Source: Flavobacterium proteolyticum
Lineage (GTDB): Bacteria; Bacteroidota; Bacteroidia; Flavobacteriales; Flavobacteriaceae
Reading direction: 5' to 3'
Length of the DNA stretch: 64,000 nt
Assembly: GCF_015223105.1 (NCBI RefSeq)
Contig: NZ_JADFTZ010000002.1
Coordinates: 310,001-374,000 of the forward strand
Position 1 is the stretch's first letter; the number at the start of each line of letters is the position of its first letter. This document shows positions 1 through 64,000 of the stretch, piece after piece. A program made the position numbers and the translations under genes. The notes under the pieces were generated by a model that was not told where the DNA came from, ran no database searches, and was given only the letters and a program-made list of their open reading frames with translations.

Positions 1-305
1 TATTCTAAAATCTTGATTCCCAACATCGGGTCATCAGTTTTGATTACTTTCCATATAGAACCCCAAATACAACTGTTTTGATAGGCTTCTGTGTTTTTTA
101 TAAAACCACAAAGTCCTACAATTTTATTATTTGTAACATCAATCGCTAAAGCGAAATTAATACGTTCTCCACATTGGTATTCGTAAAGAAAAAAAGACTT
201 ATTGGTTGCCAATAGATGACCTTCTTTCCAATTTTCATTAATGAAAGTCATTATAGCATCAACATCTTCTAATGTTGCAAAGCGTATGAGATGTTTGTCT
301 AACAT
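1..305 (-). CDS. GNAT-like acyltransferase, 3' end beyond window
   Basis: Partial gene: the first 101 residues are visible and the reading frame stays open to base 1, so the C-terminus lies outside the window. The start ATG is at 303-305 and overlaps the stop of the acyl carrier protein gene (299-301), showing tight coupling. The N-terminus (MLDKHLIRFATLEDVDAIM) has the beta1-alpha1 opening common to GNAT acyltransferases, and a strand near residues 60-69 (NKIVGLCGF) fits the GNAT core. GNAT enzymes move acyl groups from CoA or carrier proteins to amines. Beside an ACP and FkbH, a role in transferring the ACP-bound group to an amino sugar is plausible but not shown. The acetyl-CoA loop is not in the visible part. 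Confidence 0.6.
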   Translation of the reverse strand, partial: MLDKHLIRFATLEDVDAIMTFINENWKEGHLLATNKSFFLYEYQCGERINFALAIDVTNNKIVGLCGFIKNTEAYQNSCIWGSIWKVIKTDDPMLGIKILE

Positions 306-538
306 TTAGAACTAATACAAGCTACAATTGCACCTACATTTTCCCAACCTTGAATTTCCATAGTGGTAAATCGAATACCAAAATGATTTTCAAAAGCTAC
401 CACTAATTGAATATGTGTTAATGAATCCCAACCATCTACATCAGCTGCTGTGGTTTCATTAGTTAAAACGATGTCTTCGTTATCTAAAATATCAATAAAA
501 ATTGCATTAATATCTTTTAATATTTGTTCTCTTTCCAT
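299..538 (-). CDS. Acyl carrier protein
   Basis: A 79-residue acidic protein with the acyl carrier protein fold. The phosphopantetheine site is Ser39 in the motif DGWDSLTHIQLV, matching the carrier-protein consensus. It lies 2 bp downstream of a methyltransferase gene, which follows fkbH by 3 bp, and it overlaps the next GNAT gene. This setting differs from the fatty-acid ACP, which normally sits beside fabF. It suggests a dedicated carrier for a small acid, most likely a glyceryl group loaded by FkbH. The function as a carrier is secure from the motif; the cargo is inferred from neighbours. Confidence 0.9.
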   Translation of the reverse strand: MEREQILKDINAIFIDILDNEDIVLTNETTAADVDGWDSLTHIQLVVAFENHFGIRFTTMEIQGWENVGAIVACISSKC

Positions 539-540
539 AC

Positions 541-1443
541 TTATTGTTTCTTTATAAAAGCAGCATACATTACTGGTACTTTGAATTTTGCTGCTTGCTT
601 TTCTGTTATTTTTTCAGAAATTACAATTCTTTCTTCAATGATTTCAAAACCTGCCTGATTTAGCATATCTCTAATTTCAGTTTCATTGTGAAACAAATAA
701 ATATGATCAATCATTGGGGCATTAATTGGAGTAGTAATATAACAAACTCCATCTTTATTTAACAATTGGTTGATTTTATTCAACAAATTCAGCGGTTCTT
801 CTACATGCTCTAACACCTCACCCATGGTAATAAAATCATAGGTTTCACTTTCTCTAAAATCAAAAATATTTTTTAGAAAATAGTTTACTTGATTCGTATT
901 AATAATACCTTGTGCTAAATCTAATGAGCTTTGACTAATATCAACCAAATCAAATTTTTCGATATTCGTTAGCAAATTTACGGCTTCGTTCATATACAAA
1001 CCGTGTCCGCCACCAATTTCTAAATATTTTTTTCCGCCTTTAGCGTATTTATTAATGTTTTCAATAAAAAACAAAATGCGTTCATATTGATCAAACCAAA
1101 GAAATTGGGCCAAAACCAAACCATGCATGTGATACGTCATGATTTCGGGATTACCGTAGATTCTTTTTTCTACATCATCGAAAGAACTATTAGAATACTT
1201 TCCTTCTCTAATGAATTTGAATCGTTCTTCTAACATATCTTCAATCATATGAAGATAACAATCCACACCAAAATCGATTGATTTTTGATTACGCTCTAGA
1301 TATTCATTGTATTTATTGAAAAAAGAATTGGCTAAGTTTTCATAATCAGTACCATAACCTTCCAAATGAGCCACTAATTTTTCGTAATGCTTTGGATTTT
1401 TTGCTTTAATCTTATCTAATATAACCTTTAAAATGGTACTCAT
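541..1443 (-). CDS. Class I SAM-dependent methyltransferase
   Basis: A 300-residue protein with a class I methyltransferase domain in its second half. Motif I is YLEIGGGHGLY near residues 140-150, motif II is FDLVDIS, and the stretch DFITMGEVLEHVEEP fits motif IV with the usual EVLEH. The N-terminal ~130 residues are helical and do not match a domain I recognise. It lies between fkbH (3 bp gap) and the ACP gene (2 bp gap). In FkbH-containing pathways a methyltransferase often O-methylates the glyceryl or hydroxymalonyl group on the ACP, so methylation of the carrier-bound acid is a reasonable guess. A sugar O-methyltransferase role is the alternative. Confidence 0.8.
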   Translation of the reverse strand: MSTILKVILDKIKAKNPKHYEKLVAHLEGYGTDYENLANSFFNKYNEYLERNQKSIDFGVDCYLHMIEDMLEERFKFIREGKYSNSSFDDVEKRIYGNPEIMTYHMHGLVLAQFLWFDQYERILFFIENINKYAKGGKKYLEIGGGHGLYMNEAVNLLTNIEKFDLVDISQSSLDLAQGIINTNQVNYFLKNIFDFRESETYDFITMGEVLEHVEEPLNLLNKINQLLNKDGVCYITTPINAPMIDHIYLFHNETEIRDMLNQAGFEIIEERIVISEKITEKQAAKFKVPVMYAAFIKKQ

Positions 1444-1446
1444 AAA

Positions 1447-3177
1447 TTATTCATGTGACTTCAAAGTGATGTAATTGGTTCTTTCTTTATATGCTTTCAA
1501 TGGTAAAAACCAGAAATCATTTTCTTGCTCAAAACCTAAATTTTGATAATGATTTTTTACAATTTCGTTTTTTGGAGTTGGAATATATTCACCTATAATA
1601 CGTTCAAAACCATTCGCTTTTGCATACGCTGTTAAAGTATTCAACATAAAGTTTTCCATTCCGCGTTTTAATACACGACAACTCATAAACCAAGACTCAA
1701 TAAACAAATCTGTTTCGCTATTCTTCTTTAAAACAACAACTGCTATCAAACCATTATCCCCAAATTTATCTTCAAGGGTAAAAGCAAAAGTAGCATATTC
1801 ATTGGATTTTGCAAGATTTTCGATATCCGATTCGGTATAACGAACAGTTCTTAAATTAAATTGATTAGATCGTTGCGATAATTGGGCGACCCTTGGAATA
1901 TTAAATTTAGTAAAAGAAGCGACTACAGAAATCATATCCAAACTTTTCAAAAAATCATCTTCGTTTGTAAACTTCTGTTTGGTAACCGTGCGTTGCGCTT
2001 CTATTTGATACAATTTAGTACGTTCTTTATCTTCATCTGAAAAGGAATTGGTTTCAAATAAATTTAAAGTATACAGGTATTCTAAATATTCCGCTGGGTC
2101 TTCAGGTAACTCGGGAACCGTAATTCCAGATATATTTTCTCGTACTAAATTACGTTCGAAAGGATTATCATCCAAAAAAACCATAGAATCAAAACCTATA
2201 TTTAAAATGCGTTGAATATCTCTAATATTATCGGCTTTGTTTTCCCAATTGGCAATAAAAACGGAAATATCTTCCAATCGTAACACCATATCCGGATGCT
2301 TTTCAAAAGGTTCTTTTGCAATTGATTCTGTATTTTTACTACAAACGGCAACAATAATCCCTCTATTTTTAAGCTTTTTAATCCAATATTGAAATTCAGT
2401 AAATGCTTTTCCAATTCCCAAACTTCCAATTTGAACATTCTCTATACCATCATCACCGATAATTCCTCCCCAAACAGTATTGTCTAAGTCGAGAATAACA
2501 CATTTTTTCAACTTCCCATTTAGTACGCTTAAGATGTCAACAGTTTTCTGAGCTACTAATGGTAGCACATTTAAACTTAAAACCATTTCAGTACTAATGT
2601 AAACTGAAGTATGAAAAAAATTGGCTTTTCCCACTTGATTTTGAATGGTAGCTAAATCGCAGATATAAAAATTTGTAGTTCGATTTGCGATATGCATTAA
2701 CTCGAAATTTAACTTTCGAAGTTGGTATAAAAATGATGTTTCCGTTTTAGTAGCATAACTTCCAAAAACGGCATCATCGATTTCATTATAGTTGTAATAA
2801 ATGATTTTAGCGGTTGAATTCGAAGAAATATTAGCAACAATAGCCTCAATATTTTCAATTTCTCTCGTTGCTAAACTTGATTGTTGTTCGACTTTAAGTT
2901 TGTTGTACTTGTTTAGCAATTTATGAGAAGACAAAAAAAGTACAATGATATCAGGTTGAAAGGCATACATTTCGGAATCAGAATTAAATACCTGCATTTC
3001 AATTTGGTTAAAATCAGCTTCCCAAATTTGCAAATCTAATTCCGCATCAAAACCTTCACCACGGATAGCTTGAGACAAAAACTGAGTGGAAGTATCTCCT
3101 AATATGGCTACTTTTAAAGACTTAAATCCTGAAAAATCCTTTTTTAAATTTTTCCTCAATTGAGAAAAATCCTTCAT
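1447..3177 (-). CDS. FkbH-like HAD-family glyceryl transferase
   Basis: A 576-residue protein with the three-part FkbH layout. The N-terminal ~220 residues form the FkbH/SGNH-like region (ILGDTST at 25-31). A HAD domain follows, with its catalytic motif DLDNT at 230-234 in CVILDLDNTVWGG and a later FLDDNPFER motif. The C-terminal part is GNAT-like, with the segment SCRVLKRGMENFML. FkbH proteins take the glyceryl group from 1,3-bisphosphoglycerate, remove phosphate and place the acid on an ACP. The stand-alone ACP encoded two genes downstream fits this directly. Length is normal for the family. The chemistry is known for the family; the final acceptor here is unknown. Confidence 0.88.
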   Translation of the reverse strand: MKDFSQLRKNLKKDFSGFKSLKVAILGDTSTQFLSQAIRGEGFDAELDLQIWEADFNQIEMQVFNSDSEMYAFQPDIIVLFLSSHKLLNKYNKLKVEQQSSLATREIENIEAIVANISSNSTAKIIYYNYNEIDDAVFGSYATKTETSFLYQLRKLNFELMHIANRTTNFYICDLATIQNQVGKANFFHTSVYISTEMVLSLNVLPLVAQKTVDILSVLNGKLKKCVILDLDNTVWGGIIGDDGIENVQIGSLGIGKAFTEFQYWIKKLKNRGIIVAVCSKNTESIAKEPFEKHPDMVLRLEDISVFIANWENKADNIRDIQRILNIGFDSMVFLDDNPFERNLVRENISGITVPELPEDPAEYLEYLYTLNLFETNSFSDEDKERTKLYQIEAQRTVTKQKFTNEDDFLKSLDMISVVASFTKFNIPRVAQLSQRSNQFNLRTVRYTESDIENLAKSNEYATFAFTLEDKFGDNGLIAVVVLKKNSETDLFIESWFMSCRVLKRGMENFMLNTLTAYAKANGFERIIGEYIPTPKNEIVKNHYQNLGFEQENDFWFLPLKAYKERTNYITLKSHE

Positions 3178-3202
3178 ATTGCTATTTTAATAGTGTAACT
3201 TC

Positions 3203-4117
3203 TTACGGTTTATAATTCTTACCTCCTACTACATCATTGCAATCAAATCGGTTCAAAAGCAATTTATTTTGAGATTTCTCGATAATCCCTTTCTTTGTAG
3301 TAAAACCATACAAATATCCGACTTTTTTAGCAGTTTCAGCCACTAAATCAGTACAAGCTTCTGGCGTTCCATAAGGATAAGCAATCATTTGGATAGCTTT
3401 ACCCGATAGTTGTTCCAAATAGTTTTTACTATGCTCTAATTCATAAATCAATTTATCTTCACGCAACAATCCTAATGGATAATGTGTATGCGTATGACTA
3501 CCTAAACAATCTATATTTGCCAAATACTGCAATTGTGACTTCGACATGTATAGCGATTCTAAAATTTCACTTTCTAAAAAATGCTTTTCAAAAATTGATT
3601 GCACTAACAATTCTTGTACATCAAATGAGATTTTAAAATTAAGCAAATACTTTAATTCTGCACTCGCTGTATCATCAAATCTGTAATTGGTTGTAGCTTT
3701 TTGCAATTCTTCTTGTGTTAGCATCGCAATCTTCTGCTCTTTTAGATAATCCAACAACAAATGAGATGGAATAACCGAACGCAATAAATGAATTTTATGC
3801 ACCGTACTCACGCGACCTTCCTCAGTATTCATGGAATTGGCAAAGAAAATAGCCTGCATACCCAATTCATCTAAAATGGGAAGAGCAAAATCGAATTGTT
3901 CTTTTAAACCATCATCGAAAGTGATAAAGAAAAAATTATCTTTTGAAACAACCAATTCCTCATAATTTGCCAAAAACTCAGAAGGTGTAATCAAATCACC
4001 TTCATTTTTAAACAATTTCAACTGCTTTTTAAATGCTGTCGGAGTAACTCCAAAAATACTCGGATAAGGAGCAGAATAATCTTCCCTTATGTAATGATAA
4101 TTACTTACGGTTAGCAT
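3203..4117 (-). CDS. Polysaccharide deacetylase (NodB/CE4 domain)
   Basis: A carbohydrate esterase 4 enzyme that would remove N- or O-acetyl groups from a glycan. Motif 1 is TFDDG with the Asp pair near residues 68-69, motif 2 is SHTHTH giving His208 and His212 (HxxxH metal ligands), and AYPYG forms motif 3. The spacing between motifs 1 and 2 (~140 residues) is longer than in minimal NodB domains, so an insertion is present. I chose the ATG at 4115-4117 (304 residues, MLTVSNYHYIRED), a start common in this subfamily, over a TTG nine codons upstream. It overlaps the end of the preceding SGNH gene by 17 bp. No signal peptide is obvious, so it may act on a cytoplasmic precursor. Confidence 0.85.
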   Translation of the reverse strand: MLTVSNYHYIREDYSAPYPSIFGVTPTAFKKQLKLFKNEGDLITPSEFLANYEELVVSKDNFFFITFDDGLKEQFDFALPILDELGMQAIFFANSMNTEEGRVSTVHKIHLLRSVIPSHLLLDYLKEQKIAMLTQEELQKATTNYRFDDTASAELKYLLNFKISFDVQELLVQSIFEKHFLESEILESLYMSKSQLQYLANIDCLGSHTHTHYPLGLLREDKLIYELEHSKNYLEQLSGKAIQMIAYPYGTPEACTDLVAETAKKVGYLYGFTTKKGIIEKSQNKLLLNRFDCNDVVGGKNYKP

Positions 4118-4997
4118 TTCGAATGGTATTAAATTGGACAGCAAAATCTTGGGAACATTGGGCTCTACCTAAACTATTCACGTGCAAATTATCATAAAAT
4201 AAGGAATCTACCGAAATAAAATCGGAATGATTTACAAAATAATCTTTTGTAGTAACTTGTACCGAATTTTTATATAATGGCGATTGGTATAAAACCAATG
4301 TAATGCCATTCTTTTGACAAAAATCTTTTATTTTTTTGAAATAAGGATTCTTAAATTGTATTGCTGTAGTCGTTACTTCTGCTTGTAATGGAGCTCCTAA
4401 ATTGGGATAACTATAATTTCCTTTTTCATCAAATCGATTACGCTTTTCTGGTTTCAAAATGGTGAATAAAGAAGGATAAAAAAGTTCCGTATTGTAATAA
4501 CTAACTCCCACCAAAGGGAAATAAGTAGCATATTTTAAAACAGGAAATCCTTCGTAAGGAATAGATTGGTAATACCCGCTAACAGCCTTTGTATTGCGTT
4601 CTGATAAAAAGCGATAATCGTTATTATTCAAAACTGGATTTTCATTGGCTAAATCCCAAGGCGTTACTGCTAAAACCAGATAATCCGTTGTTTTTTGTTG
4701 TTGGTAGAAAAATTGCAACATCAAATAATGAGAACTCAAAGCGGAATCATCCATACTAATATTCAAGCCCTTTGTTTTTAATTTTTCGTCAATTAATTTC
4801 GTGTCTAACGTAGTTAATCCTGTGCTAGAACCTAATACCACATAATCAAAATGCTTTTCTTTTACACCGTTTTTGACAAATTGAGGTTTGTATAAATTCG
4901 ATTTTCCAATGAAATATAAAGACAGCCATGCGATTCCATTTCCAATCAAAAGAATGAAAAAAGTATAAAGTACGATTTTGGTTAAAAACTTTTTCAT
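4101..4997 (-). CDS. SGNH-like membrane-anchored protein, pair 1
   Basis: A 298-residue protein with one N-terminal membrane segment (about residues 8-30) and a periplasmic SGNH/AlgJ/DltD-like domain. The nucleophile block is GSS at 56-58 in YVVLGSSTG, and the C-terminal Asp-His pair is D269xxH272 in YDNLHVN. It starts in a TAATG overlap with the MBOAT gene upstream. Such proteins partner with MBOAT acyltransferases (AlgI/AlgJ, PatA/PatB, DltB/DltD) and complete transfer of an acyl group to a polysaccharide outside the inner membrane. Both catalytic motifs are intact here. Sequence matches to named families are weak, so the assignment rests on motifs and on pairing. Confidence 0.75.
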   Translation of the reverse strand: MKKFLTKIVLYTFFILLIGNGIAWLSLYFIGKSNLYKPQFVKNGVKEKHFDYVVLGSSTGLTTLDTKLIDEKLKTKGLNISMDDSALSSHYLMLQFFYQQQKTTDYLVLAVTPWDLANENPVLNNNDYRFLSERNTKAVSGYYQSIPYEGFPVLKYATYFPLVGVSYYNTELFYPSLFTILKPEKRNRFDEKGNYSYPNLGAPLQAEVTTTAIQFKNPYFKKIKDFCQKNGITLVLYQSPLYKNSVQVTTKDYFVNHSDFISVDSLFYDNLHVNSLGRAQCSQDFAVQFNTIRNANRK

Positions 4998-6424
4998 TAG
5001 AATTGAAAATAAATAAAGTCCATTTGATTTTTAAAACTGCCCATAAAGAAAATCAACAACACTAAAAGCAAAGCTCCAAAAGCGGAGATTTTAGGCAATT
5101 CTCTTTTTTTAGTCACCCAAAGTAATTCTTGCATACTTAAAATTCCGACTGCCAATACACTTAGTGCAAAAATCATCAAATTAGCATTAGTTTTATAGAA
5201 TAAGGATAATCCTAAATTTTTCAATTCAAATAGATGCGCTAAATACTGAAAAGCATCTGATATAGAATCTGCTCTAAAAAATACCCAACCGATGCAAACT
5301 ACTAAAAAGGTTAAACCAATTTTAGCAAAATCGAGCCAACCATAAGATTTGGTAATCAAGTGACTTCTATTTATGTTGAAAAGTAATAATGGTAAAAATA
5401 GTAAGGCATGAAATAAACCCCAAACTACATAAGTCCAGTTGGCACCATGCCAAAAACCACTTACCAAAAAGATAATCATCACGTTTCGAATTTGAAACAC
5501 TTGCGAACCTTTTGAACCCCCAAGTGGAATATAAATGTAATCGCGAAACCAAGTAGATAATGAAATGTGCCAACGACGCCAAAATTCTGCGATATCGCGT
5601 GAGAAATAAGGAAACTTAAAATTCACCATTAAATCAAATCCAAAAAGTTTGGATAATCCAATAGCGATATCTGAATATCCTGAAAAATCCCCATAAATTT
5701 GAAAAGCGAAGAATACCATTCCTACAAACAATTCACCACTGGAATACGCTTCTGGATTTTCAAAAATTTTATTGACAAAAAAAGCACAGTTATCTGCTAC
5801 TACAACCTTTTTGAACATTCCCCAAATAATCAATTTGACACCGTCCACCGCGTTTTGATAATCAAAAGTTCGGTTTTTATAAAACTGAGGTAATAAATGC
5901 GAGGCTCGTTCAATTGGTCCCGCTACTAACTGTGGAAAGAACGTAACAAAAGCAGCAAAATCGATGAAACTTTTTGTAGGTTCCATTTCCTTTCGGTACA
6001 CATCAATGGTGTAACTCAATGTTTGGAAGGTATAAAATGAAATCCCTACGGGAAGTATAATATTTAAGGTACTGGCTTCCATGGTAATTCCGACACTTGA
6101 CCAAGCTTCTATCCAACTTGCCACAAAAAAATTGTAATACTTAAAGAATCCTAACATTCCCAAGTTCCCGACCAAACTAATTCCTAATAGCAATTTTCGC
6201 TTTTTGGAAATGGCTGTTTTTCCTAATTGAATCGCAACAAAATAATCTAGAAAAGTACTTGCAATAATTAAAGATAGAAAACGCCAATCCCACCAACCGT
6301 AGAAAATATAACTGGCTACCAACAACAATATATTTTGTGCTCGCAATTGGTTTTTAAATACAAACCAATACAAGAAAAAAACAGTAGGTAGAAAAAGTAA
6401 AAATTCTAACGAGTTAAAAAGCAT
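4997..6424 (-). CDS. MBOAT-family O-acyltransferase, pair 1 (AlgI-like)
   Basis: A 475-residue multi-pass membrane protein of the MBOAT family, AlgI/DltB type. The signature region FWRRWHISLSTWFRDYIYIP includes His286, and the catalytic-type His is His326 in SGFWHGANW. Length matches AlgI (about 460-520). MBOAT proteins carry an acyl group from a cytoplasmic donor across the membrane toward a periplasmic glycan, with an SGNH partner. The partner gene follows in a 1-bp TAATG overlap. It is one of three colinear MBOAT copies in this operon and the most diverged of the three by eye (for example GSKGSQ instead of GSQGGM after the signature). Confidence 0.93.
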   Translation of the reverse strand: MLFNSLEFLLFLPTVFFLYWFVFKNQLRAQNILLLVASYIFYGWWDWRFLSLIIASTFLDYFVAIQLGKTAISKKRKLLLGISLVGNLGMLGFFKYYNFFVASWIEAWSSVGITMEASTLNIILPVGISFYTFQTLSYTIDVYRKEMEPTKSFIDFAAFVTFFPQLVAGPIERASHLLPQFYKNRTFDYQNAVDGVKLIIWGMFKKVVVADNCAFFVNKIFENPEAYSSGELFVGMVFFAFQIYGDFSGYSDIAIGLSKLFGFDLMVNFKFPYFSRDIAEFWRRWHISLSTWFRDYIYIPLGGSKGSQVFQIRNVMIIFLVSGFWHGANWTYVVWGLFHALLFLPLLLFNINRSHLITKSYGWLDFAKIGLTFLVVCIGWVFFRADSISDAFQYLAHLFELKNLGLSLFYKTNANLMIFALSVLAVGILSMQELLWVTKKRELPKISAFGALLLVLLIFFMGSFKNQMDFIYFQF

Positions 6425-6427
6425 GTA

Positions 6428-7306
6428 CTATTTTTTAAATAAATCTTCAATAATTTTTGCGGTGTACAACCTAGCTCCTTTATCATTCAAATGGCCACAA
6501 GATGAAAAGTATTGATCTCCCTCCACTACATGTTCGTACTCTTTAATTTCAGGATACAACGCTTTTACTTTTTTAAAGTAATCCATTCCTTTTACATTAG
6601 AACACATTGGAGTTGTAACGGCAATTAAATTGATATGATTAGTTTTACAAATTTGCTTAATTTCTTCGAAATAACGGTTACGTAAAGGCACTAAACTTTC
6701 AATATTATTTTTCATATTGGCCTTAGGATTAAATCCAAGAGGATAATATCCGTTATTAGACAAAGTATTGGTTGGTTCGTTTACCAATGTTTTATACCAA
6801 GCTCTAAAACCTACTTTAGCATCAAATTGTATGTAACGATAAAACGGCACATAATACAATTCGGTAAAATCGGGTTCGTTTTTAAAATGTTTCGTTATAG
6901 TTTTCGATTGGTGCATAAAAGGCATAAAGCGACCGAAAGTACCATCATCACGTTTTTCGTTGGATAAATTCAAATCGGTTTCTACGATTACATTTTTTAT
7001 TTTCCATCCTCTTTCAACCATCAATTTTAAAAGTAATGAAGTTTCAAACAAATGGGCGCCACTCATTCCATAATTAAAGGTTTTCAGACCTTCTTTTTCA
7101 AACAATTCGGATACAAAATGATTATTGGCTCTAGAAGTTCCTAAAATAATCACATCATAGTTTTGTGGTTTCGAATTGATAACGTGTTCCACTTTATTTC
7201 GAGTTTCCGATTGCGCAAAAACAGTAGTATAAATAAAATCCAATGCAAAAGCAGAGAGCAAAAGCACCAACAAAATTTTCCCTATAAAGATTAAAAACTG
7301 TTTCAT
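6428..7306 (-). CDS. SGNH-like membrane-anchored protein, pair 2
   Basis: A 292-residue protein with an N-terminal membrane segment (about residues 5-30) and an SGNH-like domain. The nucleophile block is GTSRANNH starting at residue 56, the same position as in pair 1. At the C-terminus the His is His272 (CGHLNDKG), but the residue three before it is Ser269 rather than Asp, so the usual DxxH pair is not conserved in place. It lies in a TAATG overlap with MBOAT 2 and 3 bp before MBOAT 1. The likely role is the periplasmic partner of MBOAT 2. The altered DxxH may mean another Asp is used (Asp264 is near) or that activity differs. Confidence 0.72.
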   Translation of the reverse strand: MKQFLIFIGKILLVLLLSAFALDFIYTTVFAQSETRNKVEHVINSKPQNYDVIILGTSRANNHFVSELFEKEGLKTFNYGMSGAHLFETSLLLKLMVERGWKIKNVIVETDLNLSNEKRDDGTFGRFMPFMHQSKTITKHFKNEPDFTELYYVPFYRYIQFDAKVGFRAWYKTLVNEPTNTLSNNGYYPLGFNPKANMKNNIESLVPLRNRYFEEIKQICKTNHINLIAVTTPMCSNVKGMDYFKKVKALYPEIKEYEHVVEGDQYFSSCGHLNDKGARLYTAKIIEDLFKK

Positions 7307-8739
7307 TAGAATTGGAAATAAATAAATTCTTTATAATCGGAATACACACCTAAAGCCAATAAAGCTAAAATCGCTAAAGTTACTTTAAGCCAACTTGCCT
7401 TTCCTGATAAAGGCTCTACTTTGGTACGATTGAACCATTCTACAAATACAAAAACCAATACCAAAAATAGCAATTCAAAACTATAACGTTCGTTACTCAA
7501 ATACTGCGAATCAAAATGGAAATCGGTTACCATTTTTTGGATATACCCAATAGCTTCTGAAATAGATTTGGCTCTGAAGAAAATCCAAGCAATAGTGGTT
7601 AAAACAAACGTGCCTAAAATATTTAAAATGGTTTTTACGCTATTGAAATCCCAACTCATTACAATTTCGCCCATATTAGAACGATTCTTATTTTGTAACA
7701 ACAAAGGCAAGAAGTAAATCGCATTCAACAAACCCCACACAATAAACGTCCAATTAGCGCCATGCCAGAATCCGCTCACTAAGAAAATGATGAAGGTATT
7801 TCGCACTTTCATACACATACCACCTTGACTTCCGCCTAACGGAATGTACAAATAATCACGAAACCATGATGATAATGAGATATGCCAACGACGCCAAAAT
7901 TCGGCAATATCTCTGGAAAAATAGGGATAATTGAAATTCTTTAATAAATCGATTCCAAATAATTTTGAGGTTCCTAATGCAATATCAGAATACCCTGAAA
8001 AATCGCCATAAATTTGGAAAGCAAAATAGACCGCTCCTAATATTAAGGATAACGAATTCATGGACTCGTAATTATCAAAAACAGCATTAGCATAAGTAGC
8101 ACAACTATCCGCAATTACTACTTTTTTGACCAGTCCCCAAATAATTTGACAAACCCCTTCTTTGGCTTTTTCAAAATTAAAATAACGTTTGATTTTCACT
8201 TGCGGTAATAAGTGCGTCGCTCTTTCAATAGGCCCAGCTACTAAAAGCGGAAAGTAACTCACGAATAACGAGTAATCGATAAAATTGCGTTCGGCAGTAA
8301 TGCGTTTGTAATAAATATCAATCACATACGACAAGCCGTGAAACGTATAAAAGGATATTCCAACAGGAAGAATCAATTTCAATAAAACAGGATTGGTTTG
8401 AACTCCGAAACCATGCAACAAATCGGCAAAAGATTGCGCAAAGAAATCATAGTATTTGAAAACACCTAAAAATCCTAAATTGATTCCAATAGTCAACCAC
8501 AACCAAAACTTTCGCTTTTTATCGGTCGTACTGGTTTCCATCATAATGGCACTGAAGTAATCCAACAAAGTAGAAAACACCAATAAAAACAGAAAACGCC
8601 AATCCCAACACGAATAAAAATAATAACTCGCTACAATTAATACCGCATTTTGCGTGGTTTTGTTTTTATTAAAAACGAACCAATACAGTAAAAATACAAT
8701 GGGTAAAAATATAGCGAAGGATAAGGAGTTGAAAAACAT
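7306..8739 (-). CDS. MBOAT-family O-acyltransferase, pair 2 (AlgI-like)
   Basis: A 477-residue multi-pass MBOAT protein. It shares residue numbering with the other two copies: His286 in FWRRWHISLSSWFRD and His326 in SGFWHGANW. It is closer to copy 3 than to copy 1 (both have LGGSQGGM, KVRNTFIIFL and HGLSYVIDIY). The start ATG at 8737-8739 sits directly after a fragment of a neuC-like 3' end, which shows that this gene once followed another neuC allele. The expected role is acyl transfer to a surface polysaccharide with the downstream SGNH protein. Confidence 0.93.
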   Translation of the reverse strand: MFFNSLSFAIFLPIVFLLYWFVFNKNKTTQNAVLIVASYYFYSCWDWRFLFLLVFSTLLDYFSAIMMETSTTDKKRKFWLWLTIGINLGFLGVFKYYDFFAQSFADLLHGFGVQTNPVLLKLILPVGISFYTFHGLSYVIDIYYKRITAERNFIDYSLFVSYFPLLVAGPIERATHLLPQVKIKRYFNFEKAKEGVCQIIWGLVKKVVIADSCATYANAVFDNYESMNSLSLILGAVYFAFQIYGDFSGYSDIALGTSKLFGIDLLKNFNYPYFSRDIAEFWRRWHISLSSWFRDYLYIPLGGSQGGMCMKVRNTFIIFLVSGFWHGANWTFIVWGLLNAIYFLPLLLQNKNRSNMGEIVMSWDFNSVKTILNILGTFVLTTIAWIFFRAKSISEAIGYIQKMVTDFHFDSQYLSNERYSFELLFLVLVFVFVEWFNRTKVEPLSGKASWLKVTLAILALLALGVYSDYKEFIYFQF

Positions 8740-8811
8740 TTAATTATCTCTAAATTGTTTTTGATGATTTAGTTGCCAAATATCGGGTATTTCTTTGAAT
8801 TGAGAAACTAT
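8740..8811 (-). pseudogene. Remnant of the 3' end of a second neuC
   Basis: Read on the minus strand, this short stretch encodes ...FKEIPDIWQLNHQKQFRDN followed by TAA at 8740-8742. The intact neuC ends ...NEDIWQLNHQKQFRDS. Thirteen residues in a row (DIWQLNHQKQFRD) are identical and the frame is preserved, while the residues before them differ. An in-frame stop at 8812-8814 precedes the fragment. Both the remnant and the intact neuC end lie immediately before an MBOAT start codon. The simplest reading is that a block containing neuC, an MBOAT gene and an SGNH gene was inserted by recombination, or duplicated, leaving the tail of the older neuC behind. Confidence 0.85.
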
Positions 8812-8830
8812 TTAAAGAATTAGAAAAACA

Positions 8831-9787
8831 CTATTTGATTGTATTGTGCTTTACAATTTCATCTTGAACCAATTGTTCGGGATTAGAACTTTCAACAAGT
8901 CCTTTCTTGAGCAAAGCATCAAAAAATAATGAGAATTTCTTAGCACCTTTATAATTTAAGTGCTCTAAATCGGCATAATCATCATTTAACAAATAGAAGT
9001 TTTCAAAATCTAAATAAAACAGTTGTGAATATCTAGTTTTTAAATTTTTTTGTAATTGTTCTTCATTTTCACAATAAGCATATTTGGGGTGTTGTGGCGA
9101 TCTTATTAAAAATAATTGGATTCCTCTTTTTTTACAAATCGATGCTATTTTATCAACAAAGGGTAGATTAGTAGTATCGACTACTATTTTCGTAGAGTTA
9201 AGTTTTTTCTGCTTTTCATTACTTTTAATAATGGAATCTACTTTCTGTCTAGGGTTGGCATAAAAACTACCCCAATCACGTTGATCCAATATGTTTTTTT
9301 TTCGATATAACAGAAAATTTAAATTATTCTTGATAACCATTTCTTGGGATTTAAAATAACTCCATGGATTCTGTTTTATCAAAAAAGAATGATCCTCAAA
9401 AGTCATAACGGGAGCAAAATTGGGAATATTCACAAGATTTTTTTGAGTATCTTCAATCCACTTAGTCATATCAGTAGAAATCTGATTATTAGTAAGTTCT
9501 AAAAAAACTACTTTAACATTTGGATTGGATTCTATAATTTTTTTTGCTTTTAAATAAGTATAAAAATAATGTTCTCCACCTCTAGCAAAATTTTTTGTTT
9601 TTTGAATTACAGAATCATTAAAAGCTTCTTCAGGATGTGAGTGACCTAGTACAATATACGCGTAATTTTTATCAATTGAAAAATTGGAATCTTTATTAAT
9701 TAAAATGTTGGATGACACAATAATCCCAATTAACATTATGAATGTCAATAAAGAAAAAACAAATATTCTTTTAATAAATCTTTTCAT
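8831..9787 (-). CDS. SGNH-like membrane-anchored protein, pair 3
   Basis: A 318-residue protein with a strongly hydrophobic N-terminal anchor (about residues 7-30) and an SGNH-like domain. The nucleophile block is GHSHPEE with Ser50, and the C-terminal pair is D273xxH276 in DLEHLNYKGA. I start it at the ATG at 9785-9787, which directly gives MKRFIKRIFVF; the TTG one codon earlier is less likely. The gap to the upstream MBOAT gene is 3 bp. It has a charged C-terminal tail of about 25 residues that the other two copies lack. The probable role is the periplasmic partner of MBOAT 3. Confidence 0.74.
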   Translation of the reverse strand: MKRFIKRIFVFSLLTFIMLIGIIVSSNILINKDSNFSIDKNYAYIVLGHSHPEEAFNDSVIQKTKNFARGGEHYFYTYLKAKKIIESNPNVKVVFLELTNNQISTDMTKWIEDTQKNLVNIPNFAPVMTFEDHSFLIKQNPWSYFKSQEMVIKNNLNFLLYRKKNILDQRDWGSFYANPRQKVDSIIKSNEKQKKLNSTKIVVDTTNLPFVDKIASICKKRGIQLFLIRSPQHPKYAYCENEEQLQKNLKTRYSQLFYLDFENFYLLNDDYADLEHLNYKGAKKFSLFFDALLKKGLVESSNPEQLVQDEIVKHNTIK

Positions 9788-9790
9788 CAA

Positions 9791-11227
9791 TTAAAATTGA
9801 AAATATATAAAATTCTGCTCCTTGGCACCAAAATAAATCAACATCAAAATCAGGAACAGATAAAAACTCCATCTAAAAATAACATACCAACTCTTTCCAA
9901 AATTAGCTATCGCATAATTATTTTCTCTTCCTAACCATTCCATCAATAAAAAACAGCCACAAAGTAATAGTTCCATTTTGGGTAAATTCTCAGGTATCGA
10001 AAGTATAGAATTTGAAAAAATCCCTTTTAAATACAAAAAAGCTTGGCTAACAGATGCTGCTCTAAAAAATATCCAGGCTATTACGGTAAGACCAAAAGTT
10101 AATAGAATATGGCAAAAATCTTTAACTGAAGGCAAAAATTTCCCTTTTGCTACAATCTCTAAATTATTTCTATTCGTGTTTAAAATAATAGACGGCATAA
10201 TATAAAGGGCATTTAATGCGCCCCAAACGATAAAAGTCCAATTAGCACCGTGCCAAAAACCACTGACTAAAAAGATAATAAAGGTATTTCTAACTTTCAT
10301 CCACATGCCGCCTTGACTTCCACCTAAAGGAATGTATAAATAATCGCGAAACCAAGTAGATAATGAAATGTGCCAACGACGCCAAAACTCGGCAATATCT
10401 CTAGAAAAATAAGGATAATTAAAGTTTTTCAATAATTCTATTCCTAATAATCTAGAACTTCCTAAAGCAATATCCGAGTAACCCGAAAAATCACCATAAA
10501 TCTGAAAAGCAAAAAACACAGCTCCTAAAACTAGGCTACTACCCGAATGGCTTTCAGGATTGTCAAAAATCGCATTAGCATAAAGAGCACAATTATCAGC
10601 TATTACTACTTTTTTAATCAACCCCCATAAAATTTGTCTTAGCCCATCTACCGCATTATAATAGGAAAAATCTCTTTTCTTTTTTAATTGAGGTAACAAG
10701 TGAGTCGCTCTTTCAATTGGACCTGCTACCAATAAAGGAAAATAACTCACAAATAATGAGTAATCGACAATATTACGCTCAGGTTCGATACGATTTTTAT
10801 AAATATCAATCACATAAGACAAACCATGAAACGTGTAAAAAGAAATACCAACAGGTAGAATAATTTCAAGTGTTCCTATATTTACCTGAAAACCAAAATG
10901 GCTTAAAAAATCAGCAAATGATGCAGCAAAAAAATTATAATATTTGAAAACACCTAAAAAACCTAAATTAACAACAACGCTTAACCAGAACCAAAATTTC
11001 TTACTTTTTATCGTTGATGCATCATACATCTTTAGCCCTGTGTAGTAATCTAGTCCAGTAGAGAAAATAAGCAAAAATAAAAACCGCCAATCCCAACAAG
11101 CATAAAAATAATAACTTGCAATTAGCAATAAAATATTTTGAAGTTTTAAGGACTTATTATTAGCCCACCAGTAAATAATAAATACTATGGGTAGAAAAAT
11201 AAAATACTGTAGGGTATTAAAAAGCAT
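9791..11227 (-). CDS. MBOAT-family O-acyltransferase, pair 3 (AlgI-like)
   Basis: A 478-residue multi-pass MBOAT protein with FWRRWHISLSTWFRDYLYIP (His286) and SGFWHGANW (His326). It is very similar to copy 2 through the core (residues ~120-340) and diverges near the C-terminus, as expected for paralogues with different substrates. Its ATG overlaps the neuC stop codon by one base (TAATG), so the two are translationally coupled. The expected function is O-acylation of the exported glycan, and the coupling to neuC makes a nonulosonic acid residue a candidate acceptor. Confidence 0.93.
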   Translation of the reverse strand: MLFNTLQYFIFLPIVFIIYWWANNKSLKLQNILLLIASYYFYACWDWRFLFLLIFSTGLDYYTGLKMYDASTIKSKKFWFWLSVVVNLGFLGVFKYYNFFAASFADFLSHFGFQVNIGTLEIILPVGISFYTFHGLSYVIDIYKNRIEPERNIVDYSLFVSYFPLLVAGPIERATHLLPQLKKKRDFSYYNAVDGLRQILWGLIKKVVIADNCALYANAIFDNPESHSGSSLVLGAVFFAFQIYGDFSGYSDIALGSSRLLGIELLKNFNYPYFSRDIAEFWRRWHISLSTWFRDYLYIPLGGSQGGMWMKVRNTFIIFLVSGFWHGANWTFIVWGALNALYIMPSIILNTNRNNLEIVAKGKFLPSVKDFCHILLTFGLTVIAWIFFRAASVSQAFLYLKGIFSNSILSIPENLPKMELLLCGCFLLMEWLGRENNYAIANFGKSWYVIFRWSFYLFLILMLIYFGAKEQNFIYFQF

Positions 11228-12351
11228 TAACTATCTCTGAATTGTTTTTGATGATTAAGTTGCCAAATATCCTCATTTAATAAGGATTTCAAAAACAACT
11301 CGGCACTATTTCCTTTTCCAAAATCACTTTCTGTTGGTTGTACTTTATGAGTATCTATAACATTCAGAGCATTAGAAATACTTTCTGATGTATAATCTAC
11401 ATTGATGATATCGGCGTGAAGGGCTCTATTTTGTTGTCGTGTACCGATATTGATAATGGGTAAACCATAATAAGGAGCTTCTCTAATACCCGCACTACTA
11501 TTTCCAATAATGAACTGAGATTTTTTTAATAGAGTTAAAAAATATTCAAAACGCAACGATGGAAAAACTCGAAAACGAGGATTTCCTTTTAATCTTTCAT
11601 ACGCTTTTAAAATGGTTTGACTCCCTAAATCGTTATTAGGATATACGACTACATAATTATGATGATCCGCTAATAAAGCTTCTACAAAATTGTCTGCGTA
11701 TTCTTGCATGAATTTGGCTTCTGTTGTCACTGGATGAAACATTGCCACTGCATATTTATCATATGCAATTTCATAATACTTTTTAGCAGTTTCTAAATCG
11801 GGTAATGTATTAGAAAACATAATATCTACATCCGGAGAACCGATTGTAAAAATAGCATTTTCTAATTCGCCCATTTGAATCAAACGTTTTTTGGCTTGTT
11901 TATTAGAAACAAAGTGAACGTGACTCATTTTACTAGTGGAGTGACGGATTAACTCATCGATAGTTCCAGAAACTTCACCTCCTTCAATATGCGCTACTAA
12001 AATGTTATTCAAACTTCCTACAATCGCACCAGCTAAGGCTTCCACTCTATCTCCATGAATGACAATCATATCAGGCTCACAAGATTTTACATAAGTAGAA
12101 AGTCCTTCAATGGTCTTCGCTAAAGTCAAATCCATCGTGGTTTCGTGCGTGTGATTTTCGAATGTATGAATATTAGTAAATCCACATCGTTCTACTTCTA
12201 GCAAAGTATAACCATATTCTTTTTGCAAATGCATACCTGTAACAAAAATAAATGGTTCAAATTCGGGATGTGCTTCCAAAATTTGAATCAAGGATTTTAT
12301 TTTACCAAAATCGGCACGAGTACCAGTAAGAAATAGGATTTTTTTGGACAT
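11227..12351 (-). CDS. neuC: UDP-GlcNAc 2-epimerase (hydrolysing), NeuC type
   Basis: Converts UDP-GlcNAc to ManNAc and UDP, the first step of sialic acid synthesis in the cytoplasm. The protein begins MSKKILFLTGTRADFGKIKS; the TRADFGK motif is typical of NeuC/NnaA enzymes and replaces the TRPE motif of the non-hydrolysing WecB type. HIEGGEVSGTIDELIRHSTSKM and SFIIGNSSAGIREAP-like segments (IGNSSAGIREAPYYG) are also family hallmarks. I use the ATG at 12349-12351 (374 residues) rather than a TTG eight codons upstream. It lies between neuB and an MBOAT gene. Its 3' end is duplicated at 8740-8811. Confidence 0.9.
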   Translation of the reverse strand: MSKKILFLTGTRADFGKIKSLIQILEAHPEFEPFIFVTGMHLQKEYGYTLLEVERCGFTNIHTFENHTHETTMDLTLAKTIEGLSTYVKSCEPDMIVIHGDRVEALAGAIVGSLNNILVAHIEGGEVSGTIDELIRHSTSKMSHVHFVSNKQAKKRLIQMGELENAIFTIGSPDVDIMFSNTLPDLETAKKYYEIAYDKYAVAMFHPVTTEAKFMQEYADNFVEALLADHHNYVVVYPNNDLGSQTILKAYERLKGNPRFRVFPSLRFEYFLTLLKKSQFIIGNSSAGIREAPYYGLPIINIGTRQQNRALHADIINVDYTSESISNALNVIDTHKVQPTESDFGKGNSAELFLKSLLNEDIWQLNHQKQFRDS

Positions 12352-12404
12352 TTTTTGTATGCTATCGTGTTGCAAATATAGGATTTTTGGTTAATGATTA
12401 TACA

Positions 12405-12439
12405 AAGACCTGACAGGTTTTTGAAACCTATCAGGTCTT
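12405..12439. repeat. Palindromic repeat between neuB and neuC
   Basis: Two 16-base arms, aagacctgacaggttt at 12405-12420 and aaacctatcaggtctt at 12424-12439, pair with one mismatch around a 3-base loop. It sits in the 102-base gap between neuC and neuB, the largest gap in this part of the operon. No T-run follows on the minus strand, so it is not a classical terminator. It could act as a dispersed palindromic element or an mRNA-processing or stability hairpin inside the operon. Confidence 0.8.
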
Positions 12440-12453
12440 GTAATTATATGTAA

Positions 12454-13494
12454 TTACTCAAAATCCCCAAAATCCAATTGCTCGTCATTGGCAATAGCTC
12501 TTGTAGCTTTTTTTCCTAACAACGAATCAAAATGCTCTGCTAAAATTTTTCCGGTTCCTGGACGTTTGACCCAAATGTTTTCTTTCGTTAACACTTCTCC
12601 TTTTTGGATAGAAGCAATAGAACAAACCGTTGCAAAAGCGAAATCAATAGTCACTTGTTCTTCGTCCGCTGGTTTTTTTGTTCCGCCACGCATTTGCGCC
12701 ATCTCGGCACTATTAATGATTAATTCTTTACACGCTTGTTCATCCATACTACATACAATGTCTGGACCTGTTCGGTTCATGTGGTCAGTAAAATGGCGCT
12801 CTAAAATGGATGCTCCTAAAGCTACTGCTCCTAAACATGCGTTATTATTTAGGGTGTGATCAGACAATCCAAAAACTTTATTAGGGAACGCTTGATGCAT
12901 TTCCATCATAGCACCAAATCGTACTAAATGAATTGGTGTGGGATATAAATTCGTAGTATGCAATAACGCTACTGGAATATTATGTTTGTCAAAAACAGCT
13001 ACTGCCTTTTGAATACTTTCTATGGTATTCATGCCCGTACTTAAAATGACTGGTTTCCCAAAAGAGGCAATATGCTCTAATAAGGGATAATTATTACATT
13101 CTCCCGAACCAATTTTATAAGCTGGAATATCAAACTTTTTCAAACGTTCGGCCGCAGCACGAGAGAAAGGAGTTGAGATAAAAATCATGCCTTTGCTTTC
13201 CACATAATTTTTTAATTCGAGTTCTTCTTCTTCGTTTAAAGCACAACGCTCCATAATTTCATAAATAGACACATCAGCATTGCCTGGAATGACTTTTTTA
13301 GCGGCACCACTCATTTCGTCTGCTACGATATGGGTTTGGTGTTTCACCACCTCAACGCCTGATCTGTGTGCAGCATCTACCATTTCTTTGGCTACTTGAA
13401 GCGAACCTTCATGATTAATACCGATTTCAGCGATAACTAATGGTGGAAAATCGGGTCCTATTTTTCTTCCTGCTATTTCTATGTAGGGATTCAT
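12454..13494 (-). CDS. neuB: N-acetylneuraminate synthase
   Basis: Condenses phosphoenolpyruvate with ManNAc to give N-acetylneuraminic acid. The 346-residue protein has the NeuB TIM barrel ([13 protein letters not shown] near the N-terminus, [18 protein letters not shown]) and a C-terminal SAF/antifreeze-like domain (about residues 290-346, WVKRPGTG). The stretch [20 protein letters not shown] resembles the true Neu5Ac synthases such as E. coli NeuB rather than the PseI type (GPDHRASLEP). That points to Neu5Ac or a close analogue; legionaminic acid cannot be fully excluded. It is the middle gene of neuA-neuB-neuC. Confidence 0.92.
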
Positions 13495-13505
13495 ATGTTT
13501 AGTGA

Positions 13506-14171
13506 TTAGTGATTGGTTTTATTTAAAAGAAATTCTGCGTAATCAAAATCTTCTTGTGTATCGATATCTACATTAGCAAAAGGATGATTTACTTCCAACG
13601 GAAAAGCTTCTTTTGTAATGATTTCATTATTTAATATTACAGATGCTTTTGCAATATAAAGCAACCCATTTTCGTAATATAAAGGTTCTAAGTCTTGACT
13701 GCGTTGCCCTACTTCATAATTGTAAGGAATGAATTTATGGTTTGTAATTTTTCCTAATTTATGATGACTGCGCGAAACGGTAAACAAACTATCTACTTGT
13801 TGCTCTTGAAAAATCGTAAAAGCTTCTTGTACTAGATTTTTTGGTCGTAAGGGATTGGTAGCTTGTAATAATATTACATTTTCAACTGCTCCATCAATGG
13901 ATTCTAAAACATGCTTTAAAGCTGAAACAGTGGGTTCCAAATCGCCTGAAATTTCTTGAGGTCTATCAATTACGATAGCACCATATTGCAAAGCTATTTC
14001 TTTTATAGCCACGTCATCTGTGGAAACGTAAACCTCATCAATAAAATCATGCTCTTTCGCATACAAAATACTGTGAGCAATAAGAGGAATTTCGCCTAAT
14101 AACTTTATGTTTTTTCCGGGTAAGCGTTTTGATCCTCCTCGTGCTGGTATTATGGCTATGGTCTTACTCAT
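13506..14171 (-). CDS. neuA: CMP-N-acylneuraminate cytidylyltransferase
   Basis: Activates the nonulosonic acid with CTP to give the CMP-sugar used by transferases. The 221-residue protein opens with the nucleotide-binding motif [15 protein letters not shown] and contains [12 protein letters not shown] and LLQATNPLR, all standard for the NeuA/LegF/PseF family. The gap to neuB is 11 bp. With neuB and neuC it completes the route from UDP-GlcNAc to a CMP-activated sialic acid. There is no C-terminal O-acetylesterase domain of the type found on E. coli NeuA. Confidence 0.93.
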
Positions 14172-14173
14172 AA

Positions 14174-16060
14174 TTAATTCAATTTAATGGATTCGGGATT
14201 CATTTTCAAATGAAAAACACGTAACCAAATTTCAAAAACCAAAATACTATATAATAATTTCCCCATTTTAAATGAAGGATTGGCTCTGTAACTTAAAATA
14301 AGTTGTATCACAGTTTTAGAATCAATCAGATTCATGTCGGATGAAATGCCTTCTTGCATGAAACGTTGTAAAATGTCGCCCCATGAAGTTTTTAAATAAT
14401 CGTAATACGGAATAGAAAAACCTTTTTTAGGTAATTTAAAAAAATCTGCAGGAATATAATCTGAACCTATGCTTTTCAATAATTCTTTATCAATTCCGTT
14501 AGGCATTAACTGTTCTATGGTTAAATGCGACGTATATTCTAAAATACGATAATCTAAAAACGGACATCTCGATTCTACCGAATGAAACATATTAGCTGTA
14601 TCCATTTTAAGTAAAAAATCGTCTGTTAAATTGGATTTCACTCCCACATACAACATTTTATCTTCTTCTGAAGAAGCAAAATTTGCAGCTTCTTTATATT
14701 TTTTTATCAGTTGATTTTCAAACTTTTGATTCGTTTTAAAAAGGAATTGCGATTGTTTTTGGGGTAATGATTTTAAATGATATAGGGTTTCTACTCCTGC
14801 CCATTTATAAATTCGGGCATCGGTAATTTTTGAATATCCGTAATCAAAAGGTTTTGTATCTGATTTTTTTATTACAAGTTCCACTAAACTCTTCGTTAGG
14901 CTATTTCCTGAAAAGGTGTTTTTTCGAAACTGTAATGGTCGTTTATATCCGCCAAAAATCTCATCACCGCCATCACCTGAAAGCATTACAGTAAATTCTC
15001 TTTTTGCTTCTTTAGCAATTGCCATAGCGGGAAGCAAAGATGCATCCGCTAATGGCTCTATATTTTGTAAAACATAAGGTAAATCGGCCACACAATTGTT
15101 GTCTAGATTGACGATTTTATGTTTTATTTTTAAGGTATTAGCCACAAAAGATGCTGCTTCTGCTTCATCCGAATTTTTATTATCGGGAACCGACATGGTT
15201 AGTGCCGTTATGTCTTGTTTTTGTTTTGAAGCTAATGCCGCAATAACAGTAGAATCGGTTCCTCCACTTAAAAACAAACCTACAGGAACATCTGCCTCTA
15301 ATTGTTCGGCTACTGCTTCTTTGGCTAATTGATGTAGATTTTCTTTATTCGTTTCAAAATTTGAATTCGTCTTATCTTTGTAATTGGGAGTCCAATACGT
15401 TTCCGTCTTAATTCCTGAAGCATTGATAGTCATCATACAACCTGGTCCCAACTTTTGAATCCCTTCATAAATACAAGAATTGACATCAATGTATTGCAAA
15501 CTAAATAATTCATAAATAGCTTGTTTGCTAATTTGCAATTCTTTTCCAAATAAAGGAACTATTCCTGCCAAATTAGAAGCAAAACCAAACACACCATCAG
15601 AATTGTAATGATAATAAAACGGTTTTTCACCAAATCTATCTCGAGCCACAAACGCTTCTTTTTGTTCTGTGTCCCAAATCACAAAGGCAAACATACCTCT
15701 AAGTTTGTGGACAATTTCTTTTCCATATGCAATGAAGCCATTTAGTAAAACTTCGGTATCAGAAACACTGTTGAAGTGATATCCTTTTTGCTCTAAGTCG
15801 TTCTTAATATCTTTGTAATTGTAGATTTCACCATTAAAAACAATAGCATAGCGTTTGTTTTCCGAAAGCATGGGTTGATTTGATCTTGGATTCAAATCTA
15901 CAATTGCTAAGCGATTATGACCTAAAATACTGTTCGCATCGGAATGGGTATTGGAAAAATCGGGACCTCGATATTCCATTTCCTTTAAAGAAACGATGAT
16001 TTGTTCCTTATGAAGATTGGAAACGCCGTTCCAATTAATAATTCCATTTATTGCGCACAT
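14174..16060 (-). CDS. asnB: Asparagine synthase-like glutamine amidotransferase
   Basis: A 628-residue AsnB-family enzyme. Cys2 (MCAINGI) is the glutaminase nucleophile, residues 1-210 form the class II amidotransferase domain with RGPD and NGEIYNY motifs, and the ATP-binding SGGTDS loop is at 265-270. Ordinary AsnB makes asparagine from aspartate, but copies inside polysaccharide loci often amidate a uronic acid carboxyl group, as proposed for WbpS-like proteins. The second operon in this window makes UDP-glucuronic and UDP-HexNAc-uronic acids, which would provide that substrate. The sugar amidation role is inferred from context. Confidence 0.85.
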   Translation of the reverse strand: MCAINGIINWNGVSNLHKEQIIVSLKEMEYRGPDFSNTHSDANSILGHNRLAIVDLNPRSNQPMLSENKRYAIVFNGEIYNYKDIKNDLEQKGYHFNSVSDTEVLLNGFIAYGKEIVHKLRGMFAFVIWDTEQKEAFVARDRFGEKPFYYHYNSDGVFGFASNLAGIVPLFGKELQISKQAIYELFSLQYIDVNSCIYEGIQKLGPGCMMTINASGIKTETYWTPNYKDKTNSNFETNKENLHQLAKEAVAEQLEADVPVGLFLSGGTDSTVIAALASKQKQDITALTMSVPDNKNSDEAEAASFVANTLKIKHKIVNLDNNCVADLPYVLQNIEPLADASLLPAMAIAKEAKREFTVMLSGDGGDEIFGGYKRPLQFRKNTFSGNSLTKSLVELVIKKSDTKPFDYGYSKITDARIYKWAGVETLYHLKSLPQKQSQFLFKTNQKFENQLIKKYKEAANFASSEEDKMLYVGVKSNLTDDFLLKMDTANMFHSVESRCPFLDYRILEYTSHLTIEQLMPNGIDKELLKSIGSDYIPADFFKLPKKGFSIPYYDYLKTSWGDILQRFMQEGISSDMNLIDSKTVIQLILSYRANPSFKMGKLLYSILVFEIWLRVFHLKMNPESIKLN

Positions 16061-16066
16061 AATTCT

Positions 16067-17182
16067 TTATTGGTTTTGGAATCTTCTTTCCCATTTGGTA
16101 AAAATAGCAGCAAATTGTTGCGACCATTCTGGATAATCTAAAATTTGATTTCCTGCCTCTTTATTTTCCCATCCTGAAGCAACTTCTTCTAATGCCATTT
16201 CCATACTTGTTACCCAATGTGAAACTACATTTGGTTCTGTTAACAATACACCATCTTTGCTAGTAAAAAAATCAGACACACCGCCATTATCAGCAGCAAT
16301 ACTATAACAACCGCTACAAATTGCTTGTGCCAAACTCAATCCGAAACCTTCCTTCCAAAGAGTTGGAAACAAATAAACATGAGCCAATTGATAATAAGCT
16401 ACTACTTCATCATTTGGAACTTGGCCAACGAACTGAACGCCTTTAATAGATTCATTTCGTTTTGCTCCTACTACTAAAAGTACGGCTTCATTTTGTAACT
16501 TTTCCGAATCTTTCCAAACATTTAAAACAATGCTTAGTCCTTTTTTAGGGCGATCATGTGATAACCATAAAAACACTTTTTTTCCAGTCAACTGATGTTT
16601 TTGAAGTAGCGTTTCTTTTTCAGCAACCGAAATTGGCTTATATGTATTTTTCTCAATCGGATTATTCAAAATGGTTACTTCAGGAATAAATTCATCGTAA
16701 CGTTCTTTATTGAAAGCGTAGGCTTTTTTAGTAAGAAAAATGAATTCATCACAATTTTTCACAAACTTTTTCTGCAAATTATCATCCAATAAATAAGAAT
16801 GACCACAGCAGTAAAAAAGTAGTGTAACTTTATTTTTGAGTTTTTTTTGTTCGATACATTCGCTAACAGCCAACATCAATTTTACATTATCAACCACACA
16901 AACTATTGCATGAGAATGTTGATTAACCAATTGTTCCAAACGGTTGGTATAATGCTGATATCTTGTATTTGGAAAAAACTTTAATCTCCACTTCGATTGC
17001 ACTTGCTTTTCTCTGTAAAAAGTAGTGGTCGTATTTAATGACTGATTGGTTTCGCCGCAAATAAAATAATCAATTACATTTTGGTCGCTTTTTAAAAAAT
17101 ATTCCAAACGCTGTGACCAAGAACCATTCTTTTGATAAGGAATAGCCTGCTCTGTAATGATTATTTTAGCGATTTTTTTCAT
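16067..17182 (-). CDS. Glycosyltransferase family 4
   Basis: A 371-residue GT-B fold enzyme. The C-terminal nucleotide-sugar domain shows FLWLSHDRPKKGLSIVL, a VVGAKRNES strand and the EX7E-type block EGFGLSLAQA, all typical of GT4 retaining transferases. The N-terminal half lacks a recognisable acceptor motif, so donor and acceptor cannot be named. It follows a 38-base gap after the previous gene and precedes asnB by 6 bp. No membrane segment is present, so it should act on the cytoplasmic face of the inner membrane. Confidence 0.85.
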   Translation of the reverse strand: MKKIAKIIITEQAIPYQKNGSWSQRLEYFLKSDQNVIDYFICGETNQSLNTTTTFYREKQVQSKWRLKFFPNTRYQHYTNRLEQLVNQHSHAIVCVVDNVKLMLAVSECIEQKKLKNKVTLLFYCCGHSYLLDDNLQKKFVKNCDEFIFLTKKAYAFNKERYDEFIPEVTILNNPIEKNTYKPISVAEKETLLQKHQLTGKKVFLWLSHDRPKKGLSIVLNVWKDSEKLQNEAVLLVVGAKRNESIKGVQFVGQVPNDEVVAYYQLAHVYLFPTLWKEGFGLSLAQAICSGCYSIAADNGGVSDFFTSKDGVLLTEPNVVSHWVTSMEMALEEVASGWENKEAGNQILDYPEWSQQFAAIFTKWERRFQNQ

Positions 17183-17220
17183 GCCTTTAATTTAATCTAA
17201 AGAGTAAATATATTGAGAAA

Positions 17221-18240
17221 TTAATAATTTACAACTTCCTCTGATGTTAATCCTCTATATTTCAAAAAGAACCTGCGAATCGCTTTGCGATAGAACAATT
17301 TTTCAGGCAATGTGTTTTTTAACCAAAAAAGGAAATTTGAAGGCTGTTTTAAAGGTTTATGCAAAGCAAAATCAATTACCATATCTTGTTTTTTCAAGGC
17401 ATTGAATGTTTCTTGCATCCAAGCTTCTTGGACATTCCCTAAGTGATACGTATAATTATCATCGGTTGACAAACGCCAGTAGCCTTTACGAATTACGGGT
17501 AAATCTAAAATTTTAGCTTCACTAGTACCACCCAAACTAAATGGTGTTGCTGTCACTCCTAAATCAGAAAAAATATCGCCGCGATAAGTAGCTACAAAAT
17601 GTCCTGCTCCTACAACTGCACTTACCTTATCATTAGTCAAAGTCAAATATTTTTCAAAATGAACCGACTTGTAAAAATTGGGATTTCCAATACTTGTAGC
17701 AAAAGCTTCAAAAGCCACTGGATTTTTAACCTTAGAAAAAGCTAAACTCTTTGAAAAGAATCTTTCGGTTAAAATATTAAATGTTTTATCATTAAAAGAT
17801 TTAGAAGAAGGCGTTGTACACACCAAACCCGTTTTTGGAAAAGCTTCAAACACTTCATAAGTAGCTTTTTGCCAATCGTTTAAAAACATTACATCAGCAT
17901 CAGTAATCGTGATTAAAGGAAACTGATGTCCCGTCAACCCTTTTAAAATAGCGTTTAGTTTTCCTATGGCAGTAGTATGAATAACTTCTTGAATTTTACA
18001 ATTTTGTTGCAATTGATTTAGATAAACGATAACTTCTTCGCAACTTCCATTATTAACAACCGAAATATAGGTTTTGGAATGACTTGTTGTTATTAAAGAC
18101 TCTAAGCAAAACTGTAAAATCTGAAAACTGTCTTTAAAATAATCTTTTTGATGCGGTATATAAACAGGAACAATAACCTGATGCGTAAACTCAGATTTTG
18201 GAAGTACTTTATCTTTATTAGGGTTGAAGCCTACTCGCAT
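17221..18240 (-). CDS. Glycosyltransferase family 2
   Basis: A 339-residue GT-A fold protein. The opening QVIVPVYIP is a GT2 start, YISVVNNGS is the first conserved loop, and the DxD-type metal site is in ITITDADVMF (about residues 115-124). The start is ATG at 18238-18240, and the gene overlaps the end of the previous GT4 by 10 bp. The central region is longer than in minimal GT2 enzymes. It probably adds one residue to the repeat unit. Specificity cannot be read from the sequence. Confidence 0.82.
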   Translation of the reverse strand: MRVGFNPNKDKVLPKSEFTHQVIVPVYIPHQKDYFKDSFQILQFCLESLITTSHSKTYISVVNNGSCEEVIVYLNQLQQNCKIQEVIHTTAIGKLNAILKGLTGHQFPLITITDADVMFLNDWQKATYEVFEAFPKTGLVCTTPSSKSFNDKTFNILTERFFSKSLAFSKVKNPVAFEAFATSIGNPNFYKSVHFEKYLTLTNDKVSAVVGAGHFVATYRGDIFSDLGVTATPFSLGGTSEAKILDLPVIRKGYWRLSTDDNYTYHLGNVQEAWMQETFNALKKQDMVIDFALHKPLKQPSNFLFWLKNTLPEKLFYRKAIRRFFLKYRGLTSEEVVNY

Positions 18241-19379
18241 GTATCGTTTTCAATTTGTTGGTATAATGCTACTATTTTTTGTTGATTGGCATTTAAATCA
18301 ACATACGCTTTTGCAACACTATAATTTTCTAAAGTGGCTGATTTAATCCAATCTTGATTTTGAATCGCTTTCAAAATTAATTTTTTAATTTCTTCTATAT
18401 CTTCAGGATTATGAATTAAAAATCCATTATTTCCGTCCTCTATAATTTCAGCTGTTGCACCACCAGGATTCGATTGAATTGGGAAAGCGCCCATAATCAT
18501 GGCTTCTAACAACGTATTTGGCATGCCATCAGAGATGTTATTCCCAACGTAAATTGCAGACTGCCCCATTAATTTCAATACTTCTTCTTGTTTTAAACCG
18601 TGTCTATCATAGACCTGAAAAGGAAGTTTTTTATTGCTAATATAATCCTCAACAACCTTGTGAGCTCCAAAAACGACTACAGAAAATTGCTGTAAATCAT
18701 CTTTTATTTCTTCTAAGGCTTTTACAACATTCAAGGCTCTTCCAAAAAGATGATGATACCCTTTTACTATAATTATTTTTCGCTCTTCAAATGGCTTTTT
18801 ATAATTTTCAAAATACGTCAAATCATATCCACCCCCTGTTGGTATTGCACCAAGAAATTTCCCTTTGAAACCATTCTGACTTGCCAAAATACCATCTCGT
18901 TTACAATCAGCAGTCATGTAGTCGATTCTTGATAACACTTGGTTCAAATTGGTTTTATGACTCGGTAAATTTTGATAATAAAAAATATCGTTACCCCAAC
19001 AATTGTATAACCATTTAATTTTTGGAAATTGCAACATGGTTTTCACAATAGGATAAGAACACGTTTGCATTTCAAAACTCTGCACTAAATCAGGTTGCAT
19101 ATTTTTGATGCATGCTTCTAAGGCTTCATTCTCTGTTACTTCTAAATATGGCCTTATAAAGTGATACAATTTTGGAAACTTTTTAGATAACCAATATTCT
19201 CCTTTTATGTAAGGTAGTTTTCTTTTTTTCCAATTTGTTATTTGTGTAACTTCCTCTAAAGTTTGAATTTTTCCTTTTCCAATAATATCAAACCAATATA
19301 ATTCATGACCCGATTCCTTTAGATTTTCAATCCAACGGGTAGCATGAATAGAATGCATTGATATTAGTAGAATTTTCAT
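18231..19379 (-). CDS. Glycosyltransferase family 4
   Basis: A 382-residue GT-B enzyme. The N-terminus (MKILLISMHSIHATRWIENLKESGHELYW) is the acceptor-domain start typical of GT4 proteins, and SDGMPNTLLEAMIMGAFPIQ with SNPGGATAEII is the donor-domain EX7E block. VYVGNNISDG precedes it. It overlaps the next gene by 10 bp and follows the upstream gene by 1 bp, so translation is coupled. The sugar specificity is unknown. Confidence 0.85.
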   Translation of the reverse strand: MKILLISMHSIHATRWIENLKESGHELYWFDIIGKGKIQTLEEVTQITNWKKRKLPYIKGEYWLSKKFPKLYHFIRPYLEVTENEALEACIKNMQPDLVQSFEMQTCSYPIVKTMLQFPKIKWLYNCWGNDIFYYQNLPSHKTNLNQVLSRIDYMTADCKRDGILASQNGFKGKFLGAIPTGGGYDLTYFENYKKPFEERKIIIVKGYHHLFGRALNVVKALEEIKDDLQQFSVVVFGAHKVVEDYISNKKLPFQVYDRHGLKQEEVLKLMGQSAIYVGNNISDGMPNTLLEAMIMGAFPIQSNPGGATAEIIEDGNNGFLIHNPEDIEEIKKLILKAIQNQDWIKSATLENYSVAKAYVDLNANQQKIVALYQQIENDTCE

Positions 19380-19380
19380 T

Positions 19381-20544
19381 TTAGTTGTTCAATATTATTT
19401 GTAATTCTTTGAAATAATTTTCAGCCGAATTTTGACTAATCATTTTTAAGTTTTTTTCTCCCTCTTTTTTTCTTAAATCTTCATCCGTTGCTAACTCTTC
19501 TATTTTCTGAGCCAAAATATTTTTATCATTTGAAATTAAAAAAGAAGAATCTCCTAAAAGAGCGCAACAACCTTTATGATTTGATGCAATAACAGGCAAT
19601 CCATATAACATGTATTCCATAACCACATTTGGTGTGCCTTCTATTTCGGAAACTAAAACCCCAATATCTAAAACATTTAGCACATCATGTACATTAATTC
19701 CCGACAATAAAGTTACTTTATCTTCAATATTGAGCTTTTTTGTCAATTCAATTAGTTGGTGATATTTATTAAATGTATTCTCGTTGTTATCTTTATTTCC
19801 TAAAAATACTAAATGAATTTTAGTGTCTATTTTGATTTCAGAGAATGCTTCTATTAATAACTCTTGATATTTTTCTTCTCTGTAATGTGCTATCATACCA
19901 ATAACTAAAGAATTACTTGGTATTGACAATTGTTTTTTTAAATTTTCTTTATCTAGACTCTTTCTTTCAATAGCTAAAAATTGAGGTAAAACATGTATCT
20001 TATCTTTAGGAACTTTATAATATTCTTTAAATACCTCTAATCCATTTTCTGCATTTGCAATAATTGCAGGTGCTTTTTTAACTGCGATTTTTTCTAACCA
20101 ATCATAAAAACAAACTTCCAAACCTAACTGATGCCAAAAAGTTGTTTTTGCTCCTGTAAAATTATAAATTAATGAAGCGATTTTAGAGGGGCCATTCATA
20201 AAAGGTATTAAAATATCAGGATTCAACTTTCTAATTCCTAATGTTATTTTTACTAAATACTTTAAGGCTCTTATAGCTTTTTTTAGATTTTTAATAGAAA
20301 ATTCTTCTTTAATCGACAGCGAAGGTGGACCAAAATAATATACTTTATCTAAACCAATTTCATTTAAAAAATTTTGAAATTCAACAGATTGCTCATTTGA
20401 ATAAGTAACAACAATTGAAACAGAACAATTAAAATTTTCTTTTACATATTTAGCAAAACCTAAGGCTTGTCTTTCAGCTCCACCCAAAATTGCATCCTTG
20501 ATAAGGATAACAACCGTTTTATTTTGAAAGCTAAAATCTGCCAT
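19381..20544 (-). CDS. Glycosyltransferase family 4
   Basis: A GT-B enzyme with the acceptor-domain motif GGAERQALGFAKY near the N-terminus and the donor block EGTPNVVMEYMLYGLPVIAS with NHKGCCALLG. I place the start at the ATG at 20542-20544 (387 residues), one base after the upstream stop codon; an in-frame GTG 13 codons earlier would overlap that gene by 38 bp. FWHQLGLEVC and IANAENGLEVFKEYY in the middle fit the family. It is probably one of the transferases that build the repeat unit. Confidence 0.83.
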   Translation of the reverse strand: MADFSFQNKTVVILIKDAILGGAERQALGFAKYVKENFNCSVSIVVTYSNEQSVEFQNFLNEIGLDKVYYFGPPSLSIKEEFSIKNLKKAIRALKYLVKITLGIRKLNPDILIPFMNGPSKIASLIYNFTGAKTTFWHQLGLEVCFYDWLEKIAVKKAPAIIANAENGLEVFKEYYKVPKDKIHVLPQFLAIERKSLDKENLKKQLSIPSNSLVIGMIAHYREEKYQELLIEAFSEIKIDTKIHLVFLGNKDNNENTFNKYHQLIELTKKLNIEDKVTLLSGINVHDVLNVLDIGVLVSEIEGTPNVVMEYMLYGLPVIASNHKGCCALLGDSSFLISNDKNILAQKIEELATDEDLRKKEGEKNLKMISQNSAENYFKELQIILNN

Positions 20545-20545
20545 G

Positions 20546-21535
20546 TTACTGATATAGTTTTTTAATGATTCTGGAAACGCCACTTCCTTTTATGCTGGCG
20601 AAAGGCAACAAAACGCGATCAACTAAAATAAACTTAAAAAAAGTTTTAGTATCTAAAAAAGAGTGTGCCGCCAACAAATGTACTATTTTCTTATTATCAT
20701 CCTGAAAAGCGCGGCTATTTTCTAAAATAGTGAAACGAAAAAATGTCTTATACGATTGTACAAAGTACGCTTTTATATCCTTATTTTGAAATCGATTTTC
20801 CTTGTTATTTTGCATTACAGCAACCAAACTTACCAACAAATGAGCAAAACACTTGACCATTTTAGTTTTAACTTCAATGGAATTGTACTTCTCTTTGTAA
20901 TTGGCATCGTTTCGATAATAACAATCAATCGCAGGGTATATTTTAAAATCAGAAGCTTGAACAATGGCTTTGATAGCTACTTCTAAATCTTCAAAAACCA
21001 CTAATTCCGAATTAAAACCAATAGTTTTAAAAAAAGTGGTTTTATAAATTGGAGCTGTAATAGGCCATTGACCATGCAATTGAATAAAAGATTCTAATAC
21101 TTGGTTTTTATCTTGTTCAGCAACAATTTCCTTTTTTGAAAAATCAGGCTCATCGAGAAAACGTTCCATTTGAAACACTAAGAAATCACATTCTGGATGT
21201 TGTTGAAATTGCGCTACTCGATTTTCCAAACAAGTAGAGGCTAATAAATCATCGGCGTCTAAAAAAATAAGATATTCTCCTTTAGCTTTTGTTACGCCAT
21301 AATTTCGTGCCGAAGAAGGTCCTTTTGGTAAATGGTCTGGTCGTATATATAATTGAAAACGATTGTCTTTTTCTTGATAATTTACAGAAATAGTTTCGGT
21401 TAAGTCGATAGAACCATCATCTACTAAAATACATTCCCAATTCGTATAGGTTTGCGTAAGCACACTATTTAAAGTGGCTTTAATATGCTTACTACTGTTA
21501 AAAGTGGGAATAATTATGGAAACCAGTGGTTGCAA
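20546..21535 (-). CDS. Glycosyltransferase family 2, TTG start
   Basis: A 329-residue GT-A enzyme: PLVSIIIPTFNSSKHIKATL at the N-terminus, ILVDDGSIDLT, and the DxD site in FLDADDLL. No ATG or GTG lies near the expected start and the next internal Met is far downstream, so translation most likely begins at TTG (21533-21535). The gene overlaps nothing but sits 11 bp from the next GT2. The C-terminus is basic and moderately hydrophobic, fitting membrane association. Confidence 0.83.
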   Translation of the reverse strand: MQPLVSIIIPTFNSSKHIKATLNSVLTQTYTNWECILVDDGSIDLTETISVNYQEKDNRFQLYIRPDHLPKGPSSARNYGVTKAKGEYLIFLDADDLLASTCLENRVAQFQQHPECDFLVFQMERFLDEPDFSKKEIVAEQDKNQVLESFIQLHGQWPITAPIYKTTFFKTIGFNSELVVFEDLEVAIKAIVQASDFKIYPAIDCYYRNDANYKEKYNSIEVKTKMVKCFAHLLVSLVAVMQNNKENRFQNKDIKAYFVQSYKTFFRFTILENSRAFQDDNKKIVHLLAAHSFLDTKTFFKFILVDRVLLPFASIKGSGVSRIIKKLYQ

Positions 21536-21546
21536 ATTGTTTGTAT

Positions 21547-22488
21547 TTATCGGAACAAAATTGGGAAAAGTTGCTTTCTTTTCCTAATAATTGGGCAGTA
21601 TTTAATCGCTAAAGTAGAAGTCAGCAACTTTGGATTCGATTTTAGCAGGTAAAACCAATACTTGAACTCAGCTATTAAGTTATACTTTTCTTTGTATCGG
21701 TAATAAAACAACCAATTCAGCAGTAAATCAATTTTAGCTTTTCCGATGTTATTTTGAAAACTCCAATGGATAACCGATTCATACATTTTTTGACGATGTA
21801 CTTTATATTGCTCGGTTTGATTGAAAATATTAGTTTCATGAACACCTCGCATAGCTACGGGTTCCGTTATATTTCCAGCTACTAATTTAGAAGTGAGTGC
21901 CATTTTAAGCAACCAATCGGTATCTTCCGCCACAACTAAATGTTCTTGAAAAAGTCCGATTTTGGTTAGCACTTCTTTTCTAATGGTTAAACCATCAATA
22001 GAAAAATACCCTTTTTTCCCGTTTAATAGATAGTCAAATAATTCTTTTGGCGGAATAGCTTCTGTAACCGTGGTTAAAGCTAATTCGTTGTGTTCTTCAT
22101 CTGAAAAATCTCTATAAAAATGAACTCCAATAGCATTATAAACACCGTCAATTGTAGCATCGCTAGCAAAAATTTTGCTATCTATTTCAAAACGATTTTC
22201 CAAGTAAAAATCATCCGCGTCTAAAAAAGCGATAAAAGGCATAGTAGCTTTTTGCAGCGCTAAATTGCGACTTGCGGAACGTCCTTTATTGGCATTATTT
22301 TCATGATGATAGATTTTAATTCTAGCATCGGATTGTTGTAATTTTTGAAGAATGGCTAGTGAATCATCGGTACTTCCATCGTTTACTAAAACTACTTCCT
22401 TTACTTCTTTATGAAACAAAGCAGAAGTAACCGCTTTTTCAATATAAGCAGCAGCATTGTAAACGGGGATGATGACGGAGATATTCAA
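21547..22488 (-). CDS. Glycosyltransferase family 2, TTG start
   Basis: A 313-residue GT-A enzyme with SVIIPVYNAAAYIEKAV, VVLVNDGSTDDS and the DxD site FLDADDFY. The upstream gene ends with TAA two bases before the TTG at 22486-22488, and no in-frame ATG lies between, so TTG is the likely start. It is the second consecutive GT2 gene with this feature. The conserved AEDTDWLLKMAL segment corresponds to the acceptor-side ED motif of GT2 proteins. Confidence 0.83.
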   Translation of the reverse strand: MNISVIIPVYNAAAYIEKAVTSALFHKEVKEVVLVNDGSTDDSLAILQKLQQSDARIKIYHHENNANKGRSASRNLALQKATMPFIAFLDADDFYLENRFEIDSKIFASDATIDGVYNAIGVHFYRDFSDEEHNELALTTVTEAIPPKELFDYLLNGKKGYFSIDGLTIRKEVLTKIGLFQEHLVVAEDTDWLLKMALTSKLVAGNITEPVAMRGVHETNIFNQTEQYKVHRQKMYESVIHWSFQNNIGKAKIDLLLNWLFYYRYKEKYNLIAEFKYWFYLLKSNPKLLTSTLAIKYCPIIRKRKQLFPILFR

Positions 22489-22490
22489 TT

Positions 22491-23429
22491 TTAAATTTTA
22501 GCTAGTAGTTTCAATATCTTTAAACCAATTTTCCTTTTGATTTTACTTTTAATAATAACATTGGTTAACTTATTGAATTCAAAAAAATAATTGCTTTCGG
22601 TTCTATTCTCTTTTGAATTTTCATAGAAAGGATTTTCAATATAGTTTACCTTCCAATGCGAATTGCATTTCGTAATTTGTTCAAAGATGAGTTTGTTTCG
22701 CTTGTAGCTTTCAAATCTTCTTTTATTGGCTTCTACCAAATCATCAGGCGCAACGTAATGGTTTTGGTGTAACACAATTTGGTCATCAATGAATTTAATC
22801 TGCATCTTTTTGTTTTTGATACGCCAAATCAATTCATCATCGTCATATCCTACTCCTTTTGCATAGCGTTCATCAAATCCTCCCAAATCGAACAAATCAG
22901 AACTCATCATTGCCGCACAAAAATGAAAGGCTTCTGGTCGAAATTTTGAGTGATTGTACCAACCTAAATCGCCATCAGTTGTGAAAGATCTATTATTGTT
23001 TTCGATAAGTTTCGCAATGTTCTTTTCATCAAAAAAAAGCGCATCATCGTCTGTATTCAATTTATCCATTGAAAAACATCCAAAACTTAAATACTCGTTC
23101 TCTTTTAAATGCGCATCCACATAGGCTAAAATCGCACCAAAATGATAGCACTCTGGATTTTGAATAATGATTTTATCGCCTTTAACCGCCTCAAAACCAA
23201 TATTGAAAGGAATACAAGGATTTTTGTACCATTTGTTTTGCTTTTCTAAACGAATTACTCTTAAAAAAGGGAAATCGGTTTGTAAATCTTCTAATCGTTC
23301 TGCTTCATCACTACCATCATCGACTACAATAACTTCAAAATCGATTTTACCATAATAAGGCAACATACTTTGTAAAGTACGAGTAAATAACTTTTTTCGG
23401 TTGTAATAAGCAGTAACTACAGATATCAT
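22491..23429 (-). CDS. Glycosyltransferase family 2 with galactosyltransferase-like C-terminus
   Basis: A 312-residue GT-A enzyme. The start is MISVVTAYYNRKKLF, followed by VIVVDDGSDEAERL, and the metal/acceptor region FDERYAKGVGYDDDELIWRI is like the C-terminal galactosyltransferase region (Glyco_transf_7C type) of GT2 and GT27 proteins. IIQNPECYHFG replaces the usual DxD block, as is common in this subgroup. It follows the SDR gene by 1 bp. The transferred sugar is not predictable. Confidence 0.82.
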   Translation of the reverse strand: MISVVTAYYNRKKLFTRTLQSMLPYYGKIDFEVIVVDDGSDEAERLEDLQTDFPFLRVIRLEKQNKWYKNPCIPFNIGFEAVKGDKIIIQNPECYHFGAILAYVDAHLKENEYLSFGCFSMDKLNTDDDALFFDEKNIAKLIENNNRSFTTDGDLGWYNHSKFRPEAFHFCAAMMSSDLFDLGGFDERYAKGVGYDDDELIWRIKNKKMQIKFIDDQIVLHQNHYVAPDDLVEANKRRFESYKRNKLIFEQITKCNSHWKVNYIENPFYENSKENRTESNYFFEFNKLTNVIIKSKIKRKIGLKILKLLAKI

Positions 23430-23430
23430 A

Positions 23431-24297
23431 TTATAATGAATAGTGTTTGTATAGGGTATTGTGGTCTAAAATCCAGGCTTTCAAATCTATTAACATTTGT
23501 TCGTATGTAGGAACGTGGTAGTTAAAATCTTTTCGTGTGAAAAGTAAACTTTTATCCACTTGATAAGCATCGTAATCCACAATTTCCAACTGGTTGTTTC
23601 TAAATATGGAATTAAACAATTGCAACAATTCGTATTTATTTATCTTTTCGCTTGGCACCACTTGAATGATTCCTGAAATGTTTTGATGAATTACTTCATG
23701 AACCACTTTTGCTAATTCCAATGTTGTTAAACCTGTCCAATAAGCATTAGAATAACCATTCAACTTAGTTTCTAAAGGTTGACTCAAAAACCAATGCAAC
23801 AATCCAATACCGTTTGAATTAATTTCGGGACCAATGATAGAAGTTCTGATGGTGACATCTTTTGGATTATCAATTTCGCCTAGTGCTTTTGATTGGGCAT
23901 AAAACCCAATGCCGTCTTTTACATCGGCTTCCGTGTAATTGCCTCTTTTGCCTGAGAACACACAATCGGTACTGATATGAATTACTTTGGTTTGAGTGTT
24001 TTTAGTAATCTCTTCTAAAAAATGGGGAAAATAACTATTGAACCAAACTGCCTTTGACGGATGATCTTCGGCATCTTTGTTTAAAATTCCAATACAATTG
24101 ACCACCACATCAAATTCATGAAATTTAATTAGGGTTTGAAGTTGTTCCGTATCACTTACATCGACATTAAAACTTTTGTCATTTTCCGAAATATTTCGGG
24201 CAACAGTATACACCTCGAAAGTATCGATTGCAGTAAAATAACGGTGCATGACATGACCCGCCATACCTTTAGAACCAATAATTAAAATTTTCTTCAT
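23431..24297 (-). CDS. RmlD-like SDR sugar reductase (WbvR/CapF-like, no cupin)
   Basis: A 288-residue extended short-chain dehydrogenase. The Rossmann motif is IIGSKGMAGHVMH near the N-terminus, ISTDCVFSGKRGNY holds the catalytic Ser/Thr, and FYAQSKALGE carries the YxxxK pair. Between capE and glycosyltransferase genes it would reduce the 4-keto intermediate of the N-acetyl-6-deoxy-L-hexosamine route. CapF/FnlB proteins are about 370 residues with a C-terminal cupin; this protein ends near 288, as in the RmlD-like reductase of the UDP-L-QuiNAc route (WbvR). That favours, but does not prove, an L-QuiNAc or L-RhaNAc product. Confidence 0.82.
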   Translation of the reverse strand: MKKILIIGSKGMAGHVMHRYFTAIDTFEVYTVARNISENDKSFNVDVSDTEQLQTLIKFHEFDVVVNCIGILNKDAEDHPSKAVWFNSYFPHFLEEITKNTQTKVIHISTDCVFSGKRGNYTEADVKDGIGFYAQSKALGEIDNPKDVTIRTSIIGPEINSNGIGLLHWFLSQPLETKLNGYSNAYWTGLTTLELAKVVHEVIHQNISGIIQVVPSEKINKYELLQLFNSIFRNNQLEIVDYDAYQVDKSLLFTRKDFNYHVPTYEQMLIDLKAWILDHNTLYKHYSL

Positions 24298-24300
24298 AAA

Positions 24301-25419
24301 TTATTTATTCCAAGTTACCTGATTTACAATTTTAGTGTAACTCATAATCGCTTTTATAACTCTATCTGAGCTATTTAAAACTTCATATTCGAATGGAATT
24401 TGTATTTCGCTATCGAATAATCCTTTTGTAATTTCAATCGAATTTATGATTTCGTCTTCTTTAATTCCCCCTAGAATAATAGTTCCGGCATCAACGGCTT
24501 CTGGTCGCTCCGTACTGGTACGAATACTTACTGCTGGGAATTTCATCATCGCTGATTCTTCACTGATAGTACCGCTATCAGACAACACTATGAATGCATT
24601 TTGTTGCAACTGTACATAATCAAAAAATCCAAGTGGTGCCACATTTTGAATCAAAGGATGAAAAGCAATTTTTTGAGACTCGATTCTTTTTTTAGTTCTT
24701 GGATGGGTTGAAAAAATAACGGGTAATTGATATTTTTCGGCTACTTTATTTAGGGCATTCGTTAAGGCAATAAAATTAGCATCAATATCTACATTTTCCT
24801 CACGATGCGAACTAACTACAATATATTTTTGACGAGTAAGCTGTAATTGTTCTAAAACGTTACTCGAATTAATTTTACCAGAATGAACATGTAAAACCTC
24901 TTTCAATGGAGAACCAATCACAAAAACATGGTCTTTACGAAAACCTTCACTTAACAAATAACGTCTGCTATTCTCAGTATAAGTTAGGTTGATATCGCTA
25001 ATATGATCGGATATTTTTCTATTGATTTCTTCAGGCACATTTTGGTCAAAACAACGATTTCCTGCTTCCATGTGAAAAATTGGAATTTTTAATCGCTTGG
25101 CAGCAATGGTGCTCAATACACTATTGGTATCTCCTAAAACCAAAAGGGCATCTGGCTTTTCTTTTGACAATACTTCATAGGATTTTGCAATAACATTACC
25201 TATGGTTTCTCCCAAATGACTTCCGGCTACATTTAAAAAATAATCCGGTTTTCTTAGCCCTAAATCTTCAAAAAAGATTTCGTTTAATTCGTAATCGTAA
25301 TTTTGACCAGTATGAATTAGAATATGATCAAAGTAAGTGTCACTTTTTTTGATACATTCAGCTAATCGAATAATTTCAGGTCTTGTTCCTAATATTGTTG
25401 CTAGTTTTAACTTTCTCAT
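24301..25419 (-). CDS. Non-hydrolysing UDP-HexNAc 2-epimerase (WecB/CapG/WbvD-like)
   Basis: A WecB-family epimerase. Motifs include TILGTRPEIIRLAE, HTGQNYD, DTNSVLSTIAA, HMEAGNRCFDQNVPEEINRKI and SDSGTISEE, all standard. In the CapEFG, FnlABC and WbvBRD routes this enzyme makes the last change, inverting C2 of the 6-deoxy-L-HexNAc nucleotide. The start is the ATG at 25417-25419 (372 residues); a TTG two codons earlier is possible. It lies between capE and the reductase gene, exactly as in those pathways, so a ManNAc role is less likely here. Confidence 0.87.
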   Translation of the reverse strand: MRKLKLATILGTRPEIIRLAECIKKSDTYFDHILIHTGQNYDYELNEIFFEDLGLRKPDYFLNVAGSHLGETIGNVIAKSYEVLSKEKPDALLVLGDTNSVLSTIAAKRLKIPIFHMEAGNRCFDQNVPEEINRKISDHISDINLTYTENSRRYLLSEGFRKDHVFVIGSPLKEVLHVHSGKINSSNVLEQLQLTRQKYIVVSSHREENVDIDANFIALTNALNKVAEKYQLPVIFSTHPRTKKRIESQKIAFHPLIQNVAPLGFFDYVQLQQNAFIVLSDSGTISEESAMMKFPAVSIRTSTERPEAVDAGTIILGGIKEDEIINSIEITKGLFDSEIQIPFEYEVLNSSDRVIKAIMSYTKIVNQVTWNK

Positions 25420-25429
25420 TTGCAATAAA

Positions 25430-26431
25430 TCATTTAAATTCTTCTAAGGTAAGCAACAAATTTTTCACACCTTCAACGTCTAATTGGGTTGTATTGTGTG
25501 AATTATAATCTTGAATTTCAGGTAAAATATCTTTCCCTTCAGAGAAATATTGACTGTAATTTAAATTTCTATTATCGGCTGGAATACGGAAAAATCCGCC
25601 CATATCCTCAGCTTTCGCCATTTCTTCACGGGTACACAACGTTTCATATAATTTTTCTCCGTGTCTAGTTCCAATAACTTTAATTGGATTTGAAGCGTTT
25701 TTAATTTCTAAAATTGCTTTTGCCAAATCGCTAATAGTGGAAGCTGGCGCTTTATTTATAAAAATATCCCCTGGATTCGCATTTTCAAAAGCAAATAACA
25801 CCAACTCAACAGCATCATCAAGCGACATTAAGAAACGCGTCATACTTGGGTCGGTTACGGTTAAATCTTCTCCTTTTTCAATTTGACTTAAAAAAAGAGG
25901 AATAACAGAACCTCTTGAAGCCATTACATTGCCGTAACGGGTTAAACAAATAGTGGTTTTGGTGGTGTTTCTCGACTCTGCAATAGCTACTTTTTCCATC
26001 ATAGCTTTTGACATTCCCATAGCGTTGATAGGATAAGCTGCTTTATCGGTAGACAAACAAATTACTTTTTCTACCTTATTTTGAATGGCTGCTCGTAACA
26101 CATTGTGAGTACCTTCTACATTAGTTTTTACGGCTTGCATTGGAAAAAATTCACAAGAGGGTACTTGTTTTAAAGCTGCTGCATGAAACACATAATCCAC
26201 TCCAATCATTGCTGATTCAATCGAGATAAAATCCCTCACATCGCCGATGTAAAATTTAATTTTTTCATTTTTATAGTGATTACGCATGTCATCTTGCTTT
26301 TTTTCATCTCTTGAAAAAATGCGAATCTCTTTAAAATGGTCGGTATTTAAAAATCGGTTTAGAACTGCAGTTCCAAAAGAACCTGTTCCACCAGTTATTA
26401 ATAATACTTTATTTTTTATTTGGTTGTTCAT
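25430..26431 (-). CDS. capE: UDP-GlcNAc 4,6-dehydratase/5-epimerase (CapE/FnlA/WbvB type)
   Basis: A 333-residue soluble SDR of the FlaA1/CapE group. The glycine motif is ITGGTGSFGTAVL, and HAAALKQVPSCEFFPMQAV is the group hallmark. The catalytic triad region reads STDKAAYPINAMGMSKAMME, where Met replaces the usual Tyr of YxxxK, as in other CapE/FlaA1 enzymes. It starts the conversion of UDP-GlcNAc to an N-acetyl-6-deoxy-L-hexosamine. The next two genes encode the 2-epimerase and the reductase. Confidence 0.9.
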   Translation of the reverse strand: MNNQIKNKVLLITGGTGSFGTAVLNRFLNTDHFKEIRIFSRDEKKQDDMRNHYKNEKIKFYIGDVRDFISIESAMIGVDYVFHAAALKQVPSCEFFPMQAVKTNVEGTHNVLRAAIQNKVEKVICLSTDKAAYPINAMGMSKAMMEKVAIAESRNTTKTTICLTRYGNVMASRGSVIPLFLSQIEKGEDLTVTDPSMTRFLMSLDDAVELVLFAFENANPGDIFINKAPASTISDLAKAILEIKNASNPIKVIGTRHGEKLYETLCTREEMAKAEDMGGFFRIPADNRNLNYSQYFSEGKDILPEIQDYNSHNTTQLDVEGVKNLLLTLEEFK

Positions 26432-26434
26432 AAT

Positions 26435-27709
26435 TTACTCAATGTGTATCCACTGACTTGGAATTCCAATTCGTCCAGGATAATTAATATTAAATTGACT
26501 TAAATAAGAATGTTGACTTTCTTCTATTTCAAATGAAATTATTTTTGAAAATTCATTTTGTACAACTCCTTTAACAGGAGAATAAACCGCAAAAGAAACA
26601 TTATAAATTCCTGATGTTAAAAGACCTTTAGGAAGTTTACAAAGCAACTTTGAATGCCCAATAACCTTATTCTTAAAACGGTCACTAGTGTAGTCGCCCG
26701 ACCAATATACCAACTCATCATTACTATCTTTTAAATCGATTGTAATATAAGCGCCTTCAACATTTTCTCGGGTTAAAAATTCAAATTCAAAAACTAATTC
26801 ATCTTCTGTTGTAAAAAGTTTATTTAGTTTACTATTCAACAAATTTACGCTTTTAATTTGCATTGGTAAACTTGGTGAATCTGAATATTCGATAGATAAA
26901 TTTCTATCTGTAGCAATTAAATTATTTTCATAATAATTAATAGCGCTTTCAACATTTCCATTGAAAACAGTTTCTCCATGATGTAAAACAATTCCTTTGT
27001 TACACAATTTTTTAACACTTGCCATGGAATGACTCACAAACAAGACCGTTCTTCCTTCACCCTTACTCACATCATTCATCTTACCTAAACACTTCTTTTG
27101 GAATTCGGCATCTCCAACTGCCAACACCTCATCTACAATTAAAATCTCTGATTCTAAATGTGCGGCAACAGCAAAAGCCAAACGCACATACATTCCAGAA
27201 GAATAGCGTTTTACAGGCGTATCGATATAGCGTTCTACTCCAGAGAATGCTACTATTTCATCAAATTTACGGGTAATTTCGTGCTTGCGCATCCCTAAAA
27301 TGGCGCCATTCAAATAGATATTTTCTCGTCCGGTCATCTCAGGATGAAAACCAGTTCCAACTTCTAATAAGGAAGCAATTCTACCTTTGGTATAAATTTT
27401 ACCCGTGGTAGGTTGCGTCACCTGACTTAATATTTTCAATAAAGTAGATTTTCCAGCACCATTTCGTCCAATAATCCCAACAGAATCCCCTTGATTAATC
27501 TCAAAATTGATGTCGCGCAAACTCCAAACGTAATCGCTTTCGCCTTTACTGCTTCGGTCATTTGCTTCCCCAATTTTCAAAAAAGGATCTTCTTTACCGC
27601 GCAAGTTATACCACCAACGCTTCATATCATCTCTAACAGTCCCCGTTCCAACGAGCCCGAGACGATATTGCTTGGAAATATGTTCTGCCTTTATTACTAC
27701 TTTACTCAT
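26435..27709 (-). CDS. wzt: Polysaccharide ABC transporter ATP-binding protein with C-terminal domain
   Basis: A 424-residue Wzt protein. The ATPase domain (residues 1-~255) has Walker A GRNGAGKST at 81-89, signature YSSGMYVRLAFAVA and Walker B ILIVDEVLAVGD. A C-terminal domain of ~150 residues follows, with the beta-rich sequence expected of the carbohydrate-binding Wzt_C domain, which in characterised O-antigen exporters recognises the modified chain end. It pairs with Wzm, the next gene upstream, across a 51-base gap. The extra domain suggests the exporter checks a terminal cap before transport. Confidence 0.93.
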   Translation of the reverse strand: MSKVVIKAEHISKQYRLGLVGTGTVRDDMKRWWYNLRGKEDPFLKIGEANDRSSKGESDYVWSLRDINFEINQGDSVGIIGRNGAGKSTLLKILSQVTQPTTGKIYTKGRIASLLEVGTGFHPEMTGRENIYLNGAILGMRKHEITRKFDEIVAFSGVERYIDTPVKRYSSGMYVRLAFAVAAHLESEILIVDEVLAVGDAEFQKKCLGKMNDVSKGEGRTVLFVSHSMASVKKLCNKGIVLHHGETVFNGNVESAINYYENNLIATDRNLSIEYSDSPSLPMQIKSVNLLNSKLNKLFTTEDELVFEFEFLTRENVEGAYITIDLKDSNDELVYWSGDYTSDRFKNKVIGHSKLLCKLPKGLLTSGIYNVSFAVYSPVKGVVQNEFSKIISFEIEESQHSYLSQFNINYPGRIGIPSQWIHIE

Positions 27710-27714
27710 TATTT

Positions 27715-27760
27715 ATTCAACATTCAACATTCGTTAATCAAAATTCAACATTCAAAACAC
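27715..27760. repeat. Short attcaacattc direct repeats between wzm and wzt
   Basis: The 51-base spacer contains attcaacattcaacattcg at 27715-27733 and attcaacattcaaaac at about 27743-27758, that is, the unit attcaacatt repeated at least three times with small changes. It is noncoding and AT-rich. I see no stem-loop or promoter. It is probably a slipped or dispersed intergenic repeat of no known function. Confidence 0.6.
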
Positions 27761-28618
27761 CTAAACCGTATCCATAAACGTTTTCTGCGTCTTGTTAAAC
27801 ACCAAAATTCCAAGAGCTAAAATAACAATTGAAAATAGAGACGGATAAACCAAATTAGAAAAGTCAAAATCACCAATCCCTAAATAGGCATAACGCATAT
27901 AATCAAATAGACCTACCAACGGATTAAGCTCAACTAACCATTGATAATCTTGGGGTACCGATGAACTTGGATAAATTACGGGTGTTGCATACATAAACAA
28001 TTGTACACCAAAACCAATCAACTGATTCAAATCTTTATATTTCGTGGTCATGGAAGACAATATCAAACCGATTCCCATAGAAATCAACGCCATCAAAATG
28101 ATGATAAAAGGCGTTAATAAAATCCAACTATTGGGTTGTATTTCATTCTGAAAAGTAAAATATCCAACAAAACCAACAAACAATAAGAACTGCACTGCAA
28201 ATTTCATCAAATTGGAAATCACTATTGTTAATGGCATTATTAATCTTGGAAAATACACTTTGCCAAAAATGCTCGCGTTGGCATTAAAAACACCCGAAAC
28301 CGTAGTTAAGCAAGTGGAAAAATAGTTCCACAACGTGATTCCTGCCATGTAGAAAATAATTTTTGGAGCACCCTCTGTAGACAATTGTGCGACATTCCCG
28401 AAGATAATCGTAAAAGTTATGGTCGTTAATAAGGGTTGAATAAAAAACCATAACGGTCCCAAAATCGTTTGCTTGTAAACCGTGACAAAATCTCTACGTA
28501 CAAACAAAACCAATAAATCCCTATAATGCCAAAGTTCTTTCAGATTAATATCAAAAAGAGAATGTTTCGATTCAATTACGGAATCCCAATGTTCAACTGT
28601 AGTATTTTTTTGACTCAT
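27761..28618 (-). CDS. wzm: Polysaccharide ABC transporter permease
   Basis: A 285-residue ABC-2 type permease with about six membrane segments. The segment LWHYRDLLVLFVRRDFVTVYKQTILGPLWFFIQP is the cytoplasmic N-terminal region and first coupling helix typical of Wzm/TagG/KpsM proteins. I start at ATG 28616-28618; a GTG two codons upstream is possible. It heads the minus-strand operon and forms the export channel with Wzt for an undecaprenyl-linked glycan. A Bacteroidota-type promoter lies 45-75 bases upstream. Confidence 0.92.
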   Translation of the reverse strand: MSQKNTTVEHWDSVIESKHSLFDINLKELWHYRDLLVLFVRRDFVTVYKQTILGPLWFFIQPLLTTITFTIIFGNVAQLSTEGAPKIIFYMAGITLWNYFSTCLTTVSGVFNANASIFGKVYFPRLIMPLTIVISNLMKFAVQFLLFVGFVGYFTFQNEIQPNSWILLTPFIIILMALISMGIGLILSSMTTKYKDLNQLIGFGVQLFMYATPVIYPSSSVPQDYQWLVELNPLVGLFDYMRYAYLGIGDFDFSNLVYPSLFSIVILALGILVFNKTQKTFMDTV

Positions 28619-28662
28619 TAACACAAATTAATTGGCAGGTCGTAACGCATAAGACCTTGTGC

Positions 28663-28693
28663 CAAATTTAAACTTTTTTAACGGAAGGACAAA
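28663..28693 (-). promoter_or_regulatory. Promoter of the wzm-led polysaccharide operon
   Basis: On the minus strand TTTG (28690-28693) is followed after 19 bases by TAAATTTG (28663-28670). This matches the Bacteroidota housekeeping promoter TTTG - 17 to 23 bp - TAnnTTTG in both parts. It lies 45 bases before the wzm ATG in the 184-base divergent gap. No other full match is seen up to the left edge, so it may drive the whole 28-kb gene train. Confidence 0.6.
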
Positions 28694-28802
28694 TTTTATT
28701 AAGTAAAGTCTTTTTTAAATAGCAAGTGCAAGAACAAGTTCAAATTCAAGTTTAAACTTAAAACAATAAAATAATTCGTAATTTCGCCAAAAATTGCAAA
28801 AC

Positions 28803-29528
28803 ATGTTATCGCTTTTCAAAAGTAGACCTAAACTTTCAGAGTTAATTCCGACAGGTTATGTGGATATTCATTCTCATATTTTACCAGGAATAGATGATGG
28901 TGCTTCAACTTTGAAGGACACACAATTTCTTATAGAGGAAATGAAACAACTGAGATTTACTAAAGTGATTACAACACCTCACACGATGAATAATGTTTGG
29001 GATAATACACCCGAATCGATTCAAAACGCACTTACGAAAACAAAATCAGAATTAAGTTTACCCTTTGAAATCGAAGCGGCGTCGGAGTATTTATTAGACG
29101 AATCGGTAATTACCAAAGCGAAAAGCAAAGAACTGCTAACGCTAAAAGGAAATTTTGTGTTAGTGGAATTATCCTATTTGAATGCACCAATTCAACTATA
29201 TGATTTTTTATACCAATTGCAACTCTCAGGATATCATGTAGTTTTGGCACATCCAGAACGTTATTCATATCTTCATTCCAATAAAAAAGAATATCAAAAA
29301 TTAAAAAAAGCAGGCTGTTTGTTTCAATTAAACCTTTTGTCAACAGTTGGATACTATGGTAAAGATGCTGCCGATATTGCCAATTATTTATTAAAAAAAG
29401 AAATGTACGATTTTACAGGTTCTGATATTCACCATAAAAATCATATCAAGGCTTTTCAAAATAAAATTACAGGAAACAATGGAGATAAAATTACAGAAGT
29501 AATGAAGAAAAATAGCTTTTTCAAGTAG
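28803..29528 (+). CDS. CpsB/YwqE-type PHP tyrosine-protein phosphatase
   Basis: A 241-residue PHP-domain phosphatase. Metal-binding motifs are DIHSHILPGIDDG near residues 21-33, TTPHTMNN, AHPERY and GSDIHH near the C-terminus. This family dephosphorylates the tyrosine-rich tail of BY-kinases such as Wzc/CpsD and so controls polysaccharide length or output. The Wzc-like kinase encoded at 35234-37699 is the obvious substrate. The gene is divergent from wzm. I chose the ATG at 28803 over a TTG three codons upstream. Confidence 0.9.
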   Translation: MLSLFKSRPKLSELIPTGYVDIHSHILPGIDDGASTLKDTQFLIEEMKQLRFTKVITTPHTMNNVWDNTPESIQNALTKTKSELSLPFEIEAASEYLLDESVITKAKSKELLTLKGNFVLVELSYLNAPIQLYDFLYQLQLSGYHVVLAHPERYSYLHSNKKEYQKLKKAGCLFQLNLLSTVGYYGKDAADIANYLLKKEMYDFTGSDIHHKNHIKAFQNKITGNNGDKITEVMKKNSFFK

Positions 29529-29534
29529 TTTTTA

Positions 29535-30662
29535 TCATATAAAAAACGAACGTATTGCTTCTTTAATACGATTGAAATCTTCCTCAGACAAGTTAGACCC
29601 AGAAGGCAAACACAATCCGTTATCGAATAATATATTGGCGAAATCATCTCCAAAATATAAATTATCTTGAAACAAAGGTTGCAAATGCATCGGTTTCCAA
29701 ACAGGTCGCGATTCGATGTTATACTTTTCCAAATGCAAACGTAACGCTTCTCGTTGTTCAAAAGAAGCTAATTGAATTACAGTTAGCCAATGATTTGAAA
29801 TAAAATTTTCGCTTGGTTCCTGATGTAAAGTAACTTCTGAAAGGTTTTCAAAAAGTTGTTTATAAAAAAGATGGTTTTGTTTTCTATGCTGTATATGTTC
29901 TGATAAAACTTCTAGTTGTCCCAACCCAATACTCGCTGAAACATTACTCATTCGGTAATTATAGCCTATTTGAGTATGCTCGTAATGAACGGCATCTTCT
30001 TTGGCTTGTGAAGCTAAAAAAACAGCTTTTTTCTTATCTATTTCAGAATGACAAAGCAAAGCACCACCACCCGAAGTGGTAATGATTTTATTTCCATTGA
30101 AAGAGAAAACTCCAAAATCACCAAAAGTGCCACAAGGTTTTCCTTGATACGAACTTCCTAATGCTTCCGCAGCATCTTCTAAAATGGGAATATTATATTT
30201 TTTTGAAAGGGCTATAATTTCATTCATTTTGGCAGGCATGCCGTATAAATGCACTACTAAAATGGCTTTAGGTTGAATTCCATTTTCCAATCGATTCAAA
30301 ATAGCTTCTTCTAATGCGATGGGACATAGGTTCCAAGTTTCTTTTTCACTTCCAATAAAAACAGGAGTTGCACCTAAATAAAGAACTGGATTTACCGATG
30401 CTATAAATGTAAGACTTTGACATAAAACAACATCACCTTTTTGTACGCCAAGCAATTGCAACCCCAAATGAATAGCAGCTGTTCCAGAGTTTAAAGCCAC
30501 TACTTGACGTTTTTCTCCTAAAAGATCAACCAAACGATTTTCGAATAAATCAATGTGAGGTCCTACAGGTGCAATCCAATTATCTTGAAAAGCTTGAGCA
30601 ATATAAGTTTGCTCAGTTCCTCCCATATGAGGTGGCGATAAAAGGATACGTTTTGAATTCAT
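29535..30662 (-). CDS. DegT/DnrJ/EryC1-family sugar aminotransferase
   Basis: A 375-residue PLP aminotransferase. The PLP lysine is Lys192 in FNGNKIITTSGGG, preceded by EDAAEALGSSYQG holding the Asp that contacts the cofactor. NSGTAAIHLGLQLLG and GYNYRMSNVSASIGLGQLE are family motifs. Such enzymes aminate a 4-keto nucleotide sugar; next to a PglC-like transferase the closest model is PglE, which makes UDP-4-amino-4,6-dideoxy-GlcNAc. The matching dehydratase (PglF) and acetyltransferase (PglD) are not beside it. It ends 6 bases from the convergent phosphatase gene. Confidence 0.88.
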   Translation of the reverse strand: MNSKRILLSPPHMGGTEQTYIAQAFQDNWIAPVGPHIDLFENRLVDLLGEKRQVVALNSGTAAIHLGLQLLGVQKGDVVLCQSLTFIASVNPVLYLGATPVFIGSEKETWNLCPIALEEAILNRLENGIQPKAILVVHLYGMPAKMNEIIALSKKYNIPILEDAAEALGSSYQGKPCGTFGDFGVFSFNGNKIITTSGGGALLCHSEIDKKKAVFLASQAKEDAVHYEHTQIGYNYRMSNVSASIGLGQLEVLSEHIQHRKQNHLFYKQLFENLSEVTLHQEPSENFISNHWLTVIQLASFEQREALRLHLEKYNIESRPVWKPMHLQPLFQDNLYFGDDFANILFDNGLCLPSGSNLSEEDFNRIKEAIRSFFI

Positions 30663-30678
30663 AACTGCTCTTTACTAA

Positions 30679-31281
30679 TTACCATTGCCCTTCAAAAGGC
30701 TCGATTGAAATACCTTTTTGTGGGCGACTCTTATTGAAATCAAAAAGAGTAATAAAGGTTAAAAATAGTATTTTACAGTCAAAAATAAAAGAAATATGCT
30801 GTACATAATATACATCCAAATCAAAACGTTCTTCCCAAGTTAGGGCATTTCTTCCTTTTACTTGAACATAGCCCGTTATTCCTGGTAAAACTTTATGGCG
30901 CTGATTTTGATAATAGGAATACAAATGAGCATAATCGGGCAACAAAGGTCTTGGTCCAACCAAACTCATATTGCCTTGTAAAACATTAAACAGCTGTGGT
31001 AATTCGTCTAAGGAAGTGGTTCGTAGAAATTTTCCGAAAGTAGTAATTCGAGCATCATCTGGTAATAACTCCCCATCAACATCTCGCTCTTCAGACATAG
31101 TTTGGAATTTATAAATGGAAAATCGCTTTTGATTCTTACCAACTCGAGTTTGAATAAAAAACACTTTTTTTTGCAGAAGAAAAAGAATCAATATAACCAA
31201 AATAAAAATAGGACTTACAATTAAAAAAGTCAGCAATGCGACAATTTTATCTAACACTATTTTTATTCCATTTTGATACAT
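30679..31281 (-). CDS. PglC-like initiating sugar-phosphate transferase
   Basis: A 200-residue monotopic phosphoglycosyl transferase. A single hydrophobic hairpin lies near residues 10-35, then KFQTMSEERDVDGELLPDD, FLRTTSLDELPQL (the catalytic Asp-Glu pair in SLDEL) and SLVGPRPLLPDY. It transfers a sugar-1-phosphate to undecaprenyl phosphate and so starts glycan assembly. The short form without extra membrane helices is the PglC/WcaJ-CT type. The aminotransferase 16 bases downstream suggests a bacillosamine-type or 4-amino first sugar. Confidence 0.92.
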   Translation of the reverse strand: MYQNGIKIVLDKIVALLTFLIVSPIFILVILILFLLQKKVFFIQTRVGKNQKRFSIYKFQTMSEERDVDGELLPDDARITTFGKFLRTTSLDELPQLFNVLQGNMSLVGPRPLLPDYAHLYSYYQNQRHKVLPGITGYVQVKGRNALTWEERFDLDVYYVQHISFIFDCKILFLTFITLFDFNKSRPQKGISIEPFEGQW

Positions 31282-31498
31282 AGTTTATTAAGTACAAATT
31301 CAAAAATCAACTTCAATTTTTAAAACATATAAGTAAAAAAGTTGTAATTAATTTAAAAAGTTCATAAAAGAAAAAATTAACAACATGACAAACGAATTTA
31401 GAGTCTATTGTGATTTATGCCAAATGCAACGCTCTAAACACACAGAAGGCATTACTAATGTGTCTATGTATTTCGAAAAAATCCGCCAACACCAGCGC

Positions 31499-31512
31499 TT
31501 CGCTTCAGCGAA
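31499..31512. other. Small hairpin in the gap after the UDP-HexNAc dehydrogenase
   Basis: ttcgc (31499-31503) and gcgaa (31508-31512) form a perfect 5-bp stem around ttca, nested between gcgct (31495-31499) and agcgc (31524-31528). The 254-base gap from 31282 to 31535 is the longest inside this operon and is locally more GC-rich near the hairpin. No T-run follows on the minus strand, so termination is uncertain. I see no full promoter match for the next gene in the gap. Confidence 0.4.
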
Positions 31513-31535
31513 TCCGTTTCATCAGCGCCCCAATA

Positions 31536-32813
31536 TTAAAGCCTCCCATCCACTTTTCCGGACAAGAACCCTTTAACATCGTAAACTACATTCGTTTCCT
31601 TTGTTAAAGCAGCAATATCCAAATCAGCAAATTCTTTGTGTGAAACCCCTAAAACCAATGCATCGTATTTGAATCTTGGCAATTTTTGAATCGTTTCTAT
31701 ACCATATTCGTGCATTACTTCTTCTGGTTTTGCCCATGGGTCATAAATAGTGATATGGATTCCGTATTCTTTTAAAGCATGAACAATATCTACTATTTTT
31801 GTATTTCGAACGTCAGGGCAATTTTCTTTGAAAGTCACTCCTAAAAGCAACAATTGTGCTTCATGAAGTACGATTTCTTTTTTAATCATCAACTTCACTA
31901 CTTGCGAAGCTACATACTCGCCCATACTATCATTCATACGACGACCCGCTAAAATAATTTCAGGATGATATCCAGCCTCTAAAGCTTTTTGCGCTAAATA
32001 ATACGGATCTACTCCAATACAATGTCCGCCCACTAAACCTGGCTTAAAAGGAAGGAAATTCCATTTGGTTCCTGCTGCTTCTAAAACTGCTTTGGTGTCT
32101 ATTTCTAATATATTGAAAATTTTTGCCAGTTCATTTACAAACGCAATATTAATATCACGCTGCGAATTTTCGATAACTTTAGCTGCTTCCGCCACTTTAA
32201 TGGTGGGCGCTAAATGCGTTCCTGCCGTAATAACGCTGTTATATAAAGCATCTACTTTTTTACCAATTTCTAGGGTAGAGCCTGCGGTAACTTTTAATAT
32301 TTTTTCAACCGTATGTTCTTTATCACCTGGATTAATTCGTTCTGGAGAATATCCCGCAAAGAAATCTTCATTGAATTTTAATCCTGATAATTTTTCTAAA
32401 ACAGGCACACATTCTTCTTCTGTAACTCCAGGATAAACTGTTGATTCGTAAATTACGATATCTCCCTTTTTCAACACTTTAGCAACGGTTTCACTTGCTT
32501 TGTAAAGTGGAGTTAAATCAGGCTTATTGTGTTTATCAACTGGCGTTGGTACAGTCACTATATAATAATTACAATCGGCAATATCGGTTAATTGATTAGA
32601 ACAATATAATCCTTTTTCATTTGAAGATTGCGCAACTAAAACTGATTTCAGCAATTCTTCTTCTACTTCCAAAGTCAAATCAATTCCTTGATTTAATTCG
32701 GAAATACGTTGTTGATTAATATCAAAACCAACTACTGAATATTTAGTAGCGAACAACCTAGCTAAAGGAAGTCCAACATAACCTAAACCTATTATTGCAA
32801 TTTTTTCACTCAT
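31536..32813 (-). CDS. UDP-N-acetylhexosamine 6-dehydrogenase (WbpA/WbpO/TviB type)
   Basis: A 425-residue nucleotide-sugar dehydrogenase. It has the Rossmann start IAIIGLGYVGLPLARLF, YESTVYPGVTEE, and the catalytic Cys in GLVGGHCIGVDPYYL. The C-terminus DVKGFLSGKVDGRL resembles TviB/WbpA enzymes (...DGRL), which oxidise UDP-GlcNAc or UDP-GalNAc to the uronic acid. With the 4-epimerase at 34217-35212 it could make UDP-GalNAcA as in the Vi antigen route. It overlaps the stop of the next-listed dehydrogenase gene in a TAATG. Confidence 0.88.
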   Translation of the reverse strand: MSEKIAIIGLGYVGLPLARLFATKYSVVGFDINQQRISELNQGIDLTLEVEEELLKSVLVAQSSNEKGLYCSNQLTDIADCNYYIVTVPTPVDKHNKPDLTPLYKASETVAKVLKKGDIVIYESTVYPGVTEEECVPVLEKLSGLKFNEDFFAGYSPERINPGDKEHTVEKILKVTAGSTLEIGKKVDALYNSVITAGTHLAPTIKVAEAAKVIENSQRDINIAFVNELAKIFNILEIDTKAVLEAAGTKWNFLPFKPGLVGGHCIGVDPYYLAQKALEAGYHPEIILAGRRMNDSMGEYVASQVVKLMIKKEIVLHEAQLLLLGVTFKENCPDVRNTKIVDIVHALKEYGIHITIYDPWAKPEEVMHEYGIETIQKLPRFKYDALVLGVSHKEFADLDIAALTKETNVVYDVKGFLSGKVDGRL

Positions 32814-34204
32814 TATCTTGACCCAATACCTTGGTAAATAAATCCTATTTTTTCCAATTCTTCTTTATTCAAAATGTTTCTACCATCAAAAACAAAAGCT
32901 GGCTTCAACATATTGTCATAAATTTTTTGCCAATCTTGGGTTTTAAACTCATCCCACTCGGTTAAAACGGCAATTGCATGTGCATTTTTACATGCATCAT
33001 AAGCATTTGTCATTACTTGAACTCCTTTTTGATTTTCAGATTCCGAACGTGTTTCTAAATAATTCAAATCAAATTGAATTTGTTCTTCACCTACTTTTGG
33101 ATCATAAACCGCAACAGCTGCTTGCTCGCTCAATAAATCATCAGCTACATAAATAGCGGCTGATTCTCTAGTATCGTTAGTATCTTTTTTGAAAGCCCAA
33201 CCTAAGAACGCAATTTTTTTACCCGAAACGGTATTGTATAAAGTTTTGATAATATTTTTTGCGAAACGACGTTTTTGGTGGTCGTTCATAATGATTACTT
33301 GCTCCCAATAATCTGCTACTTCATTTAAACCGTAGGATTTGGCAATATATACTAAATTCAAAATATCTTTTTGAAAACAAGAACCTCCAAAACCAACAGA
33401 AGATTTCAAGAATTTTGAACCAATACGACTATCCATACCTATAGCTCTTGCTACTTCATTAACATCAGCACCTGTTTTTTCACATAATTCACTTAAGGCA
33501 TTAATAGAAGAAACACGTTGTGCTAAAAAGGCATTTGCTGTTAATTTAGACAATTCAGAAGACCAAACGTTTGTGGTTAAAATTCGATCCTTTGGAACCC
33601 AATTAGCATAAATATCTACTAAAGCCTGAATCGCTTTTTGACCTTCTGGTGTTGTATCTCCACCAATTAAAACTCGGTCTGGGGCGAACAAATCTTCAAT
33701 AGCTGTTCCTTCTGCTAAAAATTCAGGATTAGATAAAATTTGGAAATTTACGCCATTACCCGTATGCTCTAAAATATCTTTAATAGCGCTTGCCGTTCTT
33801 ACTGGTAAAGTTGATTTTTCAACAACAATTTTATCATTTTTCGCTACACGTGCAATTTGGCGCGCACACAACTCAATATACTTTAAATCAGCAGCCATAC
33901 CTTTTCCAACACCATAGGTTTTTGTTGGTGTATTTACCGAAATAAAAATCATATCTGCCTCGTCGATTGCTTTGTCTACTTCAGTTGAAAAAAACAAATT
34001 TCTTCCACGAGCCTCAGCCACGACTTCACTTAAACCTGGTTCATAAATAGGAATATTATTCACATCTTTATCATTCCAAGCGGCAATTCTTTTTTCATTT
34101 AAATCTACGACTGTAACTTTAATATGTGGACATTTTTGAGCAATAACAGCCATTGTTGGCCCTCCAACATATCCAGCACCGATACAACAGATATTTTTAA
34201 TCAT
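32813..34204 (-). CDS. ugd: UDP-glucose 6-dehydrogenase
   Basis: A 463-residue dehydrogenase of the long, eukaryote-like UGDH type. Hallmarks are [41 protein letters not shown] and the catalytic Cys in [14 protein letters not shown]. It makes UDP-glucuronic acid from UDP-glucose with two NAD+. It differs from the neighbouring dehydrogenase in length and in every motif, so the two are not recent duplicates and should make different uronic acids. Confidence 0.93.
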
Positions 34205-34216
34205 TGTGTTATCTTT

Positions 34217-35212
34217 TTACTTTTTACTTTTCTCTTGCAAATTATTCCAATACCATTTTACCGCTTCTTTTAAACCTTCTTTCATAGAAAATTTAGGTTG
34301 GTAATTTAGTAGTTCTTTTGCTTTTTCAATACTTGCTAATGAGTGTGGAATATCGCCTATTCTATTTTGTCCATAAATAATGGAAACATTAGCAATTTCA
34401 TTATCATAGACTGACAAGAATTCTTTTAATGCACTAACTAATTCATTTAAAGTAGTTCTTTCTCCAAAAGCAGTGTTATAAACAGTGTTTAATGCTCTTG
34501 GATTTTCGGTCAACATAGCCAATTCATTCATTTGAATCACGTTATCAATATAAGTGAAGTCACGAGAAAAATTCCCATCACCATTAATCACTGGACTTTC
34601 ATGATTCAGAAATTGGGCTACAAATTTAGGGATTACAGCGGCATATGCACCATTTGGATCTTGATTTCTTCCAAAAACATTAAAATAGCGCAACCCGATA
34701 GTTTCGATTCCGTAAGTTTTACTGAATACATCGGCATATAATTCGTTTACATACTTAGTAACAGCATAAGGCGACAATGGTTTCCCAATTACCTCTTCCA
34801 TTTTTGGCAACGCTTCCGAATCACCATAAGTAGAAGAACTTGCTGCATATACAAAACGTTTTACTTGCGCATTTCTTGAAGCCGTCAACATATTCAAAAA
34901 ACCTGAAACATTTACTTCATTAGAAGTAATCGGATCATTAATAGAGCGCGGCACACTTCCTAATGCTGCATGATGCAACACATAATCAACACCAGAAACG
35001 GCTTGCACACAGGTTTCAAAATTTCTGATATCACCTTCAATTAAAGTAAACTTTGGATTCAACAGAAAACGCTCAATATTATGACGATACCCTGTCGAAA
35101 AATTATCCAAACAAACGACCTCATTATTTTCTAAAAAATACGCACAAAGATTGGAACCGATAAAACCTGCACCACCCGTGATTAATATTTTTTTATTTGT
35201 AATCTTTGTCAT
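34217..35212 (-). CDS. UDP-GlcNAc/UDP-GlcNAcA 4-epimerase (WbpP/TviC type)
   Basis: A 331-residue SDR epimerase. The motif KKILITGGAGFIGSNLC binds NAD, AASSSTYGD holds the Ser/Thr, and SPYAVTKYVNELYA carries the YxxxK pair. HHAALGSVPRSINDP and GLRYFNVFGRNQDPNGAYAAVIPKF are typical of WbpP/TviC enzymes that prefer N-acetylated substrates. Next to a TviB-like dehydrogenase, it most likely interconverts UDP-GlcNAcA and UDP-GalNAcA or their hexosamine forms. Confidence 0.88.
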   Translation of the reverse strand: MTKITNKKILITGGAGFIGSNLCAYFLENNEVVCLDNFSTGYRHNIERFLLNPKFTLIEGDIRNFETCVQAVSGVDYVLHHAALGSVPRSINDPITSNEVNVSGFLNMLTASRNAQVKRFVYAASSSTYGDSEALPKMEEVIGKPLSPYAVTKYVNELYADVFSKTYGIETIGLRYFNVFGRNQDPNGAYAAVIPKFVAQFLNHESPVINGDGNFSRDFTYIDNVIQMNELAMLTENPRALNTVYNTAFGERTTLNELVSALKEFLSVYDNEIANVSIIYGQNRIGDIPHSLASIEKAKELLNYQPKFSMKEGLKEAVKWYWNNLQEKSKK

Positions 35213-35233
35213 GTATTCTTCTTAAGAAAAGTT

Positions 35234-37699
35234 TTAACTGTTTTTCTGGAATTTACCCAATACTTTTCTCCATCCCGATTTAGGTTTTACCTCATCGTGG
35301 TAAGCCTCACCGTAAGCGCCATAGCCATAACCGTATCCATAACCATAGCCATAACCATATTTAGCTTTGTTTTGAAAACCATTAAATACGATACTTATGT
35401 TGTGTAATTCTCCTCTTTTATGTTTGTCATTTACTACATTTAACATCCCTTTCTTAGTGTATCCTTGTCTCGTTACATATAAAGTAGCATCACAAAAATG
35501 AGCCAATTCTAAGGCATCTGAAACCAACCCAACTGGCGGTGTATCTAGTACTATATAATCGTATTTAGCTTTTAACTCTTCTATCATTTCTCCCATTGCC
35601 TCGCTCATCAATAATTCGGAAGGGTTGGGTGGAATTGGTCCTGAAGGTATCACATCTAAATTTGGAATATGTGTTTTTTGAACAACTTCATCCATTGTTT
35701 TTTGACCAATCAAATAATTCACAACACCGGTAATGTTATCAATATTGAAATCACCAAAAATTCTTGGCTTTCTTAAATCTAAACCTACGATAACCGTTTT
35801 TTTATCACTCAAGGCAAAAACTGTTGCTAAATTAATGGAACAAAACGTTTTACCTTCACCGCTTACAGAAGAAGTTAACATTAAAATTTTAGCACCTTCC
35901 TTTTGCTGTTTTTTATACATAAACTGCAATGAAGAACGAATTGCTCTAAATGATTCCGCAAGTGGTGACTTTGGCTTTTCAAATACCGACAGGTTATTAT
36001 CTGTATTTTTCTTCCCTATAACCCCAATTAATGGAATTGCAGTTAGTTTTCTAATATCTTCGGTTGTATTGATACTATTGTCTAATAGCGTTAATACAAA
36101 TATTACTAGTAGAGGAAGTAAAAAACCAAACATTGCAGCCAAAATATAATTGATACTGGTTTTAGGACCTCTCAATCCTCCTCCAACATCTTTTGCTGGA
36201 TCTAAAAATTTAATATCTGAAATATTAGCTGCTTTTACAATCTCAGCTTCACTTCTTTTTTCTAAAAAGGTGCTGTATATTTTGTCTTTTAGATTATATT
36301 TTCTCGTAATTTTAATATGCTCTTGTTTGTTTTCTGGCAACAAACTAGCTTCACCTTCCGCTTTAGCAATGTTTTTATTCAACAATGATAAATCTAAAGA
36401 CAGAGCACTTTTAGCACTAGCAATGTTTTCTAATAATACTTTTTTTATGGATTCCATTTCTACATCAAAGTCTGAAAACAATTTCTTGTTTTTAACAGAA
36501 TATGACATGCTAGCACGTTCAGCAGAAAGTTGGATTAATTTAGCTACATTTGAAATAACATTTGGATCTTCTATACCAGCCACTGTTGGTGCTGGTAGTT
36601 TAGCATAATCCGTAGTTTTCTCTAAATAATTTTTAAGTAAATTGTAATAGGCAATTTTTCTGTTAATTGCATCTTTTTGGATATCAAATTCAGATAATCT
36701 TGCACTTAAGAGACCTCCACCACCTTCTTCTTCTAATTCAAAAATATTTTTACCTTTTCTAAATTCTTTCAATTCGTTTTCAGCCTCTTTGATTTGACCT
36801 TCCATTTCTCTTAATGTACTGTCAATAAAACCTATAGTGTTATTTGCAAATTGATTTTTACTATCCAATTGGATTTTTCTTAACACATCAACTGTTGTAT
36901 TTAAATATTCTACTAATCTATGTTTATTAGTCCCTTCCAACTGCAAACGTACTACCGATAAGGCTTTAGCATCCGCACTAACATCGATTCCTCTGTAGGA
37001 AGCTACAGTTCCGTTAAAATCATCAAAACTTACAAAATATTCTTGATTCGTGTATTCGTATGCTTCAGGCTTAATCATTAATTTAAGATGTAAAAATGGC
37101 AAATCTACAGCTTCATTAATTTTAAAAACCTTTTTGTATTCTCCACCCGAAACATTTACTGGCTTAACAGCTAAATCAGCATATTGAATTACTGAAGCTG
37201 ATGTTGCTTGGCCAAAATCAACACTCAATTCATATTGTGATGGAGAAAGGAACTTAATTTTAATCAATTGTCCAAATAGCTGCCCTTTTGTTTTATCAAT
37301 TTCCACATAAAAAGGCACCTCGCCATAGGCATCTTGGAAATAATACTCCCCTTGTTTTAAATACTTGATATAGTATTGTAATTTATCTACCACAATTTCA
37401 TTATGTGAACGCGATTTTAAAGTGGTAATTATAGTCTGAACCTTATCTGAAGTACCTCCCCAGTTAAAGACTAAACTAGTATTAGAAGTAAAAAAAGGAT
37501 TATTTTGATCTTCAACAACAATCAAAGATTCCATTCCATAAACACTTTCTTTCCTAATATTAACATTATAAGCAATAATAAAAGTGACTATTAGAGATAA
37601 TACAAACCATTTCCAATATCCTACAATTTTCAAAAGAAATCCTTTGAAATCAAACGAATTCTGAGATTCGAAAAAATTAAAATCTTTAGTATCTAACAT
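35234..37699 (-). CDS. Wzc-like polysaccharide tyrosine autokinase
   Basis: An 821-residue inner-membrane protein combining Wzz-type chain-length and BY-kinase domains. A membrane segment lies near residues 28-46 and another near 520-545; coiled-coil sequence fills much of the periplasmic part (about 280-470). The kinase domain has Walker A LTSSVSGEGKTFCS (about 610), VIVGLDLRKPRIFGDF (Walker A') and YDYIVLDTPP (Walker B). The tail carries seven consecutive YG repeats plus more tyrosines, the expected autophosphorylation cluster. The PHP phosphatase at 28803 is its likely antagonist. Confidence 0.93.
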   Translation of the reverse strand: MLDTKDFNFFESQNSFDFKGFLLKIVGYWKWFVLSLIVTFIIAYNVNIRKESVYGMESLIVVEDQNNPFFTSNTSLVFNWGGTSDKVQTIITTLKSRSHNEIVVDKLQYYIKYLKQGEYYFQDAYGEVPFYVEIDKTKGQLFGQLIKIKFLSPSQYELSVDFGQATSASVIQYADLAVKPVNVSGGEYKKVFKINEAVDLPFLHLKLMIKPEAYEYTNQEYFVSFDDFNGTVASYRGIDVSADAKALSVVRLQLEGTNKHRLVEYLNTTVDVLRKIQLDSKNQFANNTIGFIDSTLREMEGQIKEAENELKEFRKGKNIFELEEEGGGGLLSARLSEFDIQKDAINRKIAYYNLLKNYLEKTTDYAKLPAPTVAGIEDPNVISNVAKLIQLSAERASMSYSVKNKKLFSDFDVEMESIKKVLLENIASAKSALSLDLSLLNKNIAKAEGEASLLPENKQEHIKITRKYNLKDKIYSTFLEKRSEAEIVKAANISDIKFLDPAKDVGGGLRGPKTSINYILAAMFGFLLPLLVIFVLTLLDNSINTTEDIRKLTAIPLIGVIGKKNTDNNLSVFEKPKSPLAESFRAIRSSLQFMYKKQQKEGAKILMLTSSVSGEGKTFCSINLATVFALSDKKTVIVGLDLRKPRIFGDFNIDNITGVVNYLIGQKTMDEVVQKTHIPNLDVIPSGPIPPNPSELLMSEAMGEMIEELKAKYDYIVLDTPPVGLVSDALELAHFCDATLYVTRQGYTKKGMLNVVNDKHKRGELHNISIVFNGFQNKAKYGYGYGYGYGYGYGAYGEAYHDEVKPKSGWRKVLGKFQKNS
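35318..35359 (-). repeat. Seven-copy YG-coding hexamer repeat in the wzc-like tail
   Basis: Seven tandem copies of TAYGGN on the coding strand encode (Tyr-Gly)x7. The third bases vary (tatggt, tatggc, tatgga, tacggt), so the array is partly degenerate. Hexamer slippage would add or remove Tyr-Gly units without shifting the frame, changing the number of phosphorylation sites on the kinase. Confidence 0.9.
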
Positions 37700-37704
37700 T
37701 TAAA

Positions 37705-38499
37705 TCACAATGTTTTAGACAACACTAACAATGTTGTAATTAAAGAAATAGCCGACATAATTGTTGCCACAGATTGCATACCTGTTACTCCAGTCCCCCA
37801 AGACTTTTGCTTTAAAGGTTTAACGATAATATAATCGTTTGGTTGTATATAAAAATAGGGAGAATTTACTGCATTAGCATCTGTCAAATCTATACTATAG
37901 GTTTCAAATCCGTGAGCAAATTTTCTAATTATTTGCACTTCTTTGCGATTCCCTGTAATTGTAATATCACCTGAATTTGCAATTGCTTCCATGATAGTAG
38001 CCCTATCCTGATACAAGACACCCATACCTGGACTGTTGATTTCTCCATTAATTGTATATCTTAAACCAGATAGTTTCACCGTAACAAAAATATTAGCTTC
38101 TTTTTTAAAGTATTCTTCCAATAATTGTTTTTCTATCTTTATTCTAACTTCATCAGTGGTGTATCCTAAAACATTTAGCTCTCCAAGAATTGGCACTCTA
38201 ATATTTCCATGATCATCTACAGTATATCCGTCAAAGTATAAAGTTTGCGGAGACTTTTGAGTTTGACTAGATCCACCTGAAGATGCAGAAAACATATCTA
38301 CTAACTTTTGATCTAGAGCTTTTATATTAATACTTATCACATCATTTGTTTGAATTCTGTAAGGTTTAGAAACCTCTTGAGAAACTTTAATCGAATCGGA
38401 TTTTGATATGGGATTTGGTTGCAAATACGTTAAATCCTTTGTAGAAATACACGAAGTTAGTAGAACCGAAAATATGGTTAAAAAAAATATTTTTTTCAT
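37705..38499 (-). CDS. Wza-like polysaccharide export lipoprotein
   Basis: A 264-residue secreted lipoprotein: MKKIFFLTIFSVLLTSC places the lipid-bearing Cys at residue 17. A Poly_export domain follows (YRIQTNDVISINIKA, GYTVDDHGNIRVPILGELNVLGYT), then an SLBB-type region (YTINGEINSPGMGVLYQ). A hydrophobic C-terminal stretch (about 240-260) differs from the amphipathic helix of E. coli Wza. Length is shorter than Wza (about 379). It sits 5 bases before the wzc-like gene and should form the outer-membrane export ring. Confidence 0.9.
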   Translation of the reverse strand: MKKIFFLTIFSVLLTSCISTKDLTYLQPNPISKSDSIKVSQEVSKPYRIQTNDVISINIKALDQKLVDMFSASSGGSSQTQKSPQTLYFDGYTVDDHGNIRVPILGELNVLGYTTDEVRIKIEKQLLEEYFKKEANIFVTVKLSGLRYTINGEINSPGMGVLYQDRATIMEAIANSGDITITGNRKEVQIIRKFAHGFETYSIDLTDANAVNSPYFYIQPNDYIIVKPLKQKSWGTGVTGMQSVATIMSAISLITTLLVLSKTL

Positions 38500-38574
38500 G
38501 AGTTAACTATACTGATAATGCTTGCCTTTAGTAAATAAAACACAACAAAAGACAAACCAAACTAAATTAGGTAA

Positions 38575-38582
38575 CAAATATA
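38575..38582 (-). promoter_or_regulatory. Possible -7 box upstream of the Wza-like gene
   Basis: TATATTTG on the minus strand matches the Bacteroidota -7 consensus TAnnTTTG, 75 bases before the start codon. No good TTG/TTTG is found 17-23 bases further upstream. Such octamers are common by chance in AT-rich DNA. Confidence 0.3.
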
Positions 38583-38634
38583 GTTTTTACAATTAAAAAA
38601 ACGAAGCTATTCGCGATTTTTGATTAAAATTTTA

Positions 38635-39255
38635 TCAATATGGCTTTATTGACGTTTCGAATGGAATTCGATTTAATAAACTTCTTCCTAAGGTTACTTC
38701 ATCTGCATATTCTAACTCATCTCCAACAGCAATTCCTCTTGCGATAGTTGATGTTTTAATTTCGAATTCTTTAATCTGTTTGTAAATGTAAAAATTAGTC
38801 GTATCACCTTCCATGGTGGAACTTAATGCAAATATGATTTCAGCTACGTTTCCTGCTTTTACTTTTTCAACAAGCGAAGTGATTTTTAATTGACTTGGTC
38901 CAACACCTTCGATGGGTGAAATTTTCCCTCCCAAAACATGGTAAACTCCTTTAAACATTCCTGTGTTTTCCAATGCCATCACATCTCGAACATCTTCTAC
39001 CACACAAATTATCGATTTATCTCGAGAAGAATTAGAACAAATAGCACAAACATCAGCATCCGAAATGGTATGACATTCTTTGCAGTATTGAATATCATTT
39101 CGCATAGCTATTAAAGCTGAAGACAAAACCTCAGTTTGTTCTGAAGGCTGTTTTAATAAATGCAATACCAAACGCAATGCCGTTCTTTTACCAATTCCTG
39201 GTAATTGAGCCATTTCGTTAACCGCGTTCTCCAATAATTTTGATGGTAATTCCAT
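38635..39255 (-). CDS. recR: Recombination protein RecR
   Basis: A 206-residue RecR, normal length. It has the N-terminal helix-hairpin-helix [17 protein letters not shown], the four-Cys zinc site [16 protein letters not shown], and a Toprim domain starting [15 protein letters not shown] with the conserved Glu and later [11 protein letters not shown]. It works with RecF and RecO to load RecA at single-strand gaps. A -7-like TACTTTTG lies at 39260-39267, very close to the start codon. It is not part of the polysaccharide operons. Confidence 0.96.
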
Positions 39256-39395
39256 TTAGCAAAAGTAGTCAATTTTGAAAAAAGAAAATAGACAACAGAA
39301 AATAGAAGGTTAAAATTTTTCATATTGTCTTTTTTCCATTTTCTATGCTCCATTTTCTCATTTATTTCTATTTTAGCACAACTAAAAACCAATGT

Positions 39396-40892
39396 ATGAC
39401 TTCAGGAACTATTTTAGCTATTATTATTATTTACTTCGGAATTCTGATTTTGATTTCCAATTTTGTTAGTAAAAAAGACAGTAGCAATGATGCTTTTTTT
39501 AAGGCAAACAAAAATGCGAAATGGTATTTGGTAGCTTTTGGAATGATTGGAACAGCGCTTTCTGGCGTAACTTTTATCTCAGTTCCAGGCGAAGTAGGAA
39601 ATCCTGATTTACAGTTTAAATATTTTCAATTTGTTTTAGGAAATGCTATAGGTTTTCTCATCATCGCTACCGTTTTACTTCCACTGTATTATCGCATGAA
39701 CTTGACTTCGATTTACAGTTACATCGAACAACGATTAGGCGTTGTGAGTTACAAAACTGCGGCTACCATTTTCTTAATAAGCAGAACAATTGGTTCGGCT
39801 TTTCGTTTGTATTTAGTAGTGATTGTGTTGCAACGTTTTGTTTTTGATGATTTTGAAGTTCCGTTTGCAGTTACAGTTTTAATTTCATTGGCCTTAATTT
39901 TTGCTTACACCTATCGTGGTGGTTTGAAAACGATTATTATTACCGATACTTTACAAACGTTTTTCTTAGTTTCATCCGTATTCTTGACGATTATTTTTAT
40001 TTGTAATAGTTTAGATTTAGGATTTATTGATGCTTTTGAAACCGTTAAAAACAGTAATTATTCTAAAGTCTTTTTCTATGAAGATTATCTAAAAGGCAAT
40101 TATGTTGTGAAACAAATTTTAGGCGGCATTTTCGTAACCATAGCTATGGTTGGATTAGACCAAGATTTAATGCAAAAGAATTTGAGTTGTGCTAACATTA
40201 GCGAAGCACAAAAAAACATGTTCACTTTCACTGGAATTTTTGTGATCATCAATATTTTCTTCTTAAGTGTTGGTGCTTTGCTTTATTTGTACGCGGAGAA
40301 AAATGGCATTTCGGTTCCAATGGTTGATGGTGTAAAACGTACCGATTTATTGTTCCCAGAAATTGCTTTTAATCATTTAAATATAATTCCAGCAGTCGTT
40401 TTCTTATTAGGATTAACCGCAGCAACTTTTGCTACAACAGATTCTGCTTTGACTGCTTTAACCACATCTTTTTGTGTAGATTTCCTTGGAATGGATAAAG
40501 CGGAAAACCAAAATAAATCCAATGCTGTTAGAACGCGTCATTTTGTGCATGTTGGATTTTCTTTATTGATGTTTTTGGTAATTATCATCTTCAATTCGTT
40601 GAATGACAAATCAGTAGTAACGATGATTTTTAAAGTAGCGAGTTATACTTATGGGCCACTTTTAGGATTGTATGCGTTTGGATTGTTTATGAAATCAAAA
40701 ACCGTTCACGATAAATTAGTTCCCATTATCTGTGTTATTTCTCCATTGATTTGCTTTTTGTTGGTCAAAAATTCGGCAGCACTTTTCGGAGATTACGTAA
40801 TTGACAACGAATTAATTATCGTAAACGGTGTTATTACTTTTATTGGCTTATTGTTAATTAGCAAACCCGCAACAAGTCAAACTAAATTTTAA
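39396..40892 (+). CDS. Sodium:solute symporter family protein
   Basis: A 498-residue membrane protein with about 13 hydrophobic segments and the SSS fold. Motifs include FGMIGTALSGVTFISVPG, a TYRGGLKTIIITDTLQ segment typical of the family, and ATTDSALTALTTSF near the sodium site in TM8. I use the ATG at 39396 (MTSGTILAIIIIYFG), since an upstream ATG at 39345 adds 17 poorly conserved residues. The substrate is unknown; close relatives are annotated for sialic acid, sugars, proline or pantothenate. Its stop overlaps the convergent CoA-binding gene. Confidence 0.9.
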   Translation: MTSGTILAIIIIYFGILILISNFVSKKDSSNDAFFKANKNAKWYLVAFGMIGTALSGVTFISVPGEVGNPDLQFKYFQFVLGNAIGFLIIATVLLPLYYRMNLTSIYSYIEQRLGVVSYKTAATIFLISRTIGSAFRLYLVVIVLQRFVFDDFEVPFAVTVLISLALIFAYTYRGGLKTIIITDTLQTFFLVSSVFLTIIFICNSLDLGFIDAFETVKNSNYSKVFFYEDYLKGNYVVKQILGGIFVTIAMVGLDQDLMQKNLSCANISEAQKNMFTFTGIFVIINIFFLSVGALLYLYAEKNGISVPMVDGVKRTDLLFPEIAFNHLNIIPAVVFLLGLTAATFATTDSALTALTTSFCVDFLGMDKAENQNKSNAVRTRHFVHVGFSLLMFLVIIIFNSLNDKSVVTMIFKVASYTYGPLLGLYAFGLFMKSKTVHDKLVPIICVISPLICFLLVKNSAALFGDYVIDNELIIVNGVITFIGLLLISKPATSQTKF

Positions 40893-41245
40893 TATTGATT
40901 GGTTGCCAATAACACCAAAGTACAAGCAACTTCATATTTGATATTATTTGCTTTCAATATTTTATAAAAATCCGGATTTTCGGTTCCTGGATTAAAAATA
41001 ACACGTCTTGGTTTTAACGATAAAATATAGTCGTAATAGTCTTGTTGTGCTTTTGGATTAAGATATAAAGTCACTGTATCCACTGCATGAAAATCTAATT
41101 TTTCGGTTTCGATTGGAATATCAAATGCCATTCCTTTTTTAGCTCCAATGGCTACTACTTGATGGCTTTTATCTACTAAACTGTGAATTGCCTTGTATGA
41201 ATATCGCTCTTTATTTGTGGAAGCTCCTATAACTAATGTTTTCAT
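40889..41245 (-). CDS. CoA-binding domain protein (YccU-like)
   Basis: A 118-residue single-domain Rossmann protein. The opening KTLVIGASTNKERYSYKA is the CoA-binding signature of YccU/COG1832 proteins, and RRVIFNPGTENPDFY is the second conserved block. I start at the ATG at 41243-41245, since the upstream extension (MFIYRNFKFLN...) is low-complexity and not conserved-looking. The biochemical role of this family is not established. It converges with the symporter gene, with a 4-base overlap of their 3' ends. Confidence 0.85.
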   Translation of the reverse strand: MKTLVIGASTNKERYSYKAIHSLVDKSHQVVAIGAKKGMAFDIPIETEKLDFHAVDTVTLYLNPKAQQDYYDYILSLKPRRVIFNPGTENPDFYKILKANNIKYEVACTLVLLATNQY

Positions 41246-41347
41246 TTTATTTTTATTTAGAAATTTAAAGTTACGATAAATAAACAAATAATAAAAATTT
41301 TCTAAAGTCTGATTTCGAAACCATTTTTGAAGTAATTTTAAACAAAA

Positions 41348-41779
41348 ATGCTTTATAACATCTCATACAAAGATTTAAAAATTGAAAGAGAAATCAACGA
41401 ATTAGTTGGAAAACCTTTTTCAATATTTGACAATTTTAAAAAAGGAGGCATCGGTTCTCCAAAATTATTTATTACTAGATGCAGTTCAGCCATCTATGAT
41501 TTATTACACGTCAACAACTCGGTAAAATTCTGCAACATTGAATTACGTCCAAATGGCATTATCATTGGCTTTCAATCTCGATTAGACGTTTATGCATTGG
41601 TAATTCCTTATTATAAATTGGTTCTGTTTAAACCAGGAAACTCAATTACATTTCATATCGACCATCATTACATCTCGGTTGACTGTTCAAAAAACAGTAA
41701 AGGCGTTCAAAAATTCATTGATAAACTTGAATTGGAAAAAGAAAAAAACACCTTTTACTCTCCTTTAGATGCTTATTAA
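41348..41779 (+). CDS. Conserved hypothetical protein
   Basis: A 143-residue protein I do not recognise. It has no signal peptide or membrane segment, a mix of beta strands and short helices, and a central region (NGIIIGFQSRLDVYALVIPYYK) that looks like a small beta-rich fold. The start ATG follows an A-rich leader, normal for this group. A 7-bp hairpin (ttcctta/taaggaa, 41782-41798) follows the stop but the T-run is 20 bases further, so it is only a weak terminator candidate. Confidence 0.75.
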   Translation: MLYNISYKDLKIEREINELVGKPFSIFDNFKKGGIGSPKLFITRCSSAIYDLLHVNNSVKFCNIELRPNGIIIGFQSRLDVYALVIPYYKLVLFKPGNSITFHIDHHYISVDCSKNSKGVQKFIDKLELEKEKNTFYSPLDAY

Positions 41780-41872
41780 CCTTCCTTACATTAAGGAAAC
41801 CTAAAAGTAAAGAAGATTTTTTTTTGATTCGTAAATAAAATAATTACCTTGTACTAAATTTGTAAAAAAACA

Positions 41873-42496
41873 ATGGAATTATTTATTTATTTATTCGCCG
41901 CCTTATTCTCTGTATTAAATCCAATTGGAACCGTTCCCATTTTCGTTGCCTTAACCGAAGGTTACACAAGTGCTGAACGAGCAAAAGTTTCATTAATTAC
42001 CAGTATTAACGTTTTAATCATCTTGTTGATTTCATTTTTTATTGGGCAATATGTATTGAGTTTCTTCGGCATCACAATTACGGCTTTACGAATTGCTGGA
42101 GGAATCATCATTACCAGTTCAGGTTTCGGATTATTGAATGGAAATTTCAGTAAAAACAAAGGAATCAATAAAAAAGTGCAGAAAGAAGTTCAAAACAGAA
42201 CTCATATTGCACTTACTCCTTTAGCAATGCCAATGTTGGCCGGACCTGGTTCAATTTCTTTACTTATTGCTTATTATCAAGAACACAATACTACATCTGA
42301 AATTATAATTTCAACAATTTCAATTACTGTTGTTGCAGCTACTATTTATTTAGTTCTAAGAAGCGCACATTATTTAGCAAAATTACTTGGTTCGTCTGGA
42401 ATTGTAGCTATTTCAAGAATTATTGGCTTCCTAACGATTGCTATTGGTATTCAGTACATTATTAGTGCTATTTTAACTATTGTTAGAGGCATTTAA
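41873..42496 (+). CDS. MarC-family integral membrane protein
   Basis: A 207-residue protein with six hydrophobic segments. The start ELFIYLFAALFSVLNPIGTVPIFVAL and the later LTPLAMPMLAGPGSISLLI are the two repeats of the MarC/UPF0056 family, each with the NP/GP motif. Function in this family is unclear despite the name; no antibiotic role is proven. TAAATTTG at 41855-41862 matches the -7 element but the nearest TTTG is 28 bases upstream of it. Confidence 0.92.
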   Translation: MELFIYLFAALFSVLNPIGTVPIFVALTEGYTSAERAKVSLITSINVLIILLISFFIGQYVLSFFGITITALRIAGGIIITSSGFGLLNGNFSKNKGINKKVQKEVQNRTHIALTPLAMPMLAGPGSISLLIAYYQEHNTTSEIIISTISITVVAATIYLVLRSAHYLAKLLGSSGIVAISRIIGFLTIAIGIQYIISAILTIVRGI

Positions 42497-42524
42497 AAAT
42501 TTCCTTTTGTACCTTTAATAAAAA

Positions 42525-43946
42525 ATGCGAATTTTATTAACGGGTGCTAACGGCTATGTGGGACGAAGATTACTCCCAGAACTTTTATCTCAAGGGCATG
42601 AAGTAATTTGTTGTGTTCGAGATAAAAACCGACTTGGATTAGACAAAACTACTCTAGAAAAAATAACGCTTTGGGAAGTCGACTTTTTACTCCCAATTAA
42701 TCTAGAAAATCTACCTAAAAATATAGATGTAGTCTATTATCTAATTCACTCCATGACTTCTTCTACTTCTGACTTTGATGTTATGGAAGGGAAATCGGCT
42801 CATAATTTCAATTTGTACATGAACGAAATTGGAGTAAAACAAGTTATTTATTTAAGTGGAATTGTAAACAACTCCGAACTTTCAAAACATTTGCAATCTA
42901 GAAAAAATGTAGAGGACATATTATTTGAAGGCAATTTCCATACTACGGTTCTTCGTGCTGGAATTATAGTTGGCTCAGGAAGTTCGTCTTTTGAAATCAT
43001 TCGTGATTTGTGTGAAAAATTGCCCGTAATGATTACTCCAAAGTGGGTTTTAACGAAATGCCAACCTATTGCTATTCGTGATGTGATTCATTATTTAACT
43101 GGCGTTTTACTAAAAAAAGAACATTATAATAAATCCTACGATATTGGTGGCCCTAATGTAATTACTTACAAAGAGATGATGCTTTTGTATGCTAAAACGA
43201 GAGGTATTAAACTTTGGATTTTCACACTACCTGTAATGACACCTAAACTCTCTTCTTATTGGTTATACTTTGTAACTTCTACTTCTTACAAACTAGCTAC
43301 AAACTTAGTTGATAGTATGAAAATGGAAGTCGTTTGTAAAAATAACGACCTTCAAAAAGCATTAGGAATTAAACCCATTACGTATGTAGACGCTATAAAA
43401 TTAGCTTTTTTAAAAATCGAACAAAATCTTGTGATTTCGAGCTGGAAAGATAGCTTGGTGAGTAGTCGATTCAAAGAAAATTTTTCAGAATTTATTCAAA
43501 TTCCCACTTATGGATGTTTGAAAGATCATAAAATTAGATCCGTAACTGATGTAGAAAAAACACTTGACAACATTTGGTCTATTGGAGGTGACAAAGGTTG
43601 GTATTATGGAAATTGGATGTGGAAAATTCGTGGTTTTTTAGACAAACTTTTTGGAGGTGTAGGATTAAGAAGAGGCCGAACACACCCAACCCACTTGGAC
43701 AATGGAGATGCGCTTGATTTTTGGCGCGTTTTGGTGGCTAATAAAGAAGAAAAAAGATTACTACTTTATGCCGAAATGCGATTACCCGGTGAAGCTTGGC
43801 TGGAATTCAGAATTGACAACAATAACAAACTACATCAAATCGCAACTTTTAGACCTAAAGGACTTTTAGGACGCTTGTACTGGTACAGCTTAGTGCCTTT
43901 TCACTTTTTTATTTTTGGAGGAATGATTAAAAATATTACCAAATAA
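42525..43946 (+). CDS. SDR-family protein with DUF2867 domain
   Basis: A 473-residue two-part protein. Residues 1-~300 form an atypical NAD(P)-binding SDR (RILLTGANGYVGRRLLPEL, YYLIHSMTSS, LRAGIIVGSGSSSFEIIRDL). The last ~150 residues match the DUF2867 pattern (WSIGGDKGWYYGNWMWKIRGFLDKLFGG, GRTHPTHLDNGDALDFWRV, LRLPGEAWLEF-like). No catalytic YxxxK is obvious, as in other NmrA-like members. The role is unknown. It follows the MarC gene by 28 bases and ends at a strong bidirectional terminator. Confidence 0.88.
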   Translation: MRILLTGANGYVGRRLLPELLSQGHEVICCVRDKNRLGLDKTTLEKITLWEVDFLLPINLENLPKNIDVVYYLIHSMTSSTSDFDVMEGKSAHNFNLYMNEIGVKQVIYLSGIVNNSELSKHLQSRKNVEDILFEGNFHTTVLRAGIIVGSGSSSFEIIRDLCEKLPVMITPKWVLTKCQPIAIRDVIHYLTGVLLKKEHYNKSYDIGGPNVITYKEMMLLYAKTRGIKLWIFTLPVMTPKLSSYWLYFVTSTSYKLATNLVDSMKMEVVCKNNDLQKALGIKPITYVDAIKLAFLKIEQNLVISSWKDSLVSSRFKENFSEFIQIPTYGCLKDHKIRSVTDVEKTLDNIWSIGGDKGWYYGNWMWKIRGFLDKLFGGVGLRRGRTHPTHLDNGDALDFWRVLVANKEEKRLLLYAEMRLPGEAWLEFRIDNNNKLHQIATFRPKGLLGRLYWYSLVPFHFFIFGGMIKNITK

Positions 43947-43987
43947 AAAATCCCAAATTCTTACTTAATAGAATTTGGGATTTTTTT
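43945..43987. terminator. Bidirectional intrinsic terminator
   Basis: tcccaaattct (43951-43961) pairs perfectly with agaatttggga (43970-43980) around an 8-base loop, with an A-run on the left and a T-run on the right. It therefore works for both the plus-strand SDR gene and the convergent minus-strand ctlX gene. Confidence 0.9.
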
Positions 43988-44002
43988 ATATCGTTTGAAA
44001 AA

Positions 44003-44938
44003 TTATTCTCTTGGCAAGAAAATTTCAGCCATCATACAACGCGCACTTCCACCACCACAAGCTTCAATAGTATCTAAACTTGAGCTTACAATAGTCACAT
44101 GTTCTTCTAATTGGGCAATTTGCTTTTTAGTCAAACTTTGGTGAGCTGATGCACTCATAATTAAATATCTTCTGTCATCTGTTCCTTTTACCTCTAACAT
44201 ATTTCCTGCGAAATTGTTTACTTGGTCTTCGGTGATAAGAATTACTTCTTTTTCATCACCTTTTAAACTATCTAAGACCATTTTACGTTCTTTCTTATCG
44301 TCGATACAATCTGCACAAATAACCGCAAATGTTTCGCCCACGCACATAATTACGTTCGTGTGATAAATATGTTTTCTTTCCCCATTTACTGTTTGAAACG
44401 CTTCAAAAATTACGGGAGTAAATTCGAAATCTTCACAAAATTCGATGAATAGTTCTTCGTCTGCTCTTGGAGATAAAGCACAATACGCTTTTCCGTTAGC
44501 TCTATCTAAAACGATACTTCCTGTTCCTTCCAAGAAAATATCATCATCTTCAGCTGAAGTGTAATCCATAATTTCATTGATTACAAAACCTTCATTTTCT
44601 AAATGATCTAAAACATCTTCTCTTCTTTCTAAACGACGATTTTCAGCAAACATTGGATATAAAACTACATCTCCATTCTCATGAAATGAAATCCAGTTGT
44701 TTGGAAAAATACTATCTGGCGTATCTGGACTTAATGTATCTTCAACCACTACAACATTCAGTCCAATCATTCTTAACTTTTGAACGAAAGTATCAAATTC
44801 TTCTTGTGCTTTTGCATTAACCGAAGCTGGTGTTAAATTATCCAATACTTTTTGGTAATAATTATTCACCGCTGTTTGTTCATTCATACGGAATGCTACC
44901 GGACGAATCATCAATATGGAGTTAGTTGTTTGGTTCAT
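44003..44938 (-). CDS. ctlX: Citrulline/arginine-type hydrolase, CtlX family
   Basis: A 311-residue enzyme of the amidinotransferase (pentein) fold. The substrate-guiding block is PDSIFPNNWISFH, an Asp/Glu pair sits in DDDIFLEGTGS, HTNVIMCVG holds the catalytic His, and Cys301 in GGGSARCMMAEIFLP is the nucleophile. These motifs match CtlX, a hydrolase named for citrulline use; arginine deiminase-like activity is an alternative. It ends the operon with a second pentein enzyme, and its start overlaps a small membrane-protein gene by 17 bp. Confidence 0.88.
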   Translation of the reverse strand: MNQTTNSILMIRPVAFRMNEQTAVNNYYQKVLDNLTPASVNAKAQEEFDTFVQKLRMIGLNVVVVEDTLSPDTPDSIFPNNWISFHENGDVVLYPMFAENRRLERREDVLDHLENEGFVINEIMDYTSAEDDDIFLEGTGSIVLDRANGKAYCALSPRADEELFIEFCEDFEFTPVIFEAFQTVNGERKHIYHTNVIMCVGETFAVICADCIDDKKERKMVLDSLKGDEKEVILITEDQVNNFAGNMLEVKGTDDRRYLIMSASAHQSLTKKQIAQLEEHVTIVSSSLDTIEACGGGSARCMMAEIFLPRE

Positions 44939-45086
44939 GTTTTTCTTCTTTATTTTTTTCTGATAAATCGTATTTTTTGATTACGACATTATTTTTATTT
45001 GGATTCTTAGTATTCTTTACAACATATACTATTGCACTAACTACAATTATTGGAAAAACCACATAAAAATAGATTGCAGTAAGCAT
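44922..45086 (-). CDS. Small single-pass membrane protein, 54 residues
   Basis: An open frame from ATG 45084-45086 to TAA 44922-44924. It encodes MLTAIYFYVVFPIIVV... with one hydrophobic segment at about residues 4-23, then a Lys/Asn/Glu-rich tail. It starts 3 bases after the upstream pentein gene and overlaps the start of ctlX by 17 bases, which fits a real, translationally coupled gene rather than chance. I do not recognise the protein. The charged tail would lie in the cytoplasm by the positive-inside rule. Confidence 0.6.
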   Translation of the reverse strand: MLTAIYFYVVFPIIVVSAIVYVVKNTKNPNKNNVVIKKYDLSEKNKEEKHEPNN

Positions 45087-45089
45087 AGC

Positions 45090-46004
45090 CTAATCTCTAA
45101 TCAAAGGCAAAGTTGAACATCTCAACAAACCTTCTTGCTTTGCAATTTCTGCATATGGAATTTCTTCTACTGTAAATCCATTTTCGCGAAGCCAATTGTT
45201 TAATCTGGTGAAATTCTTTTCAGAAACTACTACATCGGGAGCAATGGAAAACACGTTGGAATTCATGTGATACATTTCTTCTCTTTCGATGTGGAATAAA
45301 TTTTCTTTTCCGAATAAATTCACTAAAAACATATAATCGGCTTCTTCACGGAAACCACTTTTGTATATAATTCCTTTATTGGTTCCCACAGGTTGAAAAC
45401 AACAATCTAAATGCAAAGCGTTATCACGAGGTTCAATTTTTGATTTTACTAAATCAAATTCTTTCACAATTTTATTTGGAAACAATTCTTTAATATAATT
45501 TACTCCTTGCATGTTGGTTCTTGCCGTGATGTAATCTTTATAATCCGAACCTTTGTAAGTTCCTATAAAGATATATTCGTTCCAAGGCATGACGTCGCCA
45601 CCTTCAATATGTACTTCTTCTGGCAGACGCACCACTTTCTTAGGATCAATTTGATCGATTACGTATTGAATCGCGTCTAATTCACGCTCTCTATCCGGTA
45701 AAATATTGGCTTTGATAAAAATGTCATCGATTACAAATCCGATGTCTCTGGCGAAAATTTGGTTGTAATTTTCAATAATTTGAGGTCTGAAGACTTTTAC
45801 GTCGTATTTTTGGAACACTTTGTTAAAAGCTTCCATTTCGTTTACCATATCTGCTTCCACAGGATAGGTTCCAGCTTTAATATGCTCTAATGATTTAGGA
45901 TCATAGGCTTCTTCAATGGTAGGTGTTGGACCGTTACTTGTAGCAGTTCCTAACACCACAGCCCTTAATCGGGAGGTTTCGTTTTTTACATTTAATTGTA
46001 ACAT
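45090..46004 (-). CDS. Amidinotransferase-family protein (pentein fold)
   Basis: A 304-residue protein of the dimethylarginine dimethylaminohydrolase/amidinotransferase group. Motifs: FARDIGFVIDD, HIEGGDVMPWNEY, ALHLDCCFQPVG with the catalytic His, and Cys296 in LLRCSTLPLIRD. I use the ATG at 46002-46004 (MLQLNVKNETSRLRAV); the 25 codons upstream look like untranslated AT-rich sequence. The substrate is some guanidino compound but cannot be named. It leads a three-gene unit with the small membrane protein and ctlX. Confidence 0.85.
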   Translation of the reverse strand: MLQLNVKNETSRLRAVVLGTATSNGPTPTIEEAYDPKSLEHIKAGTYPVEADMVNEMEAFNKVFQKYDVKVFRPQIIENYNQIFARDIGFVIDDIFIKANILPDRERELDAIQYVIDQIDPKKVVRLPEEVHIEGGDVMPWNEYIFIGTYKGSDYKDYITARTNMQGVNYIKELFPNKIVKEFDLVKSKIEPRDNALHLDCCFQPVGTNKGIIYKSGFREEADYMFLVNLFGKENLFHIEREEMYHMNSNVFSIAPDVVVSEKNFTRLNNWLRENGFTVEEIPYAEIAKQEGLLRCSTLPLIRD

Positions 46005-46020
46005 AGCTTTCGGCTTTTGG

Positions 46021-46028
46021 CAAATATA
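46021..46028 (-). promoter_or_regulatory. Possible -7 box for the pentein gene unit
   Basis: TATATTTG on the minus strand, 16 bases before the chosen ATG, matches TAnnTTTG. No TTG lies at the usual distance upstream. It supports the shorter start at 46004, since the longer frame would begin upstream of this box. Confidence 0.35.
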
Positions 46029-46105
46029 GAAAAAGGAAACGAGAATATAAATTAGTAAACTATTATAAATTCGCTTCAAAAAGATTCTTTTTAGATATAA
46101 ATGAT

Positions 46106-46113
46106 TAAATTTG
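46106..46113 (+). promoter_or_regulatory. Possible -7 box for the helical charged protein
   Basis: TAAATTTG, 25 bases before the ATG at 46139, matches the Bacteroidota -7 consensus. No clear TTG/TTTG 17-23 bases upstream. It lies in the divergent gap between the pentein gene and this gene. Confidence 0.35.
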
Positions 46114-46138
46114 AGAAAACTATAAAAAACAAATTATC

Positions 46139-46510
46139 ATGGGATTATCAAATTTTTTCAGTTCTCTTTTTGGAAAAGCTAAAGAGAAAGCAGAAATAGC
46201 CAAAGAAAATTTAAGTGAAGTTGCAGAAAATGTAGCTGAAAAAGCTGCAGATGTAGCCGAAGACGTAAAAGAAACAGTTGAAAATGTAGCCGAAAAAGTT
46301 TCAGACAAATTGGAAGAAATGGGTGTGCCTGAAAAAGTAAACGAATTTGTTGATGTCGCTAAAGAAAAAACAGCCGAAGCTGCGGGTTGGGTTGAAGAAA
46401 AAGCACACAACTTAAAAGAATCATTACAAAATGCCGCTGAAACTGTAGAAGATAAGGTAGAAGATTTAACAGGAAGCACAGAAGAAGAAGCACAAAAACC
46501 TACTGAATAA
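46139..46510 (+). CDS. Charged amphipathic-helix protein (LEA/YtxH-like)
   Basis: A 123-residue protein made almost entirely of Ala, Glu, Lys and Val in a helical pattern. The loosely repeated unit ENVAEKAADVAEDVKE / ENVAEKVSDKLEE gives long amphipathic helices with no Cys. The first ~13 residues (GLSNFFSSLFGKA) are hydrophobic and could sit on a membrane surface. It resembles LEA-like or YtxH-like stress proteins by composition only. A terminator follows directly. Function is unknown. Confidence 0.8.
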   Translation: MGLSNFFSSLFGKAKEKAEIAKENLSEVAENVAEKAADVAEDVKETVENVAEKVSDKLEEMGVPEKVNEFVDVAKEKTAEAAGWVEEKAHNLKESLQNAAETVEDKVEDLTGSTEEEAQKPTE

Positions 46511-46528
46511 ATCGTACATTTATAAAAA

Positions 46529-46558
46529 CAAAAATCCCACTTTTCAGTGGGATTTTTT
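46529..46558. terminator. Bidirectional intrinsic terminator
   Basis: aaaatcccact (46531-46541) pairs with agtgggatttt (46546-46556) around tttc, with A-rich and T-rich flanks. It serves the helical protein gene on the plus strand and gltA on the minus strand. Confidence 0.9.
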
Positions 46559-46562
46559 ATTA

Positions 46563-47846
46563 TTATCTGTCTTTAACTTCTTTAAAAGGACGTAATGTAT
46601 AACCTGTATAAACTTGTCTTGGACGTCCAATTGGTTCTTTATTTACTCTCATTTCTTTCCATTGTGCAATCCAACCTGGTAAACGACCAATAGCAAATAA
46701 AACGGTAAACATTTCAACTGGAATACCCATAGCGCGGTAGATAATTCCTGAATAGAAATCTACGTTTGGATATAAGTTTCTTGATTTGAAATATTCGTCT
46801 TCTAAAGCTACTTTTTCTAATTGTTTTGCAATATCTAATAATGGATCATCAACTCCTAACGAACTTAATACATCATCAGCTGCTTTTTTAATGATCGTTG
46901 CTCTTGGATCAAAGTTTTTGTAAACACGGTGACCGAATCCCATTAAACGGAATGGATCGTCTTTATCTTTTGCTTTTAAAACGAATTTAGCAACATCCCC
47001 TCCATTGTCATGGATTTCTTGTAACATTTCTAATACCGCTTGATTAGCTCCACCGTGAAGTGGTCCCCAAAGAGCAGAAACTCCAGCAGAAATTGAAGCA
47101 AATAAACCAGCATGAGAAGAACCAACGATTCTTACTGTAGAAGTAGAACAGTTTTGCTCATGGTCAGCATGCAAGATGAATAATTTATCTAAAGCAGCAA
47201 CAACTTTTGGATCTGCTTTGTAAGGTCCAGTTGGTAATTCAAACATTAAGCGCATGAAATTTTCAACGTAACCTTTAGTATTATCGTAATAATTTAATGG
47301 ATAACCCATAGTTTTTCTGTAAGTCCATGTAGCAATTACTAAGAATTTACCCATAGTTTTACAAACTGCTTCATACATTTCTTTTTCGTTGTGAGGATTC
47401 ACTGACTTAGGATTGAAAGCAGTTAAAGCACTAGTTAAAGAAGCTAAAACACCCATTGGATGAGCCGTTTTTGGGAAACCATCAATGATGTTTTTCATTT
47501 CCTCGTTAACTAATGTATATTTACGAATATCGTTTTCGAATTTTTCTAATTGGGCTGCTGTTGGAAGTTCTCCAAAAATTAACAAATAAGAAACTTCTAG
47601 AAAATCAGCTTTATCGGCTAAATCTTCGATTGAATATCCTCTATAACGTAGAATTCCTTCTTCACCATCTAAGAAAGTAATTTCACTTGTACATGAACCT
47701 GAGTTTTTATAACCAGGGTCAATAGTAATAGCACCAGATGCACTACGCAACTTGTCTATGTCGATAGCAACCTCATTCTCAGTTCCCACAATTACTGGAA
47801 ACTCATACTTTTTGCCATCAAGCTCTAATATTGCAGTTTTTGACAT
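46563..47846 (-). CDS. gltA: Citrate synthase
   Basis: A 427-residue type II (hexameric, gram-negative) citrate synthase that condenses oxaloacetate and acetyl-CoA at the entry of the TCA cycle. Conserved parts are ILHADHEQNCSTSTVRIVG, SALWGPLHGGANQAVLEML, LMGFGHRVYKNFDPRA and NVDFYSGIIYRAMGIP, covering the active-site His and Asp. Length is normal. It has its own terminator and follows eno, as usual in Flavobacterium. No convincing TAnnTTTG promoter is found in the 164-base gap before it. Confidence 0.98.
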   Translation of the reverse strand: MSKTAILELDGKKYEFPVIVGTENEVAIDIDKLRSASGAITIDPGYKNSGSCTSEITFLDGEEGILRYRGYSIEDLADKADFLEVSYLLIFGELPTAAQLEKFENDIRKYTLVNEEMKNIIDGFPKTAHPMGVLASLTSALTAFNPKSVNPHNEKEMYEAVCKTMGKFLVIATWTYRKTMGYPLNYYDNTKGYVENFMRLMFELPTGPYKADPKVVAALDKLFILHADHEQNCSTSTVRIVGSSHAGLFASISAGVSALWGPLHGGANQAVLEMLQEIHDNGGDVAKFVLKAKDKDDPFRLMGFGHRVYKNFDPRATIIKKAADDVLSSLGVDDPLLDIAKQLEKVALEDEYFKSRNLYPNVDFYSGIIYRAMGIPVEMFTVLFAIGRLPGWIAQWKEMRVNKEPIGRPRQVYTGYTLRPFKEVKDR

Positions 47847-47957
47847 ATTATTTATATGATATTTTATGATAAAATTAATGTGAATTGCGAATTTAACAAA
47901 TAATAATCAAACAATAAAGAAATTATCTATAATTTATGGTTAAATAATATACATAAA

Positions 47958-47989
47958 AAATCCTGCTATAAAATACTACAACAGGATTT
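47958..47989 (-). terminator. Intrinsic terminator of eno
   Basis: On the minus strand aaatcctg pairs with caggattt around a 16-base loop and is followed by TTTTTT. It lies about 20 bases after the eno stop. Confidence 0.75.
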
Positions 47990-48010
47990 AAAAATGATAT
48001 CTAAAAGTAA

Positions 48011-49351
<1,341 letters not shown>

Positions 49352-49406
49352 TAATTTAAACTATAATGATACTGAAAAACTCAAAAAACTTATAAACGAT
49401 AACGTT

Positions 49407-50516
49407 TTAGTTAGCTGCAGTTTGTATATTTTCGATAAATTGATCGAATAAATAACTGGAATCGTGTGGTCCAGGGCTTGCTTCTGGGTGATATTGCACT
49501 GAAAAACAGTTTTTCGATTTCATTCGCATTCCCGCCACAGTTCCGTCATTCAAATGTTCGTGTGTTAATTCGAAATGAGGATGTTTATCTAATTCTTCTC
49601 TCACAATAGCAAAACCGTGATTTTGAGAAGTGATTTCCCCTTTTCCAGTAATCACATTTTTTACTGGATGATTGATTCCACGGTGACCGTTGAACATTTT
49701 ATAAGTTGAAATTCCATTAGCTAAACCAATGATTTGATGTCCTAAACAGATACCAAATAAAGGTTTATTCTCATTAAGAATTTGACGTGCTACTTCTTGA
49801 GCGGTTTCTAAAGGTTCTGGATCACCAGGTCCGTTTGACAAAAAGTACCCATCAGGATTGAATGCTTTCAAATCTTCAAAAGAAGCATTGTATGGAAAAA
49901 CTTTTATGTAGCAATCTCTTTTCGCTAAGTTTCTAAGAATATTCGTTTTGATTCCTAAATCTAAAGCTGAAATTTTATATTTTGCTGATTCTTCTCCAAA
50001 GAAATAAGGTTCTTTAGTAGAAACTTTAGAAGCCAATTCCAAACCATTCATATCTGGAACTTGAGCTAATCTTTCTTTTAATTCTTCAATTGGAGTTCCA
50101 TCCGTACAAATAACCGCATTCATTGCTCCGTTATCTCTGATATAACTTACCAAAGCTCTAGTATCTACATCGGAAATTACGATAAGATTTTGTTTACTTA
50201 AATAATCAAACAAACTTTCAGTAGCATCTACGCGTGAATAATTAAAGCTGAAGTTTTTACAAACTAATCCTGAAATTTTCACTGAATCAGATTCCACTTC
50301 TTTGTCGTTAACACCATAATTTCCAATGTGAGCATTAGTAGTAACCATGATTTGCCCGAAGTAAGAAGGATCTGTAAAAATTTCTTGATAACCTGTTGTT
50401 CCCGTATTAAAAGCGACTTCACCAAAAGTAACCCCTTCAATTCCTATTGATTTTCCGTGAAAAATAGTACCGTCTTTAAGAAGTAAAACGGCTTTAGAAC
50501 GATTGTTGTATTTCAT
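49407..50516 (-). CDS. carA: Carbamoyl-phosphate synthase small subunit
   Basis: The glutaminase subunit that feeds ammonia to CarB for pyrimidine and arginine synthesis. The N-terminal domain has KAVLLLKDGTIFHGKSIG and the C-terminal GATase I domain has the nucleophile Cys in GICLGHQIIGLANG and the His-Glu pair in VQYHPEASPGPHD. I use the ATG at 50514-50516 (369 residues). The alternative TTG eight codons upstream falls inside the proposed promoter, so it is unlikely. carB is not adjacent. Confidence 0.97.
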   Translation of the reverse strand: MKYNNRSKAVLLLKDGTIFHGKSIGIEGVTFGEVAFNTGTTGYQEIFTDPSYFGQIMVTTNAHIGNYGVNDKEVESDSVKISGLVCKNFSFNYSRVDATESLFDYLSKQNLIVISDVDTRALVSYIRDNGAMNAVICTDGTPIEELKERLAQVPDMNGLELASKVSTKEPYFFGEESAKYKISALDLGIKTNILRNLAKRDCYIKVFPYNASFEDLKAFNPDGYFLSNGPGDPEPLETAQEVARQILNENKPLFGICLGHQIIGLANGISTYKMFNGHRGINHPVKNVITGKGEITSQNHGFAIVREELDKHPHFELTHEHLNDGTVAGMRMKSKNCFSVQYHPEASPGPHDSSYLFDQFIENIQTAAN

Positions 50517-50537
50517 TGTGTTGTGTTGTTGTGAGTG

Positions 50538-50569
50538 CAAATTTAGTTATAAAAGTTGTTTTTTTCAAC
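50538..50569 (-). promoter_or_regulatory. Promoter of carA
   Basis: On the minus strand GTTG (50566-50569) is followed after 20 bases by TAAATTTG (50538-50545), close to the Flavobacterium pattern TTG - 17 to 23 - TAnnTTTG. It lies 21 bases before the carA ATG and just after the ribosomal operon terminator. Confidence 0.5.
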
Positions 50570-50594
50570 TGTTTGAATCGTAAAACCAAAAAAA

Positions 50595-50622
50595 AAGGAT
50601 AAACTTAAAAAAGTCTATCCTT
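50595..50622 (-). terminator. Intrinsic terminator of the ribosomal protein operon
   Basis: aaggataaactt (50595-50606) pairs with aagtctatcctt (50611-50622), with one mismatch, around a 4-base loop. On the minus strand a run of nine or more T follows. It ends the rplC-rplQ gene train about 28 bases after rplQ. Confidence 0.85.
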
Positions 50623-50649
50623 ATTATTTTTACATGAATGGTATCATGA

Positions 50650-51135
50650 TTATTCTGTAGCTTCAGTATTTTCAGAAGTTTCAGCAGCTGGAGCTTCTGG
50701 TGTAGCACTTTCAGCTTTTTTAGCTTTTCCACGACGAGTCGTTTTCTTAACTTCTTTTTTACCACCATTGTACAATGTGTTGAAATCTACTAACTCAATC
50801 ATTGCCATATCAGCGTTATCTCCTAAACGGTTTCCTAACTTGATGATACGAGTGTATCCTCCTGGACGGTCACCTACTTTAGCAGCAACTTCTCTGAAAA
50901 GTTCTGTAACTGCATATTTGTTTCTTAAGTAAGAAAAACAAATACGACGATTGTGAGTAGTATCTTCTTTTGATTTTGTAACTAATGGTTCAACAAATTG
51001 TTTTAAAGCTTTCGCTTTAGCAACAGTAGTGTTGATACGTTTATGTTCGATTAAAGAACAAGCCATGTTAGCTAACATAGCAGCTCTATGTCCTTTTTGT
51101 CTACTTAAATGATTGAATTTTTTTCCGTGTCTCAT
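50650..51135 (-). CDS. rplQ: 50S ribosomal protein L17
   Basis: A 161-residue L17. The first ~115 residues are the conserved core ([41 protein letters not shown]). A C-terminal extension of about 45 residues rich in Lys, Ala, Glu and Thr follows ([14 protein letters not shown]...), common in Bacteroidota and probably disordered. It is the last gene of the operon, 61 bases after rpoA. Confidence 0.98.
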
Positions 51136-51196
51136 GACGTCTATTATTTATCTTCATCTTGCATCAATCCTTTTCGGAGCGCAAAATATGAAGCAA

Positions 51197-52189
51197 TTAT
51201 TCTTTATCTAACTTGTATTTAGTTAAATCCATTCCAAAAGTTAGGTTTTTATTAGCCACTAACTCATCTAATTCAGTTAATGATTTTTTACCAAAATTAC
51301 GGAACTTCATTAAGTCGTTCTTGTTGAAAGATACTAAATCACCTAATGTATCAACTTCAGCCGCTTTTAAACAATTTAATGCTCTAACAGATAAGTCCAT
51401 ATCAACTAATTTAGTTTTCAATAACTGTCTCATGTGAAGTGATTCTTCATCATAAGACTCAGTTTGAGCAATTTCATCTGCCTCAAGAGTAATTCTTTCG
51501 TCAGAGAACAACATAAAATGGTGGATTAACGTCTTAGCTGCTTCAGTTAATGCATCTTTAGGATGGATAGAACCATCTGTAATGATTTCAAAAACTAATT
51601 TTTCGTAGTCTGTTTTTTGTTCCACACGGAAATTCTCAATAGCATATTTTACATTCTTTACTGGAGTGTAAATAGAATCTGTAAAAATAGTTCCTATTGG
51701 AGCATTTGATTTTTTGTTCTCTTCAGCAGGAACATAACCTCTACCTTTTTCGATAGAAAGTTCCATATTGATAGCTGTTTTACTGTCTAAATTACAGATA
51801 ACTAAATCTGGATTTAAAACTTGAAAACCAGAGATGAATTTTTGAAAATCACCTGCAGTAATCTTGTCTTTCCCCGAAAGAGAGATAGAAACAGACTCAT
51901 TATCAATATCTTCAATTTGACGCTTGAAACGTACTTGTTTTAGATTTAAAATAATTTCTGTAACATCTTCAACAACACCAGAGATTGTCGAGAACTCATG
52001 TTCTACACCTTCAATTCTTACTGATGTAATTGCATATCCTTCAAGAGAAGATAGCAAAACTCTTCTAAGTGCATTACCAACAGTCAATCCGTAACCAGGT
52101 TCCAAAGGTCTAAATTCAAATTTACCTTCGAAATCCGTAGAATCGATCATGATAACTTTATCGGGCTTTTGAAAATTAAATATTGCCAT
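51197..52189 (-). CDS. rpoA: RNA polymerase alpha subunit
   Basis: A 330-residue alpha subunit. The N-terminal dimerisation domain has [22 protein letters not shown] (residues ~30-50), and the C-terminal domain has the helix-hairpin-helix core [26 protein letters not shown] and [16 protein letters not shown], which contacts UP elements and activators. Length is normal. It lies 20 bases after rpsD, the standard alpha operon order. Confidence 0.99.
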
Positions 52190-52209
52190 ATTTCGACTAA
52201 TGTCAATTA

Positions 52210-52815
52210 TTATTTGTTATACAACTCAACGATTAGTTGTTCTTTAATATTTTCTGGAATTTGAAGTCTTTGAGGAACAGAAACGAAAGTTCCTTCTTTA
52301 GTATCATTATTCCAAGTAATCCACTCATAAACTTGAGAAGATGCAGCTAAAGAACGGTCAATAGCTTCAAGAGATTTTGATTTTTCACGTACAGCAACTT
52401 TATCACCCGGTTTTAGGTGGTAAGAAGGTACATTAACTACTTCACCATTAACAGTGATGTGTCTGTGAGATACAATTTGACGAGCAGCTCTACGGGATGG
52501 AGCAACACCCATTCTGTAAACTACGTTATCTAAACGAGCTTCACATAATTGTAATAAAATTTCACCTGTTACTCCAGAAGCAGCAGATGCTTTTTTGAAT
52601 AAGTTTCTGAATTGTTTTTCTAAAATACCATAAGTATATTTAGCTTTTTGCTTTTCCATTAACTGAACAGCATATTCAGATTTTTTACCTCTCTTTTTAG
52701 CTAAACCATGTTGCCCTGGAGGGTAATTTCTTTTTTCGAAGGCTTTATCATCTCCGAAGATTGCTTCGCCAAATTTACGAGCAATTTTTGTTTTTGGACC
52801 AGTATATCTTGCCAT
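52210..52815 (-). CDS. rpsD: 30S ribosomal protein S4
   Basis: A 201-residue S4 with an N-terminal RNA-binding region ([24 protein letters not shown]) and an S4 RNA-binding domain near residues 93-155 ([31 protein letters not shown]). The N-terminal zinc-binding Cys residues of some S4 proteins are absent. S4 is a primary 16S rRNA binder and a known translational regulator of its own operon in other bacteria. A terminator-like hairpin sits directly before the start codon. Confidence 0.99.
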
Positions 52816-52832
52816 TTTAAAAAATTAAAAAA

Positions 52833-52883
52833 GGTAGGAATTATGAATTCAGGTCTATATCCTTCGATAATTTTAAACCTACC
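52833..52883 (-). promoter_or_regulatory. Terminator-like hairpin before rpsD (possible attenuator)
   Basis: In the 83-base gap between rpsK and rpsD the minus strand can form GGTAGG (52883-52878) with CCTACC (52838-52833), and AATTAT (52872-52867) with ATAATT (52844-52839), with a 5-base bulge between the stems and a 22-base loop. A TTTTTT-AA-TTTTTT tract follows before the rpsD ATG at 52815. This has the form of an intrinsic terminator inside the operon, so it may reduce or control rpsD-rpoA-rplQ expression. Confidence 0.55.
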
Positions 52884-52898
52884 CGTGTTATACTTAAA

Positions 52899-53282
52899 TT
52901 ATACTCTTCTTCTTTTCGGAGGACGACATCCGTTGTGAGGCATTGGAGTTACATCAATGATTTCAGTAACTTCAACTCCTGAGTTATGGATTGATCTAAT
53001 AGCAGATTCTCTACCATTACCTGGACCTTTCACATAAACTTTCACTTTTTTAAGTCCAGCTTCAAGAGCTACTTTACTACAATCTTCTGCTGCCATTTGA
53101 GCTGCATAAGGAGTATTCTTTTTAGAACCTCTAAAGCCCATTTTACCAGCTGAAGACCAAGAAATTACTTCACCTTTCTTGTTTGTTAAAGAAATGATGA
53201 TGTTGTTAAAAGTAGCATTAATATGTGCTTCTCCCGAAGATTCAACGATAACTTTACGTTTTTTTGCAGTTGTTTTAGCCAT
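52899..53282 (-). CDS. rpsK: 30S ribosomal protein S11
   Basis: A 127-residue S11 with the conserved glycine-rich core ([35 protein letters not shown]) and the C-terminal block [17 protein letters not shown] that contacts 16S rRNA in the platform. Length is normal. It lies 11 bases after rpsM. Confidence 0.99.
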
Positions 53283-53293
53283 ATTATTACTTA

Positions 53294-53668
53294 TTATTTA
53301 GTTGCTTTTTTCTTGTTAGCAACAGTTTTTCTCTTACCTTTTCTAGTTCTAGAGTTGTTTTTAGTTCTTTGACCTCTTAATGGAAGTCCAGCTCTGTGAC
53401 GAATTCCTCTTTGACATCCGATATCCATTAAACGTTTGATGTTTAATTGAACTTCTGAACGCAATTCACCTTCAATTTTGTAGTATGATACCGCGTCACG
53501 GATTGCTCCGATTTCGTCATCATTCCAATCTTGAACTTTCTTGTCTTCGCTCACTTGAGCTTTAGCTAAAATATCTTTAGCTCTGCTTTTACCAATACCA
53601 AAAATGTATGTTAAAGCAATGATTCCTCTCTTTTGTTTAGGTATATCTACCCCTGCAATTCTTGCCAT
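53294..53668 (-). CDS. rpsM: 30S ribosomal protein S13
   Basis: A 124-residue S13 located in the head of the small subunit and contacting the P-site tRNA. It has the N-terminal [29 protein letters not shown] helix-two-turn-helix and the basic C-terminal tail ([22 protein letters not shown]). Gene order rpmJ-rpsM-rpsK-rpsD-rpoA is canonical. Confidence 0.99.
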
Positions 53669-53670
53669 AA

Positions 53671-53787
53671 TTATCCTTGTCTTTGTTTAAATCTAGGATT
53701 CTTTTTGTTAATAACGTATAATCTTCCTTTTCTACGTACAATAATGCACTCGGCACTTCTCTTTTTAACTGATGCTCTTACTTTCAT
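53671..53787 (-). CDS. rpmJ: 50S ribosomal protein L36, zinc-free form
   Basis: A 38-residue protein, [20 protein letters not shown]... ending NPRFKQRQG, from ATG 53785-53787 to TAA 53671-53673. It lies between infA and rpsM, the usual place. Classical L36 binds zinc through three Cys and one His; here only Cys14 remains and the His position carries Phe (NPRFKQ instead of NPKHKQ). It is therefore the C-minus form that does not need zinc. Confidence 0.95.
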
Positions 53788-53797
53788 TTTAATAGCT

Positions 53798-54013
53798 TTA
53801 GTATCTATAAGTAATTCTTGCTTTAGACAAATCGTAAGGGCTCATCTCAAGTTTAACCTTGTCACCTGGCAACAACTTAATGTAATGCATACGCATTTTA
53901 CCAGAGATATGAGCAATTACAACGTGCCCGTTTTCTAATTCTACACGAAACATAGCATTTGATAATGCTTCAATAATTGTTCCGTCTTGTTCTATTGCTG
54001 ATTGCTTTGCCAT
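53798..54013 (-). CDS. infA: Translation initiation factor IF-1
   Basis: A 71-residue OB-fold protein that binds the 30S A site during initiation. It matches IF-1 along its length: [47 protein letters not shown] and a C-terminal [14 protein letters not shown]. It lies 5 bases after secY and 10 bases before rpmJ. Confidence 0.99.
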
Positions 54014-54018
54014 AAAAA

Positions 54019-55362
54019 TTAAGCTACTGCTTTTCTATTTTTACCACTTTTCATCAAACCATCATAGTGTTTATTCAATAAATAAGAATTTATTTGTTGA
54101 ATAGTATCTATTGCAACTCCAACCATGATTAGTAAAGAAGTACCACCATAAAAATAACCCCAAGCACCTTGTACTCCAAGTAAACTTACTGCAATAGCTG
54201 GGAACACAGCTACTAAAGCAAGAAATAACGAACCTGGAAAAGTAATTAAAGACATAATTTTATCTAGGTAATCTCCAGTTTCAACACCTGGTTTAACACC
54301 CGGAATGAAACCACCACTTCTTTTTAAATCATCAGCCATCTTATTAGTAGGCACTGTAATTGCGGTGTAAAAGTACGTAAAAATTACGATTAACAAAGCA
54401 AAAACAATATTATATACTAAACCGAATGGATCGTTGAACATTCCTGCAATAGAAAGTGCAGTATCTGATTCTTTAGCCAAACCAGAAACAGCAGCAGGAA
54501 TAAACATAATAGCTTGAGCAAAAATGATCGGCATAACACCTGATGCATTTAACTTTAATGGGATAAACTGTCTGTTACCACCCATCATGTCTTCTTCAAA
54601 ATCCCCAGAAACGGTACGTCTTGCATACTGTACTGGAATTTTTCTTACAGCCATTACTAATAAAATACATGCAATTATCACTAAGAACCAAAGTATTAAT
54701 TCAATTACAATCATCATAACTCCACCATTTGCCTGAGAAGTTCTAGATGAAAACTCTTGAATAAAAGCTTGTGGCATTCTTGCAATAATACCTACCATTA
54801 TCAATAAAGAGATACCATTACCAATACCTTTATCAGTAATTTTTTCTCCTAACCACATTGCAAAAATAGTTCCAGTTACTAAGATAAGAACTGAAGAGTA
54901 AATGAAAGTTGGCCCAGTTAACATAAATGCTTCACCAGGTAATGTTCTGTACAAGTTATAAATATAACCTGGACCTTGAACTAAAGTAATTAAGATTGTT
55001 AACCATCTTGTAATTTGGTTAATTTTCTTTCTACCACTTTCACCGTCTTTTTGTAATTTTTGTAAATATGGTACCGCAATTCCCATTAATTGAACTACGA
55101 TAGAAGCTGATATGTATGGCATGATACCTAATGCAAATACAGAAGCTTGCGAAAACGCACCTCCTGTAAATACATTGATTAACCATCCGATACCTTCATC
55201 AGTTTGGTTTGTAAGATTTGTTAATTTAGTAGCATCAATCCCCGGAAGGGTTACTTGCGCACCAAAACGGTACACTAATAATAATCCAAGAGTTAATAAA
55301 ATACGATTTTTTAACTCTTCGATTTTCCAAACGTTGATGAATGAATCTATAAATTTCTTCAT
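54019..55362 (-). CDS. secY: Preprotein translocase subunit SecY
   Basis: A 447-residue channel protein with ten membrane segments. N-terminal [25 protein letters not shown], the [22 protein letters not shown] plug/TM2 region and the C-terminal [20 protein letters not shown] are all typical. It forms the SecYEG pore for protein export and membrane insertion. Placement between rplO and infA is the usual one in this group. Confidence 0.99.
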
Positions 55363-55374
55363 TTTACTAAAGGA

Positions 55375-55827
55375 TTATAAAGTTACAGCTTCTCCACCAG
55401 CAGCCTCGATAGCCGCTTTTGCAGATGCAGTAAATTTGTGAGCACTTACTTTAAGTTTTGTTTTTAGCTCACCTCTTCCTAAAATCTTTACTAAGCTATT
55501 TTTTGTAGCTAAACGAGTATCTACAAATACAGAAAAATCAACTGTATCAGTTACTACACCGTTATCTACTAATAATTGTAACGAATCAAGATTAATACCT
55601 TGATATTCTACTCTATTGATGTTCTTGAAACCAAACTTAGGAACACGTCTTTGAAGTGGCATTTGACCTCCTTCAAAACCAATTTTCTTAGAGTATCCAG
55701 AACGAGACTTAGCTCCTTTGTGACCACGTGCAGCAGTACCACCTTTACCAGAACCCTCTCCTCTACCTACTCTTTTATTTTGGTTGTGAACTGAACCTTC
55801 AGCTGGTTGTAAGTTACTTAAATTCAT
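55375..55827 (-). CDS. rplO: 50S ribosomal protein L15
   Basis: A 150-residue L15, a late-assembling 23S rRNA binder. The N-terminal half is the glycine/arginine-rich extension (NKRVGRGEGSGKGGTAARGHKG) and the C-terminal half has the globular L15/L18e fold (ILGRGELKTKLKVSAHKFTASA). It precedes secY by 12 bases. Confidence 0.99.
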   Translation of the reverse strand: MNLSNLQPAEGSVHNQNKRVGRGEGSGKGGTAARGHKGAKSRSGYSKKIGFEGGQMPLQRRVPKFGFKNINRVEYQGINLDSLQLLVDNGVVTDTVDFSVFVDTRLATKNSLVKILGRGELKTKLKVSAHKFTASAKAAIEAAGGEAVTL

Positions 55828-55839
55828 AACTGTATAGTG

Positions 55840-56022
55840 TTATTTAGTTTCTTCAACAGAAACTAAGTGTTTAACTTTATTTACCATTCCAAGGATAGCA
55901 GGATTTGCATCATGCTCAACAACTTGTCCCATTTTACGAAGACCTAAAGCTTCCAAAGTTCTCTTTTGATCAAGAGGACAATTGATTTTACTTCTTACTT
56001 GTTTTACTTTTAATTTTGCCAT
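55840..56022 (-). CDS. rpmD: 50S ribosomal protein L30
   Basis: A 60-residue L30 with the core pattern KVKQVRSKINCPLDQKRTLEALGLRKMGQ. It binds 23S rRNA near the 5S site. It is the short bacterial form and lies between rpsE and rplO with 12-13 base gaps. Confidence 0.98.
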   Translation of the reverse strand: MAKLKVKQVRSKINCPLDQKRTLEALGLRKMGQVVEHDANPAILGMVNKVKHLVSVEETK

Positions 56023-56035
56023 GATTTCCTGTTAA

Positions 56036-56560
56036 TTAACCTTTGAATACTTTTTCTAAAGATACTCCTCTTTGTTTAGCTACAGTAGCAGCACTTCTCA
56101 TTTGTAATAAAGCATCAAAAGTTGCTTTTACCACATTGTGAGGGTTAGATGAACCTTGCGATTTAGATAATACATCGTGAACACCAACTGACTCCAATAC
56201 CGCACGAACAGCACCACCAGCAATAACTCCAGTACCGTGAGAAGCAGGCATTAAGAATACTCTAGCACCACCAAATTTACCTTTTTGCTCATGAGGAACA
56301 GATTGTCCTTGAAGAGGAATTCTAACTAAGTTTTTCTTAGCATCTTCCACCGCTTTAGCGATTGCTTCAGAAACATCTTTAGATTTACCTAATCCATGAC
56401 CCACTACTCCGTTTTCATCACCAACTACTACGATAGCAGAGAAACCAAATGCTCTACCTCCTTTAGTAACTTTAGTAACACGATTTACACTCACCAAACG
56501 ATCTTTTAATTCAAGACCTCCTGGTTTTACAATCTCTACGTTTTTATAATTATGATACAT
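56036..56560 (-). CDS. rpsE: 30S ribosomal protein S5
   Basis: A 174-residue S5. The N-terminal dsRBD-like domain has [22 protein letters not shown] and the second domain has [20 protein letters not shown] and [19 protein letters not shown]5 lies at the mRNA entry side and affects decoding accuracy. Length is normal. Confidence 0.99.
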
Positions 56561-56566
56561 AATTTC

Positions 56567-56917
56567 TTAGAATTTAAGTCCAGCTTCTCTAGCTCCTTCA
56601 GCTAATGATTTCACACGTCCATGGTATAAATACCCACCTCTATCAAAAGAGATTGTAGTGATACCTGCTTTAAGAGCTTTTTCAGCAACTAATTTACCAA
56701 CTGCTTTTGCAGTTTCAACAGCAGTTCCTTGAGCAACTTCTTTATCTCTCGATGAAGCAGCAACTAAAGTTGTACCGTTTACATCATCTATGATTTGAGC
56801 ATAGATTTCTTTATTACTTCTGAATACAGAAAGTCTTGGTTGAGCAGCAGTTCCGCTTACAATCTTTCTGATTCTGAACTTAATTCTTTGTCTTCTTTCA
56901 GATTTTGTTAATGACAT
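56567..56917 (-). CDS. rplR: 50S ribosomal protein L18
   Basis: A 116-residue L18, a 5S rRNA-binding protein. It has a basic N-terminus ([20 protein letters not shown]) and the conserved [27 protein letters not shown]-terminus. The gap to rplF is 11 bases. Confidence 0.99.
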
Positions 56918-56928
56918 AGTCTTAATTT

Positions 56929-57471
56929 TTAAGCTGATTTACCTGCTTTTCTTCTTAGTTCTTCTCCTACAAACTTAACTCCTTTTCCTTTATATGGCTC
57001 AGGTTTGCGGAAACCTCTGATCTTCGCAGCTACTTGACCTAATAATTGTTTGTCGAATGAAGATAATTTCACTATCGGATTTTTACCTTTTTCTGATACT
57101 GTTTCAACAGTAACTTCTTTTACAACTTCTAGAACGATATTGTGAGAGAAACCTAAAGCTAAATCAAGTTTTTGACCTTGATTAGAAGCTCTATATCCAA
57201 CTCCAACTAATTCTAATTCTTTTGTAAAACCTTCAGAAACACCAACAATCATATTGTTGATTAATGCACGATAAAGTCCGTGTTTCGCTCTCTCAGTTTT
57301 ATAATCAGATGAACGTTCAACGATAACTTGGTTATCTTCGATTTTAACGGTTACATCAGAAAATTCTTGAGTAAGCTCGCCTAATTTTCCTTTTACTGTA
57401 ATTACAGCATCTTTAACTTCTACAGTTACTCCAGCCGGAATTGCAATTGGATTTTTACCTATTCTTGACAT
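56929..57471 (-). CDS. rplF: 50S ribosomal protein L6
   Basis: A 180-residue L6 with two tandem similar domains (start [19 protein letters not shown], second domain ending [20 protein letters not shown]). It binds 23S rRNA near the sarcin-ricin loop. Normal length and position. Confidence 0.99.
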
Positions 57472-57486
57472 TGTCTCGTCTTTTTA

Positions 57487-57885
57487 TTAATATACGTAAC
57501 AAATTACTTCTCCACCAACATTTAATTGCTTAGCTTGTTTTCCTGTCATCAATCCTTTTGATGTAGAAACAATAGCAATACCTAAACCATTCAAGATTCT
57601 TGGTAAGTCTGATGAACCAGCATATTTACGTAAACCTGGTTTACTAATTCTTTGGATATCTTTGATTACAGACTCTTTCGTGTCCTTATCATATTTAAGC
57701 GCAATTTTGATTGTACCTTGAACAGTAGAATCATCAAATTTGTAACTTAAGATATATCCTTGATCGAATAAAATCTTTGTGATTTCTTTCTTCATATTAG
57801 AAGCAGGAATTTCAACCACTTTGTGGTTGGCTCTTACTGCATTTCTAACACGCGTTAGATAATCGGCAATTGGATCTGTATACAT
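57487..57885 (-). CDS. rpsH: 30S ribosomal protein S8
   Basis: A 132-residue S8 with DPIADYLTRVRNAVRANHKVVEIPAS at the start and LNGLGIAIVSTSKGLMTGKQAK near the C-terminus. In E. coli S8 also represses the spc operon; here a 105-base gap with a hairpin precedes it, which is unusual in this tightly packed operon. Confidence 0.99.
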   Translation of the reverse strand: MYTDPIADYLTRVRNAVRANHKVVEIPASNMKKEITKILFDQGYILSYKFDDSTVQGTIKIALKYDKDTKESVIKDIQRISKPGLRKYAGSSDLPRILNGLGIAIVSTSKGLMTGKQAKQLNVGGEVICYVY

Positions 57886-57909
57886 ATGTATAGATTTGCG
57901 GTTATGGTT

Positions 57910-57934
57910 TTCAATCCGCCCTCAGCGGATTGAA
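57910..57934. repeat. Perfect 10-bp inverted repeat between rpsN and rpsH
   Basis: ttcaatccgc (57910-57919) and gcggattgaa (57925-57934) form a perfect stem around cctca. It lies in the 105-base gap between rpsN and rpsH, the largest spacer in the ribosomal operon. No T-run follows on the minus strand, so simple termination is unlikely. It is more GC-rich than its surroundings. Confidence 0.85.
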
Positions 57935-57990
57935 CCTTTAACCAATTAAACTTATTTTTTGGATTGCAAAAGTAATAACTTTTTTTGGAA

Positions 57991-58260
57991 TTACCAAGAT
58001 GCTTTTTTAACACCTGGAATTAATCCTTGATTTGCCATTTCACGGAATGTTACACGAGAAATACCAAACTGACGCATATACCCTCTTGGTCTACCTGTTA
58101 ATTTACAACGATTGTGTACTCTAACTGGACAAGAATTTTTTGGTAATTTTTGTAAACCTTCGAAATCACCAGCTTCTTTTAAAGCTTTTCTTTTCTCAGC
58201 ATACTTTTCTACTAATGCAATTCTTTTCACCTCACGGGCTTTCATTGATTCTTTAGCCAT
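57991..58260 (-). CDS. rpsN: 30S ribosomal protein S14, zinc-independent long form
   Basis: An 89-residue S14 ([20 protein letters not shown]..., [20 protein letters not shown]). It lacks the CxxC...CxxC zinc ribbon and has the extended N-terminal half of the C-minus type. Like the L36 here, it needs no zinc. Confidence 0.98.
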
Positions 58261-58263
58261 GTC

Positions 58264-58815
58264 TTAATTCTTTTTAAAAGGTAATCCTAATTCCGCTAAT
58301 AATGCTTTTGCTTCTTTGTCTGTTTCAGCAGAAGTTACAAAAGTAATATCAAAACCAGCAATTTTATTTACTTTATCAATATCAATTTCTGGGAAAATGA
58401 TTTGTTCTAACACTCCTAAATTGTAGTTTCCTCTACCATCAAATCCAGTTGATTTGATTCCGTTGAAGTCTCTTACACGTGGTAAAGATGAAGTAATCAA
58501 TCTATCTAAGAATTCATACATTCTTTCTCCACGTAAAGTTACTTTAGCACCAATTGGCATACCTTTTCTTAATTTGAAAGACGCAACGTCTTTTTTAGAA
58601 ATAGTAGCAACTGCTTTTTGCCCAGTAATTTTTGTTAATTCTTCAACAGCGTAATCTACTAATTTTTTATCAGATACAGCTGCACCAACTCCACGGCTTA
58701 CAACAATTTTCTCAAGTTTAGGAACTTGCATTACATTTTTGTAACCGAACTCTTCTGTAAGAGCAGCAATAACTCTACTCTTATATTCTTCTTTTAGTCT
58801 AGGAATATATGCCAT
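58264..58815 (-). CDS. rplE: 50S ribosomal protein L5
   Basis: A 183-residue L5, which binds 5S rRNA and touches the P-site tRNA. Conserved parts include [35 protein letters not shown] and [10 protein letters not shown]. Its stop is 3 bases before rpsN. Confidence 0.99.
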
Positions 58816-58817
58816 AA

Positions 58818-59132
58818 CTATAGTACTTGATTAGATTTTTTTGAAAATCTCACTTTCTTGTCTCCTTCTTGTTTGAAACCAACTTTAGTTACTTCTTTTG
58901 ACTTTGGGTCAATTAAAGACAAGTTAGACACATGAATAGGAGCTTCTTTCTTAACGATTCCTCCTTGAGGGTTTTTAGCACTTGGTTTTGTATGTTTCGA
59001 AACCATGTTAACTCCTTCAACAACCGCTTTGTTTTTCTCACGAAGAACTCTAAGAACTTTACCTTCAGAACCTTTGTGGTCTCCAGCAATAACTCTTACG
59101 ATATCTCCTGATTTAATTTTTAGCTTTATCAT
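58818..59132 (-). CDS. rplX: 50S ribosomal protein L24
   Basis: A 104-residue L24 with the KOW motif near the N-terminus ([20 protein letters not shown]) and [13 protein letters not shown]. It is an assembly initiator of the large subunit. The gap to rplE is 2 bases. Confidence 0.99.
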
Positions 59133-59143
59133 TTGTATAAGAA

Positions 59144-59512
59144 TTAAAGCACTTCAGGTGCTAATGATACAATTTTCATGAATTGTTTTTCACGAAGTTC
59201 TCTGGCAACCGGACCAAAAACACGAGTTCCTCTCATTTCTCCTGCAGCGTTTAACAATACACATGCGTTATCGTCAAAACGGATGTAAGATCCATCAGCT
59301 CTTCTCACTTCTTTTTTGGTACGTACAACTACTGCAGTTGATACTGCTCCTTTTTTAACGTTTCCGTTTGGAGTTGCATCTTTAATTGAAACTACAATTT
59401 TGTCACCAACAGAGGCATAACGACGTTTCGTTCCTCCTAAAACACGGATCGTAAGAACTTCTTTCGCTCCTGTGTTATCTGCTACTTTTAATCTTGACTC
59501 TTGTTGTACCAT
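59144..59512 (-). CDS. rplN: 50S ribosomal protein L14
   Basis: A 122-residue L14 ([56 protein letters not shown]). It forms an intersubunit bridge. Normal length; 2-base gap after rpsQ. Confidence 0.99.
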
Positions 59513-59514
59513 AA

Positions 59515-59772
59515 TTACTTCGCTCTTTCAATGATTTCAACTAATCTCCAACATTTAGATTTACTTAATGGACGTGTTTCCATAATTCTTACAGTATCTC
59601 CAATGTTACAATCGTTTGTTTCGTCGTGTGCAACATATTTCTTAGTTTTCAACACGAACTTACCGTATAATGGGTGTTTCACTTTTGTAGTTTGTGACAC
59701 AACAATAGATTTCTCCATTTTGTTTGAAGTCACCACACCAATTCTCTCTTTTCTTAAATTTCTTTTTTCCAT
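59515..59772 (-). CDS. rpsQ: 30S ribosomal protein S17
   Basis: An 85-residue OB-fold protein that binds 16S rRNA early ([56 protein letters not shown]). It lies 18 bases after rpmC. Confidence 0.99.
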
Positions 59773-59790
59773 CTTTCAGCTAGTGTACAA

Positions 59791-59982
59791 TTATTGTAAC
59801 TCTCTTTTAGTTAACTCTGTGTGTAATCTCGCAACTGATCTTCTTAAAGTTCTTAACTGAAGAGGATTTTGAATTGGAGATATTGCATGAGCATTTTTTA
59901 GGTCGGTATACGTTTTCTTTAACTGACTAAGTTGTTCTTGTAACTCAGCTGCAGATAGATTTTTAATTTCTGATTGTTTCAT
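59791..59982 (-). CDS. rpmC: 50S ribosomal protein L29
   Basis: A 63-residue helical-hairpin protein at the exit tunnel (MKQSEIKNLSAAELQEQL, RTLRRSVARLHTELTKREL). It follows rplP by 12 bases in canonical order. Confidence 0.98.
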   Translation of the reverse strand: MKQSEIKNLSAAELQEQLSQLKKTYTDLKNAHAISPIQNPLQLRTLRRSVARLHTELTKRELQ

Positions 59983-59994
59983 AATAAATTTTGA

Positions 59995-60414
59995 TTATGC
60001 TTCGAAATCTCTAGCAACGATAAACTTAGTTTTAACAGGAAGTTTTTGAGCAGCAAGACGTAAAGCCTCTTTTGCTACTGATAGAGGCACACCTCCAACT
60101 TCAAACATAATTTTACCAGGTTTAACAACTGCAGCCCAATATTCAACTGCACCTTTACCTTTACCCATACGTACTTCTAATGGTTTCTTTGTAATAGGCT
60201 TATCTGGAAATATTTTGATCCATAATTGACCTTCTCTTTTCATGAAACGTGTTGCTGCGATACGAGCTGCTTCAATTTGACGAGAAGTAATAAATGAAGA
60301 ATCTAAAGATTTAATACCAAACATTCCATTTGAAAGCTCGTGTCCTCTTTGAGAAACGCCTTTCATTCTTCCTTTCTGTACCTTACGGTATTTTGTTCTT
60401 TTAGGCTGTAACAT
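59995..60414 (-). CDS. rplP: 50S ribosomal protein L16
   Basis: A 139-residue L16 ([67 protein letters not shown]). It organises the A-site region of the large subunit. Length is normal. Confidence 0.99.
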
Positions 60415-60433
60415 TTTTCTTTAGTTTAAATAA

Positions 60434-61165
60434 TTACTTTCTTTTGCGTGCGTTTGGTTTACCATCTCTCTTAGGAGCAGAAGATCCTGAAGGCTTAGAC
60501 TTTTGTTTGTCCATACCTACTAACGGAGAAAGATCTCTTTTTCCATAAACCTCACCTTTCATTATCCATACTTTGATACCCATTCTACCATAAGTAGTAT
60601 GTGCTTCAGCTAATGAATAATCAATATCAGCTCTGAAAGTTGACAAAGGAATTCTACCTTCTTTGAAGTGTTCAGAACGTGCCATTTCAGCACCGTTTAA
60701 ACGTCCAGAAATCATAACTTTGATACCTTCAGCATTCATTCTCATTGCAGCAGCAATAGCCATTTTAATAGCTCTTCTGTAAGAGATTCTGCTTTCGATT
60801 TGACGAGCGATAGAAGTTGCTACTAAGTAAGCATCTAACTCAGGTCTTTTGATTTCAAAGATGTTGATTTGAACTTCTTTGTCAGTAATTTTCTTAAGTT
60901 CTTCTTTTAACTTGTCTACCTCTTGACCACCTTTTCCGATAATGATACCAGGTCTAGCAGTAGTGATAGTAACGGTTACAAGTTTTAAAGTTCTCTCGAT
61001 AATTATTTTTGATACACTAGCTTTTGATAAACGTGCATGGATGTATTTACGGATTTTAGCATCTTCAGCGATTTTATCACCGTAATCATTTCCTCCATAC
61101 CAGTTTGAGTCCCATCCTCTGATGATACCAAGTCTATTTCCGATTGGATTTGTCTTTTGTCCCAT
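60434..61165 (-). CDS. rpsC: 30S ribosomal protein S3
   Basis: A 243-residue S3 at the mRNA entry tunnel. The KH domain motif is [15 protein letters not shown] (near residue 77), and the C-terminal domain has [22 protein letters not shown] and [17 protein letters not shown]. The last ~30 residues form a basic Ser/Lys-rich tail. Confidence 0.99.
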
Positions 61166-61173
61166 ACTGTTTA

Positions 61174-61584
61174 TTAATTGCTTTGTGTGTTATTATTTGA
61201 TCCTAACACGATTGTTACGTGGTTAGAACGCTTTCTAATTCTGTGTGCGCGACCTTGTGGAGCTGGACGAAGTCTTTTTAACATCATTCCACCATCTACA
61301 GTAATCGTTTTTACAAATAAGCCAGCTTCTTCTAAATTAGCATCAGCATTTTTTTGCTGATAGTTATTAATTGCTGATAACAACAATTTCTCTAATTTTC
61401 TTGAAGCTTCTTTTTGACTAAATCTTAATATATTAAGAGCCATTTCTACTTTCTGACCTCTAACTAAATCTGCAACTAAACGCATTTTTCTAGGTGAAGT
61501 AGGGCAGTTATTTAATTTAGCGAAAGCCACTTGTGCTTTAGCCTCTTTAGTCTGCTCTGCTCTTTCTCTTTTACGAACTCCCAT
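61174..61584 (-). CDS. rplV: 50S ribosomal protein L22
   Basis: A 136-residue L22 that lines the exit tunnel with its beta hairpin ([25 protein letters not shown]). The N-terminus has about 15 extra charged residues ([17 protein letters not shown]) before the core, as in other Bacteroidota. Confidence 0.98.
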
Positions 61585-61593
61585 AGCTTCCTA

Positions 61594-61872
61594 TTATTTT
61601 TTACCTTTATTTTTAGCCCCAGCATGACCTCTAAAAGATCTTGTTGGTGAAAACTCTCCTAATTTGTGTCCTACCATGTTCTCAGTTACATATACTGGAA
61701 CAAATTGACGACCATTGTGAACTGCGATAGTTTGCCCAACAAAATCTGGAGTAATCATAGATGCTCTAGACCAAGTCTTTACAACACCTTTGTTACCACC
61801 TGCGATATTTTCTTGAACTTTCTTCTCTAATTTATAGTGAACGAATGGTCCTTTTTTTAATGAACGTGCCAT
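61594..61872 (-). CDS. rpsS: 30S ribosomal protein S19
   Basis: A 92-residue S19 in the head of the small subunit ([57 protein letters not shown]). Standard length and place between rplB and rplV. Confidence 0.99.
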
Positions 61873-61882
61873 GTCTATCTAA

Positions 61883-62707
61883 TTATTTCTTTCTACGTTC
61901 TACAATATACTTATTACTCGGGTTAACTTTAGAACGAGTTCTATAACCTTTAGCAGGTAAACCTTTTCTTGAACGTGGGTGACCTCCAGATGAACGTCCT
62001 TCACCACCTCCCATTGGGTGATCAACTGGGTTCATTGCTACTGGTCTTGTTCTTGGTCTTCTACCTAACCATCTTGATCTACCAGCTTTACCTGATACGA
62101 TTAATTGGTGGTCTGAGTTAGAAACTGCTCCGATTGTAGCCATACAAGTTAACAAGATTAATCTTGTTTCTCCAGAAGGCATTTTAATTGTAGCATATTT
62201 TCCATCTCTTGCCATTAACTGAGCGAAAGTTCCTGCTGAACGAGCGATTACAGCTCCTTGACCTGGTCTTAATTCGATACACGAAATAACAGTTCCTAGA
62301 GGAATTTTACTTAAAGGCATTGCATTTCCAATTTCTGGAGATGCTTCTTCACCTGAAACTACAGTTTGTCCAACTTGTAATCCATTTTGCGCAATGATGT
62401 AAGTTTTAGCTCCATCTGCATAGTACAATAATGAAATAAAAGCTGAACGATTTGGATCGTACTCGATAGTTTTAACTGTTGCTGGAATTCCAACTTTAGC
62501 TCTTTTAAAATCAATGATACGATACTTTTGTTTGTGACCACCGCCTGTATAACGCATGGTCATCTTTCCTTGACTATTTCTACCTCCTGAGTTTTTTTTC
62601 GGTGCAATTAATGAACGCTCCGGCTTATCAGTTGTAATAGTGTCAAAGCTATTAACAACTCTAAAACGCTGACCCGGGGTAATAGGTTTTAATTTTCTAA
62701 CTGACAT
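61883..62707 (-). CDS. rplB: 50S ribosomal protein L2
   Basis: A 274-residue L2, needed for subunit joining and peptidyl-transferase structure. The conserved His lies in [15 protein letters not shown], and the RNA-binding core has [21 protein letters not shown] and [19 protein letters not shown]. Normal length. Confidence 0.99.
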
Positions 62708-62713
62708 TTTCTA

Positions 62714-63004
62714 TTAGATATTAGTATAAAAATCTATTGTTTCTCCCTCTTGTACTTGAACAACTGCTTTTTTGTAAGCATTTGTTTTGCCACTGATTAA
62801 ACCACTTTTGGTATATTTAACACTTCTATCAGCTCTGTAGTTCATTGTATTAACTGCAACTACATTCACACCATAAGCTGCTTCGATAGCATTTTTGATC
62901 TGAATTTTATTTGCATTTTTAGCAACTACAAAACCAAAACGGTTAAAAACTTCACCATCTTTAGTTATTTTTTCAGTTATAATAGGCTTAATTATGATAC
63001 TCAT
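62714..63004 (-). CDS. rplW: 50S ribosomal protein L23
   Basis: A 96-residue L23 near the tunnel exit, where trigger factor and SRP dock. Conserved parts are IIIKPIITEKITKDGE, VAKNANKIQIKNAIEAAYGV and VNTMNYRADRSVKY. It lies 7 bases after rplD. Confidence 0.98.
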   Translation of the reverse strand: MSIIIKPIITEKITKDGEVFNRFGFVVAKNANKIQIKNAIEAAYGVNVVAVNTMNYRADRSVKYTKSGLISGKTNAYKKAVVQVQEGETIDFYTNI

Positions 63005-63011
63005 AATCTTA

Positions 63012-63641
63012 TTATTTACTTAAATTAGCTTCAATTCCGTCTACTGCACCCTCTAAAAGAACTAAACTTTTTGCATTTAAAATTGCATAAGTACTTAATT
63101 CCGAAGTAGTTACAACGCTAGACGCTTTTAAATTGCGTGACGACAAATATACATTTTTATTTGTATCACCCAACACAAATAATGATTTTTTGTTTTCTAA
63201 CCCTAAAGCTTTCAATACGTTAATGAAATTTTTAGTGCTTGGTGTATCAAATGTAAAATCTTCTACCACTACCAAATTAGACTCATTCACTTTTAAAGAT
63301 AAAGCAGATTTTCTAGCTAATCTTTTTAAGTTTTTGTTTAATTTAAAAGAATAACTTCTTGGTCTAGGTCCAAAAATAGTACCTCCACCTTTAAAAACTG
63401 GACTCTTAGCAGATCCTGCACGAGCAGTACCAGTTCCTTTTTGTTTTTTGATTTTACGAGTACTTCCTGCAACCTCAGCTCTTTCTTTAGCTTTGTGAGT
63501 ACCTTGTCTTTGATTAGCCAAATATTGCTTTACATCTAAGTAAACCGCATGCTTGTTTGGCTCAATTGCGAAAACTGAATCAGAAAGTTGAACTTTTCTT
63601 CCAGTTTCTTTTCCGTTGATATCTAAAACTTTTACTTCCAT
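63012..63641 (-). CDS. rplD: 50S ribosomal protein L4
   Basis: A 209-residue L4. The long tunnel loop has KKQKGTGTARAGSAKSPVF and GGTIFGPRPRSYSFKLNK; mutations there give macrolide resistance in other species. Its ATG overlaps the rplC stop codon by one base (TAATG). Confidence 0.99.
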   Translation of the reverse strand: MEVKVLDINGKETGRKVQLSDSVFAIEPNKHAVYLDVKQYLANQRQGTHKAKERAEVAGSTRKIKKQKGTGTARAGSAKSPVFKGGGTIFGPRPRSYSFKLNKNLKRLARKSALSLKVNESNLVVVEDFTFDTPSTKNFINVLKALGLENKKSLFVLGDTNKNVYLSSRNLKASSVVTTSELSTYAILNAKSLVLLEGAVDGIEANLSK

Positions 63642-64000
63642 TACTTCTGAACGATTACATAAGAGTTTTTGTGTCCAGGAATCGCTCCTTTAACCAAAAG
63701 CAAGTTCTTTTCAGCAACTACTTTTAAAACTCTAAGGTTTTGTACTGTTACATTATCTCCTCCCATTCTTCCAGCCATACGCATTCCTTTGAATACTCTA
63801 GATGGATAAGATGAAGCTCCTACAGAACCAGGTGCTCTTAAACGGTTATGCTGACCATGTGTTGCTTGTCCAACACCGCCAAAACCATGACGTTTAACAA
63901 CCCCTTGGAATCCTTTTCCTTTAGAAACCCCAATTACATCAACAAATTCACCTTCAGCGAATAAGTCAACAGCGATTACATCGCCTAACTTGTACTCCGT
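63641..64000 (-). CDS. rplC: 50S ribosomal protein L3, 5' part beyond window
   Basis: The C-terminal 119 residues of L3 are visible; the start lies past the right edge. Conserved segments are [31 protein letters not shown] and [20 protein letters not shown], which form the loop reaching toward the peptidyl-transferase centre. The frame ends ...[11 protein letters not shown] with TAA at 63641-63643. Confidence 0.98.

Follow-up and report, generated by a model that had tools for sequence, protein, structure and literature searches.

The closest described relatives of the locus analysed here come from glycan N-acylation and from D-alanylation. In Campylobacter jejuni, the excerpted parts of PMC3068675 and PMC7099621 describe 5-(2,3-di-O-methylglyceroyl)amino-pseudaminic acid, in which an O-methylated glyceroyl is carried on an amino group, together with the fkbH-domain gene cj1302 in the same locus and with Cj1295, which is proposed to remove the N-acetyl group and is assigned to PIRSF015244 (PMC3068675). 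With this locus the window, i.e. the whole 64,000-nucleotide stretch of Flavobacterium proteolyticum DNA that we analysed, shares, as far as those excerpts go, an FkbH-domain gene, a proposed N-deacetylation step and nonulosonate synthesis. The two differ in that the window deacetylase belongs to PF01522, a family other than that of the aminopeptidase-like Cj1295 for which the same step is proposed (same sources), and in that C. jejuni makes a flagellin O-glycan whereas the window holds an ABC-exported polysaccharide locus; the likeness was drawn without sequence comparison.

With Dlt D-alanylation (DltA, DltC, DltB, DltX, DltD) the window has in common a carrier protein, DltB-related MBOATs, a C-terminal FxYxxF and SGNH partners, but it has FkbH as loader in place of DltA, and its MBOATs carry the shuttle motif as a fused part, lack a carrier-docking segment and fall outside the carrier-linked clade. 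MBOAT/SGNH O-acetyltransferases of the PatA/PatB and AlgI/AlgJ type resemble the window pairs in the fused FIYFQF, the SGNH partner and the absence of an adjacent carrier; the window differs in having three tandem pairs.

The gene train, its loader module and the 340-aa protein

A single minus-strand train runs through neuA-like, neuB, neuC, three MBOAT/SGNH pairs, a deacetylase, FkbH, a methyltransferase, an ACP and a 340-aa protein, and all genes named by the initial annotation were found on that strand where it had placed them:

1..305, minus strand: putative GNAT-like N-acyltransferase, 340 aa, start only (whole gene L005:17283-18305)
299..538, minus strand: stand-alone acyl carrier protein, Ser39 (PF00550, E 3.5e-6)
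541..1443, minus strand: SAM methyltransferase, proposed to O-methylate carrier-bound glyceryl (PF13489, E 1.7e-18)
1447..3177, minus strand: FkbH-type glyceryl transferase/phosphatase (TIGR01686, 308 bits; PF21211)
3203..4144, minus strand: polysaccharide-deacetylase-family protein, proposed cytoplasmic sugar N-deacetylase (PF01522, E 2.3e-15)
4101..4997, minus strand: SGNH1, partner of MBOAT1 (GSS...DNLH motifs; AlphaFold model)
4997..6424, minus strand: MBOAT1 (W1), YIPLGG segment, C-terminal FIYFQF (PF03062; outside clade D)
6428..7306, minus strand: SGNH2, partner of MBOAT2, with Ser and His and no Asp at His-3 (alignment)
7306..8739, minus strand: MBOAT2 (W2), YIPLGG segment, C-terminal FIYFQF (PF03062)
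8831..9790, minus strand: SGNH3, partner of MBOAT3 (GHS...DLEH motifs)
9791..11227, minus strand: MBOAT3 (W3), YIPLGG segment, C-terminal FIYFQF (PF03062)
11227..12375, minus strand: NeuC, hydrolysing UDP-GlcNAc 2-epimerase (TIGR03568, 419 bits, above cut-off)
12454..13494, minus strand: NeuB, nonulosonate (N-acetylneuraminate) synthase (TIGR03569, 401.7 bits, just above the cut-off of 399.65)
13506..14171, minus strand: NeuA-like CMP-nonulosonate synthetase (TIGR03584, 146.6 bits, below cut-off)

FkbH, ACP and methyltransferase are thus co-located with nonulosonate synthesis genes, the methyltransferase alone standing between FkbH and ACP, and the three MBOAT/SGNH pairs and the deacetylase separating NeuC from FkbH. 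The 340-aa gene, whose ATG overlaps the ACP stop by 7 nt, is cut by the window edge, 101 aa lying inside. The locus additionally contains a UDP-FucNAc-like set of genes and a gene for a DegT aminotransferase.

The loader half of the earlier proposal, namely FkbH and ACP with a methyltransferase for O-methylglyceryl, agrees with the protein families found. FkbH matches Pfam FkbH_N at E 3.4e-73 and exceeds the TIGR01686 cut-off of 146.65 bits more than twofold, its DLDNT motif is intact as had been read (residues 230-234), and its sole match of solved structure is 3slr, an “uncharacterized protein BF1531”. Ser39 of the ACP sits in DGWDSL. The methyltransferase is 46-56% identical to the one directly after FkbH in loci L024, L031, L042 and L075, and 20% identical to that of L028.

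The gene that had been called a GNAT exists as an open reading frame, but the label is unproven: searched at full length, the 340-aa protein matched nothing in Pfam (E up to 5) or NCBIfam (E up to 1) and no relevant PDB entry by sequence, and its acyltransferase activity is thus guessed from appearance and gene position. The acyltransferase-like proteins next to FkbH in the window, in L018 and in L020 were considered as one family and are not recognisably related. We found one distant homologue of the 340-aa protein, in genome G568 (locus L155), likewise without a Pfam or NCBIfam match, and its gene is directly followed by that of a deacetylase homologue in a sugar locus that also holds WbuX, HisH, a HisF/WbuZ-like protein and a PseF-like cytidylyltransferase. 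No NeuB was found in the 19.5 kb around this pair, the nearest NeuB matches lying about 37 kb or more away on the same contig, and the FkbH search in G568, which was silent in control genomes too, gave none. The window deacetylase carries, as read by eye, the motifs TFDDG, SHTHTH and AYPYG and no visible signal peptide; the TTG start of its listed frame probably lies upstream of the true start. In C. jejuni, genes for an ACP, a methyltransferase and an N-acyltransferase presumably lie between Cj1295 and Cj1302. Together, the overlap of the ACP and 340-aa genes, the G568 pair and the C. jejuni precedent make the second route of the initial annotation, a cytoplasmic N-acylation, the better supported one.

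The window MBOAT/SGNH pairs and clade D

That the train encodes three MBOAT and SGNH pairs was borne out for the MBOATs by PF03062 (E 5.6e-30 to 3.6e-29; each with His326 in GFWHG and the C-terminal FIYFQF) and for the SGNH proteins by motifs and the SGNH1 model, with the exception that SGNH2 lacks an Asp three residues before its His. None of the three SGNH proteins matched a Pfam family; GxS and the C-terminal His are invariant in an 18-row alignment. The SGNH1 AlphaFold model (mean pLDDT 70.7) has an N-terminal helix, and SGNH hydrolases head its PDB matches (best E 4e-3, none at 1e-3), the DltD-named entry 7dxm ranking 37. The ACP lies about 4.4 kb or more from W1-3 in the same train, and no carrier protein adjoins the pairs.

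In both a 107-row tree and a more careful tree, W1, W2 and W3 fall outside clade D, which comprises 57 rows and is recovered as a single clade (100/96) in the latter; frames below 400 aa (L031_13676, L108) and the contig-end pieces of L050 and L051 were left out, and the L031 MBOAT, split into two unmended frames, was counted as D without a tree test. Grouping D with W1-3 was rejected (p 1.4e-7), as were D+W2 (p 0.021) and D+W3 (p 0.0019), and a further topology test rejected D+W1 (p 0.004) and D+W3 (p 1e-45). A quick 51-row tree did not reject D+W1 (p 0.53), and the careful tree did not reject D+W1+L132, in which W1 is joined by its relative (p 0.073); of the three window MBOATs, W1 is the one whose exclusion from the base of clade D is least secure. 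Among the FkbH-drawn loci listed, 53 of the 57 D rows are placed within 6 kb on the downstream side of FkbH and 3 on the upstream side, and an ACP is found within 1.5 kb of 52. Clade-D MBOATs occur in at least 56 loci, almost all of them from Bacteroidota; FkbH is their usual loader here, in a sample that was itself drawn by FkbH.

Between two His residues, W1-3 carry YIPLGG, which we take to be an AlgI-like segment, and a deletion, where D-type MBOATs and DltB share F-M-x-L, a hydrophobic stretch and R. By residue counting against the excerpted part of PMC11035591, this F-M-x-L...R stretch was assigned to DltB helix HC, which according to that source contacts DltC; W1-3 are thus without a segment equivalent to the DltC-docking helix, whereas the D-type segment is DltB-like. 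None of the four MBOATs found in the genome (99.94% complete) belongs to clade D, and 11 of the 22 clade-mates of W1-3 come from genomes without an FkbH match at 1e-30. Thus the notion that a window MBOAT/SGNH pair takes glyceryl from the ACP as DltB does finds no support in the clade membership or segment of W1-3.

Two simpler discriminators proved insufficient. A D-type query matches 205 of 397 family genomes at 1e-80, so E-value alone does not separate D-type MBOATs, which were told apart by segment motif and neighbouring ACP. Similarity to DltB over the whole segment gave group medians of 108.5 versus 91.5, yet W1, the window MBOAT closest to DltB, scores 106.5 bits, so this score is indecisive for a single protein.

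FkbH, ACP and MBOAT across genomes

On the strand of FkbH and no more than 6 kb from it, 84 of the 86 FkbH loci listed have an ACP and 65 have an MBOAT, versus 0 and 1 of 20 NeuB-anchored control loci; 55 of these 65 MBOAT-bearing loci hold clade D. Both 6-kb flanks are present in 65 of the 86 loci, 51 of which have an MBOAT. The 86 include the window and near-copies such as L088/L095 and L080/L083 and are hence not independent; L015, on the same contig as L030, was dropped and L007-L014, with short flanks, were uncounted. As 80 of the loci are the best 80 of at least 564 confirmed stretches, the rates apply to that FkbH subfamily only. The controls are one locus each from 20 of 41 NeuB-positive genomes, hand-picked for long contigs. 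The association of FkbH, ACP and MBOAT is not a matter of chance.

Among 56 family MBOATs from 59 loci, an ACP lies in the 1.5-kb flank of six of the seven F..R-type MBOATs but of none of the 45 LGG-type and none of the 4 other ones, as counted without an open-reading-frame filter and with a looser motif pattern; L156-L185 are best matches to a D-type MBOAT. One of the six ACP-bearing F..R MBOATs, L166, also belongs to the FkbH set, and the seventh, without an ACP, is probably L124, unclassified under the stricter pattern. Five other loci combine FkbH-ACP with solely non-D MBOATs within 6 kb (L018, L032, L036, L073, L086); an ACP is within 1.5 kb of the MBOAT in L073 (LGG) and L036 (neither type), and L086 has a window-clade MBOAT 2.4 kb downstream of FkbH, so that recruitment of non-D MBOATs is possible.

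The FkbH-ACP-MBOAT(D)-SGNH cassettes of Bacteroidota share with the window homologous FkbH and ACP, and some of them the related methyltransferase described above; they differ from the window in that their MBOAT belongs to clade D and in that VOC genes, or MaoC plus SDR genes, are often present. The MaoC profile built for this analysis picks up SDR proteins as well, which inflates its count, and Pfam identities (10 proteins) were relied on instead. The window FkbH falls in a mixed part of the FkbH tree, within a wider clade rich in D cassettes, and its ancestor may therefore have served an MBOAT. In L015 and L016, FkbH-ACP is accompanied by a KASIII-family gene, so uses of FkbH-ACP vary.

Since FkbH-ACP-MBOAT-SGNH recurs elsewhere, the case considered by the initial annotation, homologous loci in which the FkbH module and MBOAT pairs never occur together, does not obtain. 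Its Dlt-like idea is well supported in other genomes but not in the window itself.

Readings of the window and of the cassettes

From the observed gene content, families, motifs and clade membership we infer all of the chemistry, the acceptor and what the 340-aa protein does, as follows. Within a capsule or O-antigen locus, the window would combine two separate modules, cytoplasmic N-(O-methyl)glyceroylation and three O-acylation pairs, a reading to which we give an even chance. In the former, FkbH would load the ACP with glyceryl from 1,3-bisphosphoglycerate, the methyltransferase would O-methylate the glyceryl there, the deacetylase would free a sugar amino group, most likely on the NeuC/NeuB/NeuA nonulosonate or its precursor, and the 340-aa protein would move the (methyl)glyceryl from the ACP to that group. 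In the latter, the three MBOAT/SGNH pairs would bring an acyl group, probably an acetyl that acetyl-CoA donates, across the membrane by way of the C-terminal Tyr of FIYFQF and place it on hydroxyls of the exported glycan. Because the four MBOATs found in the genome are all non-D and W1-3 carry YIPLGG, FkbH, methyltransferase and ACP more probably feed the overlapping 340-aa protein. Weighing against the two-module reading are the missing family match of the 340-aa protein, the roughly 37 kb or more that separate the G568 pair from the nearest NeuB matches, the place of the window FkbH in a wider clade rich in D cassettes, the five FkbH-ACP loci with solely non-D MBOATs, the non-rejected D+W1 and D+W1+L132 groupings, and the different families of the window deacetylase and Cj1295.

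It is conceivable, if unlikely, that one window pair, most probably the first, esterifies the exported glycan with ACP-borne (methyl)glyceryl, FkbH standing in for DltA and the ACP for DltC. The shared gene train, the frequency of this arrangement in relatives, the DltB score of W1 and its position near the base of clade D, and the five loci with only non-D MBOATs, among them L073 with its LGG-type MBOAT near an ACP, would all fit; the placement of W1-3 outside D in both trees, YIPLGG in lieu of the carrier-docking stretch, the 11 window-clade relatives from genomes without an FkbH match and the 45 LGG-type MBOATs with ACP-free flanks argue against it. The same four objections weigh on the distinctly doubtful variant in which one ACP serves both the 340-aa protein, for cytoplasmic N-acylation, and one MBOAT/SGNH pair, for O-acylation outside. 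Its precedent would be the L018 train of FkbH, ACP, a 353-aa protein without known family, SGNH, a window-clade MBOAT and a GNAT-domain protein (PF13480), similar kinds of parts being present in the window, but no recognisable relationship links that 353-aa protein to the 340-aa one.

The FkbH-ACP product could also go elsewhere, to FucNAc, a 4-amino sugar, a lipid or a secondary product, with the 340-aa protein and deacetylase acting in a different step. UDP-FucNAc-like and DegT aminotransferase genes are at hand and FkbH-ACP uses vary, as in L015 and L016; operon order and the G568 pair point instead to sugar N-acylation, and we regard this outcome as rather improbable. The deacetylase, putative acyltransferase, FkbH and methyltransferase of the window form a concrete candidate set for N-glyceroyl sugar synthesis.

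In the literature searched we found no description of an FkbH loader adjoining its own carrier-fed, Dlt-like MBOAT, and the recurrence of FkbH-ACP-MBOAT-SGNH cassettes in Bacteroidota suggests, as judged from their genes, a new variant of Dlt-type acylation. More broadly, and with a likelihood that we put at one half for the proposal taken jointly, Bacteroidota and a few members of other phyla would possess an undescribed class of carrier-fed MBOAT/SGNH acylation, in which FkbH, or an AMP ligase in sister systems, loads an ACP; an optional methyltransferase, VOC-fold epimerase or MaoC plus SDR yields methylglyceryl, an epimer or lactyl; and a DltB-like MBOAT dedicated to the task, its Tyr shuttle fused to it, writes the ester on a surface glycan together with an SGNH protein. 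The window would be a derived member that lost its MBOAT and re-routed the loaded carrier to cytoplasmic N-acylation. If true, this would link central glycolysis, via 1,3-bisphosphoglycerate, directly to surface-glycan acylation, would make the stretch between the two His a sequence rule for telling carrier-fed from CoA-fed MBOATs, and would point to a role for BF1531 (3slr), an orphan protein of solved structure.

A probable polysaccharide locus and its putative acyl-transfer genes

The window (G000:C10:310001-374000, in a 2.83-Mb genome that is 99.94% complete) holds what looks like a polysaccharide locus, which extends from near 38.5 kb to position 1 and beyond it into the flank, and lies almost entirely on the minus strand. 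In order, it comprises:

First part (-): Wza-like and Wzc-like proteins, sugar dehydrogenases, a sugar phosphotransferase, an ABC-2 exporter
Middle (-): FnlABC-like enzymes, several glycosyltransferases, an asparagine synthase
Last part (-): NeuA-like protein, NeuB, NeuC, three MBOAT/SGNH pairs, a deacetylase, FkbH, a methyltransferase, an ACP, a 340-aa protein
Past the window edge: a 464-aa protein, a hexapeptide protein, a GT4 glycosyltransferase

The 340-aa gene starts 7 nt before the ACP stop is completed, i.e. the two overlap by 7 nt, and the 464-aa flank protein partially matches the BFO_1060 glycosyltransferase family (44.8 bits against a cut-off of 200). The locus adjoins a ribosomal-protein operon (window:54000-64000), in which SecY, S3 and L2 were recognized by Pfam and the others were judged from gene size.

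The central parts named in the initial annotation are indeed present. FkbH scores well above the family cut-off with its DLDNT motif intact, the stand-alone ACP has its Ser39, the three MBOATs (W1, W2 and W3) carry the catalytic His and a C-terminal FIYFQF, and their SGNH partners (SGNH1-3), though too divergent in sequence for Pfam, keep GxS and His. The label “GNAT” for the 340-aa protein, on the other hand, is unproven and should be taken as putative. A model of SGNH1 (mean pLDDT 70.7) has SGNH hydrolases as its best matches, TesA at the top with E 4e-3, and no structure match at E 1e-3. In PatA, the Tyr of a hexapeptide of the FIYFQF type is reported to be auto-acetylated and then to pass the acetyl group to the SGNH partner (PMC12148441).

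SGNH2 (window:6428-7306) retains Ser and His and lacks an Asp at His-3, as do some of its homologues (L021:2323-3303, L037, L068:18209-19117). The sole solved-structure match of FkbH (window:1447-3177) is 3slr, “uncharacterized protein BF1531”; this orphan may be the N-terminal portion of an FkbH-type glyceryl loader.

FkbH-ACP cassettes with MBOAT/SGNH pairs

At a threshold of 1e-30, FkbH matches occur in 8 of 397 family genomes, one of them the window's. For a broader comparison, genome contigs were scanned with a five-sequence FkbH alignment, and the best 80 of 564 confirmed loci, five further loci and the window made up a set of 86. Within 6 kb of FkbH, 84 of these 86 loci have an ACP on the same strand, 65 have an MBOAT and 65 have both; in NeuB-anchored control loci of the same family, an ACP occurs within 6 kb in 0/20 and an MBOAT in 1/20 (locus L132, with no ACP within 6 kb). 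The idea that the FkbH module and MBOAT/SGNH pairs travel together thus holds elsewhere, but mostly with MBOATs unlike those of the window.

The usual orders are FkbH-ACP-MBOAT-SGNH, FkbH-ACP-VOC-MBOAT-SGNH, FkbH-MT-ACP-VOC-MBOAT-SGNH and FkbH-ACP-MaoC-SDR-MBOAT-SGNH. In genome G070 (locus L017), an AMP-ligase-ACP-MBOAT-SGNH block, its ligase belonging to PF00501, is followed directly by FkbH-ACP-MBOAT-SGNH, which makes the functional parallel of FkbH with DltA explicit. MBOAT/SGNH pathways other than Dlt are said to be without a carrier protein (PMC12148441), and no description of FkbH together with DltB, or, judged by titles and abstracts, of FkbH (or HAD) with MBOAT and ACP, was found in the literature searched, most subscription papers lying outside its scope. 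The FkbH-ACP-MBOAT-SGNH cassette family would be a new form of the Dlt kind, undescribed in that literature.

Several variants deserve mention. An AMP-ligase, an ACP and an MBOAT with a DltB-like stretch between its two His (F..R type) occur in L017:4296-8423, L156, L157, L158, L161 and L167, with an SGNH protein seen in the blocks of L017 and L167 and a VOC-like protein in L167; these are Dlt-like blocks in Gram-negative Flavobacteriaceae. A MaoC-like dehydratase and an SDR lie between ACP and MBOAT in L022:11459-12597 and other cassettes with an MBOAT of clade D (see below), where on chemical grounds glyceryl-ACP could be dehydrated to pyruvyl and reduced to lactyl, yielding lactyl-ACP. A VOC-fold protein (Glyoxalase_4) in the same position (L042:13114-13494, L080:11969-12349, L096:11980-12387) could epimerise the alpha-carbon of the carrier-bound acid. 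In the Flavobacteriaceae loci L015/L030, L016, L023 and L034, FkbH-ACP is accompanied by a KASIII-family gene (its PF08541 identity checked in L016) and an MBOAT is absent within 6 kb; L015/L030, L016 and L034 also have a hexapeptide protein. Glyceryl-ACP would be put to another use there, perhaps in a chain-extended N-acyl group. In L031:13411-14857, within an FkbH-MT-ACP-VOC cassette, the MBOAT lies in two reading frames, owing to a broken gene or a sequencing error.

Two MBOAT clades and the carrier-docking stretch

It had been proposed that a window MBOAT/SGNH pair takes glyceryl from the ACP, as DltB does, which we now consider unlikely. In a tree of 107 MBOATs, those that mostly accompany FkbH-ACP form clade D (57 rows from 56 loci; support 94, and 99 for a 56-row core), in which 53 rows lie within 6 kb on the downstream side of FkbH and three on the upstream side (among them the ligase-ACP MBOAT of L017), while the remaining one, in L058, belongs to an ACP-MBOAT-SGNH block beside FkbH on the opposite strand. 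W1-3 fall outside it, in a separate clade with 22 other MBOATs (support 98), nine of them in FkbH loci and 13 without FkbH within 6 kb; 11 of these 13 come from genomes without an FkbH match. A careful 31-row tree gives support of 100/96 for D and 98/91 for the window clade. A grouping of D with all of W1-3 is rejected (p 1.4e-7), as are D+W2 (0.021), D+W3 (0.0019 and 1e-45) and, in one of two tests, D+W1 (0.004). On the side of the proposal, D+W1 escapes rejection in a quick 51-row tree (p 0.53), as does D+W1+L132 in the careful one (p 0.073).

Both kinds of MBOAT occur together in L037, L068, L075, L088 and L095, the D-type MBOAT of the Chryseobacterium locus L088 lying at 11988-13424. There the D-type comes after FkbH, with the ACP between them except in L037 (ACP before FkbH), and the other kind is an additional pair, upstream or farther downstream. 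A D row is present in 55 of the 65 MBOAT-bearing FkbH loci, the ten without one being the window, L018, L021, L031, L050, L051, L032, L036, L073 and L086; among these, the L021 contig ends 1.3 kb beyond FkbH, the L031 gene is split, and contigs end in L050 and L051. Setting aside the window and L021, FkbH-ACP is accompanied by non-D MBOATs alone in five cases (L018, L032, L036, L073 and L086), which speaks against a strict FkbH-D rule and in favor of the proposed transfer.

Against it stands also the docking stretch. The clades differ in thirteen alignment columns, two of which fall outside the DltB segment used; D agrees with DltB (counting K for R as agreement) in seven and the window clade in two. 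The main distinguishing stretch, flanked by the active-site His residues, reads F-M-R-L-V-I-V-L-M-R-N in DltB, F-M/T-P-L-x-I/V-x-F-R in D-type MBOATs and Y-I-P-L-G-G-S plus a gap in those of the window. Met302, Val305, Ile306 and Met309 of DltB helix HC are reported to touch Met36 and Val39 of DltC (PMC11035591); by residue count from His289 and His336, they fall in this stretch, which, as the carrier-docking segment in DltB, would offer a structural reason for the split. A YIPLGG-like motif (LGG type) occurs in 0/57 D rows, 22/25 window-clade rows (25/25 with a looser pattern) and 12/25 others.

ACP neighbourhood follows the same division. Among 59 MBOAT loci of family genomes (L101-L129, L156-L185), 56 of them classifiable, an ACP lies in the 1.5-kb flank of 6/7 F..R-type, 0/45 LGG-type and 0/4 other MBOATs, a test partly dependent on the FkbH set in that L166 is common to both. 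In the FkbH and NeuB loci searched, the ACP is within 1.5 kb of 52/57 D rows and 0/16 window-clade rows; outside both clades it is so in L073 (LGG) and L036 (neither type), and the F..R-type rows L029 and L035 have none within 1.5 kb.

A candidate route for the window's glyceryl-ACP

None of the genome's four MBOATs is D-type; the fourth, accompanied by two GDSL proteins, of which one carries a LysM domain (L006:4427-8806), lies about 80 kb from the polysaccharide locus. The window's FkbH forms a four-row group with those of L035 (without D), L040 (with D) and L050 (cut), nested in a 29-row clade containing 16 D loci, and the methyltransferases of L024, L031, L042 and L075 share 46-56% identity with that of the window. 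Given this placement and kinship, the FkbH sub-cassette may have been taken from a D-type system and re-routed.

In C. jejuni, a flagellin sugar is reported to be 5-(2,3-di-O-methylglyceroyl)amino-pseudaminic acid, absent from a mutant of Cj1295, which is thought to take off the N-acetyl group first, and the locus has a gene with an fkbH domain (PMC3068675, PMC7099621). Candidates for the matching steps lie together with NeuCBA in a single gene train of the window, and we therefore favor N-(O-methyl)glyceroylation of a nonulosonate or its precursor, which the deacetylase, FkbH, methyltransferase, ACP and 340-aa protein would carry out, the last being the candidate acyltransferase adjoining the ACP. 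The MBOAT pairs would act apart from it and are probably O-acetyltransferases. It is plausible that the window is a new representative of the kind of system known from C. jejuni.

Homologues of the 340-aa protein were absent from 396 other family genomes at 1e-8, and a phylum search of 394 other genomes at 1e-5 gave one, in genome G568 (26% over 347 aa); the protein encoded directly after it is homologous to the deacetylase of the window (25% over 309 aa). The pair's neighbours are an AMP ligase, an SDR and a DegT aminotransferase, a WbuX amidotransferase and HisH above cut-off, and a HisF/WbuZ-like protein and a PseF-like cytidylyltransferase below it. No NeuB was found in the 19.5-kb stretch around the pair; three NeuB-family matches, one above cut-off, are found about 37 to 54 kb away on the same contig. 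We interpret the pair as a unit for sugar deacetylation and re-acylation, and its sugar may be a nonulosonate.

Parts resembling the window's occur together in L018:9977-14909. There a 353-aa protein with no family match separates FkbH from an MBOAT/SGNH pair of the window clade, and a GNAT-domain protein (PF13480) lies beyond that pair.
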